NCBI GenBank assembly: GCA_029781115.1
Contig: JAKOXG010000006.1
Span: 124,001 to 188,000 of the forward strand
Reading direction: 5' to 3'
DNA length: 64,000 nucleotides
Source of the DNA: Candidatus Cloacimonadota bacterium
GTDB taxonomy: Bacteria; Cloacimonadota; Cloacimonadia; Cloacimonadales; Cloacimonadaceae
In this document: positions 1-64,000 of the stretch, piece by piece
How the letters are laid out: each line of letters begins with the position of its first letter
How positions within the stretch are numbered: position 1 is the first letter of the stretch
Translations under genes and position numbers: made by a program
Notes under the pieces: generated by a model
Told to the model about the DNA's origin: nothing
Database searches by the model: none
The model's input: only the letters and a program-made list of their open reading frames with translations

Positions 1-488
1 ACGTTCTCTACTGCAGCAAAGCCTTACACCCTGTAGCAGAATCCCTCACCTCCGCCAATCCTGTGCTGCACATCAAAGCGGAAGAGCATGATTTTGGCTA
101 CCGCAGCAGCGCATTTCAGAGCAAAGGCTGGTTCCACCTGAGCAGCGTTTTCAAGCTCGAATATGCAGACCCTGATGCGATCAAAGCCAAGATGGAAGAC
201 CTGCATGAACAGCGCTGGAGCAAGCAACCCATGGACTGCCCCAGCGGCGGTTCCACCTTCAAAAGACCGGAAGGATATTTCGCCGGGAAGCTGATCCAGG
301 ATTGTGGCTTGAGAGGCTACAGCATCGGCGGAGCGCAGGTTTCTGAAAAGCATTGCGGCTTCATCATCAATAAAGGCGGCGCTACAGCCAAAGACGTGAG
401 CGACCTGATCAAACATATCCAGGACACCGTCTTGGAGCGCTTTGGAGTGGAGCTGCACACGGAAATCCGCAAAGTGGGCAGGTGGTGA
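1..488 (+). CDS. murB: UDP-N-acetylenolpyruvoylglucosamine reductase MurB, C-terminal part
   Basis: The frame is open from the left edge of the window (first full codon at base 3), so the 5' end lies outside. The visible 161 residues are the substrate-binding C-terminal domain of MurB, which reduces UDP-GlcNAc-enolpyruvate to UDP-MurNAc in the cytoplasm. Diagnostic stretches are GGSTFKRPEG with the catalytic serine, AGKLIQDCGLRG, IGGAQVSEKHCGFIIN, and the terminal catalytic glutamate in LHTEIRKVG. The GSTFKRP form is that of the shorter, Gram-positive-like MurB class (recall). The gene overlaps the following ABC permease by 7 nt. murB is usually inside the dcw cluster between murC and ftsQ; here it is 25 kb upstream and its slot at 25.9 kb is empty. 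Confidence 0.93.
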   Translation, partial: VLYCSKALHPVAESLTSANPVLHIKAEEHDFGYRSSAFQSKGWFHLSSVFKLEYADPDAIKAKMEDLHEQRWSKQPMDCPSGGSTFKRPEGYFAGKLIQDCGLRGYSIGGAQVSEKHCGFIINKGGATAKDVSDLIKHIQDTVLERFGVELHTEIRKVGRW

Positions 489-1267
489 AATCTAAGCGTC
501 GCAGCAAGGTCATCGCTCCCCTGCTCTTTGGTCTCGCCATCCTGATCCTGTGGCAGATAGCCAGCGAACGAGCCTGGATAGGCTTTTGGGTGCTGCCCTC
601 TCCCAAGGATGTGGTGAATGTATTCATCCAGCAACCACAGCTGATCTGGACTCACCTCAAACCCACTCTCTACGCCAGTTTGGTGGGACTGCTGATCGCC
701 TTCGTCTTAGGCATCATCTGCGCCATCCTCATGCACGGTTTTGCCTGGTTCAAAAACATGATCTACCCCTATCTGGTGATCTCGCAAACCATTCCCATCA
801 TAGCAATTGCGCCGCTCTTGGTGCTGTGGTTTGGCTTTGGGATTGCCTCCAAAGTGTTCACCGTCACCCTGGTCTGCTTCTTCCCTATCTCGCTGGGTTT
901 CTTTGATGGACTCAGACAGGTGCCCGCAGAACAGATCCAACTGCTCAAATCCATGGGTGCATCCAAGCTGACAACCTATCGCCTTTTGATGATTCCGGCT
1001 GCCTTGCCATCGCTCTTTACCGGCCTGAAATTGGCCGCAACTTACAGCGTGATGGGCGCCGTGTTTGGCGAGTATTTGGGCGGAAATGCAGGTCTCGGAA
1101 TCTATATGACCAGAGCCACCAAGAGCTTCCAAACCGCCCACGTCTTTGCCGTGATCATCACCATCAGCGTGCTCAGCATGGCGCTTTTTGGCATCGTTGC
1201 CCTGCTGGACAGGCTCTTCCTGGGCTGGAACTACCGCAAACAGGCAGAATACGAAGACTTAGCCTGA
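482..1267 (+). CDS. ABC transporter permease, SsuC/ThiX (NMT1-associated) family
   Basis: 261-residue inner-membrane permease of the family used with NMT1/SsuA-type binding proteins for thiamine-precursor, riboflavin, sulfonate or nitrate uptake. I see about six hydrophobic segments (first at residues 11-27) and the EAA loop around residues 135-170 (AEQIQLLKSMGASKLTTYRLLMIPAALPS, split here as AEQIQLLKSMGAS and TTYRLLMIPAALPS), which docks onto the ATPase. Translation starts at GTG, 482 or 485, inside the murB stop region, so translation is coupled to murB. No ATPase or binding protein adjoins it. A binding protein and an ATPase without a permease sit at 57619-59345, so the three probably make one transporter (inference). 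The substrate cannot be told from the permease alone. Confidence 0.88.
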   Translation: MVKSKRRSKVIAPLLFGLAILILWQIASERAWIGFWVLPSPKDVVNVFIQQPQLIWTHLKPTLYASLVGLLIAFVLGIICAILMHGFAWFKNMIYPYLVISQTIPIIAIAPLLVLWFGFGIASKVFTVTLVCFFPISLGFFDGLRQVPAEQIQLLKSMGASKLTTYRLLMIPAALPSLFTGLKLAATYSVMGAVFGEYLGGNAGLGIYMTRATKSFQTAHVFAVIITISVLSMALFGIVALLDRLFLGWNYRKQAEYEDLA

Positions 1268-1521
1268 CTGGTCACCCCCCCCCTACTGAAGCCTTCCCCC
1301 TTCCTCCCTGCCCGCCTCCCTAATTCCTCCCTTCATTAAGTAAAGAGGGTGTAGGGTAGGTAGCAGATAAGCCACCACCAAAAAGTTGTCTTTCCCCAAC
1401 CTCTTCCTTACTTAGCCTCCCGGTGATTACCCGGAGCCTCCCGGGAAAAACCCGAGTATCTCCACGGCATCACCGGGCGGGTGAGTAAGAGCCAAGCAAC
1501 CGACGAATGAATACCGGATAC
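1268..1521. other. Intergenic region between converging genes
   Basis: No gene is seen. It holds a C-rich stretch directly after the permease stop (1273-1330), then the 90-nt dispersed repeat at 1400-1489, and ends at the terminator of the minus-strand surface-protein operon. I see no plus-strand terminator for the permease unless the hairpin-rich repeat serves as one. Confidence 0.6.
1400..1489 (-). repeat. Dispersed 90-nt GC-rich hairpin repeat, copy 1
   Basis: The reverse complement of this stretch matches 29501-29590 at 89 of 90 positions by direct comparison. The element contains a perfect 9-bp inverted repeat (CCCGGTGAT at 1419-1427 and ATCACCGGG at 1469-1477) and internal CCCGG-rich units, so it should fold strongly. 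It carries no coding potential. It resembles REP or BIME-type intergenic elements, but I recognise no named family. Confidence 0.9.
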
Positions 1522-1550
1522 CAAAAAGCCGGCCCATTCCTGAGCCGGCT
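1522..1550 (-). terminator. Rho-independent terminator of the surface-protein operon
   Basis: Read on the minus strand this is AGCCGGC, a short loop, GCCGGCT and then a T run (the AAAAA at 1523-1527 on the plus strand). It lies 20 nt past the stop of the 1570-5883 gene and closes the four-gene minus-strand operon. Confidence 0.85.
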
Positions 1551-1569
1551 CGATAACGATGGATAATGC

Positions 1570-4500
1570 CTATTTCATCAGCATTATTTTGATAACTTTC
1601 CGATATCCCGGGGCATTCATCTTAACGAAGTACACACCGCTTGCCAAGGCACGCCCACAATCATCTTCGCCATCAAAGAAACTCTCATGGTGGCCGGTGT
1701 CACGGTGTTCATTGAGCAGGGTTCTCACCAATTGCCCCTTGATGTTGTAGATGTTCAGGCACACCTTTCCGGATTGTTTAACGCTGTAACTGATCGTGGT
1801 TTTAGGGTTGAAGGGATTGGGATAGTTTCCATGTAAAGCAGTGGCCGCCACCGGCACTTCAGGATCACCGCTTCCCTCCAGCATAATGAGGTTCAGGCTG
1901 GTAAAGAGTCCCTGGCTGACCATCACATTTTCCACGGTAGCACTGTCAAAGCCCTCGGCAGTAACTTCCAGCGTGCGACTGCCCACGGGAACCATGAGGA
2001 TATATTCGCCCAGGGAGTTTGTGGTAGCGCTAAGTCTGCCATTGCTGACAGTCGCACCGGCAATGGCGAGATTGGTTTTGGTTTTCACCACACCCACGAT
2101 CTTCCCTGTCTGAACCTCATTGGTGAGGATGCCTGAGATGCGGGGCAAAGAGGCAACACCATCAGAATAAACCGTTTTGACCGCCCAACGGTAGTCTCCA
2201 TCTGGGAGCGTGAGCCAGTCGGTATCGATTACCTTGAAAGCATCGCCTGGCTCTGGGGGCAATTCTGTCCAAGCAGCCTCATTTTGCTCCTGACCGGCTT
2301 GCAGCCTGTAAACTGTATATCCGGCAAGCCCTTTTGAGCCCGCCCAGGAAATTATCACAGCATCATTGCCCTTATTGACTTCAACATTCACCTCGGCTGT
2401 TCCCACGGGGAAAACCGTGATCTCGAGGCCTCGAGTAAGGTTGTTGGCTGTAAATTCATCTCCGGCCAGCTCCACTTTTGCATGGATGACTTGGCTTCCC
2501 ACAGTGGCAGGAGTCCAAGGCAACACCACGTCCAAACTCTGCATGCTGCTGATCGGAGGCCCATCCACACTGGCCAAGACCACTTCATCCGGCCCCATAA
2601 GCTTCACGGTGTAATTGGTCTGGTCTACGCTGCCATAGTTTTTGATGCTGACAGTGTAATTTGAGACACTGCCCACTGTGGCACTGCTATCGCCCGTGAT
2701 GCTCAAAGCTGCCAGTTCATTTTCATATGGATCTTCACTGTAGAAGAAGCTGACTTGCGGGAATTTCCCGGTGAGTGTGGTGTTATTGGGGGGATTGAAG
2801 GGGTCTAAATCACCGTATTTTCTTGTTGCAAGACGGGTGCGATTGTCCCCTGCTATCTGGATTCTAAACCGCAGATCGGCATCATAATCTGAGCTGTCAT
2901 AGGGACGGTAAAAGAGCATCACCAAGTTTCCACCGGTGTGCACATAGGGCGTCTGAAAATTGATGTGGATGTTGTTTGTACCCACAGGATAGTCTATTTC
3001 TCCATCGTAGACCAAAGTCAGCTCAGAAGCGGGGATAAATCCGGCATTCAGGTCGTTTTGGTAAGTGCTTCCCAGATAGATTATGGTATGCTTATCGTGC
3101 AGGTTGGCATAAAACTGGTTGTAGAGAACCAAAGAACTGATGGTTCCGCTCACAAAACCCAGCTCTTCTGCCAGGTAAAGTGATTGGCAGAAGGAACTGT
3201 CATTGTGGAAATTCATGGGCATATATTCCAATCTATCTCCTTTGCCAATGGTAACAGCTTGAGTGCCTTCGGGTGGAACGTCTACCGTAATGGGATCTGA
3301 AAGGTTGTTTTGAACCAGCTCATCACCGGCCATCTCCACCTTGGCATAGATAGCAATTGTGCCTGAGGTTGCAGGCGTCCAGGGGAGCACCACTTCAGCA
3401 AAAGCATCGCTATCCACAGGTGGGCCATTCACTGCTGCAAGCTCGGTATCGTTTGGCCCCATCAGCTTTACCTGATAGTTGGCTTGAGCGTTGATACCGT
3501 TGTTTCTAATGCGCACGGTGTAGCGAGATGCTCGCCCCACTGCAGCTGCAAGGGGGCCATTGATACCCAGCACGCAGATATCGTTTTCTGCGCCCCCGCT
3601 GAAATGAAGCATGATATTTGGAACCTTGGAGTCTGTGGATGCCCTCCCTCCATATTGGTTGTTGGCAGGCCTCCAAGTTTGATGGTTCAATTCGCCACTA
3701 TCAGTATATCTAAACATATTGTGAGCATCCGAAGAATCGCCAAAAGGATAGTCGGTTTCCACGCCAATGATCAAATTACCGCCGGTATAGACAAAGGGCC
3801 GGTAAGGTTCAAACATCTGCCAACCCAGAGAGCTGCCATCGTATCTGCCTACTCTGAGCACGGTCATATCTTCGGTGTAAGTCAGCCAGCTTATCGGCTT
3901 GAAGTTGTCTTCATTGGTGTTTTTGGCCCTAATTACGTAGAAAGTAGGCTCATTCGAGGCAGCTACGCAATCCCAGGCTATCATGTCGATGTTGCCGATG
4001 CCACTTATCTGGTCTGCGGTGTAGAAGGCATAGGAACGGTAGACTCCAGGTGCCAGAATAAGAGGTGCAAACTGGGATTGGGTGCCATCTCCAATGACCA
4101 CGACATTGGTGGGCATCACCTCTGCAGCCAAATCAACATCATGATATTCCCCCTCGACAACAAAGCGCAAGGCAGCAGAGATAGGTCCAGTAGTAACGCC
4201 TCTCACACTAACTGGTATATGCACATATTGCATTGGACCCAGCTGTGCGGGCAGGTTTGCAGGATCAAGTGTAAACTCATCTGCATTGGGGCCCACGAAA
4301 CTGAGATCAGCCAGGCTGAGGTTGATCACACCACCGCCCATATTGGTGACCCTCACACTCAGTGTATTGGGCTCGCCGTTCATGATCTGCTCATAGTCCA
4401 AGGCAGTGGGTACAACTTGGAAAATGGGCTCCGCAGGCCTCTGCCCAAACCGCATCAGGATATTGGGTCTGCCCTCTATCAGGGAGCCCTCAATAGCTGT

Positions 4501-5883
4501 GCTGGGGTCTATTATCATGTCGCTATGTTTGACGATACTACGGTGTTGGCCTGGTGTGGGAGTTCCATAAAATATACCACTATAGTACAAATCTTTGTTG
4601 GCGGCTTTTTCATGGACAGCAATCACCAGATTGTCTGTGTTATTGTACAAAAATGGGTAATCCAGCTCAATCTCAACCCAGCCATAATTACGAGTTATCT
4701 CCACATGGCCATCAAAGACGAGCTCCATTTCACTCTCCGGAACCCAATCAGTGCCATCCGAAAACTCCGTTTTATCGGAGTGACCCATATATATTTCCCA
4801 ATGATTACTGGAATAGGTAGGGAGCCCCCCATTCCATAAGTAAGATATTTTCTCAATGCGTTGGTCTTCTATATCTACCTCGGATTGCAAAATAATGCTC
4901 TGAGAATAGGTGTAATCCTGAGAAGCAGCTATGGGCAGCCCATAGTCCTCACTCCTGTCGCCAATCGCCACCCCTGACTCTACTTTAAAGTAGCGTGTTT
5001 CAGATGGAGGCGAAAAGCCGATATTGTTTCTGGCTACCACATGCCAAGAGTGCCGTCCCGCTTCTAAGCCATTGATGAAGTATCGGTTCTCCGGCTGGTT
5101 TTCACTCACCAACTCCCCATTGATATAGACATCATACCCACTTGCGTCTGGCTGTCCCGGAGGAAACTGAGACCAGCTATTGTGGGTTATCCTCCAATCC
5201 AGGGGCTGACCATTGACCAAAGTGGCATTGTTGTTAGGGGCTCTCAACCAAGGAGCAACCGGCACCTCGGTATCCGGAAACACAAGCTGAAGCGCAGGGA
5301 CAAAATACTTCCTCTCGCTGGCAGTGGGTGGGGCATTGATGTTGATGTCATAATTCTCATAATCCCCATAACACAAGGTGCGACTCGCGCCACTGTCATC
5401 CCCACTCCAGGACAAAGTGCCAGCCCGGGAATAGTTGCTGGCATAGACTGCAATCACCAGGTTGTCTACGTTGTTGTAAGCGAAGGAAGTATCCAAGATA
5501 AATTCTATCCACTCATGACCTCCGGGAGGAAGGTTTATCGGAGCCGGGCCCCAGAACACCTCAGTCAGACTGGCTGCAGGTTCCCAATCTGTGAGTGAGC
5601 CAAAAGCATTGCGCGTGGTGTGCCCCAGGTAAATCCTCCAGATCTGGCTATTGTTCAAGCTTCCAGTGGCGAAAGATGTATCAACCATGAACCTGAGCTT
5701 GAGAATCTCACCCTGGTGATTGATCTGAGATTTATGATAGATCTGCTGGCTATAACTGGAGCAACAATAAACATTTACTGGAGCGTCATCATTACCGTAA
5801 AAAGGTTGCACGACATTGAGCGTAGCAGCATAAAGGCTGAAGGCGAGCGTAAACAACGCAATCAAAACGGATAATCTTTTCAT
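1570..5883 (-). CDS. Large secreted multidomain surface protein with C-terminal sorting domain (copy B)
   Basis: 1437 residues with a signal peptide (1-19, cleavage after SLYA). Visible architecture: beta-sandwich modules at about 25-205, 305-490, 600-760 and 870-1040, each recognisable by YSQSI or similar, a WxIYMGH or equivalent, and a YNNxDNLVIAV motif. Between them lie Fn3-like segments (about 210-300 and 1145-1240), an ASH-like choice-of-anchor segment (about 500-600), two CARDB-like segments (about 775-870, 1045-1140) and a carboxypeptidase-regulatory-like fold (about 1245-1320). It ends with YPNPFNP plus an 80-residue FlgD/Por-type sorting domain, so export to the cell surface or medium is likely. 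It is a full-length paralogue of the 7464-11795 gene. The Shine-Dalgarno AGGAG precedes ATG at 5883. The ligand is unknown; an adhesin or structural surface role is inferred from domains only. Confidence 0.9.
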   Translation of the reverse strand: MKRLSVLIALFTLAFSLYAATLNVVQPFYGNDDAPVNVYCCSSYSQQIYHKSQINHQGEILKLRFMVDTSFATGSLNNSQIWRIYLGHTTRNAFGSLTDWEPAASLTEVFWGPAPINLPPGGHEWIEFILDTSFAYNNVDNLVIAVYASNYSRAGTLSWSGDDSGASRTLCYGDYENYDININAPPTASERKYFVPALQLVFPDTEVPVAPWLRAPNNNATLVNGQPLDWRITHNSWSQFPPGQPDASGYDVYINGELVSENQPENRYFINGLEAGRHSWHVVARNNIGFSPPSETRYFKVESGVAIGDRSEDYGLPIAASQDYTYSQSIILQSEVDIEDQRIEKISYLWNGGLPTYSSNHWEIYMGHSDKTEFSDGTDWVPESEMELVFDGHVEITRNYGWVEIELDYPFLYNNTDNLVIAVHEKAANKDLYYSGIFYGTPTPGQHRSIVKHSDMIIDPSTAIEGSLIEGRPNILMRFGQRPAEPIFQVVPTALDYEQIMNGEPNTLSVRVTNMGGGVINLSLADLSFVGPNADEFTLDPANLPAQLGPMQYVHIPVSVRGVTTGPISAALRFVVEGEYHDVDLAAEVMPTNVVVIGDGTQSQFAPLILAPGVYRSYAFYTADQISGIGNIDMIAWDCVAASNEPTFYVIRAKNTNEDNFKPISWLTYTEDMTVLRVGRYDGSSLGWQMFEPYRPFVYTGGNLIIGVETDYPFGDSSDAHNMFRYTDSGELNHQTWRPANNQYGGRASTDSKVPNIMLHFSGGAENDICVLGINGPLAAAVGRASRYTVRIRNNGINAQANYQVKLMGPNDTELAAVNGPPVDSDAFAEVVLPWTPATSGTIAIYAKVEMAGDELVQNNLSDPITVDVPPEGTQAVTIGKGDRLEYMPMNFHNDSSFCQSLYLAEELGFVSGTISSLVLYNQFYANLHDKHTIIYLGSTYQNDLNAGFIPASELTLVYDGEIDYPVGTNNIHINFQTPYVHTGGNLVMLFYRPYDSSDYDADLRFRIQIAGDNRTRLATRKYGDLDPFNPPNNTTLTGKFPQVSFFYSEDPYENELAALSITGDSSATVGSVSNYTVSIKNYGSVDQTNYTVKLMGPDEVVLASVDGPPISSMQSLDVVLPWTPATVGSQVIHAKVELAGDEFTANNLTRGLEITVFPVGTAEVNVEVNKGNDAVIISWAGSKGLAGYTVYRLQAGQEQNEAAWTELPPEPGDAFKVIDTDWLTLPDGDYRWAVKTVYSDGVASLPRISGILTNEVQTGKIVGVVKTKTNLAIAGATVSNGRLSATTNSLGEYILMVPVGSRTLEVTAEGFDSATVENVMVSQGLFTSLNLIMLEGSGDPEVPVAATALHGNYPNPFNPKTTISYSVKQSGKVCLNIYNIKGQLVRTLLNEHRDTGHHESFFDGEDDCGRALASGVYFVKMNAPGYRKVIKIMLMK

Positions 5884-5892
5884 GTCTCACTC

Positions 5893-7320
5893 CTAATTGA
5901 TCTTGCTAATCTTGGTTACCTGGTTTCTTTCACTCGTGCTTCTCAGGAGATAAACACCACTGGGACAATTGTGGCCAGAGCGATCTTTGCCATCCCATAT
6001 CGCCTCTCCATCCGATAGCTTGAGACTGCGCACCAGCTCACCTCTGATGTTGTAGACATTCACACCATCATCACGCAGTGCAGATGCAGACTTGATGGTC
6101 AGGTGGCTTTTCATCGGATTGGGATAGGCGGTCAGGGCATTCACTGCGGGAGTCTGCACTTCGTCCTGAACTGGAACCTCTCCATCCGGCAAAAGCTTGA
6201 CCACCACCAATTGATTCGCTCTGCCCCATGCCCAATAAACGCATCCATATTGATCAAGAGCCAATAAGGACTTTGACATGCCACCCCCGTATACCACATA
6301 CTCGCACAAGTTCCAACCCCGCTGTTTCCGTGTCCAGAGCACATTCCCAGCCCAGTCGAGCTTGACCAGCCTTCCATCCGGGCCGCTTGCACCACAGATG
6401 AAGATGTTTTCCGGCGTGACAATCATCGAGCTCACATAACTTATCGTGGTGGTTGGAATACTGAAGAGATGCTGCAAATTGCCACCACTGAATCTGCCGA
6501 TAGAGACGCCGCCATCCGTGCCATAGGCAACCAAGTGGGATTGGGCATTGGCTTCTTTGCTGATGGTGACTCCATACAAGTCATAATTTGTTGGAGGGAT
6601 GCTGTAACTGTTCAGCACCTCACCCGCCAAGTTGATCTCCAGTATGGTGGAATCTTCAGCCCCGAATGCACCGGTGATCAGCAAGTTCCCATTATCCAGA
6701 AATGCCAGGTCGTGCGCCATTGGCGAATCATGTTGGCTGTTATACCAGTTGGCTGTAGCCAATGTATCTCCCAGCGCAGAAAAGTGACAGTAAGTGGTGC
6801 AATAGGAGGGATTAATATAATCATCCGCCCATATGGCTGAGCCTACGGCTACAATATCACCGCTACCGGTCCGCATGGCTTTGGTGAAGAAAGGGGCTCT
6901 GGGCAGCTGGACAGGTTCGCTGAGGTCGCTTATCACACCATCGCTTGAGACTGTGCACAGTTTACACAAATCCCCATCCGTGTGAATGAAGGTAACGTTA
7001 TCAGCCCCGTCTATATCAACTCCCGTAATGATCGGATAAGCTCCACCGGGAACCTGACGTCTCCAAAGCAGGTGACCAAGAGGGTCAAGCTTTGTGATCA
7101 TTCTCTTATATGACGGTCCTGCATCATCCCATTCTGCAATACTGAATACTACCACGCTATTGTCAGAACACAAGAAAATTGAGCTTGATACCTGAATATC
7201 GATTGCATAGTCAGCAACCGTATAAACATAGCCGTCCAGGGTTGGATCGACTACGGCACCTAAACACAATATCCCGTTCAGCAACAGGAAGGTGAGGGCA
7301 AGCAATTGCAGTGTTCTCAT
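5893..7320 (-). CDS. Secreted beta-propeller-like protein with C-terminal sorting domain (copy A)
   Basis: 475 residues from ATG at 7320, chosen because GGAGGG precedes it and the signal peptide (MRTLQLLALTFLLLNGILCL) then starts at residue 1, exactly as in the paralogue at 11805. An in-frame ATG at 7383 also has an AGAAGGAG and cannot be excluded. Starts further upstream would overlap the preceding gene. The middle (about 60-380) consists of repeated short strands such as ITKLDPLGHLLWRR and LVKLDWAGNVLWTRK, the style of PQQ/SBBP-type propellers. The last 85 residues are a Por-type sorting domain (YPNPMKS, GVNVYNIRGELVR, CPSGVYLL). It is separated by 9 nt from the next gene in the operon. Function beyond secretion is unknown. 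Confidence 0.85.
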   Translation of the reverse strand: MRTLQLLALTFLLLNGILCLGAVVDPTLDGYVYTVADYAIDIQVSSSIFLCSDNSVVVFSIAEWDDAGPSYKRMITKLDPLGHLLWRRQVPGGAYPIITGVDIDGADNVTFIHTDGDLCKLCTVSSDGVISDLSEPVQLPRAPFFTKAMRTGSGDIVAVGSAIWADDYINPSYCTTYCHFSALGDTLATANWYNSQHDSPMAHDLAFLDNGNLLITGAFGAEDSTILEINLAGEVLNSYSIPPTNYDLYGVTISKEANAQSHLVAYGTDGGVSIGRFSGGNLQHLFSIPTTTISYVSSMIVTPENIFICGASGPDGRLVKLDWAGNVLWTRKQRGWNLCEYVVYGGGMSKSLLALDQYGCVYWAWGRANQLVVVKLLPDGEVPVQDEVQTPAVNALTAYPNPMKSHLTIKSASALRDDGVNVYNIRGELVRSLKLSDGEAIWDGKDRSGHNCPSGVYLLRSTSERNQVTKISKIN

Positions 7321-7463
7321 CTTTCCCTCCATCCATAAAAGGAATACTCTTATGTTGTCTTTGCATCGCACGAGCTGATTCATATCATTCTCCTTCTCTC
7401 GGTTTTCATATAGTAACAAAAGCATCAAAGCTGACCCGGCTTGAGCCAGCTTTGCCTGCTTAT

Positions 7464-10400
7464 CTATTTCATCAACATCATCTTGGAACTCTTCTGATAT
7501 CCCGGAGCTATCATCCTGACAAGATATACACCGCTTGCCAAGGGGCATCCGGCATCGTCTCTGCCATCAAAGACCTTCCTATAATGACCGGTAGCGTGGT
7601 CTTCGTTCAGCAAGGTTCTCACCAATTGGCCTTTGACGTTGTAGATGATCAGCCTCACCCTGCCCGCTTCCTTCACGCTATAATTGATCGTAGTTTCAGG
7701 ATTGAAGGGGTTGGGGTAGTTGCCATTCAGAGCTGTGGCTGCCACCGGAATCTGGGGATCATCGACAGGCGTGTTTAACGGCAAATAGAAATTCAAATCA
7801 GTGTTGCCGTCTGGGACTATTACCACATCTGTCACGACATGGTTCTGATGTCCGGGTGCTGATGCTGTCATCGTGTAAGTGCCTGCAGGGAGCGTGAAGC
7901 TGTAGCGTCCGTAAGTATCTGTAATGGCATTTATCATGCCGTTGCTTATGGTTGCTCCGCTAACTCCCATGTATGTATTGGCTCTGTACACTTTCCCTGT
8001 CAGGGTCCCACATGGCACACTCCTGGATAAGAAGTTGGAGAAGCCTGGCAGAGAAACCCGGTCCCCAGTGTAAACGGCTTTGACAGCCCAACAATAGTTT
8101 CCGCTGGGAAGTCCAAGCCAAACCGGGTCAATATAGCTGAGCTCGGTGATTGGTTCATCAGTCAGGCTCACCCAAGTGTCTTCCTGATACCTCTGGATAA
8201 ATAGCAGCCGATATACCTTGTATCCGATAAATGTGGGCATGTCCAAATCTTCCGGATCGGCGGCTGGAGTTTGAGCTGCCCAAGCTATTTCCACAACTTC
8301 ACCGGCATCATCAAGCGTAGCAGTCATTTCCTCTACACCCAGGGGATAAACCATGACCCCAAGTGCTTCGGCGCTGTTGTTTATCGGGATTTCATCGCCA
8401 TTCAGCTCAACTTTGCCGTAGATGGTATAGCTCCCCAATGCTGTCGGGATCCAAGGGATGGCCACATTCAAGCTTTGCAGGCTGCCTATGGGAGGCCCGG
8501 CTACCGCTGCCAGCTCGGTCTCATCTGACCTCATCAGCTTTACTTGATAATTATCTTGGACTACTACACCGTTATTACGGATGCGCACCGTGTAGTCTTG
8601 GGCTACTCCCGCCGTGGCGCTTTCCGCTCCTCTGAGATACAGAGCGTACAGATCGTTTGCCAACAACTCCGCAGTGAAGAAGAAGGTGGCTTTTGGATAG
8701 GTGCTTACAAGCGTTCCTTCGGGAGGGTTGTTAGGATCTACAGGTTGGGTGATATTACTGAGGTGAGCATGGCGCCCACGGTTGCTACCGGTCTGGCACT
8801 TAAAGTAGTATTGACCATACCATACAGAAGATTCGCCCACAGGACGATGGAACATCACCACCAGGTTTCCTCCTGTATACACAAAGGGTACCCGTAAATT
8901 GATGAGAATGGCATTTTCACCTTGGGGGAAATTCAATAGCCCATCATACACCGGGGTCAATTGCGTGGCAGGTATAAATCCCGTGCTCAGGTCTTGCTGA
9001 TCCGTAGTTCCCATGTAGATCACAGCACGCCTGCCAGACGCCTGATACATAAACTGGTTGTAGATAACCATGGAATAGATGGTTCCACTGGCAATGCCCA
9101 ATTCATCAGCCGTATAGATGGTTTCATAGAGATAGTCACTCGCCAATAAATCCAGCGGATAACGGGCCAGCTCATCACCTGAACCGATGTCGATGGTTTG
9201 ACGGCCTTCGGGTTGGACGTTTATCATTATTGCTGTTGTCTGATTGTTGGTGAGCACTTCATCGCCGGCAAGCTCCACTTTGCCATAGACGTTGAATGCA
9301 CCCTCAACAGTGGGTATCCAGGGGATCTCTACCTCAATGGTCTCGCCACTATTAATAGGCGGGCCATTCACCACCGCCAGTTCTGCACCCTCCGATCCCA
9401 TCAGCTTTACCTGATAGTCAGCCTGCACATTGCTGCCGTTGTTTCTGATGCGCACATTATAGTTTGAGGCCACTCCCACAATGGGTATGGGATCGCCGCT
9501 GATCCTTGTAGCACCGATATCGTTCTCCCAATCATAAGCAAACTGCAACATGATATTGGGCATCAAACCGTTTACCTGTCCAGAGTCCGTGGGGGGCCCA
9601 TCATATCCACAATGATACAGGTGCCTGCTTTCAACAACATCAGTACATTTAAATGAATACCTGCTCCAGCCATCGTAAACAACGTTGGTCTGCACGGCAA
9701 TAATCAGATTCTGACCCGTATAGACAAAGAGGGTATCCAAAACAAGCTTCTGCCAGCCCGGTTCAGCGAAGGTTATCGTGCCCTGTTTGAGCAGGGTCAT
9801 TTGTGAGAACATATTATTCCAGGTTGAGTTCCTGATGCAGGTGTCAGTGGTGTTTTTAGCCCAAATCTTATATCTGACAGGCAAATCATCGCTGACGCCG
9901 TGACAGTCCCACCCGATCATTTGCAAGGTACCGATGCTGTTTATCTCATCCGCTTTATAGAGCGTGGCAGAACTACTATATTCGTATTCGGTCTCAAAAG
10001 GATAAGCTTGGGCTGAGGTGCCATCTCCTATGATGGTGTTATGGCCAAGAGTTACCATTGCAGCCAGTTCCACATCATAGTTTTCCCCTTGATAAACAAT
10101 GCGCAGTGTGGCAGAGATTTGCCCGGAGGTAGTGCCGGTCAGAGTGACGGGAACCACCAAATCTGTCCAAAAATCCAGAGCTATGGGCAGGTTCGCAGGA
10201 TCGAAGGAGAATTGATCCGCATTGGGACCCACGATGCTGATATCGCTCTCGGCAAGGTTGATATGCCCAACGCCCTTGTTCTTGACCGTCATATTGAGCG
10301 TCACAGGATCACTGCTGATAACAACGCCATAATCCAAAGCGGTGGGCGCAACACTCATGACGGGTGTGGTGAGCAGTTCGCCCGTCCAGATCAGAATATT

Positions 10401-16988: not shown

Positions 16989-19816
16989 AGGTAAGAGAGA
17001 TAATAGAACTTTTTACCTCTCACGACCTCAAGCCAGAGTGCTATGAACTGGAACTTGAGCAAGAAATCCACGGCACCCCCATCACGGACACCCGTCTGGT
17101 TGGTAGTGGAGACATCTTCATCGCAATCAAGGGGTTAAGCTTTGACGGGCACAGTTTTATAGAACAAGCTGTCTCACAAAAAGCAGCACTGGTGGTGGGC
17201 ACAGAAGAACCACGGGGTAAATATGGCTATATCAAGGTGAACGACAGCCGCAAAGCCGCAGCGCTATTGGCTGGATTGTATTATCAGAATCCTTCTTCCA
17301 GTTTCAGGCTCATCGGCGTCACCGGCACAAACGGCAAGACCAGCACTTCCCTGGTTATCTTTTATGCCCTCAAGAGTTTGGGGCTGAAAGTGGGCTGGAT
17401 CGGCACTTTGGGCTATAAGATCAACGATGATCACTATGAGACCCAGCACACCACTCCGGATATCATGGAGTTGAACCGCATCCTGGCTGACATGCGCAAG
17501 GAAGAGGTGAGCTACGTGATCCTGGAGGTGTCTTCGCATGCTATCGCTTTGGACAGGGTTTATGGGCTGGAATTTGACCTGTGTATGTTCACCAATCTCA
17601 GCCGCGATCACCTCGATTTTCATGGGAATATGAACGAATATTTTGAGGTGAAGTCAAGCTGGTTTGACCCTGTAAGGCTGGGGCGAAGTGTAGCAATCAT
17701 CAATACATCAGATAGTTATGGAGCGGAACTGGCCGAGGATTTGACCCATGGTTTGGGCTCCGTGTTTACCGTGGGATACTCTGATGCTGCCTATAGAATT
17801 GAAGATTTGAAATGTGATTTGGACGGGCTTTCCTTCTCCTTTAGAACCAATGAAGGGAGAGTGACCCTGCGAAGTGGATTGATTGGCGAATTTAATGCTA
17901 TCAATATCGCTATGGCCGCTACAGCACTACATTTGATGAGCTATGATCTGAGAGACATCCAATATGCCATCCACGAGGCTAAGACCGTTCCCGGGCGCAT
18001 GCAAAGCGTGTCAAACGACCGGGGCATCGGCATTTATGTGGATTATGCCCACACGCCGGATGCCATCGAAACGGTATTGAAGACCGCGAGGAGACTGCCT
18101 CATAATAAGATCTTGTGCCTCATGGGTGCAGGTGGAGACAGGGACAAGGGCAAACGGCCCCTGATGCTGAGTTCTGCGCTGAGGCATTCGGATTTTGTCA
18201 TCATTACAGATGACAACCCCCGCAGCGAAAACCCGGAAAGCATTATCTCGGATATCATCAGCGGCTCGCATCTGGATCTGCCCTGGTGGATCATCAGAGA
18301 CAGGGCTTTGGCGATCCAGGTCATCCTTAGCTTGGCAAACCCGCGGGACATCGTGGTAATCTGTGGTAAAGGACACGAAAACTATCAGGAAATCGAGGGG
18401 CACAGGCACCATTTTGACGATGTGGAGACGGTAAATCAGTTTTTGGCAAGTGAGATAGAGCCCGATCCACAAGCGCTGAGCCTGCCTCTGGATGCGACCA
18501 TGCTCAAGGTTATCCTGGGAATCCCGCATCAGGAGAATGAGGTTGGCTACCACCCGCCCCGCAGCTATCGCTATATTTCCACCGACAGCCGCTATCTGAA
18601 GCCGGGCTCGGTGTTTTTTGCACTCAAAGGGCTCAATTTTGACGGCCACTCCTTCCTGCCGGAGGTGCTGAAAGATGAGAGCAATTTCGCCATCGGAGAG
18701 ACTGATATTCAGGCGGATAATTACCATCAGGCACCTTCTTCCATCGAGGCTTTGGCCGCTGTGCACAGCAAGTATATTGGCATGTTTGCGCTTTATAAGA
18801 TTGCGCTCACTGGTAGCACAGGTAAGACCAGCACCAAAGAGATTCTGGCAAACATCCTCTCCAGCGATGCGCCCACACTCAAAACAGCTGCTAACGAAAA
18901 CAATATCATAGGCTTATGTCAGACAATCCGGAGGGTGAAGCCCCAGCATCAGTATGGAGTTTTTGAGCTGGGAACCAACCATTTTGGCGAGATTTCGCAG
19001 ATGCTGGAAACGTTGCATCCACATGCGGGTATGCTGATCAATATCGGACCTTCGCATCTGGAACACTTTGGCTCTGAAGATGGCGTCTTTAAGGAAAAGA
19101 GCGTTATCCTGGATCAGAATATGCAGCTGAGGCTCTATGATGGCGACGACTCCAGATTTGCCAAATATGCTGCCAATTCCATCGGAGTGGGCTATACCGA
19201 CGCATGCAAATATCAGATCACCGAGGTGAGGGATAGTGCCAGGGGTCAAAGCTTTAAGCTTGCCGGACATAGCTTTGAAGTTCCCAGCAAAGCACCGCAC
19301 TGGGTGCTCAATGCTGCCTTTGCCATCGCTTTGGCTTTGGAAAAAGGCATTGAACCTGAGGTCATCCAATCAGGGCTGATGCTGCCGCTCAGCCTGCATC
19401 ACCGCATGGAAACAGACCAGATTGGGGATACCATCCTGATCTCGGATTGCTACAATGCCAATCCCGTCTCCATGCGTAATGCCTTGGAATATTGGCAGAA
19501 GCTTGCGCCCGAGAAACCGCATCTGGCCTTTCTGGGTGATATGTTGGAGCTGGGAGAAATGGCGGAGGAATATCATCGGATGATCGGAGCTATCCTGGCG
19601 GAATCGAAAGTGGATGGACTCTTCACCGTGGGAGAGCTGAGCCGGCATTATCAACCCCTGCAATCACAAGCAGCCAGCCTTCACTTTGAGAATGTGGATG
19701 AGCTGATCAAAGCTTGGAACCAGGTCCGGATTCCCTCTGATGCCGTGATCTTGGTGAAAGCATCCAATGGCATCAAACTGGCAAAACTGCTGCCCCTCTT
19801 GGGTAAAGGAGAATAA
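16985..19816 (+). CDS. murE-murF: Fused MurE-MurF ligase
   Basis: One uninterrupted 943-residue frame holds two complete Mur ligases. MurE (about 1-480) has its own N-terminal UDP-binding domain, the P-loop GTNGKTS (114-120), and the D410-N-P-R box at 410-413 that selects meso-diaminopimelate. MurF (about 490-943) has a second UDP-binding domain (ISTDSRYLKPGSVFFALKG), the P-loop GSTGKTST (610-617), AANENNIIGLC, and DCYNANPVSM. The protein should add meso-DAP and then D-Ala-D-Ala to the UDP-MurNAc peptide. Both catalytic halves look intact. MurE-MurF fusions are known from some other bacteria such as Bordetella. It overlaps ftsI by 4 nt and abuts mraY. Confidence 0.96.
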   Translation: MKVREIIELFTSHDLKPECYELELEQEIHGTPITDTRLVGSGDIFIAIKGLSFDGHSFIEQAVSQKAALVVGTEEPRGKYGYIKVNDSRKAAALLAGLYYQNPSSSFRLIGVTGTNGKTSTSLVIFYALKSLGLKVGWIGTLGYKINDDHYETQHTTPDIMELNRILADMRKEEVSYVILEVSSHAIALDRVYGLEFDLCMFTNLSRDHLDFHGNMNEYFEVKSSWFDPVRLGRSVAIINTSDSYGAELAEDLTHGLGSVFTVGYSDAAYRIEDLKCDLDGLSFSFRTNEGRVTLRSGLIGEFNAINIAMAATALHLMSYDLRDIQYAIHEAKTVPGRMQSVSNDRGIGIYVDYAHTPDAIETVLKTARRLPHNKILCLMGAGGDRDKGKRPLMLSSALRHSDFVIITDDNPRSENPESIISDIISGSHLDLPWWIIRDRALAIQVILSLANPRDIVVICGKGHENYQEIEGHRHHFDDVETVNQFLASEIEPDPQALSLPLDATMLKVILGIPHQENEVGYHPPRSYRYISTDSRYLKPGSVFFALKGLNFDGHSFLPEVLKDESNFAIGETDIQADNYHQAPSSIEALAAVHSKYIGMFALYKIALTGSTGKTSTKEILANILSSDAPTLKTAANENNIIGLCQTIRRVKPQHQYGVFELGTNHFGEISQMLETLHPHAGMLINIGPSHLEHFGSEDGVFKEKSVILDQNMQLRLYDGDDSRFAKYAANSIGVGYTDACKYQITEVRDSARGQSFKLAGHSFEVPSKAPHWVLNAAFAIALALEKGIEPEVIQSGLMLPLSLHHRMETDQIGDTILISDCYNANPVSMRNALEYWQKLAPEKPHLAFLGDMLELGEMAEEYHRMIGAILAESKVDGLFTVGELSRHYQPLQSQAASLHFENVDELIKAWNQVRIPSDAVILVKASNGIKLAKLLPLLGKGE

Positions 19817-20920
19817 ATGCTCTATCATCTACTATTTCCCTTGGCCAGATATAGCATCATGTTCAACGTGTTTCGCTATGTGACCTTCCGCTCGATCGGA
19901 GCTTTTATCACCTCTTTGCTGTTGTCTTTGGTCTTGGGGCCTTGGTTTATCGGTCAATTAAAGCACTTTTCCGCCGTGGAGACCATCGATGAAGATGCAC
20001 CCGAAAAGCACTCCATCAAAGCAGGAACTCCCACCATGGGCGGTATCATCATCCTCAGCTCACTGCTCATTTCCTCCTTTTTGTGGAATAACCTTTCCAA
20101 CAACTCCATCCTGATGATGTATCTCACCACCGTGTGGCTGGGACTGTTGGGCTTTCTGGATGACTATTTGAAAAACTTTGTGAAAGCAAAGAAGGGCTTG
20201 GTGCCCAAATACAAGCTCTGGGGGCAGATCAGCGTGGCTCTGCTGCTCACTCTGGCCATCTATTACGGTGCGGAATGTGGCAATAGCGTCTCCGCCCTGC
20301 AGATACCCTTCTTTAAGAATACCTATCTTGAACTGGGCATACTCTTTATCCCCTTTACCATGTTCTTCATCGTGGGAACCTCCAATGCCGTCAACCTCAC
20401 CGATGGCTTGGATGGCTTGGCTGCGGGGGTGATGATCTCTTCCGCATTGGGACTGGGTGTGATGGCCTATCTCAAAGGTAACTATGTGGCCGCAGACTAC
20501 CTGAACCTGGAGTTTATACCCTCTGCGGGGGAGCTGACCGTCTTCATTGCGGCAATGATCGGCACGCTCATCGGCTTTTTGTGGTTCAATTCCTATCCCG
20601 CACAAGTCTTTATGGGAGATACCGGTTCGCTCACCATGGGCGGTGTTTTGGCGGTGATCTCCGTCATCCTCAAGGAGCAGATATTCTTCATGATTATCGG
20701 CTCCATCTTTATTTATGAAACCCTGTCCGTGATCATTCAACGCTCCTGGTTCAGATACACCAAAAAGCGGTATGGCACGGGAAGACGCGTGTTCCTATGC
20801 GCCCCTGCTCACCATCACTATGAGCTCAAAGGGCTGCATGAATCCAAGATCGTGATCCGCTTCTGGATCATCGCCCTCCTCTTGGTGGCGATCGGACTCA
20901 GCACCATCAAGCTTCGATAG
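19817..20920 (+). CDS. mraY: Phospho-MurNAc-pentapeptide transferase MraY
   Basis: 367 residues with ten hydrophobic segments. Family blocks: KHSIKAGTPTMGGI (about 56-69), LGFLDDYLK with the catalytic aspartates (about 113-121), NAVNLTDGLDGLA (about 195-207), FMGDTGSLTMGG (about 266-277), and the terminal APAHHHYELKG histidine loop. It transfers phospho-MurNAc-pentapeptide to undecaprenyl phosphate at the inner face of the cytoplasmic membrane, giving lipid I. Start ATG at 19817 follows AAAGGAG directly after the murEF stop. Confidence 0.97.
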   Translation: MLYHLLFPLARYSIMFNVFRYVTFRSIGAFITSLLLSLVLGPWFIGQLKHFSAVETIDEDAPEKHSIKAGTPTMGGIIILSSLLISSFLWNNLSNNSILMMYLTTVWLGLLGFLDDYLKNFVKAKKGLVPKYKLWGQISVALLLTLAIYYGAECGNSVSALQIPFFKNTYLELGILFIPFTMFFIVGTSNAVNLTDGLDGLAAGVMISSALGLGVMAYLKGNYVAADYLNLEFIPSAGELTVFIAAMIGTLIGFLWFNSYPAQVFMGDTGSLTMGGVLAVISVILKEQIFFMIIGSIFIYETLSVIIQRSWFRYTKKRYGTGRRVFLCAPAHHHYELKGLHESKIVIRFWIIALLLVAIGLSTIKLR

Positions 20921-20936
20921 GCGAGGGAAATCAGCT

Positions 20937-22298
20937 ATGTTTGACACCAATATCCGCTACGCTGTGCTGGGACTGGCACGGAGTGGAATCGCCGCTGCTT
21001 ACAAGATACGTGAACTCGGTGGAACTGCTTTCCTGAGCGATAATAAGCCGCGAGAACAGATTGCGGAAGCTGCCCAGTTGGAAGCTGACTTTGAGTGTGA
21101 GTTTGGTGCTCACTCGGATCGACTTTTAGACTTCCCCGTCTGGATCATCAGTCCCGGCATCCCGCTTACTGCGCCAGTCATCCAAAAGGGGATCAAGGCT
21201 GGCATAGAGATCATCAGCGAGATAGAATTTGGCTACCGGATCATGCACGAAGGCAGCAAGATCATCGCTGTGACCGGCTCCAATGGCAAGAGCACCACCG
21301 TCAGCCTCATCCATCATTGCCTCTCGGCTATGGGCTATAAGTCCATCCTGGCAGGCAATATCGGAGACGCTCTCTGCAGCTATCCCATCGAGAAAACAGG
21401 CATAGATTACATCGTGCTGGAGGTCTCCAGCTTCCAATTGGACACCATCAAGAGTTTTAAGGCAGATGTCGCCGTGCTGGTCAATATCACGCCGGATCAC
21501 CTGGATCGCTATAAAGATTTTGACGACTATGCCCAGAGCAAGATGCGTGTCTTCCTCAACCAAACTTCAGCTGATGACGCCGTGATCTGCACGGATTCGG
21601 AACCCATCATGCAACGCATCCAGCAGATAAAGGCCAAGCAGCATCGCTACTCGCTCAAGAGCTGCTATTCTGAGGTGCATGCCTGGATGGATAAAGAGTA
21701 TATACAGATAGGCAGCAAGCATCGCTGCTCTATCGATGATCTGACCATCAAAGGCCCGCACAATCATGCCAACTTCATGGCTGCAATGCTATCTATCCAG
21801 GCATTGGGACTGGAACTTGATGCCGCAATCGAGGCAGCGAAGAGCTTTCCATCTCTCCCCCATCGCCTGGAATATGTAGCCAGTGTGGCGGGCGTGGGCT
21901 TTTACAACGACTCCAAGGCTACCAACACCGATAGCGTGAAAAGTGCTCTCATCTCCTTTGGCAAGCCTATCAGAGTGATCATGGGCGGCAGTGACAAGGG
22001 CGAAGACTTTGGCGTGCTGACAGATATGCTCAGCCAATGGGCGGTCAAAGTCTACATCTGTGGCGACACCGAAGCCAAGATGCTCCAAGCCTGGCAGGGC
22101 AAACTCCCTCTCGCTACTTTCCAAGATTTTGGTGCCTGCGTGCAAACCGCTTTCGAGGAATCCAGCCCGGGAGACGTGGTCTTGCTTTCACCTGCAGCGG
22201 CGAGCTTTGACAGATTTCAAAACTATCAGCATCGGGGCGAAGTCTTTAAACAAATCGTGCAATCTATAGCACTGGAAGGAAATCATGAAGAGAAATAG
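20937..22298 (+). CDS. murD: UDP-N-acetylmuramoyl-L-alanine--D-glutamate ligase MurD
   Basis: 453 residues, normal length. An N-terminal Rossmann fold (VLGLARSGIAAA), P-loop TGSNGKST, LEVSSFQLD, NITPDHLDRY, PHRLEYV and NDSKATNTDSVKSAL are all present. It adds D-glutamate to UDP-MurNAc-L-Ala in the cytoplasm. It is 16 nt after mraY with a GAGGGAAA-type ribosome binding site, and its 3' end overlaps ftsW by 14 nt. Confidence 0.96.
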   Translation: MFDTNIRYAVLGLARSGIAAAYKIRELGGTAFLSDNKPREQIAEAAQLEADFECEFGAHSDRLLDFPVWIISPGIPLTAPVIQKGIKAGIEIISEIEFGYRIMHEGSKIIAVTGSNGKSTTVSLIHHCLSAMGYKSILAGNIGDALCSYPIEKTGIDYIVLEVSSFQLDTIKSFKADVAVLVNITPDHLDRYKDFDDYAQSKMRVFLNQTSADDAVICTDSEPIMQRIQQIKAKQHRYSLKSCYSEVHAWMDKEYIQIGSKHRCSIDDLTIKGPHNHANFMAAMLSIQALGLELDAAIEAAKSFPSLPHRLEYVASVAGVGFYNDSKATNTDSVKSALISFGKPIRVIMGGSDKGEDFGVLTDMLSQWAVKVYICGDTEAKMLQAWQGKLPLATFQDFGACVQTAFEESSPGDVVLLSPAAASFDRFQNYQHRGEVFKQIVQSIALEGNHEEK

Positions 22299-23421
22299 CC
22301 CCAGCCAACACATTGTTTCCTACGACTGGATGATGGCGCTCAGCTTTATCTTCCTGTGCATGATAGGTTTGTATATGATGATGAACATCGCTTCAAACCA
22401 AAATCAGCCCGGCTTCATCCGCAACCATGTCATCTTTTTGGTGGTCTCCGGCATCTCTACCCTCATCGTGTTTAAGTTTCCCAATATCAGCAAGATGCGC
22501 TGGCTACCAATATTCTTGATTTTCCTCTCTATAGCCCTGCTGATAGTGGTGCTGATCATGGGCACTACCATCAAGGGAGGCACAAGGTCTATTCGCTTTA
22601 TGGGCATAGGGTTCCAGCCCAGCTTCTTGGCCAGAGTAGCCCTGATCTTCCTCTTTGCAGACCACTTTTCCAGAAAACAAGAGGAACTGGCCACAGCAGA
22701 CGTCAAAGGCCTCATCAAGAATTTCTATCCTCTGATCATCATCACCGGCATCATCTACTTCCTGATCTATATGGAGCGCCACCTCAGCACCATCGTGATC
22801 AACGCAGCCACGCTGCTGACGCTCACCGTCTACGCTGGAATCCGCTACCGCTATGTGTTTGTGATGCTTTTGATCGGTGTGGTAGCCTTTGTAGCCATCA
22901 TCTCCTTCGGTGCAGAATTCAGAAGCAGCCGCATCGAGGCATACAAGACTTATTTCCTGCTCACTCAGTCAGATAGCGCTGAACCGAACCCCAGTGATTA
23001 CAACGTGAGAGAAAGCATCACTGCCCTTTCCCGTGGCGGACTGCTGGGAACAGGCGTAAACCGCGGCAGAGCAAAGCATTCCTACCTCCCTGAGGCAAGG
23101 ACGGACTACATTTTCACCGTGATTGGCGAGGAGTTTGGCTTCCTCGGTGCCTTTGTCGTCATTTTCCTGCACTCTGTGCTCTTCTTCAGGGCATTTAAGA
23201 CGGCCAACGAGCAGGAGGACATATATCTCAAACTGCTCTGTGCCGGCTTGGCTATGAACATCTATTACAACGTGTTAGTGAATACCGGCGTGGCGATGTC
23301 CATCATACCTTCCACAGGGAACACGCTGCCCTTCATCAGTTACGGCGGTTCGGCTCTGCTCATCGACTCCCTGAGCGTGGGTGTGATGCTGAATATCAGC
23401 ACCAAGAGGAAGACGCTATGA
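22285..23421 (+). CDS. ftsW: Septal peptidoglycan glycosyltransferase FtsW (SEDS family)
   Basis: 378 residues with about ten transmembrane helices. Starts near SYDWMMALSFIFLCMIGLYMM. SEDS signatures include GGTRSIRFMGIGFQPS (about 92-107), a YMERHLSTIVI segment, NRGRAKHSYLPEARTDYIFTVIGEEFGF (split: NRGRAKHSYLPEARTD, FTVIGEEFG) and the C-terminal STGNTLPFISYGGSALL. FtsW polymerises lipid II at the division site together with the PBP encoded upstream. The start lies inside murD; the stop overlaps murG by ATGA. Confidence 0.95.
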   Translation: MKRNSPSQHIVSYDWMMALSFIFLCMIGLYMMMNIASNQNQPGFIRNHVIFLVVSGISTLIVFKFPNISKMRWLPIFLIFLSIALLIVVLIMGTTIKGGTRSIRFMGIGFQPSFLARVALIFLFADHFSRKQEELATADVKGLIKNFYPLIIITGIIYFLIYMERHLSTIVINAATLLTLTVYAGIRYRYVFVMLLIGVVAFVAIISFGAEFRSSRIEAYKTYFLLTQSDSAEPNPSDYNVRESITALSRGGLLGTGVNRGRAKHSYLPEARTDYIFTVIGEEFGFLGAFVVIFLHSVLFFRAFKTANEQEDIYLKLLCAGLAMNIYYNVLVNTGVAMSIIPSTGNTLPFISYGGSALLIDSLSVGVMLNISTKRKTL

Positions 23422-24506
23422 AGTTTATCTTTGGTTGTGGAGGCACGGGCGGACACATCTACCCCGCCTTGGCTTTGGCTCATGAATTTGCGCTGGATGG
23501 GCATGAAAACATGTTCATCGGCAATATTGACAGTATGGAAGAGCGACTGGTGAAGCGCGAGGGCTATCCCTTCTTACCCATTCAGGTGATGAAGCTCAGC
23601 CGCAAGCTGCATCCCTCGCTTTTGGCTTTCCCCTTCTACCTGGGAGCCAGCATTATCGATTGTGTCAGCTATCTCAAGAAGCAGCGTCCGGATGGCGTGA
23701 TCTGCACCGGTGGCTATGTGTCCGGTCCTGTAGCCATTGCAGCTGTTTTGCTCAGGATACCCCTTTATTTCCACGAAAGCAACAGCTTCCCGGGCATCAC
23801 CACCAGATATTTGGCCAAGCGCACCACCATCACCTTTGTGTGTTGGGACTTTGCTTTCAAATATCTCAAAGGTGCACCCGTGAAGATGAGCCAAATCCCC
23901 CTCATGCCGCGCAAAGAAGCTCAGATGGAGCCGGAAGAGAAGCTGGAGCATTTTGACCGCAGCAAGCCCATCATCCTGATCACGGGCGGCTCCCAAGGCT
24001 CATTAAAGATCAATGAGGCGATAGACCAGGCACTACCCGGCATGCTTGATAAAGGCTGGCAACTCATCTGGCAGACCGGCAAAACCGGCTACCAGACCTA
24101 CAGCAGCAAGCATCAAGACAAGGAGGGTGTGCACATCTTTGCCTTTTCGCCCTCATTACCCCTCTTTTACAACATGGCAGACCTGGCCATCTCCCGCTCA
24201 GGAGCCATGACTTTGGCGGAACAGATGGACAACCACATACCCGCCATCCTCATCCCCCTGCCCAGTTCTGCTGAAAACCATCAGTTTTACAACGCCAAGG
24301 AGCAAGAAGACAAGGGCATCGCCATCTGCTTGGAGCAAAAGGACTTGAATCCAAAAGTCCTGATCGGCGCAGTGGAGAAGATACTGCGCAACAAAGAAGC
24401 TTATAAGCAGAATCTGGCTGCCCTCCCACCAAACACGGCCAGAAAAGACATCTGCCAGGAAATATTAGACAGCTTGGAGGTTACTCATGCTGGGAAAAAC
24501 TCGTAA
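23418..24506 (+). CDS. murG: UDP-GlcNAc:lipid I N-acetylglucosaminyltransferase MurG
   Basis: 362 residues. N-terminal GGTGGHIYPALALA with the glycine-rich loop, VCTGGYVSGPV-like block (CTGGYVSGPVAIAA), HESNSFPGITTRYLA, then the C-terminal donor domain with TGGSQGSLKINEA, FSPSLPLFYNMADLAISRSGAMTL (split as FSPSLPLFYNMADL, SRSGAMTLAE) and HQFYNAKE. It adds GlcNAc to lipid I to give lipid II. It overlaps ftsW by 4 nt and murC by 20 nt. Confidence 0.96.
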   Translation: MKFIFGCGGTGGHIYPALALAHEFALDGHENMFIGNIDSMEERLVKREGYPFLPIQVMKLSRKLHPSLLAFPFYLGASIIDCVSYLKKQRPDGVICTGGYVSGPVAIAAVLLRIPLYFHESNSFPGITTRYLAKRTTITFVCWDFAFKYLKGAPVKMSQIPLMPRKEAQMEPEEKLEHFDRSKPIILITGGSQGSLKINEAIDQALPGMLDKGWQLIWQTGKTGYQTYSSKHQDKEGVHIFAFSPSLPLFYNMADLAISRSGAMTLAEQMDNHIPAILIPLPSSAENHQFYNAKEQEDKGIAICLEQKDLNPKVLIGAVEKILRNKEAYKQNLAALPPNTARKDICQEILDSLEVTHAGKNS

Positions 24507-25899
24507 GATACACTTTATCGGAATAGGCGGCATAGGAATGAGCGGCATCGCTGAATTCCTGCACAATCAAGGCCTGGAAATCACCGGTTCGGACATGAAG
24601 AAGACCGAAGTCACCGAGCACCTTGAAAGCTTGGGCATCATTGTGCATGAAGGTCATAGCCCCCAAAACATCACCGATGCAGACGTGGTGGTAAAATCCT
24701 CTGCCGTGACGGATGAAAATGCCGAAGTGATCGCCGCAAAAGCCCTCAACATCCCTGTGATTCGCAGAGCCGAGATGCTGGCTGAGATCACCCGCATGAG
24801 CTTCAGCATCGGTATTTCGGGCACACACGGCAAGACCACCACCACCTCCATGACCGGCATGGTTTTGGAAGCCGCAGGCTTGGAACCCACCATCATCGTG
24901 GGCGGCAAGGTAAAAAACTTCGGCTCCAACAACGTGATGGGCTCCGGCCAATACATTGTGGTGGAAGCAGATGAGTATGATCATAGCTTCCTCTCCCTGA
25001 GTCCCTGCATCGCCGGCATCACAAATATCGATGCAGACCATCTGGACTGCTATCAAAACCTGGACAACATCAAAGATGCCTTTGTGGAATATGCAAACAA
25101 AGTCCCCTTCTTTGGCAGTGTGATTTGCTGTTTGGACGATCCCGGCGTGCAGTCTATCCTGCCCCGTATCAACAAAAAGATACTCACTTACGGCTTATCC
25201 CGCCAGGCAGACATCCAGGCGCTGGACATCAAGATGGAAGGCTTGAGCTGCAGCTACAACCTCAGCTACAAGGGCTACAACCTCGGTACCATCAAGATGG
25301 ACGTGACGGGGAAGCATAACATCCTGAACTCGTTGCAAGCCGCAGCCATAGGTCTTGAGCTCGACATCCCTTTTGCACAGATAGCTGCCGGACTGGCCAA
25401 TTACAGCGGCGTCTATCGCAGGTTTGAACTCAAAGGCACAGCCAACGAGATCACCGTTTATGATGACTACGCCCATCACCCCACCGAGATCCAAGCCACT
25501 CTGGAAGCCTTCAAGGACAGCTCATCCAGGCGCATTGTAGCCTTATATCAGCCTCACCTCTATTCCAGAACCCGTGACTTTGCCGTGCAATTTGGCAATT
25601 CCTTCTTCCACTGCGACCAGCTGTTACTCGCCCCCATCTATCCGGCCAGAGAAGCCCCGATCAAGGGCGTGACCAGCCAATTGATCGCCGACGTGGCCAT
25701 AGGCTGTGGACACCGTGGCGTGACACTGATCGACAGCAATGAAAACATCGTGGCAGAAACATTGGCTATCTTGAAGCCAGGTGACATTTTAGTGACCATG
25801 GGAGCCGGCAATATCTGGCAGTATGGTGAAGAAATATTGGCATCTTTGCAGAAAAGTATTGACAGAAATGCTAATCCTAAAAATAGTAGTAACTTATAA
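24487..25899 (+). CDS. murC: UDP-N-acetylmuramate--L-alanine ligase MurC
   Basis: 470 residues. Begins HFIGIGGIGMSGIAEFL, then P-loop GTHGKTTTTSM (about 115-125), EADEYDHSFLSL, NIDADHLDCY, GVYRRFELKG and YDDYAHHPTEIQATL, all MurC blocks. It attaches the first alanine to UDP-MurNAc. It overlaps murG by 20 nt. In many genomes murB follows; here a 71-nt AT-rich gap (25900-25970) leads to ftsQ and murB is at the left end of the window. Confidence 0.96.
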   Translation: MLGKTRKIHFIGIGGIGMSGIAEFLHNQGLEITGSDMKKTEVTEHLESLGIIVHEGHSPQNITDADVVVKSSAVTDENAEVIAAKALNIPVIRRAEMLAEITRMSFSIGISGTHGKTTTTSMTGMVLEAAGLEPTIIVGGKVKNFGSNNVMGSGQYIVVEADEYDHSFLSLSPCIAGITNIDADHLDCYQNLDNIKDAFVEYANKVPFFGSVICCLDDPGVQSILPRINKKILTYGLSRQADIQALDIKMEGLSCSYNLSYKGYNLGTIKMDVTGKHNILNSLQAAAIGLELDIPFAQIAAGLANYSGVYRRFELKGTANEITVYDDYAHHPTEIQATLEAFKDSSSRRIVALYQPHLYSRTRDFAVQFGNSFFHCDQLLLAPIYPAREAPIKGVTSQLIADVAIGCGHRGVTLIDSNENIVAETLAILKPGDILVTMGAGNIWQYGEEILASLQKSIDRNANPKNSSNL

Positions 25900-25970
25900 G
25901 CATGAATTGAGAATATGAGTTTTTATCAATTCAGACCTAAGCACTTAGAATAACAAGAAGGTAGCGATCC

Positions 25971-26729
25971 ATGAGACCAAAACGTAAACGCAGAGGAAAC
26001 AGCAGGTATTTCCTGTTTTTTGTCCTAATTCTCCTATTTGTAGGAGTTTTGGGCACAGGAATCTACATGCTGCTCACCAACGTCTCATGGTTTGACGTGA
26101 CCAAAATCAGCCACCGCGGCAATTCCATCATCCCTGACAGCTTGATCACGGCCAAGGTGAAGGGCTATTACTCCCAAAACCTTTTCGCCATAAAGTCATC
26201 CAAGATCAGGAAGCAGTTTGCCGGCATAGCCCGTGTGAAGCAGCTCAAGATCAAGAAGAAGCTACCCTCGCATCTGGAGCTCATCTTCACCGAGCATCCC
26301 GCAACCCTTTGGCTCAAGAGCTCTTGCGGCAATCTCTTCCCAGTGGATGAAAACGGCACGGTGCTGGAAAACTACGACGGCATCGCCAAAGAGGATTTGC
26401 CCATCATGAGCGTTTTTCTGAGTGCAAATCAACTGAAACCGGGCACCAAGCTTCAAAACCCATCCTTGCGTAAGGTCCTCGCCTTGCACAACAAGATAGC
26501 CAACGAAGCGCCTGATTTCCTGCCCATGATCTCAGAATATTATATCATAGACAACACCATCCACATCGTCGATGCCCGCCATGGAACCAGCATCATCCCT
26601 TCTACCAAGGACTTGGCAGCCCAGCTCAAGCGCTACCAATTTGTCTTGGACAATGGCAATATAGACCGCCGCTCCACGGTAGACCTCAGATACGATAAGC
26701 AGGTGGTGGTAAAGGAAGGTAATATATGA
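25971..26729 (+). CDS. ftsQ: Cell division protein FtsQ/DivIB
   Basis: 252 residues: basic cytoplasmic N-terminus (RPKRKRRGNSR), one transmembrane helix (about 13-36), then a POTRA domain (FDVTKISHRGNSIIPDSLI, about 42-110) and the FtsQ beta domain (HPATLWLKSSCGNLFPVDENG, split at LKSS). FtsQ bridges early and late division proteins. Sequence similarity is modest as usual, but topology and the place between murC and ftsA decide the call. The stop overlaps ftsA by ATGA. Confidence 0.88.
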   Translation: MRPKRKRRGNSRYFLFFVLILLFVGVLGTGIYMLLTNVSWFDVTKISHRGNSIIPDSLITAKVKGYYSQNLFAIKSSKIRKQFAGIARVKQLKIKKKLPSHLELIFTEHPATLWLKSSCGNLFPVDENGTVLENYDGIAKEDLPIMSVFLSANQLKPGTKLQNPSLRKVLALHNKIANEAPDFLPMISEYYIIDNTIHIVDARHGTSIIPSTKDLAAQLKRYQFVLDNGNIDRRSTVDLRYDKQVVVKEGNI

Positions 26730-28006
26730 AACACGGCATAATTACCGCCCTGGACATCGGCTCCTCCTACGTTCGCAGCATCATCGCCAGCGTGGATGAG
26801 AACCGGGAAATATCCGTTTTGGGGATAGGCGAAGCGCCAACATTGGGCATGGAACAAGGGACTGTTACAGATATCGAAGCCCTCTCCAAAACCATCCGCA
26901 CCTCTTTGGAAGAAGCTGAAACACTGGCCAAAGTGGACGCTGAAAACTTATTTGTAAACATCACCGGGACGCACATCAAAACCCAGGTGGGAGACGGCCG
27001 CATCTCGATTAGCGGGCTCACACCCAATGAACCCGGCGAGATAGATTCCGACCACGTTCAGCAGGTGATCGAGGATGCCAAGAACAGCATCAAGATCCAA
27101 AAAGGCTTTGAACACAGCAGAATCCTGCACGCCATGCCTCAAAGCTATGTGATCGATGGACAGGCAAACATCAAAAACCCGATCAGCATGAACGCCTTCC
27201 ACCTCACCGCCAATGTCTACACCATCTCCGCGGAGATCACGCCCATCCGAAACTTGGCAAAGTGCATAGAATTGGCAGGTTACGAATTTGACATCGAAAA
27301 CCTGGTGCTCAACCATATCGCCCTCTCACACAGCGCTCTCTCCAGCGATGAAAAGCGCTTGGGCTGCATCCTGATCGATATCGGTGGCGGCACTTGCGAC
27401 ATCGCCCTCTACAACCGCGGCTCCTTGCAGAAGATAGCCGTGATCCCCATGGCCGGACACAACATCACCGAAGATTTGGCCATCGGGCTCAAAACCACCA
27501 TAGACAGCGCAGAAGCACTCAAGTGCAACTACGGCATCGCCCTTACCGACGGCATAGACCCAAATCTGGAAGTGGAAGTGGAAGGCATCAGCGGCAGACC
27601 TGCCACCAAGAGAAGCCAGCAGGTCATCGCTCATGTGATCAGCCCGCGTGTGATCGACATCCTGGACGAATGCTACAAGACGCTCAAGGGGCTCTATGCA
27701 CCGGAACTCGTTACCGCCGGCGTGGTGCTCTGTGGCGGCACATCACTGCTGAAGCGCATCGACGAAGCAGCTTTGAACACCTTCAATCTCCACGTCAAAC
27801 TGGCCAAACCCTCGCTGGAAAGGATGAGCGGCAGCGTGAGCCGTCTCGATGATCCCGCATTTTGCACCGCCGTGGGAATGCTGCATTATGCCAGCAGCTT
27901 GGAAAGAGAATACTCCGGCACCGGCTTGACTAAAAAAGCAGGCGCATTCGGAAGCAAAATAAAGAATTTAATTAAAAAGATATATAGAGACTTCATCCCT
28001 GAATGA
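26726..28006 (+). CDS. ftsA: Cell division protein FtsA
   Basis: 426 residues of actin fold. ATP-binding blocks: TALDIGSSYVRSIIA at the N-terminus, LIDIGGGTCDIALY (about 220-233), and VLCGGTSLLKRIDEAA (about 335-350). The 1C domain is recognisable at about 85-165. The C-terminus (SKIKNLIKKIYRDFIPE) is a basic amphipathic helix, the usual membrane-targeting sequence that tethers FtsZ filaments. It is coupled by overlap to ftsQ and touches ftsZ. Confidence 0.96.
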   Translation: MKHGIITALDIGSSYVRSIIASVDENREISVLGIGEAPTLGMEQGTVTDIEALSKTIRTSLEEAETLAKVDAENLFVNITGTHIKTQVGDGRISISGLTPNEPGEIDSDHVQQVIEDAKNSIKIQKGFEHSRILHAMPQSYVIDGQANIKNPISMNAFHLTANVYTISAEITPIRNLAKCIELAGYEFDIENLVLNHIALSHSALSSDEKRLGCILIDIGGGTCDIALYNRGSLQKIAVIPMAGHNITEDLAIGLKTTIDSAEALKCNYGIALTDGIDPNLEVEVEGISGRPATKRSQQVIAHVISPRVIDILDECYKTLKGLYAPELVTAGVVLCGGTSLLKRIDEAALNTFNLHVKLAKPSLERMSGSVSRLDDPAFCTAVGMLHYASSLEREYSGTGLTKKAGAFGSKIKNLIKKIYRDFIPE

Positions 28007-28023
28007 ACTCTCTGGGGGAAAAC

Positions 28024-29256
28024 ATGCTTGAATTTGAAGACAAACCTACCCAAATCGGGACCAACATCAAGATCGTAGGTGTGGGCGGAGCCGGTGGCAA
28101 CGCCGTGAACACCATGATCCGAAACGAACTTGCCGGCGTGGAATTCATCGCCGCAAACACCGACATTTCAGACCTCAACAAATCCCTGGCCAGCATCAAG
28201 TTGCAGATCGGCAAACAATTGACCAGAGGTTTGGGAACCGGCGCAGACCCTGAGAAAGGATCACGTAGCGCAGAAGAAAGCAAAGACGAAATCCAGAGCC
28301 ACTTGGAAGGCGCAGACATGGTGTTTATCGCCGCCGGAATGGGCGGTGGAACAGGCACCGGTGGTGCTCCCATCGTGGCAAAGATGGCCAAAGATATGGG
28401 CATCCTCACCCTGGGAATCGTGACCACTCCCTTCCCATTTGAAGGCCGAATGCGCATGAAAAACGCCGAGAAAGGCCTCAATAATCTCAAAGAAAACGTG
28501 GACACCCTGATCGTGATCCCAAATGAAAAGCTCATCGAGATTTACCGGGATTTGACCGTCCTCAACGCCTTCCAAAAGGCCGACAACATCCTCTATGAAG
28601 CTGCAAAAGCCGTCAGCGACATCATCAACTTCAGCGGCCTGATCGCCCTAGACTTTGCGGACGTCAGAGCCACCATGCAGGATAAGGGCTTGGCCTTGAT
28701 GGGCACCGGCAGCGCCACAGGTCAAGACAAAGCCATCATCGCCGCCAAAGCAGCCATCAGCAACCCGCTGCTCACGGATACCAACCTCAGAGGCTGCGAG
28801 TCTCTACTGGTCAATATCACCGCCGGTAGCGACCTCGGCATGAGCGAATTTGAAGCGGTCAACAGCGTCATCGTCAATGAAACCGGCCTGGATACCGAAA
28901 TCTTCTCCGGCGTGATCATAGACGAGAGCTACGAAGACAAAATCACAGTCACCATCATCGCCACAGGTCTGCAATCTGAAGGAAACAAAGATGCATTTGT
29001 ATTTCCTCAGATCCAGCCACCCGTCAAAGAACCAGCCCCAAAAGCCGAAGAGCCCGCACCTCAACCGACACCCAAGGAAGACATTGTGGCTCAAAGCAAT
29101 CACGAGGAAGAACAAGAACTCATCGAGGACATCTTCCGTCGCCTGAATTTTAATAAGGAACTTAACAGCCAAGAGGATAATACACCCCAGGAAGAAACGC
29201 TCAAACCTCTCACCCCCAGAACTGACCTGCCCTCTTTCCTCAAGGCTTTGGATTGA
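28024..29256 (+). CDS. ftsZ: Cell division GTPase FtsZ
   Basis: 410 residues if ATG at 28024 is used (GGGGGAAAAC in front); an alternative ATG at 28003 overlaps ftsA as ATGA but has no ribosome binding site. Tubulin-fold blocks: IVGVGGAGGNAVN, AANTDISDL, the GTP-binding GMGGGTGTGGAP (about 107-118), and NALKE/T7-type catalytic region FADVRATMQDKGLALMG (split at TMQD). A Pro/Glu-rich linker (about 325-385) leads to the C-terminal peptide DLPSFLKALD that binds FtsA. It is the last gene of the dcw cluster. Confidence 0.97.
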   Translation: MLEFEDKPTQIGTNIKIVGVGGAGGNAVNTMIRNELAGVEFIAANTDISDLNKSLASIKLQIGKQLTRGLGTGADPEKGSRSAEESKDEIQSHLEGADMVFIAAGMGGGTGTGGAPIVAKMAKDMGILTLGIVTTPFPFEGRMRMKNAEKGLNNLKENVDTLIVIPNEKLIEIYRDLTVLNAFQKADNILYEAAKAVSDIINFSGLIALDFADVRATMQDKGLALMGTGSATGQDKAIIAAKAAISNPLLTDTNLRGCESLLVNITAGSDLGMSEFEAVNSVIVNETGLDTEIFSGVIIDESYEDKITVTIIATGLQSEGNKDAFVFPQIQPPVKEPAPKAEEPAPQPTPKEDIVAQSNHEEEQELIEDIFRRLNFNKELNSQEDNTPQEETLKPLTPRTDLPSFLKALD

Positions 29257-29319
29257 TTATCACCCGAAACTTTTAAGCTCCCTGCTTAGGTCTCACAACG
29301 GACATCCCCTGTCCAATCT

Positions 29320-29357
29320 AATCGCCGGCTATCCCCCAGCCGGCGATTATCCTTTTT
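29320..29357 (+). terminator. Rho-independent terminator of the dcw operon
   Basis: Perfect 11-bp stem AATCGCCGGCT / AGCCGGCGATT (29320-29330 and 29338-29348) with a 7-nt loop, followed by CCTTTTTT. It is 64 nt after the ftsZ stop. Confidence 0.93.
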
Positions 29358-29432
29358 TAATCGGGAAATAGCAGTGCTTTAGCCAACTTCGTAAGGGTGT
29401 ACCAATATACAAGCAATTGCAAGGTGATGGTT

Positions 29433-29693
29433 ATGAAGCGCTTTCTGACTTTGAAAGTACTGTTTGCGCTTGAGCTTCTTGTCGGTCTATCTGCTTGTCC
29501 CTTACTCACCCGCCCGGTGATGCCGTGGAGATACTCGGGTTTTTCCCGGGAGGCTCCGGGTAATCACCGGGAGGCTAAGCAAGGAAGAGGCACGGAATAT
29601 GCCTTTTCAGACATCGGAAACCTTGACATGGAGAAAAAGCCATCAAGCCTGATTCTACCTCATCAATCGGGGCAGGATAAAACTTGTGCTTGA
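29433..29693 (+). pseudogene. Possible truncated lipoprotein gene running into the dispersed repeat
   Basis: ATG at 29433 has AAGG 8 nt upstream and is followed by MKRFLTLKVLFALELLVGLS and a cysteine, a good lipoprotein signal with lipobox LSAC. After about 25 residues the frame enters the 90-nt repeat (29501-29590) and continues for another 60 residues with no recognisable sequence. I read it as a 5' remnant of a secreted-protein gene broken by the repeat. It could equally be a chance frame. Confidence 0.3.
29501..29590 (+). repeat. Dispersed 90-nt GC-rich hairpin repeat, copy 2
   Basis: Matches the reverse complement of 1400-1489 with one mismatch in 90 (C at 29580 instead of T). The 9-bp inverted repeat ends are CCCGGTGAT (29513-29521) and ATCACCGGG (29563-29571). 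It lies between the ftsZ terminator and the tRNA-Pro promoter. Confidence 0.9.
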
Positions 29694-29719
29694 CATAAAC
29701 CCACTTTTTAAAAGTCTGG
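29690..29719 (+). promoter_or_regulatory. Promoter of tRNA-Pro(CGG)
   Basis: TTGACA at 29690-29695 and AAAGTCTG ending at 29718. The predicted start is about 6 nt before the mature tRNA 5' end, the same spacing as at the second tRNA-Pro gene. Confidence 0.6.
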
Positions 29720-29730
29720 ACAAAATCAGT

Positions 29731-29808
29731 CGGGATGTAGCGCAGTCCGGTTAGCGCGCTCGGTTCGGGACCGAGAAGTCGGAGGTTCGAATCCTCTCAT
29801 CCCGACCA
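29731..29808 (+). tRNA. tRNA-Pro (anticodon CGG)
   Basis: 78 nt including an encoded CCA. The acceptor stem CGGGATG/CATCCCG closes, the anticodon stem CTCGG/CCGAG holds the loop TTCGGGA with CGG at 29766-29768, and the T arm reads GGAGG-TTCGAAT-CCTCT. It reads CCG codons. Its body is closely similar to the tRNA-Pro at 33557. Confidence 0.95.
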
Positions 29809-29916
29809 TTCTTTTTTACCTTTACACTTTTGATGACCGTTTGTGAAACCTTGGGCAGGGGCTTGCTGAGCTGCCTGTCCTGCCAGGACTTCAAACCAGA
29901 AACCACAGGAACTATA

Positions 29917-31680
29917 TTGAAACCAGAAAAGCAAAACATCCGCTATTATATCAAGCTGCTCTACCCTTACATCAAGGATGACGTCGGCTTGTTGCTCTTT
30001 GGCTTGTTTGCCATGCTGTTCACCTCTGCGCTCTATCTTGTAGACCCGCTGATCCTGGCGCTGATCGTGGACAAGAGCATTCCCGCAGGCGATATGGGCC
30101 TGACCTTCCGCTATGCCGGGATGTTTATCGCGGTGGTGCTGGCTTCTGGCCTGGTTTCCTATCTGCAGATTGTGCTGCTTTCACGGCTTGGCATCAAGGT
30201 AATCACCAAGTTTAAAGGCCGGGTCTTCAACCACTTGCTCAAGCTGCCGGTTGAATGGTTCAACAAACGGCCTGTGGGTGAGCTGATCTCCCGCGTGGAG
30301 AGCGATAGCGAGCGGGTCAAGGTGCTCTTTAGCGGCCACACCATCAGTGTTGTCAGCGATGTGCTCTTCTTTATCGGTGTCTTTATCGTGCTTTTTATCA
30401 GAGACTGGCAGGTAACGGCCTGGATCACGCTGCCCTTGATCTTGGGTGGGGCGGGCTACTTCTTTTTGATCCGCTATTTAGCCAAGTATTACCGTCAAAT
30501 CCGTGAGAAGCATGCCGTTATCACTGCCAATATCACGGACTACGTGCAGGGAATGCAGATGGTGCAAGCCCTCAACCGTCAGCATAAGGTGATAGACTTT
30601 TTACGCAAATCATCGGATGATAAATACAAGCTGGAGACCCGCACCGGCTTTACCGAATACGGTTCTCAGAGCTTCGTTCATTTCCTGTACTTTGCGGTTC
30701 TCATTGTTATCGTGATCTATCTTTCCGCACCCAAGATCATCGCCGGCACTGCCACATTGGGCACGCTGATTGTCTTTATCCAATACATCTACAGGTTGGT
30801 CTGGCCGCTGCTGCAACTCTCCGAACACGTGATGCAGATCCAGCGTTCCTTTGTGTCCCTGCGCCGCATTTTAGACCTCACCGAGCTCACCACCGAAGAC
30901 GAGATCTTCACCGGCACAGAGCTCCCCGTCTTTGAGCAGGAAATCCGCTTTGAAAACGTGTGGTTTGCCTATCAGGATGAGGACTGGGTGCTGCAGGATG
31001 TGAGTTTTACGCTGCCCAAAGGCAAAAAGGTGGCTCTGGTAGGCTCTTCCGGAAGCGGTAAAACCACCACAGTGAACCTCTTATGCGGCTTTTATCCCCT
31101 GAATCGTGGACGCATCACCATCGACGGCAAGCCCCTGGATGAGATGGATTTCAGGGCTTGGCGACGCAAGATCGGCCTCATCCTGCAGGATATCTACCTC
31201 TTTCCGGGCAGCATCCTGGAAAACGTGAGGGTTTACAACGACCTGATCAGCGAAGCTAAGGTGCAGCAGGCCATAGACATCGTGCAATTGCATGACCTGA
31301 TCGAAAAGCAGGAAGATGGGCTGCACAGCGTCCTGGCGGAGCGGGGGCAGAATGTATCGCAAGGCGAAAAGCAGCTCATCAGCTTTGCGCGTGCTTTGGC
31401 TTTTGATGCGGAACTGATCATCATGGACGAAGCTACGGCATCTATCGATCCTCAGACCGAAGCCCGCATCCAACGCGGCATGGACAAGGTCTTTGAGGGA
31501 CGCACCGCCTTGGTGGTAGCGCACAGGCTCACCTCCGTCCTGGATGCGGATGAGATACTCTTTTTTGAAGATGGCAAAATCATTGGCAGAGGCACACATC
31601 AGGATTTGATGCAGAGTCTGCCTCAATACAAGCACCTGGTAGAGTTGCAGATGCCTGGCGGGGAGGCTAAAGATGTGTAA
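29917..31680 (+). CDS. ABC exporter half-transporter, subunit 1 (non-canonical signature)
   Basis: 587 residues if TTG at 29917 is the start. It has CAGGA 6 nt upstream and begins KPEKQNIRYYIKLLYPYIK, the usual lead into the first helix. Longer ATG starts at 29830/29833 would add 28-29 residues unlike the family. Six-helix ABC exporter domain (about 1-320) and nucleotide-binding domain (about 345-587): Walker A GSSGSGKTT (376-384), signature VSQGEKQ (480-486) instead of LSGGQ, Walker B LIIMDEA with intact D504-E505, and an H-loop (VAHRL). It overlaps the next ABC gene by 8 nt, so the two form a heterodimer. The substrate is unknown (lipid, peptide or drug). Confidence 0.9.
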   Translation: MKPEKQNIRYYIKLLYPYIKDDVGLLLFGLFAMLFTSALYLVDPLILALIVDKSIPAGDMGLTFRYAGMFIAVVLASGLVSYLQIVLLSRLGIKVITKFKGRVFNHLLKLPVEWFNKRPVGELISRVESDSERVKVLFSGHTISVVSDVLFFIGVFIVLFIRDWQVTAWITLPLILGGAGYFFLIRYLAKYYRQIREKHAVITANITDYVQGMQMVQALNRQHKVIDFLRKSSDDKYKLETRTGFTEYGSQSFVHFLYFAVLIVIVIYLSAPKIIAGTATLGTLIVFIQYIYRLVWPLLQLSEHVMQIQRSFVSLRRILDLTELTTEDEIFTGTELPVFEQEIRFENVWFAYQDEDWVLQDVSFTLPKGKKVALVGSSGSGKTTTVNLLCGFYPLNRGRITIDGKPLDEMDFRAWRRKIGLILQDIYLFPGSILENVRVYNDLISEAKVQQAIDIVQLHDLIEKQEDGLHSVLAERGQNVSQGEKQLISFARALAFDAELIIMDEATASIDPQTEARIQRGMDKVFEGRTALVVAHRLTSVLDADEILFFEDGKIIGRGTHQDLMQSLPQYKHLVELQMPGGEAKDV

Positions 31681-33460
31681 AAAGCTCTTCAGACGCATCC
31701 TCAAGCGCATCAATCCAAATGTAGCCTGGGTGATCCGCCAGTGGTACACTCAGCGTTGGTTCCTCATTTTGATGATCCTCTTTACCTTGGGCAACTCAGC
31801 CGTTTCCGTTGCTTTCCCGATGCTGTACCGCAGGCTGATCGATACGCTCAAGGACATCCTCTCCGATCCCAATTACCCACAGCCGATGGCGGCGATCAAC
31901 AATATCATTTACACCTTTTTGGCTCTGGGTGTGGCGCAGATTGTCAACGGCTTCTACCCCGCCTTCCGTGGTTGGCTGAACATCCGCTTTGAAAACTACT
32001 TACGCATGAAGTATTTCACCGCCATAGCGGGTAAGGATTATCGCTTTTTCCAAAAGTACCGCACCGGAGACATCGTCACCCGGCTCACAGATGATCTTTC
32101 AGACTACCCCAAGGTCTCCTGGTTCCTCTGCTCCGGCATCTTCAGGGCTGTCAACTCCGGCTCCCTCATCCTCTTCAGCCTGATCGTCATGTTCAGCGTA
32201 AACGTCAAGCTAACCCTGTTTTCCATTGCACCGCTGCCGCTGATGATGGTGGTGTTTTACTTCGCTCAAGACAAGCTTTACACTTTCTTTGAACGCAATC
32301 AACAGGCTATCAGCGACATCAACAGCCAACTGGAGATGAGCTTTTCCGGCATTCGCATCGTGAAGGCCTTTGTCAGTGAAGAAAAGTATAAACGCTTCTT
32401 TGATAATGCCTTGGCTAAGCGGTTCAAGACGGAAATGAGCGTGGTGAAGCTGGACGCAGTGCTCGGTTTGATCTATGGATACATAGATTACATCGCCCAG
32501 ATCGGCATCATCCTCGTAGGCGGCTACATGGCGGTCAAAGGCGAGATCAGCGTGGGAACCTTCTATCTCTTCTATAGTTACCTCAGCATGATGATCTATC
32601 CCCTGTTGGATCTGCCGCAACTCTTCAACACCGGCAAGCAGGCTTTTGTGAATATCGACCGTTTGGAAGAGATGCGCACCTTCCCCACCATGTATGAGCG
32701 TCAGCAGGGCAAACACGAGGTGCAACACTTTGATTCCCTGAGGTTTGAGAAGGTAAACTTCTCCTATCCGGATAGCGACTACAAAGTGCTCAACGACTGT
32801 GATCTGCACCTGGAAGCCGGGAAAAAGCTGCTCATCCTGGGCGCAACAGGCAGCGGTAAAAGCACGCTTATCAACCTGATTCTGGGGCTCTTGGAGAAGG
32901 ATTCCGGCGAGATTCTGATCAATGATATACCCTTGGAAGAGATAGACATACCATCGCTGAGAGAGGCTTTGGCCTATGTGCCTCAAGAAGCGGTGCTCTT
33001 TGGCGGAACCATCAAGCAAAACATCTGCTTTTCCGTGGATTCTGTGGATGAAGCAGAGTATGATCTGGCCGTGAAAAGTGCGCAACTGCAGAGCGAAATG
33101 GCCGACTTCCCCGAAGGCGATCAAACTGTGGTGGGCTCCAGAGGCTTGGGAATTTCCGGTGGACAAAAACAGCGCGTCACCATCGCCAGAGCACTGATCA
33201 AGAGACCACAACTGCTTATTTTGGACGACATTACCGCCAGCTTGGATGCCGAAAACGAGGAAAAGCTCTGGCAGGATATCAATGCAAACTACGCCGGAAT
33301 CGCTGCCATCGTGATCTCACACCGGCTCTCCACCCTGCACTATGTGGATCAAATCCTCTTCATCGATTCTGCAGGAAATTGCCATCAGGGCAGCCATGAT
33401 GAGCTGGTCTTTCAAAACAGGGAGTATCACGACTTCCTGCATGATCACTTGAAGAAGTGA
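31673..33460 (+). CDS. ABC exporter half-transporter, subunit 2 (degenerate Walker B)
   Basis: 595 residues with six hydrophobic helices (about 25-320) and a C-terminal nucleotide-binding domain: Walker A GATGSGKST (390-398), canonical signature ISGGQKQ (494-500), Walker B LLILDD in which aspartate 519 replaces the catalytic glutamate, and H-loop VISHRL. With subunit 1 this gives one complete ATP site (subunit 1 Walker motifs with this LSGGQ-like loop) and one degenerate site, the pattern of TM287/288- or BmrCD-type heterodimeric exporters. The start overlaps subunit 1. Confidence 0.92.
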   Translation: MCKKLFRRILKRINPNVAWVIRQWYTQRWFLILMILFTLGNSAVSVAFPMLYRRLIDTLKDILSDPNYPQPMAAINNIIYTFLALGVAQIVNGFYPAFRGWLNIRFENYLRMKYFTAIAGKDYRFFQKYRTGDIVTRLTDDLSDYPKVSWFLCSGIFRAVNSGSLILFSLIVMFSVNVKLTLFSIAPLPLMMVVFYFAQDKLYTFFERNQQAISDINSQLEMSFSGIRIVKAFVSEEKYKRFFDNALAKRFKTEMSVVKLDAVLGLIYGYIDYIAQIGIILVGGYMAVKGEISVGTFYLFYSYLSMMIYPLLDLPQLFNTGKQAFVNIDRLEEMRTFPTMYERQQGKHEVQHFDSLRFEKVNFSYPDSDYKVLNDCDLHLEAGKKLLILGATGSGKSTLINLILGLLEKDSGEILINDIPLEEIDIPSLREALAYVPQEAVLFGGTIKQNICFSVDSVDEAEYDLAVKSAQLQSEMADFPEGDQTVVGSRGLGISGGQKQRVTIARALIKRPQLLILDDITASLDAENEEKLWQDINANYAGIAAIVISHRLSTLHYVDQILFIDSAGNCHQGSHDELVFQNREYHDFLHDHLKK

Positions 33461-33515
33461 GCTTTTCAATCTTGCCGTCTTTGGAGTAATGGTTAGATAA
33501 TTAAGCTCAATTCTC

Positions 33516-33545
33516 TTGACATATTTCCCCGTCGTTTTTCTTTGG
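33516..33545 (+). promoter_or_regulatory. Promoter of the tRNA-Pro(TGG)/tRNA-Val group
   Basis: TTGACA at 33516-33521 and TTTCTTTG ending at 33544, giving a start about 6 nt before the tRNA 5' end. The tRNA-Val and possibly the epimerase gene may share it. Confidence 0.6.
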
Positions 33546-33556
33546 TCTCTCATACT

Positions 33557-33634
<78 letters not shown>

Positions 33635-33655
33635 ATAAGAGTTTTTATCGCATGT

Positions 33656-33731
33656 GGGCGCTTAGCTCAGCTGGCAGAGCGCTTGCTTTACACGCAAGAT
33701 GTCAGGGGTTCAAGTCCCTTAGCGCCCACCA
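33656..33731 (+). tRNA. tRNA-Val (anticodon TAC)
   Basis: 76 nt with encoded CCA. Acceptor GGGCGCT/AGCGCCC, anticodon stem CTTGC/GCAAG with loop TTTACAC (anticodon TAC). It is 21 nt after tRNA-Pro(TGG) and 23 nt before the epimerase start. Confidence 0.96.
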
Positions 33732-33754
33732 CTCATTTATCCTTGGGAGAGTAA

Positions 33755-34723
33755 ATGAAAATAGCTATCACTGGCGCTAATGGCTTTGTAGGCAGCAGAC
33801 TCGCTTCCCGCCTGTCTGAAGGAACTTCGCAAACTATTGCCATAGTGCGTGAAGGCGCCAACCTGCGGCTTTTGAGCCCGGATACCGAAATCCGGGTGGT
33901 GGATTACAGCCAACCCGCCTCCATCCTCTGTGCTATCCAAGATTGTGACGTGCTCATCCACAACGCCGGCAAAGTGCGCACCCGTAGCCACCAGGAGATG
34001 CTGGACGCCAATCTGGGCAACACCAGCAGGGTGCTGGAAGCAGTCAACCAGAGCTCCCTCCAGCACTTCATTTACATCAGCTCCCAAGCCGCTTCTGCCC
34101 CATCCCCTGCAGGAGAAGCCATCGACGAAAACTATCCCAGCGCACCGGTGAATTGGTATGGCAAAAGCAAGATGTGGGCTGAAAGGGCAATCCAAAAGCG
34201 CTGCAAAGTCCCGTTCACAATCCTGCGCCCTGTGCCTGTCTATGGTGAGGGTGATAAAGACTTCTTGGCTCTCTTTAAAGCTGCCGACAAGTGTCTTTGC
34301 GTGGGGATGGGAAGCAGTCAGCAGCTTGTCAATATGATCCATGTAGATCAGCTTTGTGATCTCATCCAGCTCTGCCTCTGCAATCCAAAGGCTTTTGGTG
34401 AAACCTTCTTTGCCTCCGATGGGCACAGCTACACCCAAAAGGAGATCTCAAATTCCATCGCAGCAGCAGCTCGCAAAAAGTATGTCCGTATCAGAGTGCC
34501 TAAGTTGCTGGCATGTGCTGTATTTATGTTCGGTCAATTGTGGCAGGATGTGAGCCGCAGAACTGGCCTCTTAAACAGGCAAAAGTATCTGGAACTCAGC
34601 GCACCTCACTGGAACTGCACCAATGCCAAGGCGGTGCGCCTCCTGGGCTGGGAATCAAGCGGCAATCTGCAAGATTTGCTCAAGCAAACCTACGTCTGGT
34701 ATCTCAGTCATGATTGGCTGTAG
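33755..34723 (+). CDS. NAD(P)-dependent epimerase/dehydratase (extended SDR)
   Basis: 322 residues. N-terminal Rossmann motif GANGFVGSRL (7-16), LIHNAGKVR, the serine region YISSQAASAPS, and the catalytic YGKSK (about 130-134), followed by RPVPVYGEGD. These are the hallmarks of extended short-chain dehydrogenases acting on nucleotide sugars or related compounds. Which substrate is used cannot be told. ATG at 33755 follows TGGGAGAG. Ten nucleotides separate it from the next gene, so the two are probably cotranscribed. Confidence 0.88.
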   Translation: MKIAITGANGFVGSRLASRLSEGTSQTIAIVREGANLRLLSPDTEIRVVDYSQPASILCAIQDCDVLIHNAGKVRTRSHQEMLDANLGNTSRVLEAVNQSSLQHFIYISSQAASAPSPAGEAIDENYPSAPVNWYGKSKMWAERAIQKRCKVPFTILRPVPVYGEGDKDFLALFKAADKCLCVGMGSSQQLVNMIHVDQLCDLIQLCLCNPKAFGETFFASDGHSYTQKEISNSIAAAARKKYVRIRVPKLLACAVFMFGQLWQDVSRRTGLLNRQKYLELSAPHWNCTNAKAVRLLGWESSGNLQDLLKQTYVWYLSHDWL

Positions 34724-34733
34724 GGACTGCTCA

Positions 34734-36587
34734 ATGCTGAAGAGACATCTGTGTATCCTGTTCTTGCTGTTTACCTTAAGCGCATTTGCCCAGGTCATCC
34801 CCTCCATCGAAATACCCACTTACGAGGGCGTTGAAGCTGCAGAGATCGTCATCCAGATACAACTTTATGAGGATGGCTCCTATCTGGTTCAAGCCGTAGA
34901 GCCCGAAGCCCTAAAGAGTTACGCGGATAACTATCTCTTTGAACATGGGCTCAAGAAGCTCTTGTCAGAAGAGCAGATGCAGCCCGGTGAGCTAAAGATC
35001 AAAGTCCCAATCGTCTACATCCAGATGGATGAACCTCCGCTGAGCGCCGCTGAGCTGAGAGAGCTCATCGATGAGTGGATTGTGCAGCAGCGGGAGAAGG
35101 ATGGCACCACGCAGCCTTTGCAAGACTGGCTCAACCCCATGGCCTCGGAAATGTTAGTCTACAAGACGGTTACCAGTGCGGTTGGCCTGACGGGCAGCTC
35201 AAAGCAGGTATCGCACCATGGCTTTGAACTCGCTTCCACGGCGGTTGACCCCTATGTTCCGCTTGCCTGGCAGCAGAGCGTGGGCATATCTTCAGATGCA
35301 AAGCCCTATCCCTATGAACCTCTTTTCAGCAGCATTCATGCGGGAATGGGAGAGCATGACAGCCGCTTTGCCATCTTGAGATTGGCCAAGAATCACCTTT
35401 TGGGCAGGCAGGGTCTATATTATGGGCTAAACGTGCAGGTGGCAAATGGCGATTGGCTGTATCGCAACAGTGCCCAAACCTCTATGCGCCATCAACTGAG
35501 GCTGCCCTTGGGCGTGGTTGACCTCAACCTGGAATACGCTTCCTTTGATCAAGACCTCTCCTCGCTTACCCTGAAAGCTGCCTATCCGCTCTCCACTATC
35601 TTTACCGTGCAGCGCAAGGGCGAATACGCCTGGGCTGAGCTCGCAAACAAGTGGCTCAATCTTTCCTTCGTCAGGAGCAGAGAGGCTCTGAAATCCGCCC
35701 AATTCCCTGCTCAGGTGCAAAGCCTGAACTACCAGGCCAAAGCGCAAAAGACACTGCATTTGGGCAACCACACACTGGATGCAAGCTGGATTCACCTCTG
35801 GCCGGAGAGTGACCACACCTTCCCCATGCAGCCCACCTACAAAGACAAGGGCAGCTTGGGTTGGAGATACGCCCACAGCGGCTGGGATGCACGGTTGCAG
35901 GCTGAGCTCTGTGACCTCAAAGACATAAAGACTGATGCCTCTTTGGGCTATGCCTGGCAGAAGTTCAAGCTTTCCGGAGGCTGGGAAAGAGCCTGGTCAG
36001 CTCCTGAAGTTCCGACCCAAATCAGCGACATCTTCAATGCCGGAGCTCTGCTGGATAACGCTGAGATCACCACCCAGGAAGACAGATGGCTGCAATTGGA
36101 CACAGATTTAAACAGCCTCAAGCTCTCTCTCAGAGCCGGTCAAAAAGAATGCAGCCAGACCCTGCTCGGTGCTGAACAAAGCTTCACGCCTTACTATCTG
36201 GGATTGGGCGCACAGCTAAGCTGGAACATCAAGATAGCCCAGCTGCTACTGAAACAAAACCTCATCTACACGCATGCAGATGAAGCGCTGCGCAACGCAC
36301 CCGGCTTGAAAGGCTTTGGAGAGCTGAAGCTAAGCAGGGACTTGGGGCATAACAACAGCATCTATCTGGCTCTGTCCTACCTCTTTCACACGGATTACAC
36401 CACCCTTTACCAGCCTGCAGAAAGCACCGATTTCGCTCTGATCGCCGATGCCCGCTTGGGAGTGCGCATCAGCAAAGCTTTTGAGATTGAGGCATTAGCC
36501 AGGAATCTGGGTGACAACTACATCTTCGCTCAGATGGCTATTCCGCTATCTCTGCATGCTTCCCTGAAGTGGTATTTTGTAAACTGA
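34734..36587 (+). CDS. Outer-membrane beta-barrel-like protein of unknown function
   Basis: 617 residues from ATG at 34734 (AGGGA upstream), which puts a signal peptide (MLKRHLCILFLLFTLSAFA) at the N-terminus. A periplasmic-looking segment (about 20-150) precedes a long run of alternating amphipathic strands with many aromatic ends (about 190-617). The final strand (IPLSLHASLKWYFVN) resembles the last strand of TonB-dependent receptors and similar barrels. I see no plug domain or TonB box, so it is not a standard receptor. I do not recognise the family. It follows the epimerase by 10 nt. Confidence 0.7.
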   Translation: MLKRHLCILFLLFTLSAFAQVIPSIEIPTYEGVEAAEIVIQIQLYEDGSYLVQAVEPEALKSYADNYLFEHGLKKLLSEEQMQPGELKIKVPIVYIQMDEPPLSAAELRELIDEWIVQQREKDGTTQPLQDWLNPMASEMLVYKTVTSAVGLTGSSKQVSHHGFELASTAVDPYVPLAWQQSVGISSDAKPYPYEPLFSSIHAGMGEHDSRFAILRLAKNHLLGRQGLYYGLNVQVANGDWLYRNSAQTSMRHQLRLPLGVVDLNLEYASFDQDLSSLTLKAAYPLSTIFTVQRKGEYAWAELANKWLNLSFVRSREALKSAQFPAQVQSLNYQAKAQKTLHLGNHTLDASWIHLWPESDHTFPMQPTYKDKGSLGWRYAHSGWDARLQAELCDLKDIKTDASLGYAWQKFKLSGGWERAWSAPEVPTQISDIFNAGALLDNAEITTQEDRWLQLDTDLNSLKLSLRAGQKECSQTLLGAEQSFTPYYLGLGAQLSWNIKIAQLLLKQNLIYTHADEALRNAPGLKGFGELKLSRDLGHNNSIYLALSYLFHTDYTTLYQPAESTDFALIADARLGVRISKAFEIEALARNLGDNYIFAQMAIPLSLHASLKWYFVN

Positions 36588-36600
36588 GCTGAGCCCAAGC

Positions 36601-37284
36601 TCAACATATCCCCTTGGCCTGTAAGCGTTCCCACGGCTTCTTCAGGTTGTATCTGAGCACCATGCGCTTCTTGCCGCCCAAGCCATCGGGCACGATATTG
36701 GCATATTCATCCAAAACCAGATAGTGCTCAAAGGGCAGCTGCGTGTGCTGTTGCACCTCTTTGAGGATCTCGATTCCTTCCTCAACCACCTGAGCGTCAG
36801 TGTATTGCATAAGGTTGGTATTGCAGACGATGTGCGTGATCTTTTGTTTGGAACTAAATTCCAACTGATCCTTCATGACGATGATATCGGGCATATTGCC
36901 GGTGAAGGGACGGCGGGTATTGACCACGAAGTGCATCTGATGCTCACGTGCCCGGATGCTGTCTGTAAAGCGCCCTAAAGTCCTGCATCCCGCGGGATCG
37001 CCTCCCACGTCCAGGATCACAGTCTTGGAATGATCATCGATTGCACCCTGGATTCTGGGTGAGAGCATAGGCAGATCAGCGTGCATAAACTGACCTTCTG
37101 GCGCCACTACTTCTATGCCCAGCTTGGCATATTCTTCTCGCACATCACGGGATCGGAAGTAGGGATTTACCACGTCCATATCCGCCAAGACCACATCTCT
37201 GCCCTCTTCCTTCAGGGTGCGGGCTATATTGATGCTGTATTCGCTCTTGCCGCTCCCATAAGCTCCTATTACTATGTATAGCAT
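36601..37284 (-). CDS. P-loop NTPase of unknown function
   Basis: 227 residues. Walker A is GAYGSGKSE at about 7-15. A second aspartate-rich strand VLADMDVVNPYFRSRD and a Walker-B-like VILDVGGDP (about 89-97) recall the SIMIBI class (ParA/Mrp/MinD relatives), though the deviant Walker lysine of that class is not evident. ATG at 37284 has AAGGAGATAATAATC in front, and the gene starts 5 nt after the HAD phosphatase stop. Its role is unknown. Confidence 0.75.
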   Translation of the reverse strand: MLYIVIGAYGSGKSEYSINIARTLKEEGRDVVLADMDVVNPYFRSRDVREEYAKLGIEVVAPEGQFMHADLPMLSPRIQGAIDDHSKTVILDVGGDPAGCRTLGRFTDSIRAREHQMHFVVNTRRPFTGNMPDIIVMKDQLEFSSKQKITHIVCNTNLMQYTDAQVVEEGIEILKEVQQHTQLPFEHYLVLDEYANIVPDGLGGKKRMVLRYNLKKPWERLQAKGIC

Positions 37285-37289
37285 GATTA

Positions 37290-37970
37290 TTATCTCCTTG
37301 TTGTCAGACCCAGTTCCTTTTTGACCTGCCCTGCTAACATAGTATAATCTTCAAAAGCCAGATCGGCAACTTCCTTGATTTGCGGCCAGAAAGGGATGCT
37401 GTCTTCATCGAAGATGGCAAAGGTGCGCATTCCGGCAGCTTTGGCAGCTTGCACACCCGTGAGTGTATCCTCCACAGCGAGACAAGCTTCAGGCTCCACT
37501 TTCAGTAGCTTTGCACAGTTTAGAAAGATGTCCGGATAAGGCTTTCCCCGTAGCTCCATATCACCGGTGGAGAAGGCGGAAAACCAGCTCAGGACGCCGT
37601 TTGCCTCCAGGACGGTCTGTGCCAGATGCAGGGAATTGCTGGTCGCCAGCCCGATCTTGATGCCATTTTCCCTGATGGTCTGCAACAAGTCATAAACACC
37701 CTCTTTGAGCTTCACATCGCTGCTGTAGTGCTTGCCCACCATATCAGTCCATTCATCCATGATGGATTCCACGCTGTCATCAAGGCCAAACCGCTCCTTG
37801 AAATAGAGCGCAGTTTGGATAAAACCATTGCCTCCGGGAATGTTGTCAAAGAGGTCAGCAGGCACATCTATGCCGCGTTTGGTGAGAAATTCGACGTCTA
37901 CCTGACGCCACAGTTGCATGGAATCGATCAGCGTTCCATCCAGATCGAATATAATAGCTTGGTATTGCAT
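37290..37970 (-). CDS. HAD-superfamily phosphatase, beta-phosphoglucomutase-like
   Basis: 226 residues. Motif I DLDGTLID (nucleophile aspartate about residue 9), helical cap (about 15-85), motif II LATSNS (about 110-115), conserved lysine in RGKPYPD (about 143-149), motif III EDTLTGVQAAKAAGM (about 163-177). Such proteins dephosphorylate small sugar or nucleotide phosphates or isomerise sugar phosphates; the exact substrate is not readable. It begins 42 nt after a tRNA-Gly gene with no terminator in between, so it may be cotranscribed with the tRNA cluster. Confidence 0.88.
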   Translation of the reverse strand: MQYQAIIFDLDGTLIDSMQLWRQVDVEFLTKRGIDVPADLFDNIPGGNGFIQTALYFKERFGLDDSVESIMDEWTDMVGKHYSSDVKLKEGVYDLLQTIRENGIKIGLATSNSLHLAQTVLEANGVLSWFSAFSTGDMELRGKPYPDIFLNCAKLLKVEPEACLAVEDTLTGVQAAKAAGMRTFAIFDEDSIPFWPQIKEVADLAFEDYTMLAGQVKKELGLTTRR

Positions 37971-38011
37971 AAAATCAGTCTCTTAAATGTGGATTTCCGG
38001 CATATAAAAAA

Positions 38012-38087
<76 letters not shown>

Positions 38088-38088
38088 T

Positions 38089-38176
38089 TGGTACCAGAGG
38101 CCGGACTTGAACCGGCACGAGTTATAAACTCGAGGGATTTTAAGTCCCTTGTGTCTACCTGTTCCACCACTCCGGC
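38089..38176 (-). tRNA. tRNA-Leu (anticodon TAA)
   Basis: 88 nt with a long variable arm (CTCGAGTTTATAACTCG) as expected for class II leucine tRNA. Anticodon stem AGGGA/TCCCT with loop CTTAAAA (anticodon TAA). Encoded CCA. Confidence 0.95.
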
Positions 38177-38189
38177 AGGGTAAAAAAGA

Positions 38190-38263
<74 letters not shown>

Positions 38264-38269
38264 TCAAAA

Positions 38270-38345
<76 letters not shown>

Positions 38346-38361
38346 AGAATCGTTAGCGTAG

Positions 38362-38391
38362 ACAATTCTTATATGGCACCGTTTTTGTCAA
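38362..38391 (-). promoter_or_regulatory. Promoter of the tRNA-Gly/Cys/Leu/Gly cluster
   Basis: On the minus strand TTGACA (38391-38386) and AAGAATTG ending near 38363. The predicted start is about 11 nt before the first tRNA. The -35 hexamer coincides with the TGA stop codon of the AMMECR1-type gene upstream. Confidence 0.55.
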
Positions 38392-38921
38392 TCAAAAACT
38401 TGAGCCTGGAAGCTAAATAGCTTGGCTCCCTTATCTTTATAAGCGCCCCGGCGCACTCCCGCCTTATCACACAAGTGCAGCAAGAAGGTATCTCTATCCC
38501 AATTGTATTCCGTAGCAACCTGAGGCAAGAGCAAACCTGAACCAAAAGGATGCTGGAGCAGCAGGCCATCTCTGCCCACCTGGATCTCATCGATGCTCTT
38601 CAGCTCCACCAGGGGACTGAGCAGCGAGATCTCTATCTGTATCTCATCCAGTTCCTCACGCCTCAGTGGCGGGAAACGGGGATCGTCAAATGCAGCAGCC
38701 ACAGCCATTTCAGCCACGCTTTGCGCAATGCTTTTGTAGGGTTTGATGTAGCCGATGCAGCCTCTGAGCTCTCCATCCATAGTCAAGGTCACAAAGAGCC
38801 CCCGCTTCTCTTGGAAAGCTTCATCCTCCGGCATCTTGGGTGCTCTGCGCTCAAAAACAGCCAGGATGGCATCTTTTGCCAGCGCAATCAGGGCACGTTT
38901 TTGTTCATCATTGAGCCTCAT
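38388..38921 (-). CDS. amrA: AMMECR1-domain protein (AmmeMemoRadiSam system protein A)
   Basis: 177 residues covering a whole AMMECR1 domain: GLFVTLTMDGELRGCIGYIKP (split at DGEL, about 42-62), a family signature containing LRGCIG, then AAFDDPRFPPL and ISLLSPLVEL. The biochemical role is not established; the family is found with MEMO-type and radical SAM proteins. Its start overlaps the stop of the MEMO gene as ATGA. No radical SAM partner is in this window. Confidence 0.9.
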   Translation of the reverse strand: MRLNDEQKRALIALAKDAILAVFERRAPKMPEDEAFQEKRGLFVTLTMDGELRGCIGYIKPYKSIAQSVAEMAVAAAFDDPRFPPLRREELDEIQIEISLLSPLVELKSIDEIQVGRDGLLLQHPFGSGLLLPQVATEYNWDRDTFLLHLCDKAGVRRGAYKDKGAKLFSFQAQVFD

Positions 38922-39748
38922 TCTTCCTCCAAATACAGCCTGGCTGTGAGGTAGCCCACCACCTGGCTGTTGTCTCCGGAAACCTCGCCGGAGTGAGTGT
39001 ATTCCAGTATCTGCAACTTGCTCTGAGGCCAGGCTTTATTCAAAGCCATGACGCTGAGGATGGCGCCGATGCCACAGGCCTCCACTTCGGAATCGCAGAT
39101 CAGTTCCCACAGCTCATCCATCTCCCCATCCTGCACCTTTTTGGCCAAAAGCTTGTCGATGCGCTCCGCCTTCCTGGCATGATGATAGTGTGAGAGGTCT
39201 GTGGAAGCAACCACCACGATCCTGCGCTTAGTCTGCCGCAGCAGCGCATCTATCTTCTCTGCAATCATCAGGGAGTTGTCATAGCCCTGACTCCCCAACA
39301 TCACAGCACACACCTTCGCATCCGGGAAGAAATACTTGATCAGGGGCAGCTGCACCTCCATAGAGTGCTCCTGTTCATGATAGCGCAGCCATGTCTTGTG
39401 CCCATCCCGTCCTTCGGTGAAGAAGGCATAGCACTCCTCATCCAGTTGCAGCTCTCCCAGCGGCGTCTCATACACATCGAAGGGCGAGATGCTATAGTCA
39501 AATCCCGCAGCATGATGCGAGGGATGGAGGATGATAAAGGCATCCACTTCTTCGCCGGAAATCTCATTGAAAGCCCTGCCAGCGATGGCGCCGCTATACA
39601 TATATCCCGCATGCGGAACCACCAAAGCCATCGTCTTCTCTTTTGTGGACTTAGGCTCTGCAGACTTGATCCAGCTCTCGATCTGTGAGCTCAAAGCCCC
39701 GGCAAAACCCGGATAAAAGCGTCCGGCATATACGGCTCTGCGGTTCAT
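38918..39748 (-). CDS. amrB: MEMO1-family protein (AmmeMemoRadiSam system protein B)
   Basis: 276 residues. Begins RRAVYAGRFYPG and shows VVPHAGYMYSG (about 43-53), FIILHPSHHAAG, HSMEVQLPLIKYFF and STDLSHYH, the metal-site histidine regions of MEMO proteins (relatives of class III extradiol dioxygenases). Human MEMO1 binds iron or copper; the bacterial function is unknown. It overlaps both neighbours by 4 nt, so expression is coupled to the AMMECR1 and ChaN genes. Confidence 0.9.
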   Translation of the reverse strand: MNRRAVYAGRFYPGFAGALSSQIESWIKSAEPKSTKEKTMALVVPHAGYMYSGAIAGRAFNEISGEEVDAFIILHPSHHAAGFDYSISPFDVYETPLGELQLDEECYAFFTEGRDGHKTWLRYHEQEHSMEVQLPLIKYFFPDAKVCAVMLGSQGYDNSLMIAEKIDALLRQTKRRIVVVASTDLSHYHHARKAERIDKLLAKKVQDGEMDELWELICDSEVEACGIGAILSVMALNKAWPQSKLQILEYTHSGEVSGDNSQVVGYLTARLYLEEE

Positions 39749-40623
39749 TGACTCACCTCCTCTTCGCTCTGATTAAGTTTAATGATATAATCTGCCTGCT
39801 TCCTTGCCGACACGCGCTGCTTGGCATCCGCATAGAGGGGACTGATCACTGCAACCTTCACCTTGGGGATGCGCTTTCTGAGCCGCTCCACCGTTCCCAG
39901 AAATCTGGTGGAATGGAAGTCGCCATTGAAGTGGATGATGGTATGCTTGGGATAGCGTTCCCGATATTGCGCAATGCTTTCCGCCATGGTATCGTCCTTC
40001 ACGCATTGAGCCTGATAAAGCCGCTCATAGAGCTGCTCGTCACCAAAGCGGTTATGCACCCCATTATTCTGCATGGTAGCCAGGAAATTGTTTTTGTAAG
40101 CCCCTTCGGAAGTATCGATAGTGATGGCCACATTCATCCTGTCATCCGTATCCAGATCCTCCAAAGTAGTAAGCGAACCCCGCGCCACCTTCCCCGCAAT
40201 CCACCTGGGAACATTGGCCGCAATCACCTTCAGCCCCTTATCTTTGGCAAATTCCAGCAGGGGACGGTAATCTGTAGCATAATTTGGCCAGGGACGGCTG
40301 CGCTCCAAAAACTCCTCCTCCGTGATCTCGCCTGCCAGATAGGCATCCAGATCCGGCTGGACGTCACGCTCAAACATCTCAAAGGAGACGATGAGCCGCT
40401 TTTTGGCTTGATACAGCAGGGGCAAAAGTTCCGCCTGCAGCTCATGGATGGTGGCATTATCGTGAAACTCTCCAAAGAAGATCACATCCGCTTTCTTGAG
40501 CTTGGCTGCCATCTTTGCCAAGCTTATGCTCTTGCCGCTTTTGCTCTCGATCAGCTGATAATCAGCCCCCAGCAGAGCTCCAAAAGCAAATAGCAGCACG
40601 GTAATTATCGCTATTATTCTCAT
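39745..40623 (-). CDS. ChaN-family haem-binding-like secreted protein
   Basis: 292 residues with a signal peptide (1-19) and no lipobox cysteine, so it is probably periplasmic rather than a lipoprotein. Family motifs: VIFFGEFHDNATIHELQ (split at HDN, about 47-63), VSFEMFERDVQ, and NGDFHSTRFLG near the C-terminus. ChaN proteins belong to the TIKI/EreA-like fold and have been linked to haem or iron handling. The gene sits 5 nt after the YigZ-family gene and overlaps the MEMO gene. Confidence 0.82.
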   Translation of the reverse strand: MRIIAIITVLLFAFGALLGADYQLIESKSGKSISLAKMAAKLKKADVIFFGEFHDNATIHELQAELLPLLYQAKKRLIVSFEMFERDVQPDLDAYLAGEITEEEFLERSRPWPNYATDYRPLLEFAKDKGLKVIAANVPRWIAGKVARGSLTTLEDLDTDDRMNVAITIDTSEGAYKNNFLATMQNNGVHNRFGDEQLYERLYQAQCVKDDTMAESIAQYRERYPKHTIIHFNGDFHSTRFLGTVERLRKRIPKVKVAVISPLYADAKQRVSARKQADYIIKLNQSEEEVSQ

Positions 40624-40628
40624 TTATC

Positions 40629-41237
40629 TTAATCCTCCAATGTGTAACTGAGTCCATTGGAATGGACTTTTGAATCCAAAAAATCGCACAGCTCCCCGAG
40701 TGATGCCTCGGGAACGCTGATCTTAAATCTCACTCTGACATCATAGGTTACATCCTCCACGCTGCCGCCCAATCTGGGCAAAAGCCCCTGCAACTGCTGC
40801 GCTTCCGGATACTCACAATCCACACTCAGGTTTTGCATGGGGATGACCTTCACCAGTTTCGCCTCTGCCAGAGCCGCTTCCACGCTTTGCCCATAGGCGT
40901 CGATCAGGCCTCTCACACCCAATTTTGCGCCACCAAAATACCTGGTCACCACCGCCGCCACATTGGTGAGCCCTGCACTCATCAGCGCATTATACATGGG
41001 CTTCCCGGCTGTTCCGGACGGCTCGCCGTCATCCGAATAGTGACTGTCCTCCCGCTGCAAACCATGGATCCAAGCCCAGCAATTGTGCGTCGCATCGGCA
41101 AAATCTTTGCTCCTGTCGTTGATCACGCTCATGGCCTCATCTTTATCCTGTAAAGGCGTCACCCAAGCGATGAAGTGCGATCGCCGGATCACTATCTTGG
41201 CCTCGACGGGCTCTCTGACTGTCTTCCAGATATTCAT
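40629..41237 (-). CDS. YigZ/IMPACT-family protein (UPF0029)
   Basis: 202 residues from ATG at 41237, which overlaps the umuC stop as ATGA; longer frames would run into umuC. Family blocks: KSHF-like [35 protein letters not shown] (about 72-85), [21 protein letters not shown] (split at GGAK). The C-terminal 60 residues form the second alpha-beta domain. Members are distant relatives of IMPACT and may bind ribosomes or RNA; the function is unsettled. Confidence 0.9.
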
Positions 41238-42523
41238 TTCGCCCTTGGGAGATCGCTCCAGCGCGTGGTATAGGCAGGACTCAGGCGCACTCTTCTCATC
41301 TGCCACTGCTGTTTGGTGCCGCAACTGGCCAGGAACAGCGTCCCCCGCCTGTTTTTGCGGTTTATCTTGTCCATCGTGTCCATCAGGACCTTGCGCTTAT
41401 CATCCAAGTAATTGGTTTCCAAAAAGTTGAGCGGCACATCGTCGCTTTTTACCAGCTCGCTGAACATCACGCCCGCCTTCTTATATTCAAAACCTGGCAG
41501 ATGCAGCTCCTCCAGCAGCTCCATGGCATGCTTGATCAGTTCCGGAGTGTAGGCCGTGGGCGGCGAGAGCACCATCTGCTTGCTGTTGCTGTATTGAGGC
41601 CCTTCTTTAAAGCGATTGGTGGCAAGAAAGACCATCATTCTGGCGGCCAGACTATGCTGTTGCCTCAGCTTTTGAGCCGCGGTGCTCACATGGCTGGAAA
41701 CAGCTTCCTGCAGCTCCTCAAGGGAATCCACCTGCTTGCCGAAAGAGCGCGAAACGAGGATACTCTTTTTATCCTGCGGCATCTCTTCCATGTCGATGGC
41801 GTGATAGCCCTGCAGATCCAGGACGGTTTTATGCCCAACGCTGGTCAGATAGTGGTCGATAAACTTCTCATCCGCATTCCTCAGCTGCCAGGCGTTCTCG
41901 ATGCCACATTGCCGGAGAAACTTGTCATATTGCCGGCCTATCCCCCACACTTTGCCCACAGGCGTCAGCTTCAAAGCCTTTTCCAAGCGCTCCTCATCCA
42001 GCAAAGAAAGCACGCCCTTAAAGCCCGGAACCCGCTTGGCCCAATGGTTTGCCACCTTGGCCAGAGTCTTGGAAGAGGCGATCCCCACCGAAACGGGAAT
42101 CCCCGTCCACTGCTTCACGGTGTTCCTGATCTCGGTGGCATAAGCCTCCAAATCCATATGGGAAAAGCCGTTCAGATCCATAAACGCCTCATCAATGGAA
42201 TACACCTCGATATTGGGCGAGAACTGCTCCAAGGTCTGCATCACCCGCATGGACATATCCCCGTAAAGCGCATAATTGCTGGAAAGCAAGGTGCCACCAT
42301 GCTTGGCGATCAAGCCCTCATACTTGAATGCGGGCGCACCCATGGGAATGCCCAAAGCCTTGACCTCTGCCGAGCGCGAAACCATGCAGCCGTCATTATT
42401 GGACAGCACCGCCACGGGTTTGCCTTCCAGGGAAGGGTCAAACACTCGCTCGCAAGACACGTAAAAGTTGTTACAGTCTATCAAGGCGATGATGTTGCGT
42501 TTAGTCAATCCGTGCTTTTCCAT
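41234..42523 (-). CDS. umuC: Y-family DNA polymerase UmuC
   Basis: 429 residues from ATG at 42523, very near the 422 of E. coli UmuC. Catalytic carboxylates are D16 in [16 protein letters not shown] and D111-E112 in [11 protein letters not shown]. The thumb and little-finger parts follow ([20 protein letters not shown], split at KQVD). It performs translesion synthesis when activated by UmuD'. No umuD is adjacent. There is no Shine-Dalgarno, and a TTGACA-N17-TATTTT promoter would start transcription at the ATG itself, so the message is probably leaderless. Confidence 0.93.
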
Positions 42524-42527
42524 GATG

Positions 42528-42558
42528 TCAAAATATCCAAGGGATGGAGATTTGTCAA
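42528..42558 (-). promoter_or_regulatory. Promoter of the umuC operon (leaderless)
   Basis: Minus strand TTGACA (42558-42553), 17-nt spacer, TATTTT then G (42535-42529). A start 7 nt past the -10 falls on the A of the umuC ATG at 42523. I see no clear LexA-type palindrome over it. Confidence 0.6.
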
Positions 42559-42669
42559 GCAATTGCTTTGCGTTTTGCCGCCCTCCCGCAGGCTGAAGAT
42601 TCCCACTCAAGCATTTGCAGTTTTGCAGCCCCAAAGGTGCGCCCTTCTGGGTGGTTAAGAAAAAACTAT

Positions 42670-42700
42670 TTGACAGTTTATCGCACTGAGGTTTTCATGC
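42670..42700 (+). promoter_or_regulatory. Promoter of the sppA gene
   Basis: TTGACA at 42670-42675 and TTTTCATG ending at 42699 (same spacing as the umuC promoter). The predicted start near 42705 leaves a 20-nt leader with GGAG before ATG 42725, which supports that start codon. Confidence 0.5.
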
Positions 42701-42724
42701 TCGAAAATGAGTATGGAGCCTATT

Positions 42725-45181
42725 ATGAAAGATATCAAGTTCATTTGCACCACGCTACTCCTTATCCTGCTATGCTTTAGCTTGGGCGCACAGAAAGCAT
42801 ATGTAGACCCCGAAAACACCATGCACTCCATCGCCAATATCGATGACGTCTTCACCCCTTACGTCAACCCATCTCTGCTGGGCATTAGCTTTGCCGATGG
42901 TATTGGCTTTGGCACAAGCTACGATGAAGAAGATACTTACAAGCAGCATTGGATCTTCTTTGCCCCCGGTGGCTTTGCATATACCTACGAAAATCGAAAC
43001 GACGTCAGCTACCACAACCTGGCCTTTGGAAATCCCCTCGGTGATGGACCCATCTCCAAAAACATCCACATCGGCACCCGCTATAGCTGGAGAAATTCCA
43101 AGTTCAGCAAAAGCTGGTTGAGAAGCGGTGTTACCATCCGCCCCCACAACAGTTTATCGCTGGCCATGGTGTGGGACAACCCCTATAAACAATCCCCCGC
43201 ATACAGATTTGGCGCTTCAATACGTCCTTTGGAGTTTCTCAATTCCAACCTGGCACACCGCTTGGAATTGAGCGCTGACGTAAATTACAACCGTGATCCC
43301 CTGGTCGTAAACGCCAAAAGAGAATTTAAGAACCCGCTGCTGGGCATCAACACAGAAATTGTAAATGGCCTCAAGATTGGCGCTTCCTACGATCTCGACA
43401 GCAAGGACGCCACGCTCGGTTTTAGCCTGCGCTTTGGCAAGGTAAATCTGGGTAACCACATTCTCAAGCCTGATAAGGGTGATACTTACACCGTAGACTA
43501 CGCTCAAATTGGCACCTTGGATTACAAACCATTTTTGGGCATTGCACCCCGCAAATGGCACAATATGAAGCTCTCCGGCAGCATCGTAAGCTACAAAACA
43601 CCCACCTTCTCGGTCGGCCCCTTCACCGTCTTCGATTCCACCACCCGCAGCGTGGAGGAAGTGATCGGAGAACTCAAGAAAGCGGCACAAGAGCCCGGCG
43701 TGGAAGGCATCCTGCTGGTGAACCCCTCCTTTGCCACCTCCTTTGCGCTGATGCAAGAGCTGACGCGGGCATTTGAAGCCTTCAAAGCCACCGGCAAACA
43801 CGTGGCCTGCTACTATGACAACCTCTCCAACGGTGGCTATGTCTTTGCTGCCCCCATCGCAGACAAAATCTGGCTCAACCCCATGGGAATCCTGGACTTA
43901 AAAGGCCTGGCCATCCAAAGCCCCTATTTCGGTGATCTCCTCAGCGAGCTGGGCATTGAAGTGCTCAATTTCCGCAGTCACAGATACAAAAGTGCCGGCA
44001 ACATCTTCACCGAATCTTCCATAACTGAGGCGGAAAGAGAAGTCTACGACTCGATTTTGCAGACCTACCTGGATCAGTTCATCGCCCAAATCTCCAAAGG
44101 CAGAGCCGGAAAGCTGGTCGGCAGCGTGGAAGCCGCCATCAACGAAGGCCCCTACTTCAACGCTCAAGATGCGCTGGCTAAAGGACTTGTGGACGGACTG
44201 GTTTACCAGGACGAACTGCCCGAGCTGCTCAAAGCTGAATTTGGCTTCAAGAAGCAAAGCAAGCAGCTGGCCAACTATCATGACTACAACTGGCACAAGA
44301 AACCGGCCCAGAAAATCGCCGCCATCTACGCCAAGGGCAATATCGTGATGGGCAAAGGCAAACCCGGCAAAACCATCGCCGCCGAAACCACTGTGGATTT
44401 GATCCGCAAAGCCCGTAAAAACCCGAAATACAAAGGCATTATCCTCAGAGTGGACAGCGGTGGCGGCTCAGCCCAAGCCTCCGACATCATCCTGCGCGAA
44501 CTGGCGCTGGCACAGACCGAAAACAAAAAGCCCGTGGTAGTCTCCATGGCCGGTGCGGCAGCCTCCGGTGGCTATTACATTTCCTGCAAAGCAGATAAGA
44601 TCGTTGCCGAAGCCTCAACCCTCACCGGCTCCATCGGTGTGATCGGCCTGGGATTCAACACGGAAAGAATGTTCAACAAAATCCGCATCAATTGGTCAAC
44701 CGTCAAAAAAGGCGAGAATGCAGACTTCCCAAACCCCTTCCGCAGCTGGACTGACACCGAAAAACAACGCATGACAGATATGATTGAACTGATTTATGAA
44801 GGCTTTGTGGGTAAGGTGGCCGACGGACGCAAAAACCTCAGCCTGGCTCAGGTGCATGAATATGCGCAAGGCCGCGTTTGGAGCGGGAAACAAGCCTATG
44901 ACCGTGGTCTGGTGGACGACTTGGGCGGCATGGACAAAGCGCTTGAGCACATGCGGCAACTCACCGGCATCACTGGCGAAATCCAGCTTGTGGACGCCAC
45001 CAGCAAAGAGGACGCCATCGAGATCAATATGAAACCCATCTCGCTGACCAAAGCCTTCGTGCCTGAAATGGCGCTGGAGATCGAGGATAGCTACAAGCAG
45101 GTCTACGAGCTCTGGAAACAATATGAAGGCCAAAACGCCCTGATGCTCTGCCCTGTGCAGGAATTGATCTTGGACTTCTAA
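42725..45181 (+). CDS. sppA: Outer-membrane-barrel-like domain fused to signal peptide peptidase SppA
   Basis: 818 residues from ATG at 42725 (GGAG upstream; puts the signal peptide MKDIKFICTTLLLILLCFSL at residue 1). Residues about 25-285 are a PorV/barrel-like region of amphipathic strands (VNPSLLGISFADGIGFG, RYSWRNSKFSKSW). Residues about 290-818 are a double SppA unit: the catalytic Lys422 in RYKSAGNIF and the nucleophile Ser614 in GAAASGGYY, both at the places expected from E. coli SppA. SppA normally degrades cleaved signal peptides in the inner membrane. An outer-membrane-like N-terminal domain on it is unusual. Confidence 0.87.
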   Translation: MKDIKFICTTLLLILLCFSLGAQKAYVDPENTMHSIANIDDVFTPYVNPSLLGISFADGIGFGTSYDEEDTYKQHWIFFAPGGFAYTYENRNDVSYHNLAFGNPLGDGPISKNIHIGTRYSWRNSKFSKSWLRSGVTIRPHNSLSLAMVWDNPYKQSPAYRFGASIRPLEFLNSNLAHRLELSADVNYNRDPLVVNAKREFKNPLLGINTEIVNGLKIGASYDLDSKDATLGFSLRFGKVNLGNHILKPDKGDTYTVDYAQIGTLDYKPFLGIAPRKWHNMKLSGSIVSYKTPTFSVGPFTVFDSTTRSVEEVIGELKKAAQEPGVEGILLVNPSFATSFALMQELTRAFEAFKATGKHVACYYDNLSNGGYVFAAPIADKIWLNPMGILDLKGLAIQSPYFGDLLSELGIEVLNFRSHRYKSAGNIFTESSITEAEREVYDSILQTYLDQFIAQISKGRAGKLVGSVEAAINEGPYFNAQDALAKGLVDGLVYQDELPELLKAEFGFKKQSKQLANYHDYNWHKKPAQKIAAIYAKGNIVMGKGKPGKTIAAETTVDLIRKARKNPKYKGIILRVDSGGGSAQASDIILRELALAQTENKKPVVVSMAGAAASGGYYISCKADKIVAEASTLTGSIGVIGLGFNTERMFNKIRINWSTVKKGENADFPNPFRSWTDTEKQRMTDMIELIYEGFVGKVADGRKNLSLAQVHEYAQGRVWSGKQAYDRGLVDDLGGMDKALEHMRQLTGITGEIQLVDATSKEDAIEINMKPISLTKAFVPEMALEIEDSYKQVYELWKQYEGQNALMLCPVQELILDF

Positions 45182-45208
45182 AGCTTACATCTTACCTTTC
45201 AATAAGTT

Positions 45209-45245
45209 CCGGGTTCTCGTGTATACGGGAGCCCGGTTTTCTTTT
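45209..45245 (+). terminator. Rho-independent terminator after sppA
   Basis: Stem CCGGGTTCTCGT paired with ACGGGAGCCCGG (one-base offsets inside) followed by TTTTCTTTT; 27 nt past the stop. Confidence 0.85.
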
Positions 45246-45510
45246 GTGTCACCAAAACTGCAAATAGATGCCACGCTCATCACCTACCAAAATAGTAGGA
45301 GTTCCTACCCCTGATCCGAATGCAGAAATCCCCGGACAAAAATCAATATTTTACCTCAAAGAGCAATCTCGTCAGGCAATACTGCCACTTTCGACCCTCC
45401 TCAAATGCCCATTCTATGCGGACTCCCAACTCCTTCCCTGCTGCTCTCCTGCTCCTCTAACAAGTAACGAGTAAGAAAGCAGGCAGTTAGGAGGAAGAGC
45501 GAAGTGGGAG
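45246..45510 (-). repeat. Dispersed ~270-nt intergenic repeat, copy 2
   Basis: In reverse orientation to the copy at 12460-12735. The part 45399-45510 is about 90% identical to 12460-12571; 45246-45398 is a looser match that keeps the CCTAC/GTAGG hairpin at about 45288-45310. It lies between the sppA terminator and the left end of the accessory island. No coding potential. Confidence 0.8.
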
Positions 45511-45806
45511 CGAAGGCATATTTTTGGAAGTGGCTGACCTGGGTGGAAAGTCAATATTTGCGCCAGTCTCTGGTTCATGAAAACAAATTGTCGGGTAAAA
45601 CCGGCAGCGTCATCCAGCAAAGTCCTGGGCAAACTACGGAGTTTGGATAATGTGGATATTATAGCTTGCTGGAATAGCTAACTCTCTTTGCTAAAGCTAC
45701 TTGCCTCAAAATGAACTCGCCCAGCTTGGATTGGGCATTATCTCCAAACCGGGCGAGTGTCTCACTTACGGTCCTAACAACCCATAGTTTTGGCTAATCC
45801 AAATAA
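45511..45806. other. Non-coding stretch with a long inverted repeat
   Basis: No gene is credible here. An 8-bp perfect inverted repeat, ACTCGCCC (45715-45722) and GGGCGAGT (45751-45758), encloses 28 nt with a nested GCCCA/TGGGC stem. It lacks a clean T run on either strand, so it is not a standard terminator. It sits about 50 nt past the last minus-strand island gene. Confidence 0.5.
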
Positions 45807-46025
45807 TCAGACTTCGGTATCTGCCCCACTTCTTCGGAAAACGAACTTGAGCAACATTGACTCATCCCGCCTTTCTGTCGTGATCGCCTCCACAAAGCTA
45901 AGCTGAGTGACCAAAGCTCGCAGGTAGGTCTCAACCAATGGATAAGCACGCTTTGGCATCGTCAGCTCAGAGGCCGGCAAGCCATTGTTGTAATCGTCAT
46001 GCAAACGCTGCAAAATGGGGATCAT
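45807..46025 (-). CDS. Small hypothetical protein
   Basis: 72 residues, no signal peptide or membrane segment, predicted mostly helical (ILQRLHDDYNNGLPASELTM, split at YNN). It starts 7 nt after the stop of the PH-like acidic protein and shares its direction, which supports a real gene. The ribosome binding site is poor (GACAGACCG). I do not recognise a family. Confidence 0.45.
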   Translation of the reverse strand: MIPILQRLHDDYNNGLPASELTMPKRAYPLVETYLRALVTQLSFVEAITTERRDESMLLKFVFRRSGADTEV

Positions 46026-46032
46026 CGGTCTG

Positions 46033-46740
46033 TCAGTCTAATTCTTCTGAGGCATCGTCGTCGTAATCATCATCTTCATCTTCAAGATCAGTGTCCGATT
46101 CATCCTCATAGTCAGTTTCATCATCAGCTTCAAATTTAGAGATAATGCTATCTGTAATTGATTTCACACTATTGATAAGGGAACTCACGACGTTGCCAGT
46201 CCCTTGGGGCGTGTCCTTCTTATCTTCTGCGTCTTCAGAATCTCTTTCCGGGGCATCGGCCTCGTCATTTGAATCAGAATCGCAGCTTTGGCCATCCTCA
46301 GCTTCCTCATCCTGATTATGCAGCTGCATGGCATACTCGATCCACTCCTGCATCTGCTCCAGGTCCATGCCATCCAAAGTGGTGCTGAGCCGGTAAACCG
46401 CCCCGGAACGCATATGCAGCTTGAGGGCAGAAATATCCACTCCCAAAAAACTGTCTTCATCCATGCTGCAATACCTGATGTCTTTGAACCTGGCGATGAA
46501 CTGAGAGGTGGAATTCCCCTTATCCTTCACACACAGCGCCTCAGTGGTGAAAACCATGCCGGAAGCGCCATTGCTGAAGATGCTGGTGTCGTTGCTATCG
46601 ACAATCTGCCCCTTGGTGTAGCGCCCCTTGCAGATCGTGGAAAGCATCTTCCTGATCCTGGGCATATAATCCTCTTCGATGGGCTCAAAACCCGTGATCT
46701 CCTCATACTTCTCGATCAGTAGTTTCTTCATGTTATCCAT
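46033..46740 (-). CDS. PH-like domain protein with long acidic tail
   Basis: 235 residues. Residues about 40-145 read like a bacterial PH/GRAM-type beta barrel closed by a helix: GASGMVFTTEALCVKDKG, FIARFKDIRYC, GAVYRLSTTLDGMDLEQMQEWIEYAM (split at STTLDG). Residues about 146-235 are almost entirely acidic and low complexity, interrupted by a hydrophobic-amphipathic helix (NVVSSLINSVKSITDSIISKF, split at NSVK). AAGGAGTATAC precedes ATG at 46740. It has its own upstream copy of the island's terminator element. It may bind membranes or a partner through the PH-like part (inference). Confidence 0.7.
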   Translation of the reverse strand: MDNMKKLLIEKYEEITGFEPIEEDYMPRIRKMLSTICKGRYTKGQIVDSNDTSIFSNGASGMVFTTEALCVKDKGNSTSQFIARFKDIRYCSMDEDSFLGVDISALKLHMRSGAVYRLSTTLDGMDLEQMQEWIEYAMQLHNQDEEAEDGQSCDSDSNDEADAPERDSEDAEDKKDTPQGTGNVVSSLINSVKSITDSIISKFEADDETDYEDESDTDLEDEDDDYDDDASEELD

Positions 46741-46764
46741 GTATACTCCTTATGGTGGGATTCT

Positions 46765-46835
46765 CAGGCCGGTTTCCCGTGCCGAATCCAACACCTGTGC
46801 GGAGTATAAAAAAGCCCCTGGACAGATCAGGGGCA
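46765..46835 (-). terminator. Intercistronic element with terminator, copy 1 (after the LRAT gene)
   Basis: On the minus strand the hairpin GCCCCTGATCTGTCCAGGGGC (46834-46814; stem GCCCCTG/CAGGGGC) is followed by TTTTTTATAC. The whole 71-nt block matches 47464-47534 at about 60 positions and precedes an AAGGAGTA ribosome binding site in both places. Confidence 0.85.
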
Positions 46836-46860
46836 GGGGGATAAAGAATTTGCAGAAGTC

Positions 46861-47430
46861 TTATCTTCTTATGATCGTGTCATCGAGCAAATCTGAAATA
46901 ATGTTGCTGGATTTGTCGTATCCCTTCCACAAAAGCCACTTTTCAGCTCCCAGATAGTCCTTTGCTGTCATCTTCAACATCCAGGTGAAATTGTCAGCGT
47001 TTTCAAAGTCATCAGTGAGGCAACCCGAGGTAAACTGATGGCAATTGTCAAAAACCAGGTTGTAATCTCTGCTCTTACCAACCATGGATAGGGCACGTTC
47101 TGCTGTCTCGTCGTCACCCACCGGGTCCCCATCACAATCACAGGAAACAAAGATAATTTTGGCTTCGGTAAAACCGCCCAGACGTCTTAGAAACCTCTCG
47201 GGAGATACGCAGCGGATTTCTCCGCTACCCTCGAGATGCACAATCCGGTTGTTGCCCACATAAATGCCGCTATGATACTCTGTTTCAACAAGATCGCATA
47301 AAACTACCGAGCCGGGCAGTGGGTATACCTTTTCTTTGAAAGCACTTTCAGCGTTTCGCAGCAGATTGCGTATTCTCTTTCTCGTCTTATTGGGACTTTC
47401 AATAATACTGAATGGGAATTTCTTTAGCAT
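46861..47430 (-). CDS. LRAT/NlpC-P60-type acyltransferase or hydrolase
   Basis: 189 residues, no signal peptide. The LRAT-domain core is at about 38-140: GSVVLCDLVETEYHSGIYVG with His53, then VHLEG with His65, and the cysteine box DNCHQFTSGC with Cys130. The 12-residue gap between the two histidines equals that of human HRASLS/PLAAT enzymes (H23 and H35), which cleave or transfer acyl chains of phospholipids. The fold is shared with viral and NlpC/P60 proteins, so a peptidase activity cannot be ruled out. AAAGGAGTAAC precedes ATG. The gene is bracketed by two copies of the same intercistronic element. Confidence 0.82.
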   Translation of the reverse strand: MLKKFPFSIIESPNKTRKRIRNLLRNAESAFKEKVYPLPGSVVLCDLVETEYHSGIYVGNNRIVHLEGSGEIRCVSPERFLRRLGGFTEAKIIFVSCDCDGDPVGDDETAERALSMVGKSRDYNLVFDNCHQFTSGCLTDDFENADNFTWMLKMTAKDYLGAEKWLLWKGYDKSSNIISDLLDDTIIRR

Positions 47431-47463
47431 ATGTTACTCCTTTTGCTGTTTATAAACGTTGGA

Positions 47464-47534
47464 CAGGCCGGCTTTCCGTGCCAAATCCATCGTTTGGACG
47501 CAGTATAAATAAGCCCCTGGACAGATCAGGGGCA
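47464..47534 (-). terminator. Intercistronic element with terminator, copy 2 (after the AAA+ gene)
   Basis: Minus-strand hairpin identical to copy 1 (stem GCCCCTG/CAGGGGC, 47533-47513) followed by TTATTTATAC, 46 nt past the AAA+ stop. About 85% identical to 46765-46835 over 71 nt. A third copy of the hairpin core lies at 53517-53536. Confidence 0.85.
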
Positions 47535-47579
47535 TAAGAACCAATATTCTAAAACATGTAGGGCACCCTTGATTGGCTA

Positions 47580-49106
47580 TCATGAGGATTCATTACTGTC
47601 GCATTCATAACTTGCATTCTTGACATCAATCAATTCCAAGGACTTTCTCAACTCTTCGATCTTATCTTTCAGAGATTTAGAAATTGGTTTTGTATCTTTG
47701 ATTTCTTTGATCAAATCCTCGGTGCTAATAGTCTTTTTCCCAGATAGAAAGGCATTTTCGATGGTATTCTTAACAACAGATTCAATATCCGCTCCACTAA
47801 AACCCTTGGTTTTCTGCAGTAACTGGATCACATCGATATCCGTTGACCACTTTCCACGCTTTTTCAGGTGAATTTCGAAGATTCTCTTTCTTTCGTCAGC
47901 ACTGGGGAAATCTACCAGAAAGATCTCATCAAACCTTCCTTTTCTCAAGAATTCCGGAGGAAGGATAGAGATGTCGTTGGAAGTTGCAACCACGAATACC
48001 GTATTATCTTTTTCCTGAAGCCAGGTTAGGAAGAAACCAAATAGTCTTGTGGTTACTTCATGGCTGCCACCAGCTTGCCCGATACCGGAGAATGCTTTTT
48101 CGATCTCATCAACCCAAAGCACACACGGGCTGATAGCTTCTGCTATGCTGATAGCTCTGCGCATGTTGCCTTCACTTTCTCCGACATATTTACCAAGCAA
48201 CTTGCCGACATCCAGACGGATCAAAGGCACGCCAAAGAGTTTTGCCGTTGCCTTGGCTGTAAGGCTCTTCCCGCAGCCGGGCATGCCAACGATCATCAGC
48301 CCTTTGGGTATATCAACCCCATACTTTACAGCTTCATTGAGATTGTCCAAAACTTGGCTTTTCTTTCTCAGCCAATCTTTCATGCGATCAAGCCCGCCAA
48401 CATCGTCGATAGAGTCATCAAGTCTCAATATCTCAAGAACACCGGATTTTGCGATTATCTGCTCTTTTTCTTCGATGATCAAGCTCAGGTCTCCTGCTTC
48501 GATTGTGCCGCTGTTTTGATAAGCCAAGTTTAAGATTTGCGTGATTTCAAATTCGGAAAACCCTTTCAAAGACCAGGTCAACTCTTCAGAGAAAGCCTCA
48601 TCAATATTGAAGTCGTTTGCTTTGGCGAAGTTAATGATCAAGTCCTTGATTCCGGCTTGGGAGGGAAGCGGTGGTTCGAAGATCGTTATCAGTTGCTCAA
48701 GCTCGGGTGGAATGGTTAAGACGGTGGACACAATAAATATAGTCACATTGTAATCGGGATCATGTAGGTTTCTGAGGGCGATTGACTTCAGCAGACTGAT
48801 GATTACCGGATTGGATATGCTGCTGTGGACATCTTTTAAAACCAGAAAGTTAGTTCCCTTTTGAGAAAGAGTATATGACCTTAAGAATTTATCAAGTGTT
48901 AAACTTAAATTGCTCTTCTTCGTCTTAAAGTCAACCTCACCCAAGCCCTCATTATACTCATGAACGCTGATATCCTTGGACTCATTACTGAGCTGTTCTA
49001 TTATTGCGTCAAAAGCATGAAAGTCAAAGGTGGGGACATAAATGATGGGCCTCAGTGCATCGATATATGATGCAAGTTTCTTCAATTGCAATTGCTCGGT
49101 CATCAT
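47580..49106 (-). CDS. Ycf46-like AAA+ ATPase
   Basis: 508 residues. An N-terminal degenerate AAA-like domain (about 1-215, [34 protein letters not shown]) precedes a full AAA+ module: [16 protein letters not shown], Walker A GMPGCGKS (274-281), [17 protein letters not shown]-type pore region, Walker B VLWVDE (D333-E334), sensor 1 ATSND, arginine finger RKGRFDE (388-394). This architecture matches the Ycf46 family of cyanobacteria and plastids, relatives of FtsH and CDC48. The substrate is unknown. It is fourth in an overlapping operon with three unfamiliar proteins; its ATG overlaps the previous stop. Confidence 0.88.
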
Positions 49107-50011
49107 ATCTCCAAGTACACAATTGGGTTAACTTTGTCTGACGACTTGTATACCAAACCGTCAAGAATGAGAAATTTACCGTTGGCTTTTGTGGATGTAA
49201 TCTCCTCCAGTTTGTCCTTTGCGCTTCTGATAATGGAAGTGCCAGGCACTGAGATTATCAGAACTTTGGTTTTTTCTGTTTGCAGATCCTTCCAATATGA
49301 TTTTGTTTCACCGGTAAAGATATGCAGTCCAATTCGTTGCATCATATCATCGAAAGCCTTGTCCTTATCGAGTTTTGGGCAAATAAGTCTTTTTGCTTCA
49401 TCCCTGTTAGTAATCTTGAATGTCTTTACCAATGATTTGCGGATATCTTCATTTTGTAAAAGCAAATCACGCAGTGTAGAATTCATTAATATCGCATAAA
49501 TCATCAGTGGGGCATCTCGCGTGAACTGATGGTAGAATCGGGTGTTATCAAGCTGAAACAACCTACTGTAGTTTTCAGATATTTCCTTGGTAGTTGCTTT
49601 CAAAAACGCCATATCGTGTTTGTGTTCAATCAGTTTTGACTTCAATGTCTCGTAACCTTTATGATAGCCATCGATAGCCCGTTCTATTTTGCTGCCTGTT
49701 TTAGTCCATTTTTGTAATTCTGCTTCTCTTTTTGCCCGGTATTCAAGCGAATACAAGCTCTCCTCAATCACACTCTCATTGGTTTCTATCTTAAATATCT
49801 TGATCAACTCAACTATCACAGAATTCTTACTCTTAATAGCCTCAACTTGCTGTAGTTCTTCATCGTATCCTCTGACTTTGAGCCATTTTTGCAACAAACC
49901 ATCTTGATAAAGACGCATTATGTCCTCGACACAAAAGTTCTCCTGAAGGTCTTTGATGCTACGGACTTGCTGGCCGTCCAGAATGAGATTGAATTTAATC
50001 GTTTTTGCCAT
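49103..50011 (-). CDS. Hypothetical 302-residue protein, partner of the AAA+ ATPase
   Basis: 302 residues, soluble, helical in the middle (about 90-170). The N-terminus (FNLILDGQQVRSIKDLQENF, then IMRLYQDGLLQKWLKVRGYDEEL) is a pattern I have seen at the start of other uncharacterised bacterial proteins, but I cannot name the domain. The centre has NTRFYHQFTRDAPLMIYAILM; the C-terminus is alpha-beta (VLIISVPGTSII, FLILDGLVYKS). It overlaps the membrane protein gene by 17 nt and the AAA+ gene by 4 nt, strong evidence of joint function. AAGGAGAAAA-type ribosome binding site. Confidence 0.7.
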   Translation of the reverse strand: MAKTIKFNLILDGQQVRSIKDLQENFCVEDIMRLYQDGLLQKWLKVRGYDEELQQVEAIKSKNSVIVELIKIFKIETNESVIEESLYSLEYRAKREAELQKWTKTGSKIERAIDGYHKGYETLKSKLIEHKHDMAFLKATTKEISENYSRLFQLDNTRFYHQFTRDAPLMIYAILMNSTLRDLLLQNEDIRKSLVKTFKITNRDEAKRLICPKLDKDKAFDDMMQRIGLHIFTGETKSYWKDLQTEKTKVLIISVPGTSIIRSAKDKLEEITSTKANGKFLILDGLVYKSSDKVNPIVYLEI

Positions 50012-50804
50012 TTTTCTTCTCCTGTTTTTTTATACTTTCTCTATGTGGTATATTCAAAACTTCTCCTATGTACTGAACTACGCAATCATCTGATGTGGAT
50101 ATCCATTTCTTACACTTCTGCCAAACCGGCTTAAATCCTATCCACACCAATCTTGCTGTTAAAAGAAGTAATAGAAGAATAATTATACACAAGACTGACA
50201 TGGTATCTATTACATAAGTAGCACCTTCCTCAAAGGCTTGAACAGTAGTATAGATCACTGAAGGGCAAAGCAGCATGCAAACCAAGGAAGATATCACCAG
50301 CACTAGGATCAGTTTGCAAATCCCTATTAATTTTCCAGTTGACGTTTCCTGCTTTACGCGCTCCCAATCATGTTTAAGCAGGTAAGATATAGCTTTAGAC
50401 AGATAGTTCAAGTTTTCATCAGATATCTTCTCTTCTTGCTCTCCTTCTTGCTTTACAATCAATTTCAACAGTTCATTGTCTTCGTCATCATAAGGGTTCA
50501 ATCTGACCTGAAAGAAGGTCTTGGCTTCTGCCACAGTCTCAAATCTGATATCACTTGCACAAACTCTCCCTTTCTCTTTATCTTGCTCTTTATCTTCCTT
50601 TTTCTCTTTCGCTTTGTCGGCGTTTCCAATTCTTCTCAATTCAACTGCTGCCGCCCTTAACTCTTCTCTCCACCTTTGTCTCTCTTCAGTTACATACTTC
50701 AGTTTATTGGATTTATTATGAGTTAGTATCGACACGAAAGCTGAAATCAGTGCTGCTATTACAGTTGAGCTTAGTAGAGCCAATATTATCTCTGTTGTAT
50801 TCAT
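49995..50804 (-). CDS. Membrane protein with charged coiled segment
   Basis: 269 residues. Transmembrane helices at about 5-27, 158-187 and 198-223. After the first helix comes KLKYVTEERQRWREELR and a strongly charged lysine/glutamate stretch (about 60-80), predicted cytoplasmic. The C-terminal tail is basic (SIKKQEKKNGKND). Proteins with a short N-terminal anchor followed by the ERxxWREELR motif are common in bacterial accessory regions (recall). No catalytic motif is seen. The gene begins 12 nt after the glycine-zipper gene. Confidence 0.7.
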   Translation of the reverse strand: MNTTEIILALLSSTVIAALISAFVSILTHNKSNKLKYVTEERQRWREELRAAAVELRRIGNADKAKEKKEDKEQDKEKGRVCASDIRFETVAEAKTFFQVRLNPYDDEDNELLKLIVKQEGEQEEKISDENLNYLSKAISYLLKHDWERVKQETSTGKLIGICKLILVLVISSLVCMLLCPSVIYTTVQAFEEGATYVIDTMSVLCIIILLLLLLTARLVWIGFKPVWQKCKKWISTSDDCVVQYIGEVLNIPHRESIKKQEKKNGKND

Positions 50805-50816
50805 GAAGCACCCACC

Positions 50817-51836
50817 TTACCAGGAAAAGAAGAAATCTGAAATTGCACTTGCAGCATTGGATATGAAGTTACCAACACTTGTAATTACATTAGATACAAC
50901 TTCTACACCCTTGGTTATCACCTTGCCAACCGCTCTGCCAGCAACGTTTCCCACGAAGGCACCGATTTCTGATCCTACATACGATCCTGCGGGGCCAAAT
51001 ATTGAGCCAACACTTGCACCTATGTTAGCACCAATATTCTCGCCTGCTTCAGCACAGAAATCCTCAATCACAGCACCCAGTTTTGAAGTTTTCCGGTTAA
51101 GGATATACCCCTGAGCTTCAATGGGATTGATTTCTCCCGTACCAACCTGGTACACGGCTTTCGCGGCTGACATACCTTGATCAACGATCATTGTCAACTG
51201 ACTGTTTGTGACCTTGTCAAACTGTTCAGGCAGCATTCCTTTTTCCTTTGCTATTACGGCAGCGGAGGAAACTGCTTTCACGTATTGCGGATCTTTATCA
51301 TTGTTTAGTGGAGTGTCAAAGTAGTCTCTGAGTGCAACGATTTCCTTTTTGAAATCAATAGCTTCAACACGCTCTACTGCTTTTGGTTCCAAGAAATTGG
51401 TGTTTTGCATAGTGTCCACGATATCTTGGATAATGACCGTTTCCCTAATGTTCCCGAGGTCACTATCGGATAGAGAAGCATCTTCTGATACCGATGGAAC
51501 GTTCAATTCCCGGCCAACATCGACCAGGATTTTGTTCATACTCAAGCCAGTTTTGGAAGTATCAAGTCCCTGTATTTTTGCGATTAGCCACTCTTCCCTG
51601 GTTGAGCCTTTGCTCATGCTATCCCTTAAATCATTGTACACGTTTTCAATCCGATCCACAGTTCTGATTACCTCGTTAATACTCTTCTGAGCTTCTTTTC
51701 TGCTGCAACCAGTGTTTTGCATCATCACATTAACGAGAGTTTCATTTGTGCTCTCTGGGTCTGAATTGACAATCCCACTGCATGAATCCACTATGTCAAT
51801 GAATGTCCCCATCTTGTCTTCGATTTTCTTTGTCAT
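50817..51836 (-). CDS. Glycine-zipper membrane-interacting protein
   Basis: 339 residues, no signal peptide. The first 230 residues are helical and charged. Residues about 265-312 form a glycine zipper (GENIGANIGASVGSIFGPAG, then YVGSEIGAFVGNVAGRAVG), a sequence type that inserts into or packs against membranes and occurs in pore-forming effectors and some phage and toxin proteins. A final amphipathic tail (ISNAASAISDFFFSW) follows. AAGGAG precedes ATG at 51836. It is first in the overlapping four-gene core, 44 nt after the WYL regulator. Function unknown. Confidence 0.72.
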   Translation of the reverse strand: MTKKIEDKMGTFIDIVDSCSGIVNSDPESTNETLVNVMMQNTGCSRKEAQKSINEVIRTVDRIENVYNDLRDSMSKGSTREEWLIAKIQGLDTSKTGLSMNKILVDVGRELNVPSVSEDASLSDSDLGNIRETVIIQDIVDTMQNTNFLEPKAVERVEAIDFKKEIVALRDYFDTPLNNDKDPQYVKAVSSAAVIAKEKGMLPEQFDKVTNSQLTMIVDQGMSAAKAVYQVGTGEINPIEAQGYILNRKTSKLGAVIEDFCAEAGENIGANIGASVGSIFGPAGSYVGSEIGAFVGNVAGRAVGKVITKGVEVVSNVITSVGNFISNAASAISDFFFSW

Positions 51837-51880
51837 TTTGTTGCTCCTTATTGTATTTATCTTGATTTCATGTTAAATGA

Positions 51881-52867
51881 TCACTTGGTAACATAGAGCT
51901 TGGTGATTGATTCAGCTTCAGTTTGAATGGTAGCTCTCAGCTCCCCCGGCTCCAACACCTTCACCTTGGCACCATAGCTCAGCACAAACTTCTTCATTTC
52001 GCTGAGTGAATTGGCAGGCATTTCCAGGATCACTGATTTGTCTTCAAGGCGGGTAAGCTTCTGCTCTGCATGCCAGATTCTTTCGGCGATGTAATCCGAG
52101 GTGGGCGGCAGAAACTGCAGCTTTACCTGGAACACATCCCCTGTATAGATGCCAAAACCGCTGTCAAAATAGGTGCCGGAATCAAAATCTACCTCTTGTT
52201 GGGGTTTGTCGCTCAGCTTGATCTCATCCATACGGTTGAGGGCAAAGACGATCACCTGGTCTATCTTTTTGTAGTAGCCGGCCAAGTAGAAGTTGTGATT
52301 GAAATACTTGATGGCCAAGGGCGAGACTTCTTTGTGGCTGTGCCTTTGGTTTTGCACGCTGTAGTAGTCGAAGGAGATCATCTTATAATTCAGGATCGCT
52401 TTCAGCACCAAGCTCAGCTTTTCGGGCAGTGAGTCAGAATCTGAGAGAACCCCGGTACTGTCGCTGAGCATCGCCTTTTGCACATCACGGTAAAACTTCA
52501 GGATGGATTTATCCAGCTTGGTTTCGATCTTGGTAAGGATGCCTTTGATGCTTTGGGCGGTCACCAAACCCGCTTCCTCCCAAAGCTTACTGGCCAATGA
52601 GAGGTTGAGGATATCCTCGTAATTGAGCGTGTAATCCGGCAGACGATAATTCTCGGTGAAGTAGTAGAAAACCTGATTTCCCCGCTCGATGTCCTGATCC
52701 TCATAGATGGGAAATCCGCAGGAGGAGAGATTGGTAATGTCCCTGGCAATGGTTTTCTTGGACACCGCAAAGTGGGTGGCCAATTCACCCTTGGAGATGC
52801 CACTGAGACGATGCTGATTGATCAGGTGCAGCATCTGCCATTGCCGGTACAAAGCCTGATTTCTCAC
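51881..52867 (-). CDS. WYL-domain transcriptional regulator
   Basis: 328 residues from GTG at 52867. An N-terminal winged helix-turn-helix (about 5-60, LSGISKGELATHFAVSKKTI, then ARDITNLSSCGFPI) is followed by a WYL domain (about 150-225: ISFDYYSVQNQ, VSPLAIKYFNHNFYLAGYYK, FALNRMDEI) and a WCX-type C-terminal extension. Such proteins bind nucleic-acid or nucleotide ligands and control phage-defence and stress operons (BrxR, CapW are examples). It lies at the head of the accessory island in the same direction as the genes it probably controls. Confidence 0.9.
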   Translation of the reverse strand: MRNQALYRQWQMLHLINQHRLSGISKGELATHFAVSKKTIARDITNLSSCGFPIYEDQDIERGNQVFYYFTENYRLPDYTLNYEDILNLSLASKLWEEAGLVTAQSIKGILTKIETKLDKSILKFYRDVQKAMLSDSTGVLSDSDSLPEKLSLVLKAILNYKMISFDYYSVQNQRHSHKEVSPLAIKYFNHNFYLAGYYKKIDQVIVFALNRMDEIKLSDKPQQEVDFDSGTYFDSGFGIYTGDVFQVKLQFLPPTSDYIAERIWHAEQKLTRLEDKSVILEMPANSLSEMKKFVLSYGAKVKVLEPGELRATIQTEAESITKLYVTK

Positions 52868-52968
52868 AAAATCCTCGCCTTATTTTCGATTTTGGCAATC
52901 ATTTTCACCTTGCGAAATAAGTCAATGCTTTTCTTTGTAATCATTGCACTCAATCGAGTGTTGCCCTG

Positions 52969-53466
52969 CTATCTGAACACTTTATTCCAGGCGGGGGAGT
53001 ATTTGCCGATAAAGTAGCGTTCCAACTGTTTGGTCGCTGCCACTGCTTCCTCATCCGTGCCAACCAGCAAGAGATAGATCTTCAGATCAGCAGCATTGGC
53101 GTGCATGAGACGTCCTGAGGTGTGCTTTCGGGCACTATCGGATGCTCTGGTGTAGTCGGATAATCTCTTCCTGATGCCACCATTGGAATACTCGACAGCC
53201 CTGCCGACATACATTACTTCTCCATCCAGTTCGGCCTTGTAAAGCCCAACGTAAGAGGAGTAGCGGCTCAAGTCGATGCTGTCCAGATAGCCCACATACT
53301 GCCATCCGCTTTCCCATTCTCTGAGTGTTTTGCCCCCAATAGTTGGGACTTCATTTCTGCCGGTTGCCGGATTCCTGCTGCCACTTCTCATTTGCTTGCT
53401 TTGCTGCTTCATGGCTTCATCAATGACGGCATTTCCAATCTTCTTAAGTGTTTTCAATAAGCTCAT
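52969..53466 (-). CDS. GIY-YIG-like nuclease domain protein
   Basis: 165 residues from ATG at 53466, chosen for the AGGAG 7 nt upstream. The C-terminal 115 residues carry the GIY-YIG pattern in the variant form VGLYKAELDGEVMYVGRA (about 75-92), then IRKRLSDYTR and the helix LERYFIGKYSPAWNKVF with the conserved glutamate. The basic N-terminal segment (about 20-50) may bind DNA. Small stand-alone members can be nucleases or have lost activity. It precedes the WYL regulator by 101 nt, a gap that contains a palindrome (CACTC-AATC-GAGTG, 52947-52960). Confidence 0.75.
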   Translation of the reverse strand: MSLLKTLKKIGNAVIDEAMKQQSKQMRSGSRNPATGRNEVPTIGGKTLREWESGWQYVGYLDSIDLSRYSSYVGLYKAELDGEVMYVGRAVEYSNGGIRKRLSDYTRASDSARKHTSGRLMHANAADLKIYLLLVGTDEEAVAATKQLERYFIGKYSPAWNKVFR

Positions 53467-53942
53467 GTTGAACTCCTGAATATCATTTTTTGCATACGCA
53501 TACTCATGATAAACCACCCCCTGGACAGAACAGGGGTATAGGCCAAAAACATTGAGCCGCCAATGCTGGTGTAAATACTAACTTATTGTTTATCTGGTTA
53601 TTGGGTGACATGTTGAAGTTCCTCTTTTTTCACGTCTATGTTTGTTCGGCTAACCTGTTGCATTGTTTTTACGCTGGTGATAAAAGTCAAGTGTTTTCTC
53701 ATTTCAGGCTATCTGACACGTCGGAATTGAGCTTTGCGGAAAGTCAAAACCATCGGGAGCATCGGGTTGGGTAAAACGATAATGCGCATTGAGTCGGTGA
53801 TGCTGTATGAGAAAATATGCATGATTGGAATAAAATGTGCAGGGGAAGTATGTAGTGACTTGTAATTGAAGTAACACTATAAGGAGCCAAAACGGGCAGC
53901 GATGCTGTTCAACGCAGTATCTTAGAGCGGTTTTAGCTTAGC

Positions 53943-53960
53943 TGTGATGAAAATATCACA
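53943..53960. promoter_or_regulatory. Perfect inverted repeat, candidate operator
   Basis: TGTGAT-GAAAAT-ATCACA, 20 nt upstream of the -35 hexamer of the following gene. It resembles a CRP/FNR half-site pair but the gap between TGTGA and TCACA is 8 rather than 6, so a CRP site is not claimed. Confidence 0.45.
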
Positions 53961-53979
53961 CTGTTTGTGTCGATTTTTC

Positions 53980-54010
53980 TTGACAGTATCGATGCCTTTA
54001 GTTTTATTGG
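53980..54010 (+). promoter_or_regulatory. Promoter of the secreted OB-fold gene
   Basis: TTGACA at 53980-53985 and TTTTATTG ending at 54009. The predicted start near 54015 leaves a short leader with AGAGGTAAAG before ATG 54028. Confidence 0.55.
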
Positions 54011-54027
54011 TTCCGTAGAGGTAAAGA

Positions 54028-54744
54028 ATGAAAAAGATATTAGTTGCACTCCTAAGCATTCTGAGCCTGAGCGTAGCAGCTTGGGCCGTCAGGATTTATG
54101 ATGTCCAATTTACCACCTCAAATGGTGTGGACAACAGCTACCCCTCACCCTACGTGGGCAAAGAGGTTAGCTTGGAGGGGATTGTGACCGCTACGGATTA
54201 CACTTCCGGCGGCTATTTCATCTCCGAGCCCATAGGCGGTGCATGGCGGGGCATTTTTATTTCGGACAAGCGCAATCGTCCCTCTACGGGAGACAAAGTC
54301 TTGGTCAAAGGCAGAGTTCATGAGCATTTTGGCATGACATGCCTGGCGGACATCAGCTCTTTCAGGGTCTTGGATAGGAATTGTGGTCTTCCTCAGCCTG
54401 TATTGCTCACCACGGGTCAGCTTTCCAGAGCTGAAGAGGCCGAAGCCTATGAGGGTGTGTATGTGAAAGTTGTAAGTGCACAGGTGAGCAGCATCAGAGG
54501 CAGATCTGGCAGATTTGTCATCACTGATGGCAGCGGCCAGTGCGCTGTTAACACAGGCACTTTTGGCAAAGTTAAAGCTCTTTCCCCCAGCGTGGGCACC
54601 ACGTTTTCCAGCATCGTGGGCGTGGTGGTTTACAGCTTTAGCGAATTTTCCCTGAATCCCATAGATGCATCGGATACCACCATTCACCAGCCCCTTTCCA
54701 TCCAAAACAGGAGCTGGGGTCGCATCAAATCCATCTATAAATAA
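54028..54744 (+). CDS. Secreted OB-fold-like protein
   Basis: 238 residues with a signal peptide (1-20, MKKILVALLSILSLSVAAWA). Two tandem beta-barrel-like segments: about 40-125 (SPYVGKEVSLEGIVTATDYT, GIFISD, TGDKVLVKGRVHEHFGMTCL) and about 140-215 (YEGVYVKVVSAQVSS, FVITDGSGQCAVN, SSIVGVVVYSF). This is the style of nucleic-acid-binding OB folds at the N-terminus of secreted nucleases such as ExeM, but the nuclease domain is absent. It is probably periplasmic or surface-located. Function unknown. Confidence 0.78.
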   Translation: MKKILVALLSILSLSVAAWAVRIYDVQFTTSNGVDNSYPSPYVGKEVSLEGIVTATDYTSGGYFISEPIGGAWRGIFISDKRNRPSTGDKVLVKGRVHEHFGMTCLADISSFRVLDRNCGLPQPVLLTTGQLSRAEEAEAYEGVYVKVVSAQVSSIRGRSGRFVITDGSGQCAVNTGTFGKVKALSPSVGTTFSSIVGVVVYSFSEFSLNPIDASDTTIHQPLSIQNRSWGRIKSIYK

Positions 54745-54774
54745 CAAAATAAAAATATCAAGAGGTAGTTCAAG

Positions 54775-55152
54775 ATGAAGATGAAAAAGATTTTGAAAGG
54801 ACTCGCAATAGGCTCAGCCGCAGTCCTCGCAACCCACTTTGGCTTCAAGACTTACAAGCGTCTCAGTGGCATCGCCAAATTGGCCAAGTCCCTGCCCGAG
54901 TTTTTGAAAAACGTTTATGGCGAAGAGCCAAAACTGGCCATCAACCGCAGCTTCAACACCATGTCCATCCGTGCCGGTTTTTCTGGAGAGACTTTGGAAA
55001 AACACAACGACATCGAAGCCACCATCAGAGAATATGTGGATGATTTCTATCCCGATTTGAGCAAATGCTCTCTGGATATCGACGTCTACGAGCTCGGCGA
55101 TGAAGAGGAAGAAGACGAAGCAGAAGTTGAAGCCGAAGAAGACGACGAATAA
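54775..55152 (+). CDS. Small membrane-associated protein with acidic tail
   Basis: 125 residues. A basic start and hydrophobic stretch (ILKGLAIGSAAVLATHFGF, about 5-23) suggest a membrane anchor or uncleaved signal. The middle (about 45-100) is alpha-beta, and the last 20 residues are almost all Glu/Asp. ATG at 54775 follows AGAGGTAG; a second ATG two codons on is possible. It lies 30 nt after the OB-fold gene and is closed by a terminator. No family recognised. Confidence 0.65.
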   Translation: MKMKKILKGLAIGSAAVLATHFGFKTYKRLSGIAKLAKSLPEFLKNVYGEEPKLAINRSFNTMSIRAGFSGETLEKHNDIEATIREYVDDFYPDLSKCSLDIDVYELGDEEEEDEAEVEAEEDDE

Positions 55153-55188
55153 CCCCTAAATTTCAACAAACCGTAAATCGTAAAATGA

Positions 55189-55220
55189 AAAGACCTGGGC
55201 AAGTGCTTGGGTCTTTTTTG
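55189..55220 (+). terminator. Rho-independent terminator
   Basis: AAGACC and GGTCTT with an inner GGGCAAG/CTTGG pairing, followed by TTTTTT; 37 nt after the small membrane protein stop and ahead of guaB. Confidence 0.88.
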
Positions 55221-55256
55221 AAAACAGCCATTTAGCCCATTCACAAGGAATTACAC

Positions 55257-56720
55257 ATGTTGAACATTAGAAAATCTTACACATTTGACGACGTACTCTT
55301 GATCCCGCAACGTTCAGACATCCTGCCGTCATCAGTTAATCTGGGAACCCGAATCACCAAAAACATCGCTCTGCGTATACCTCTTTTGAGCGCTGCGATG
55401 GATACTGTCACAGAGCACGAATTGGCCATCGCCATCGCCCGGGAAGGCGGCATCGGCATTTTGCACAAAAACCTCACCATCGCGGAACAGGCAGCGGAAG
55501 TCACACTGGTAAAAAGAGCCGAAAGTGGTGTGATTACAACACCTTATACCGTTTCGCCAGAGGATTCTTTAGGCACCGTGACCAAGATGAAAGAAGAGTA
55601 TAAGGTTGGTGGCTTCCCCGTGATCGAAGACGGCAAGCTGGTGGGTATACTCACCAACCGCGACGTCCGCTTTGAGACCGATATGAGCCGCAAGGTGCGG
55701 GATTTGATGACACCCAAAGACAGGCTGATCACCGCTGCGCCGGGCATCAATTGGGACGACGCCAAGGCACTATTGCAAAGAAACAGGATAGAAAAGCTGC
55801 TCCTGGTGGACGAGGAACACCGCCTGATGGGCATGCTGACTGTGAGGGACATCCGCAACCGGATTGAGTATCCCCATGCCGTTCAGGATGCACAGGAACG
55901 GCTCTTGGTGGGCGCAGCGATCGGTGTGCAAGGTGATTACCTGGAGCGTGCGTCAGAATTGGTGAAACAGGGTGTCGACCTGTTGGTGATCGACACCGCA
56001 CACGGGCATCAGATCAACATCGCCAAGGCATTGGAAAACGTGAAAAAGCATGTGAATTGTGAAGTTATGGCCGGCAATGTGGCTACAGCTCAGGCTACTC
56101 AATTTCTGATAGATGCGGGTGCTGATGCCGTGAAGATTGGCATTGGGCCTGGCTCTATCTGCACCACCAGAGTGATCGCCGGCATCGGAGTTCCGCAGCT
56201 TACCGCCGTGAATGATTGTGCTGAAGTGGGTCACAATCATGGTATTCCTGTGATCGCGGACGGTGGAATCAAATATTCGGGCGACATCGTAAAAGCCTTG
56301 GCCGCAGGAGCTTCAGCAGTGATGATCGGCTCGCTGTTTGCCGGAACTGACGAGAGCCCCGGCGAGATGATTATCTACAATGGACGCCGCTTCAAGAGCT
56401 ATCGCGGCATGGGCTCCATCGGCGCCATGAAGCGCGGCAGTGGCGAACGCTATTTCCAAAACACTCAGGATGAGAGCAAGCTCGTGGCTGAGGGAATCGA
56501 AGGTATGGTCCCCTACAAAGGCCCCATCAAAGAATATATCTTCCAGCTCATGGGCGGCTTACGCTCCGGAATGGGCTATTGCGGTGCAGCGGATCTGGAG
56601 TATTTGAGGAAGCATGCACAGTTTATTGAGATCAGCCCCGCCGGGCTCAGGGAATCTCACCCCCACAACGTCCGCATCACCAAAGAAGCGCCAAACTATC
56701 AGAGCGGTGAACAATCCTAA
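55257..56720 (+). CDS. guaB: Inosine-5'-monophosphate dehydrogenase
   Basis: 487 residues, standard length. [17 protein letters not shown] at the N-terminus, two CBS domains (about 95-210), then [25 protein letters not shown], the catalytic loop [15 protein letters not shown] with Cys302, [18 protein letters not shown] (split at SGDI), and the flap [16 protein letters not shown]. It oxidises IMP to XMP, the committed step of guanine nucleotide synthesis. ATG at 55257 follows AAGGA. The 3' end overlaps xerD by 14 nt. Confidence 0.97.
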
Positions 56721-57603
56721 ACCTGACTATCTGAGCGTCTTACAAGACTTCAGCTTCCACATCACGGTGGAAAAAGGCATGGCGGACAACAGCGTCACTG
56801 CCTATACCCAGGATGTGAAAGACTTTCTGGAGTTTACGGATATGCCGGTGAAAAACATCACCCACAAAGAGGTGGTGGCCTATCTCAATGAGGTGGCAGA
56901 TCTTGGCCTGCAATCCAGCTCCCTGGCCCGGAAACGTGCCTCGCTGCATCAATTCTTTGGCTATTTGGTTGATACCGACCATCCCACGGTGATGGATTTT
57001 GATAAAGTGCCCAAGATCAAGGTGGGAAAACAGTTGCCTGACGTCTTGGATGTGGATACCATGATCAGCTTTTTGGACGGCCTGCCCCTGGAAAGCAGCT
57101 TGGATTACCGCAATAAACTGATGATGGAGCTGCTCTACGCCACGGGGATGAGGATCTCCGAACTCTTGGGGCTTACCCTGCGGGATTTGAACCTGGACGA
57201 GAGGTTGATCCTGGTGCACGGCAAAGGCAGCAAAGAACGTCTGGTGCCCTTTGTATCCAGCTTGGATAATCTTTTTGACCTCTATTTGGCTGCACATAGA
57301 CCGGCAATCCTGAAGTTCAAGCGTAGCGACTACCTGTTTCTGAATAACAGAGGCGACCGCCTCAGCCGGCAGGGCTTTTGGAAGATACTCAAATTGGCTG
57401 CGCAAGTGGCGGGCATCAAGCAGGAGTTTACGCCTCACACCTTCCGCCATTCCTTTGCCACGCATCTGCTTGAGGCGGGTGTAAACCTCAGAGTAGTGCA
57501 AGAACTTTTGGGGCATGCAAGCCTCAATACCACGCAGATTTACACGCATGTAAACACCAAATTCCTGATCGAAACACACAAGCTCTACCACCCCAGAGCA
57601 TAA
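56707..57603 (+). CDS. xerD: Site-specific tyrosine recombinase XerD-like
   Basis: 298 residues from GTG at 56707, the length of E. coli XerD. With this start the catalytic residues fall at R149, K173, H244, R247, H270 and Y279, practically the E. coli numbering, which decides the start; the longer frame from 56614 would lie inside guaB. SAM-like core-binding domain about 1-100. Xer recombinases resolve chromosome dimers at dif with FtsK; XerC and XerD cannot be separated with certainty by eye. It overlaps the guaB 3' end by 14 nt. Confidence 0.92.
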   Translation: MNNPKPDYLSVLQDFSFHITVEKGMADNSVTAYTQDVKDFLEFTDMPVKNITHKEVVAYLNEVADLGLQSSSLARKRASLHQFFGYLVDTDHPTVMDFDKVPKIKVGKQLPDVLDVDTMISFLDGLPLESSLDYRNKLMMELLYATGMRISELLGLTLRDLNLDERLILVHGKGSKERLVPFVSSLDNLFDLYLAAHRPAILKFKRSDYLFLNNRGDRLSRQGFWKILKLAAQVAGIKQEFTPHTFRHSFATHLLEAGVNLRVVQELLGHASLNTTQIYTHVNTKFLIETHKLYHPRA

Positions 57604-57618
57604 AGGAGGGAAACACCC

Positions 57619-58623
57619 ATGAAAAAAGAATACTTCACCAAAAACTTTGCATTCATCGTCCTCGCTGCTATCTCAATCATCCTGTCTGTATCCTATTGCA
57701 AATCCAACCAAGAGCAGAAAGAATTGCGCCAGATCAAGGTGGTACTGGATTGGACGCCAAACACAAATCACACCGGCCTCTATGTGGCTTTGGAAAAAGG
57801 CTTTTTCAAAGAAGAAGGCTTTGAAGTGACCATCATCCAGCCCGGACAAAACAGCTCGGAACAGATCGTGGCTTCAGGCAATGCCCAATTTGGAGTCAGC
57901 TATCAGGAAAGCGTGATCCATGCTTGCACCCAGGACATTCCCCTGGTATCTTTGGCGGCGATTATCCAACACAACACCTCCGGCTTTGCCTCGTTGAAAA
58001 GCATGAATATCACCAGGCCTAAAGACTTCGAGGGCAAGCGTTACGGCTCCTCAGGCTGGCCTACAGAGATGGAGATTGTGCGCTCTGTGATGCAGGCAGA
58101 TAGTGCCAACTATGAGAATGTGAAGGTATTGCAGGGCGTCACGGACTTCTTTTCCACGATCGGTAAAGATGCGGATTTCGAGTGGATATTTTGGGGTTGG
58201 GACGGTGTGGAAGCTCAAAGACGCGACATAGCGCTGAATTATATCCCGGTCAAAGACTTAAACCCGGTCTTCGATTATTATACACCTGTATTGATCGCAA
58301 ACAGGAAGGCCATCGAAGCCGAACCTGAGCTGGTGAAAAGCTTTATGAGAGCGGTGGCCAAGGGCTATAACTACGCCATTGAAAACCCTAAAGATGCCGC
58401 AGACATCCTGATGAAACAGGTGCCGGAGCTGGCGACCAACAAGGAGCAGATCTACCGCAGCCTGGACTACCTGAAGGACGAATTTACCTCCGACGCAGCC
58501 TATTGGGGTCAGCAGAGACACGAGGTGTGGCAAAACTTTGTAGATTGGCTCTATACCAAGCGGATCATCAAGACCGGAGTCAAAGCGGACAAGATGTTTA
58601 CAAACGATTTCCTGCCTCAATGA
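57619..58623 (+). CDS. ABC transporter substrate-binding protein, NMT1/THI5-like
   Basis: 334 residues with an N-terminal hydrophobic signal (about 10-24) ending SVSYC; the cysteine may be lipidated although tyrosine at -1 is atypical. The mature start VVLDWTPNTNHTGLYVALEKGFF and PGQNSSEQIVASGNAQFGVSY are the signature of the NMT1 family that binds pyrimidine (HMP-type) thiamine precursors or related compounds; the tail has FDYYTPVLIANRKAIEAEPE. AAAGGAGG precedes ATG. Its stop overlaps the ATPase start as ATGA. No permease adjoins; the one at 482-1267 fits. Confidence 0.9.
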   Translation: MKKEYFTKNFAFIVLAAISIILSVSYCKSNQEQKELRQIKVVLDWTPNTNHTGLYVALEKGFFKEEGFEVTIIQPGQNSSEQIVASGNAQFGVSYQESVIHACTQDIPLVSLAAIIQHNTSGFASLKSMNITRPKDFEGKRYGSSGWPTEMEIVRSVMQADSANYENVKVLQGVTDFFSTIGKDADFEWIFWGWDGVEAQRRDIALNYIPVKDLNPVFDYYTPVLIANRKAIEAEPELVKSFMRAVAKGYNYAIENPKDAADILMKQVPELATNKEQIYRSLDYLKDEFTSDAAYWGQQRHEVWQNFVDWLYTKRIIKTGVKADKMFTNDFLPQ

Positions 58624-59345
58624 AGACAGTTTTAACCGCTCAATCTCTGAGCAAATCCTTCCGGGTAAATGGAGAAACGCAGCTCATACTCCAAGATGCC
58701 TCCCTGGAACTCTATGAAAACGAATTTCTGAGCATCCTGGGCGCCAGTGGCTGCGGCAAAAGCACCTTTTTGGAGCTCTTGGCAGGCGTAACCAAGCCGG
58801 ATAGCGGCCGCATCCTCCATCGGGATGAAGAGATCACCGGCAAGGGTGGCTACTTGGGCTATATGCCGCAGGAAGACCTGCTTTTCCCTTGGCTCAATGT
58901 GACAGAAAATGCGCTGCTGCCCGCTAAGATCAAGAAGCGAGACCTCAAAGAGGCAAGGCAGCGTCTGGAAAAACTGTTGCCCATCTTCAACCTGGAAACG
59001 CATGCTAAGCATCTCCCCTGGCAGCTTTCCGGTGGATTGAAGCAGCGTACCGCCATGCTCAGAACTGCGATGACGGAAGCGCCGGTGCTGCTTTTGGATG
59101 AACCTTTTGCCAATCTGGACGCCATCACCAGAAGACAGCTGCAACTCTGGCTGAAAGGAATATCAAAAGAGCTGGGCTCCGCTATCATCCTGGTAACCCA
59201 CGATATTTCCGAGGCTTTGTTGCTTTCCGACCGCGTGCTCCTGATGCAAGGCCCCCCGGGCAGATTCACCTCGGAATACATTCTGCAAGCAGGGCTCGAC
59301 CCCAAGGAAATACAAGCAGAAATCCTGAAACAATTGGAACTGTAA
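58620..59345 (+). CDS. ABC transporter ATPase, SsuB/ThiZ-like
   Basis: 241 residues from ATG at 58620 (ATGA overlap). Walker A GASGCGKST (about 41-49), Q-loop MPQEDLLFPW, signature LSGGLKQRTAM, Walker B VLLLDEPFANLD, and H-loop VTHDISEALLLSDRV: a nitrate/sulfonate/thiamine-precursor class importer ATPase. Its partner is the binding protein just upstream; the permease is probably the gene at 482-1267. Confidence 0.92.
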   Translation: MKTVLTAQSLSKSFRVNGETQLILQDASLELYENEFLSILGASGCGKSTFLELLAGVTKPDSGRILHRDEEITGKGGYLGYMPQEDLLFPWLNVTENALLPAKIKKRDLKEARQRLEKLLPIFNLETHAKHLPWQLSGGLKQRTAMLRTAMTEAPVLLLDEPFANLDAITRRQLQLWLKGISKELGSAIILVTHDISEALLLSDRVLLMQGPPGRFTSEYILQAGLDPKEIQAEILKQLEL

Positions 59346-59478
59346 CAAGGGGGTTGGATACAGGCATATCGTGCAGGCTCGGGCAGCTTGTAGAAAGCGA
59401 AGCATCTCACAATAGCACTTGTTTTTAGGGCTAAATGGCTTATCATTAATGGTAAAGAACAATTATAGGAGATAACAA

Positions 59479-61848
59479 TTGGAAGATAGAAGCAGCAGGA
59501 TCCCCAGAACTCTGCCAGTACTGCATATGGGAAACGTGGTGATGTTCCCGTTTCTGCTTATGCCTTTGGTGGTGGCAGATGAGGAATCCAAACTTGTAAT
59601 AGACCATGCTCTGTCCAACGATAAAACCTTGGCTTTCTTCCTGGATAAAGAGGCTCCGGAACAAGGTCAGCATGACTATGGCACTGCGGTAACCATCCTG
59701 CGTATGTTGCGCAATCAGGATGGCTCCATCAGCCTGCTTTTGCAGGGTACTTCACGTATCCGCATGCAAAAGATTGCTCAAATCGAGCCTTTCATCATGG
59801 CTGACGTGGAGATCGTGGGAGAGCCAAGCACGGAAGACACGGAGGTGCACGCCTATCGCAATATAGCCATTGAGCTGTTGGATAAGATCGCCTCTGAAGG
59901 AAATATGGTCAATAGAGAAATGATCGCCGGGCTTTCCAACATCAAGCAGGCCGGCAGGGTGGCAGACATCATCGCAGGAAATCTGGAGATACCGATCAAG
60001 GATCGCCAGAAGGTGTTGGAACTGGTAGACTTGAAGGCACGCTATGCCTATTTGAACGAGTGTCTGGCGGAACTGATCAAACAAATGCGGGTGGAAAATC
60101 ATATCCGCAGCAATATACAGCTTGAAATGAGCGAAGACCAAAAGCGCTATTACCTCAGGGAGCAGATGGACGCCATCCGCCGCGAGCTGGGCGAAAGCGA
60201 TGAGGTGAGCAAGGAAATCCTCAAGTGGAGAGATTTGATCGAGAAAACCGATCTGCCGGATTACGTGAGAGAGGTGGCTTTTGACGAGCTGGAGCGGCTT
60301 GGTACCATGCAGCCTGCCTCCAGTGAATATGGCGTGATCCGCAATTATCTGGATTGGATCGTGAAAGTCCCGTGGAAAGTTTACAGCACAGACAGGCTGG
60401 ATCTGAGGAAGATCAACAGCGTGCTCACCAAGGATCACTATGGCTTGGAAAAGCCCAAGGAAAGGATCTTGGAATACATTGCGGTGAAAAAGCTTAGAGG
60501 CCAATTGAAGGGGCCGATACTCTGCTTTGTGGGTCCTCCCGGAACCGGCAAAACCTCCATCGGAAAATCCGTGGCCCGCGCTCTGGACAGGAAGTTTATC
60601 CGCATGTCATTGGGCGGAATACACGATGAAGCTGAGATCAGAGGCCACCGGCGCACCTACATCGGCGCCATGCCCGGCAAGATCATCACCGAGATCAAAA
60701 AAGCGGGCACGGCAAACCCCGTCTTTATGCTGGATGAGATCGACAAACTGGGCAGAGACTTCCGGGGCGACCCCGCATCAGCACTCTTGGAAGTGCTTGA
60801 TCCAGAGCAGAATAACAGTTTTGTGGACAACTATCTGAACCTGCCCTTTGACCTCTCGGAAGTGATGTTTATCACCACGGCAAACTCGTTGGATACCATC
60901 CCTCCTCCCTTGAGAGACCGCATGGAAATCATCGAATTTACCAGCTATCTGGAGCATGACAAGATTCAGATTGCGCGCAACTATCTCATTCCCAAGGAGC
61001 TGGATAACAACGGCTTGAACACCTCCATCGTGAGGGTGCACAAGAGTGCATTGCAAGAGCTGATCCGCTATTATGGCCGGGAAGCTGGAGTGCGCACCCT
61101 GCAGAGGAATATCGGCTCCATCTTCCGCAAGATAGCCAAGCGGGTGGCTTCCGGAGAAGAGCTGAGGTTGATGATCAAAGCGTCAGATGTGGCGGACTAT
61201 TTAGGCCCGCGCAAATACAGCCTGGAGATCGCCAATCGCAAGCCGGAAGTTGGTGTAGCGACAGGACTTGCCTGGACCAGCTATGGCGGTGAAATCCTCT
61301 TTTGCGAGACCACGCAGATGAACGGCAAGGGCGCCATCGTGCTCACCGGTCTTTTGGGCGAAGTGATGCGTGAATCTGCACGCATTGCCCTTTCCTACCT
61401 CAAAGCCAATCAGGAGAAGCTGGGCATACCCGAAGATGCCTTCGATAAAAAGGATATTCATATCCACTTCCCCGCAGGTGGAGTTCCCAAAGAAGGCCCT
61501 TCCGCCGGCATCACTCTCACCACCGCGCTGGCTTCACTGCTCACCAACAAAGCGGTTAAGCATGATATAGCGATGACGGGCGAAGTGACGCTGCAAGGCA
61601 AGGTGCTGCCCGTGGGAGGCATCAAGGAAAAGATGTTGGCTGCCAAGAGAGCCGGCATCAAAAAGCTGATTTTGCCACTGGAGAACAAGCCCGGCATGGC
61701 GGATTTTGAAGATGATATCATGCAAGGCATGGAAATCAACTATGTGAGCCACGTGAGCGAAGTGTTGGAGCTGGTCTTGGATGGTGGCCTCAAGCCCACC
61801 AAAGCTAAACCGGCACCCCGCAAAAATAAGCCCAAAACCAAGGCGTAG
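59479..61848 (+). CDS. lon: ATP-dependent protease Lon
   Basis: 789 residues from TTG at 59479, preceded by AGGAG. N-terminal LON substrate domain (about 8-200), AAA+ module with Walker A GPPGTGKTS (352-360) and Walker B VFMLDEIDKLG, and the C-terminal protease with the Ser675-Lys718 dyad (PKEGPSAGIT, GGIKEKMLAAK). The basic tail (about 770-789, KPAPRKNKPKTKA) is longer than usual. It degrades misfolded and regulatory proteins in the cytoplasm. The next gene begins directly after its stop. Confidence 0.97.
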   Translation: MEDRSSRIPRTLPVLHMGNVVMFPFLLMPLVVADEESKLVIDHALSNDKTLAFFLDKEAPEQGQHDYGTAVTILRMLRNQDGSISLLLQGTSRIRMQKIAQIEPFIMADVEIVGEPSTEDTEVHAYRNIAIELLDKIASEGNMVNREMIAGLSNIKQAGRVADIIAGNLEIPIKDRQKVLELVDLKARYAYLNECLAELIKQMRVENHIRSNIQLEMSEDQKRYYLREQMDAIRRELGESDEVSKEILKWRDLIEKTDLPDYVREVAFDELERLGTMQPASSEYGVIRNYLDWIVKVPWKVYSTDRLDLRKINSVLTKDHYGLEKPKERILEYIAVKKLRGQLKGPILCFVGPPGTGKTSIGKSVARALDRKFIRMSLGGIHDEAEIRGHRRTYIGAMPGKIITEIKKAGTANPVFMLDEIDKLGRDFRGDPASALLEVLDPEQNNSFVDNYLNLPFDLSEVMFITTANSLDTIPPPLRDRMEIIEFTSYLEHDKIQIARNYLIPKELDNNGLNTSIVRVHKSALQELIRYYGREAGVRTLQRNIGSIFRKIAKRVASGEELRLMIKASDVADYLGPRKYSLEIANRKPEVGVATGLAWTSYGGEILFCETTQMNGKGAIVLTGLLGEVMRESARIALSYLKANQEKLGIPEDAFDKKDIHIHFPAGGVPKEGPSAGITLTTALASLLTNKAVKHDIAMTGEVTLQGKVLPVGGIKEKMLAAKRAGIKKLILPLENKPGMADFEDDIMQGMEINYVSHVSEVLELVLDGGLKPTKAKPAPRKNKPKTKA

Positions 61849-63294
61849 ATGGAAAAATATCCCAATATCGTCATCCTGCTCAATGTGCCGCGCCTCTACA
61901 TCCCGAAGGCGGAGTTTGTGCTCAGGACTTACTGTTACATCCTGCGCCTCAACCCCACCTTCTACTATGGTTCGCATCACGAAGGGACGCATCTCTACTA
62001 TGGTTATCCGACCTCAAACCAGTATCCCATCAAGATCAACTTTTTGGATGGCACGGCAGATTTCTTTGAGCGCAGGGAGCTTTACCCGCTGGATGACGTG
62101 AATTTCTTCCGTTATAAAAACGAATATATCCCCTTCCTCTTTTCCCGGGGAGGGGAGATTTTTTCTTTGGATACAGACCACTGCGTGATCCATAAAGACC
62201 TGATAGCCAGTGGGTTCTACTTCCTCACCTGCTGGCATGAATACATCCTCGGTTTTCATACTACCGAAATGGGAAGGGTGGACTATCGGGAATCCCTGCA
62301 GTATCGATGGAATTTCACCGAAATACCCGTGGTGGACGTGTATTGCCAGCTCTTACTCTGGGCGGTGGGAGAATACATCCCGGAATTTGAACGCAACATC
62401 CATTGGAACAAAGAGATGGACTTTTGCGTAAGTCTCTCGCATGACGTGGATTATTGGCACTTTTGGACTCCCAAACAGAAGCTCACCACCCTCTTTCACA
62501 ACCTGCGCACCTTCCCCAAAAGACCGATCAGGGCACTGTGGAAACTCATCGGGCACGGCATCCACAAGACCTTCACCAGCCGAGGCCCCACGTATATCAA
62601 ACACATTCTGGACAAAGAAGATAGCATGGAGGTCAAGTCCACCTGGTTTTTGATGGGTAAGACGGATTATGAGGATAAGCGGCAGAACTACCTGAGCAAT
62701 ACCAAGTATAGAGAGCAGATTCTTGACCTATTGGAGGGGCGGGATGTGGGCTTGCACGGCTCGCCGGAATCCGCCTTTGATGCCGAAGTCTTGGAGCAGG
62801 AGCTTGCTGCGCTGCGCGAACTGGGCTTTGATCCGCAAGGTTTTCGGACGCACTATCTGCACTTTGACTATCAGAAGAGCTTCACCATCCTGGAAAATGC
62901 AGGTATTCGCTTCGATTCCACGCTGGGGTATTGGGAAAATATCGGCTTCCGGGCTGGAGTCTCCTTCCCCTTCTTCCCCTTCAACTTGGAAGAAAACAGA
63001 CCTTTCCGCGTGCTGGAAATCCCGCTCATCGTGATGGATACGACCCTTTTCTCGCCCAAAGCGATGAACCTCGGCTACCGGGCGGCAAAACGGACCCTGA
63101 AGAGACAGATCGAGCTTGCAGCAGGCTACCAATCACACCTCTCACTGCTATGGCACAATACCAACTTTGACCCTATCGAATACCCTGGCATCGGCCGTCT
63201 GTACTGGAAAACCATCTCCCACGCACTCAATCATAACGCCTGGGTCACCTCACTCAAAGAAATCTACGACGAGTGGGTGACGCTGAGCTACTAA
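61849..63294 (+). CDS. Polysaccharide deacetylase-family protein
   Basis: 481 residues. An N-terminal DUF7033-like segment (about 1-190) precedes a NodB-type domain: the metal-binding SHDVDYWHFW (about 199-208), GLHGSPESAFD with the second histidine (about 303-313), FRTHYLHFDYQ, and a final LLWHNTNFDP. Such enzymes remove acetyl or formyl groups from cell-surface or lipid-linked sugars, often in O-antigen or capsule pathways. No signal peptide is seen, so it probably acts in the cytoplasm. It abuts the lon stop. Confidence 0.85.
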   Translation: MEKYPNIVILLNVPRLYIPKAEFVLRTYCYILRLNPTFYYGSHHEGTHLYYGYPTSNQYPIKINFLDGTADFFERRELYPLDDVNFFRYKNEYIPFLFSRGGEIFSLDTDHCVIHKDLIASGFYFLTCWHEYILGFHTTEMGRVDYRESLQYRWNFTEIPVVDVYCQLLLWAVGEYIPEFERNIHWNKEMDFCVSLSHDVDYWHFWTPKQKLTTLFHNLRTFPKRPIRALWKLIGHGIHKTFTSRGPTYIKHILDKEDSMEVKSTWFLMGKTDYEDKRQNYLSNTKYREQILDLLEGRDVGLHGSPESAFDAEVLEQELAALRELGFDPQGFRTHYLHFDYQKSFTILENAGIRFDSTLGYWENIGFRAGVSFPFFPFNLEENRPFRVLEIPLIVMDTTLFSPKAMNLGYRAAKRTLKRQIELAAGYQSHLSLLWHNTNFDPIEYPGIGRLYWKTISHALNHNAWVTSLKEIYDEWVTLSY

Positions 63295-63303
63295 AGGATG
63301 GCT

Positions 63304-64000
63304 ATGTTTGCACTTATCAAGACCTTACTATGGACACTCTGTCTGATTCTTTATATGCTGCTTTGGCTGCTGGCTTTGCCGGTGTTTCTCTTTGCAAAAT
63401 ACTGCCTCAGCAAGAAGGTCTTTATCAAGATGACCCTTGGTGCCAGATACCTTTGGGGCAGAACGGTGGTGCGCAGCACGGGCAGCAAGGTGAGCTTTTC
63501 CGGAAGTGAAAACATCCCCGAGGGTGAGCGTATCTGCTTTGTGGGCAATCATCAAAGCAATTTTGACATCCCCTCTTTCCTGGGATATAGTGGCCAGCCG
63601 GTGGGCTTCATCGCCAAAAAAGAGCTCTTCAAAATCCCAATCCTCAGCCAATGGATGCGGATCATCAATTGCGTTTTCATCGATAGAAGCGATCCCCGCT
63701 CTGCCATCGAATCCTTCAAAGTGGCAGCTGAGGTGATCAAAGACGGCTATCCGCAGATCATCTTCCCAGAAGGCACACGCAGCAAAAGCGATGAGGTGGG
63801 CCCCTTTCAAGCCGGAGCCCTGAAGCTGCCCCTCATGGCAAAAGCGGTGATCGTGCCTTTTGCCATCAAAGACAGCTACAAAGCCTTTGAGATCAATAAT
63901 CGCATCAACGCCGCCCAGATCAAGATCAAGCTGCTGCCGCCCATCTTTCCGGAAGATCCCATCTACTATGGAAAAGGGGAATTGGCAGACCATATCAGAG
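63304..64000 (+). CDS. plsC: 1-acylglycerol-3-phosphate acyltransferase-like (PlsC), 5' part
   Basis: The frame is open through the right edge (about 232 residues visible). ATG at 63304 has AAAGGA 5 nt upstream; an ATG at 63298 lies inside that site. One or two N-terminal hydrophobic helices (about 5-30), then the acyltransferase motif I NHQSNFD (HX4D with His at about 82) and motif III FPEGTRS (about 154-160). It acylates lysophosphatidate or a related lipid at the membrane. It follows the deacetylase by 9 nt, so the pair is probably cotranscribed. Confidence 0.9.
   Translation, partial: MFALIKTLLWTLCLILYMLLWLLALPVFLFAKYCLSKKVFIKMTLGARYLWGRTVVRSTGSKVSFSGSENIPEGERICFVGNHQSNFDIPSFLGYSGQPVGFIAKKELFKIPILSQWMRIINCVFIDRSDPRSAIESFKVAAEVIKDGYPQIIFPEGTRSKSDEVGPFQAGALKLPLMAKAVIVPFAIKDSYKAFEINNRINAAQIKIKLLPPIFPEDPIYYGKGELADHIR

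Follow-up and report, generated by a model that had tools for sequence, protein, structure and literature searches.

Do the nine minus-strand genes at 45807-53466 of the window (the whole 64,000-nucleotide stretch of a Candidatus Cloacimonadota contig analysed here) form a single stress or defence island, as a sequence-only reading had proposed, and does that island belong to a known system? All nine ORFs were confirmed, each on the minus strand. We distinguish an outer frame (GIY, WYL, LRAT and PHac, with s72 after it) from four middle genes (GZ, TMcc, U302 and AAA); the features are as follows.

45182 to 53824, no strand assigned: insertion, approximate extent, between an S49-peptidase gene (42707-45181) and the orthologous downstream region.
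53475 to 53539, minus strand: hairpin repeat copy upstream of GIY; fold z -0.5, no better than shuffles.
52969 to 53466, minus strand: GIY, GIY-YIG-like protein of 165 aa, first frame gene; weak Pfam GIY-YIG match, E 0.011, below cut-off.
51881 to 52867, minus strand: WYL, HTH-WYL-WCX regulator of 328 aa, GTG start; Pfam above cut-off.
50817 to 51836, minus strand: GZ, glycine-zipper protein of 339 aa with amphipathic tail, short form without the nuclease block; Pfam Gly-zipper E 1.8e-4, below cut-off.
49995 to 50804, minus strand: TMcc, membrane protein of 269 aa, occupying the slot that separates GZ from U302; about three hydrophobic stretches (Kyte-Doolittle), charged middle.
49103 to 50011, minus strand: U302, putative adaptor or sensor of 302 aa; its N-terminal domain (about 85 aa) is conserved and its C-terminal domain beta-rich (alignment A1).
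47580 to 49106, minus strand: AAA, CDC48/SpoVK/Ycf46-type AAA+ ATPase of 508 aa; Pfam AAA above cut-off.
47428 to 47535, minus strand: leader copy upstream of LRAT, terminator-like hairpin plus second hairpin; fold z -3.0.
46861 to 47430, minus strand: LRAT, LRAT-fold protein of 189 aa; Pfam LRAT E 3e-9, above cut-off; motifs H (53) and NC (129), which we take to be catalytic.
46738 to 46836, minus strand: leader copy upstream of PHac; fold z -4.7 (counterpart in the related locus L005, z -3.3).
46033 to 46740, minus strand: PHac, acidic-tailed protein of 235 aa, last main frame gene; PADLOC BnzA E 2.7e-6, residues 43-139.
45807 to 46025, minus strand: s72, 72-aa ORF 7 nt past PHac; from the ORF list and gene spacing.

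Among the domains named in the earlier reading, HTH-WYL-WCX, AAA and LRAT thus match above the Pfam cut-off and GIY-YIG and the glycine zipper below it, while the label 'PH-like' for PHac found no Pfam support, its sole match being PADLOC BnzA. Pfam gave nothing usable for TMcc, U302, PHac or s72.

The nine genes are an insertion, because the flanking genes adjoin in two same-genus genomes (G001 and G003), with just 553 and 240 gap-free bp, free of N, between the matched genes; the site in a third (G002) agrees but contains a 125-N run. The intergenic gaps from WYL through GZ, TMcc and U302 to AAA are 44, 12, -17 and -4 nt and therefore operon-like, and control of this operon by WYL is plausible. 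G+C drops to 0.38-0.44 over about 47-52 kb, in agreement with the AT-rich stretch first noticed at about 47.6-51.8 kb; the one other part of the window to reach 0.43 is 12001-13000, and none elsewhere falls below 0.42. By gene, G+C is 0.43 in GZ, 0.38 in TMcc, 0.39 in U302 and 0.43 in AAA, against 0.516 +/- 0.014 in 25 background genes. Their codon z values (7.7, 9.5, 4.9 and 5.2, respectively) are not clean evidence by themselves, as the background genes reach 7.7 and sppA 7.1. GIY, WYL, PHac and s72 lie near background (G+C 0.48-0.51, GC3 0.58-0.67) and LRAT is intermediate (G+C 0.45, GC3 0.50), with codon z between -0.1 and 1.8 in all five. Composition is not uniform with the flanks, but it is the four middle genes that are of foreign composition, and LRAT partly so.

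A dispersed repeat, originally placed on the left of the island, is present, but its three copies (about 46.8, 47.5 and 53.5 kb) flank both sides. Nothing else in the genome matches the hairpin pattern exactly, and the pattern gave 0 matches in 35 relatives and 0 in viral contigs. The LRAT leader scores 85.5 bits against R1, though it is itself an R1 training sequence. In the predicted fold of the PHac leader, here and in L005, AUACUCC pairs with GGAGUAU in the ribosome-binding-site region; an Rfam search of 44.5-55 kb, this leader included, gave 0 matches at E<=1.

Homologous loci number 47, across phyla. Our main count uses 31 of these, because two (L040 and L049) had no AAA ORF called and were dropped, and flanks were short in 14 of the remaining 45. 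Of the 31 full-flank loci, 25 have both the U302 N-domain and GZ, the totals for each being 28 and 27, and six are without a partner in the ORF set; these partner counts are lower bounds, because ORF calling was crude and overlooked genes visible to tblastn (GZ in L042, U302 in L048). U302 occurs in 2 of 124 genomes of the window's own phylum and, centre genomes included, in 6 of 391 (two being weak fragments) and 1 of 369 genomes of two other classes, and one genome (G072) carries U302-AAA without a recognised GZ. WYL lies no more than 8 kb away in 10 of 45 loci, as scored with a profile built from those same loci's WYL genes. The expectations that the families should co-occur elsewhere and should not be core genes of Cloacimonadota are thus borne out, the core families occurring together in other phyla. 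GZ, U302 and AAA, with a slot gene between GZ and U302, constitute a portable module, rare and patchily distributed over several bacterial groups. In Methylococcales loci, the ORFs between GZ and AAA read, by eye, as small genes of toxin-antitoxin-like type.

Those small genes, together with the insertion and the repeated element, are what would favour a selfish genomic island, or an addiction module, that contributes nothing net to defence; conservation of the core across phyla, and the lack of any Pfam integrase or transposase match in the nine genes, argue against this explanation, which we consider decidedly unlikely. A single ancient nine-gene system was likewise rejected, as only L005 of the 47 loci has GIY, LRAT and PHac (tblastn E<=0.01). 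The assignment of the L005 gene set to Methanofollis was also rejected: a flank protein shares 99% identity with one of own-phylum G022, and the flank DNA matches G022 at 97-98% on both sides (one flank ORF at just 79%), which makes misbinning of the contig the most likely explanation. Three other assignments were discarded: a Microcystis gene between GZ and AAA is a CobW-type protein and not U302 (a U302-like piece adjoins it), a SIR2-like reading of L036:3606-5252 was made by eye without Pfam support, and a GIY-YIG reading of L009:6458-7030 was by eye alone, with no Pfam match.

The frame, GIY-WYL at one end and (LRAT)-PHac with a hairpin leader at the other, holds different cargo in relatives. 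The cargo of G063, where the frame is complete, is an AAA, a 413-aa protein, a ZorB-like protein and a ZorA-like protein whose assignment rests partly on a coiled-coil stretch; G069 carries a patatin-dynamin protein, dynamin-like proteins (GTPases) are the cargo of G011 and G061, and G024 has two different cargoes. GIY-WYL-...-PHac is present in one G024 contig and parts of the frame in G022, G069, G011 and G061. Members of the patatin and dynamin families serve outside defence as well. GIY copies 83-84% identical precede WYL in L005, L149, L150 and L154; of 124 genomes, 12 have a WYL homologue at E<=1e-20, which in six (own included) is >=75% identical; PHac is found in 6 of 124, own included; and L149 has a 56% identical LRAT ahead of PHac. 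In L005 the LRAT match is restricted to the C-terminal 59 aa. The s72 ORF is 36% identical over 56 aa to a 308-aa protein that ends the L153 cargo (E 2.5e-6). The nine genes, first read as one island, are one insertion but not one unit: they are a portable module inside a frame so far known from the window's phylum. Mixed composition, with outer genes near background and inner genes foreign, would also suit a chance cluster of unrelated accessory genes; because the frame recurs as described, the gene set itself returning in L005 with a truncated LRAT, and the module co-occurs in other loci, we regard such a cluster as highly improbable.

Defence-type neighbours, picked by eye without a control set, include BREX beside an E. 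coli relative and McrC, HsdM, type ISP and TIR beside others. It is through such association (Zor-like and patatin/dynamin cargo, and these neighbours) that the proposed defence role finds support. From the architecture, which is observed, we infer the function: because the gene set looks foreign and patchy and the frame holds antiviral-type cargo in relatives, the window island is probably a mobile anti-phage (defence-type) island.

The middle genes bear on how it might act. AAA falls in the CDC48/FtsH-like clade, and its C-terminal ATPase has one Walker A (residue 274), a Walker B assigned by eye (VLWVDE) and RKGR (388); the N-terminal half has no Walker A. Relatives of AAA are not diagnostic of defence, because 103 phage records carry one at E<=1e-20, 35 of these covering >=80%. 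U302, modelled by AF2 with pLDDT 87.6, gave weak cupin/double-stranded-beta-helix-like structure matches over residues 227-302 (Z about 5), a best PDB match by sequence of E 0.22, and no relative in viral contigs, searched singly and with the alignment. Its C-terminal part differs among relatives (Lcl_C, DnaJ_C). For the U302 and long-GZ models, Foldseek gave no match at E<=0.001, and structure matches stay at Z <6, a level that unrelated folds also reach. Short and long forms of GZ match by profile (prob 99.8, E 1.4e-28). The GZ tail has a moment of 2.07 versus 1.32 (mean of maxima, shuffled 18-mers); GZ has no classical transmembrane stretch (maximum KD 1.04), and its best PDB match by sequence is a tape-measure protein, over the zipper (2.6e-5). 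In long GZ, E, D and QxK are invariant in 12 of 12 aligned, and this block pattern fits 23 of 42 GZ-cluster ORFs, the remainder comprising short forms, fragments and four ORFs of the long form. PD-(D/E)XK structures are the top matches to region 130-275 of the long-GZ model (best Z 5.2), which is poor overall (pLDDT 62.4) and fairly confident in its middle, about 150-270. The slot between GZ and U302 varies, with PDDEXK_5 in L017, a weak UDG match in L006 and a membrane protein in the window; this last, TMcc, is 54% identical in L005 and its N-terminal 49 aa match L008.

The clade of AAA, the DnaJ_C domain of one U302 relative and the LRAT motifs would each fit membrane or protein quality control, in which AAA extracts GZ/TMcc or damaged proteins, LRAT remodels lipids and WYL senses stress. 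This seems unlikely, given the very patchy distribution, a slot whose genes change, a nuclease family among them, and the defence-type alternative cargo.

PADLOC gives the module no name, and the sole strong matches of AAA are to the IetA core (E 3.2e-29, residues 252-488 only). IetS is a subtilase, and the nine genes have no subtilase/peptidase match in Pfam. ZorA and ZorB of Zorya are absent from the nine genes, Zor-like genes being the alternative cargo in G063. Leo-like cargo (PADLOC LeoA/LeoBC, which we take to be the system Eleos) occupies the same frame in G069, G011 and G061, and none is in the window. The closest known arrangement is that of Bell et al. 2024 (PMC11090510), in which a SpoVK-AAA/glycine-zipper pair extends Type III-A CoCoNuTs; the module is thus not categorically new. 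Window AAA shares 40% identity, over 459 columns, with the ATPase of a fitting enterobacterial operon (Enterobacter, L098), the glycine-zipper proteins are of the same family, and both are suspected defence cassettes. As in the extension, AAA is of SpoVK/CDC48 type with one active and one degenerate half (single Walker A at 274, N-terminal ATPase fold presumed) and neighbours a C-terminal glycine zipper, although TMcc and U302 intervene. Unlike the extension, GZ of the window has no restriction-endonuclease block, AAA has 508 aa rather than 715, VWA, CARF nuclease, kinase, phosphatase and McrB/McrC core are absent from the nine genes, and U302 and TMcc are added.

Bell et al. termed the glycine-zipper protein bacteriocin-like and suggested secretion for a sister extension. 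Both points favour a role in secretion or antagonism, with AAA as effector loader of an apparatus for injection or export and GZ as an exported bacteriocin-like toxin, as does a Treponema plasmid that places a full-length relative of AAA (37%, residues 4-501) next to VgrG/Pvc8 and baseplate genes. However, the nine genes contain no secretion-apparatus gene (Pfam, NCBIfam) and the frame cargo of relatives is defence-type, and we judge this role unlikely.

In WYL/BrxR-controlled defence islands (Picton et al. 2022, PMC9122601) a WYL regulator heads the operon, as the HTH-WYL-WCX protein does here, but the downstream genes differ from those of the window. MoxR-vWA ternary conflict systems (Kaur et al. 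2020, PMC7159879; Dore et al. 2024, PMC10907252) share an AAA+ switch with changeable partner domains, some being C-type-lectin-like sensors; the window ATPase, however, is CDC48-type and not MoxR, and vWA is absent from the nine genes. The accessible part of PMC8195603 contains nothing on the GZ-U302-AAA module. Within the open-licence PMC literature, we found no printed account of a stand-alone form that includes U302, of a short GZ lacking the nuclease block or of the swappable frame.

If the island is anti-phage, WYL would repress the operon until a ligand, or a signal of infection, arrives. The AAA+ ring, with one Walker A domain and one degenerate half, would hold the effector inactive or remodel it, and U302 would dock through its conserved N-domain and sense through its changeable C-terminal part. 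Once triggered, the GZ zipper and amphipathic tail, with TMcc, would damage the host membrane, leading to growth arrest or death and so stopping phage replication; LRAT would be a second, lipid-acting effector. As a complete chain this is possible but rather doubtful. Because long GZ carries the PD-(D/E)XK-like block, the output of the long form may be nucleic-acid cleavage at the membrane. The general proposal, to which we give somewhat less than an even chance, is that GZ-U302-AAA is an autonomous anti-phage system, patchy across phyla, in which a CDC48-type motor and a replaceable sensor-adaptor release an effector that inserts into the membrane in the short form and is a nuclease tethered to the membrane in the long form. 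In the window's phylum it would be an interchangeable cartridge in a WYL-PHac chassis, with terminator-like hairpins and structured leaders marking the borders of exchange and restraining the genes downstream.

If this is true, what was an aside in a restriction-system survey would become a stand-alone immune module whose set of partners is defined, and the nuclease fold of the glycine-zipper protein, published as 'inactivated' (PMC11090510), would have to be set against E, D and QxK residues invariant in the 12 aligned long forms. The phylum would possess a natural chassis, one regulator frame reused for Zorya-like, patatin-dynamin and AAA/glycine-zipper cargo, and the genes between WYL and PHac would offer a route to further systems.

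The nine-gene island is real, and it is probably mobile and of defence type; the genes in its middle make up a stand-alone version of an AAA/glycine-zipper pair already known, and the outer ones form a chassis that can be reused. ORFs were found at 45807-53466 of the minus strand for all nine genes of the sequence-only reading: GIY, WYL, GZ (glycine-zipper protein), TMcc (membrane protein), U302 (302-aa putative adaptor/sensor), AAA (CDC48/SpoVK/Ycf46-type ATPase), LRAT, PHac (acidic-tailed, 235 aa) and s72 (72 aa). The spacing from WYL through GZ, TMcc and U302 to AAA is operon-like (44, 12, -17 and -4 nt); LRAT follows 149 nt after AAA, PHac 120 nt after LRAT and s72 7 nt after PHac. Of the domains earlier assigned, HTH/WYL/WCX, AAA (single Walker A, residue 274) and LRAT (motifs H53 and NC129) scored above the Pfam cut-off and GIY-YIG and glycine zipper below it, while TMcc, U302, PHac and s72 gave no useful match in the Pfam search.

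The AT-rich stretch previously noticed is seen as a drop in G+C to 0.38-0.44. Measured against 25 background ORFs of at least 250 aa (G+C 0.516 +/- 0.014, GC3 0.638 +/- 0.049), the predicted deviation holds clearly for GZ, TMcc, U302 and AAA (G+C 0.38-0.43, GC3 0.37-0.48) and in part for LRAT (0.45 and 0.50), but not for GIY, WYL, PHac and s72, which are close to background. Codon z reaches 7.7 among background genes, so the codon score is not convincing by itself.

The island is an insertion: in same-genus genomes the genes on its two sides are neighbours, separated by 553 bp in G001 and by 240 bp in G003, with no N; a third, G002, agrees with an empty site but has a 125-N run there. The same gene set lies between different flanks in locus L005, with protein identities to the window of 83% (GIY), 90% (WYL), 71% (GZ), 54% (TMcc), 75% (U302) and 91% (AAA); PHac is 83% identical along its first 152 residues, and LRAT is a truncated copy. 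L005 carries a Methanofollis label, most likely a binning error, because its flanks match genome G022 of the window's own phylum (one flank protein at 99%; DNA at 97-98% on both flanks). A short inverted-repeat stretch close to the island's right end (window 45710-45758, L005:9527-9550), common to the window and L005/L155, is possibly an end signature. Elsewhere in the window, two long ORFs, each coding for about 1440 aa (1570-5883 and 7464-11795), have a C-terminal segment of about 90 aa with matches also in relatives.

A single AAA search of species genomes gave 47 loci, including records labelled Clostridia, Ignavibacteriales, Methylococcales, Chromatium, Paenibacillus, Synergistaceae, Lentisphaeria and Helicobacter. 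Co-occurrence of the families in other genomes had been set as a check, and it was found for AAA, U302 and GZ: among the 31 loci flanked on each side by at least 2.5 kb, our main count, 25 have both the U302 N-domain (28) and GZ (27), 30 have either and six have WYL. Across all 45 loci with an AAA ORF the values are 34 (U302 N-domain), 32 (GZ), 29 (both) and 10 (WYL). U302 ends between -40 and +200 nt from the AAA start in 22 cases including the window, six of which overlap by 4 nt. The distribution of U302 is patchy: it is present in 1/60 genomes (its own only) and, centre genomes included, in 2/124 of its own phylum, 6/391 of the class of Peptostreptococcus (two being weak fragments) and 1/369 of the class of a Methylococcales genome. 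AAA relatives counted without a partner requirement are commoner, with 663 plasmid records (E<=1e-40; 50 covering at least 80%) and 103 phage records (E<=1e-20).

Relatives of U302 keep the N-domain (alignment A1) and the remainder changes, to Lcl_C in one Chromatium gene and DnaJ_C in one Lentisphaeria gene. In the good predicted structure of U302 (pLDDT 87.6), the last 75 residues resemble a cupin or double-stranded beta-helix, at a Z of only about 5. The Chromatium okenii genome of L039 (G128) has 8 U302-profile matches, the one tested gene carrying a C-terminal Lcl_C domain; Lcl_C is a fold family employed by diversity-generating retroelements. The gene that lies between GZ and U302 varies: it is TMcc in the window, in L017 it encodes a PDDEXK_5 protein, and in L006 it has a weak UDG match. 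GZ is short in the window, L005, L006, L008 and L009, and its long form, of about 500 aa, is homologous (prob 99.8, E 1.4e-28). The extra block of the long form has E, D and QxK invariant in 12/12 sequences chosen for alignment, and a pattern for the block matches 23/42 GZ-cluster ORFs; the others are short forms, fragments and four long ORFs. Structure matches to this block include an REase-fold protein, Can2, Hjc, EndoMS and several restriction enzymes (best Z 5.2); unrelated folds reach similar Z elsewhere in the model, and a nuclease fold is suggested by the consistent superfamily of these matches rather than by Z. The window GZ has an amphipathic tail, no classical TM stretch and no nuclease-like block; its predicted output is therefore membrane damage.

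Bell et al. 2024 (PMC11090510) describe a SpoVK AAA adjoining a bacteriocin-like glycine-zipper protein in extended Type III-A CoCoNuTs, term the PD-(D/E)xK fold of the latter 'inactivated', and propose stand-alone defensive cassettes. Judged by family and by neighbours, this is the pair in L098 (Enterobacter) and L123, to which the window GZ-AAA pair is homologous. The long glycine-zipper proteins of these CoCoNuT-type operons (L098:2007-3578, L123:9040-10611) keep E, D and QxK, although that paper terms their fold inactivated. In the open-licence PMC literature we found no publication on the U302 form of the module or on the WYL ... PHac frame.

Defence-type neighbours were picked by eye, with no control set. 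In E. coli ZF34, downstream of BREX pglX/pglZ/brxL, a GZ-AAA pair occurs with VWA, Card1-like nuclease, PP2C, kinase and helicase genes; the L098 query is matched by 4/5426 E. coli genomes, three over at least 80% of its length, and long GZ is found on 15 plasmid records. McrC adjoins GZ-U302-AAA in Exiguobacterium, and other loci have HsdM (L006), a type ISP enzyme (L041) and a TIR protein (L050) close by. It is established that WYL proteins regulate defence islands (Picton et al. 2022). Of the proposed membrane-linked defence island under WYL control, a mobile defence-type island is the probable reading, and for its mechanism we infer that WYL repression would be released, AAA would act as a gate, U302 would sense and GZ would attack the membrane.

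WYL relatives of 75-92% identity occur in G063, G024, G069, G011 and G022, and PHac in G063, G061 and G024 (partial in G069 and G022), around cargo that differs between these related genomes:

G063: GIY-WYL-[AAA, 413 aa, ZorA-like, ZorB-like]-LRAT-PHac
G024, contig one: GIY-WYL-[540 aa, 284 aa]-PHac
G024, contig two: WYL-[AAA, 407, 826, 228 aa]-LRAT, interrupted by contig ends
G069: WYL-[patatin-dynamin protein], then contig end
G011: WYL-[64-aa patatin-like fragment (BLAST), dynamin-like proteins]
G061: dynamin-like (PADLOC LeoBC) protein, then PHac

Frames are complete in the window, L005 (truncated LRAT) and G063, and in one G024 contig except for LRAT; the others are partial. By PADLOC, the G063 ZorA-like match (3.9e-21) is best over a coiled-coil-rich stretch, with a second match spanning 88-627, and the ZorB-like match (1.3e-20) covers almost the entire protein; Pfam finds OmpA (2.1e-9), Patatin (5.6e-24) and Dynamin_N in frame cargo. 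The first gene of the two-gene G024 cargo (L150:1924-4410) resembles L018:3442-4950 (34%, 424 aa), upstream of a U302-AAA-GZ set in Acetobacterium; a weak PADLOC PDC-M09B match was also seen.

A hairpin with a near-identical core lies upstream of both GIY and PHac in three loci (window, L005 and L149). L156 has it before PHac and L154 before GIY, and the window has a further copy before LRAT. Two conserved window copies are:

46738-46836, before PHac (minus-strand gene): terminator-like hairpin and second hairpin
47428-47535, before LRAT (minus-strand gene): terminator-like hairpin and second hairpin

The LRAT and PHac leaders had no Rfam match. Compared with shuffles, folding is better for the PHac leader (z -4.7; -3.3 in L005) and the LRAT leader (-3.0) and no better for the GIY leader (-0.5); the ribosome-binding-site region is paired in the predicted fold of two copies. 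Covariation among five sequences is thin (double change at 2/23 pairs, covariation term +0.44). Across 124 genomes the leader model built from these five matched nine at E<=0.01; the only strong matches, four in three genomes, are all training sequences. The leader is thus tied to the frame, and it may act as a regulatory RNA.

The ZorAB-like, patatin-dynamin and dynamin-like cargo between WYL and PHac (L149, L150, L151, L153, L156, L157) may offer a route to more, still undescribed defence genes in this phylum.
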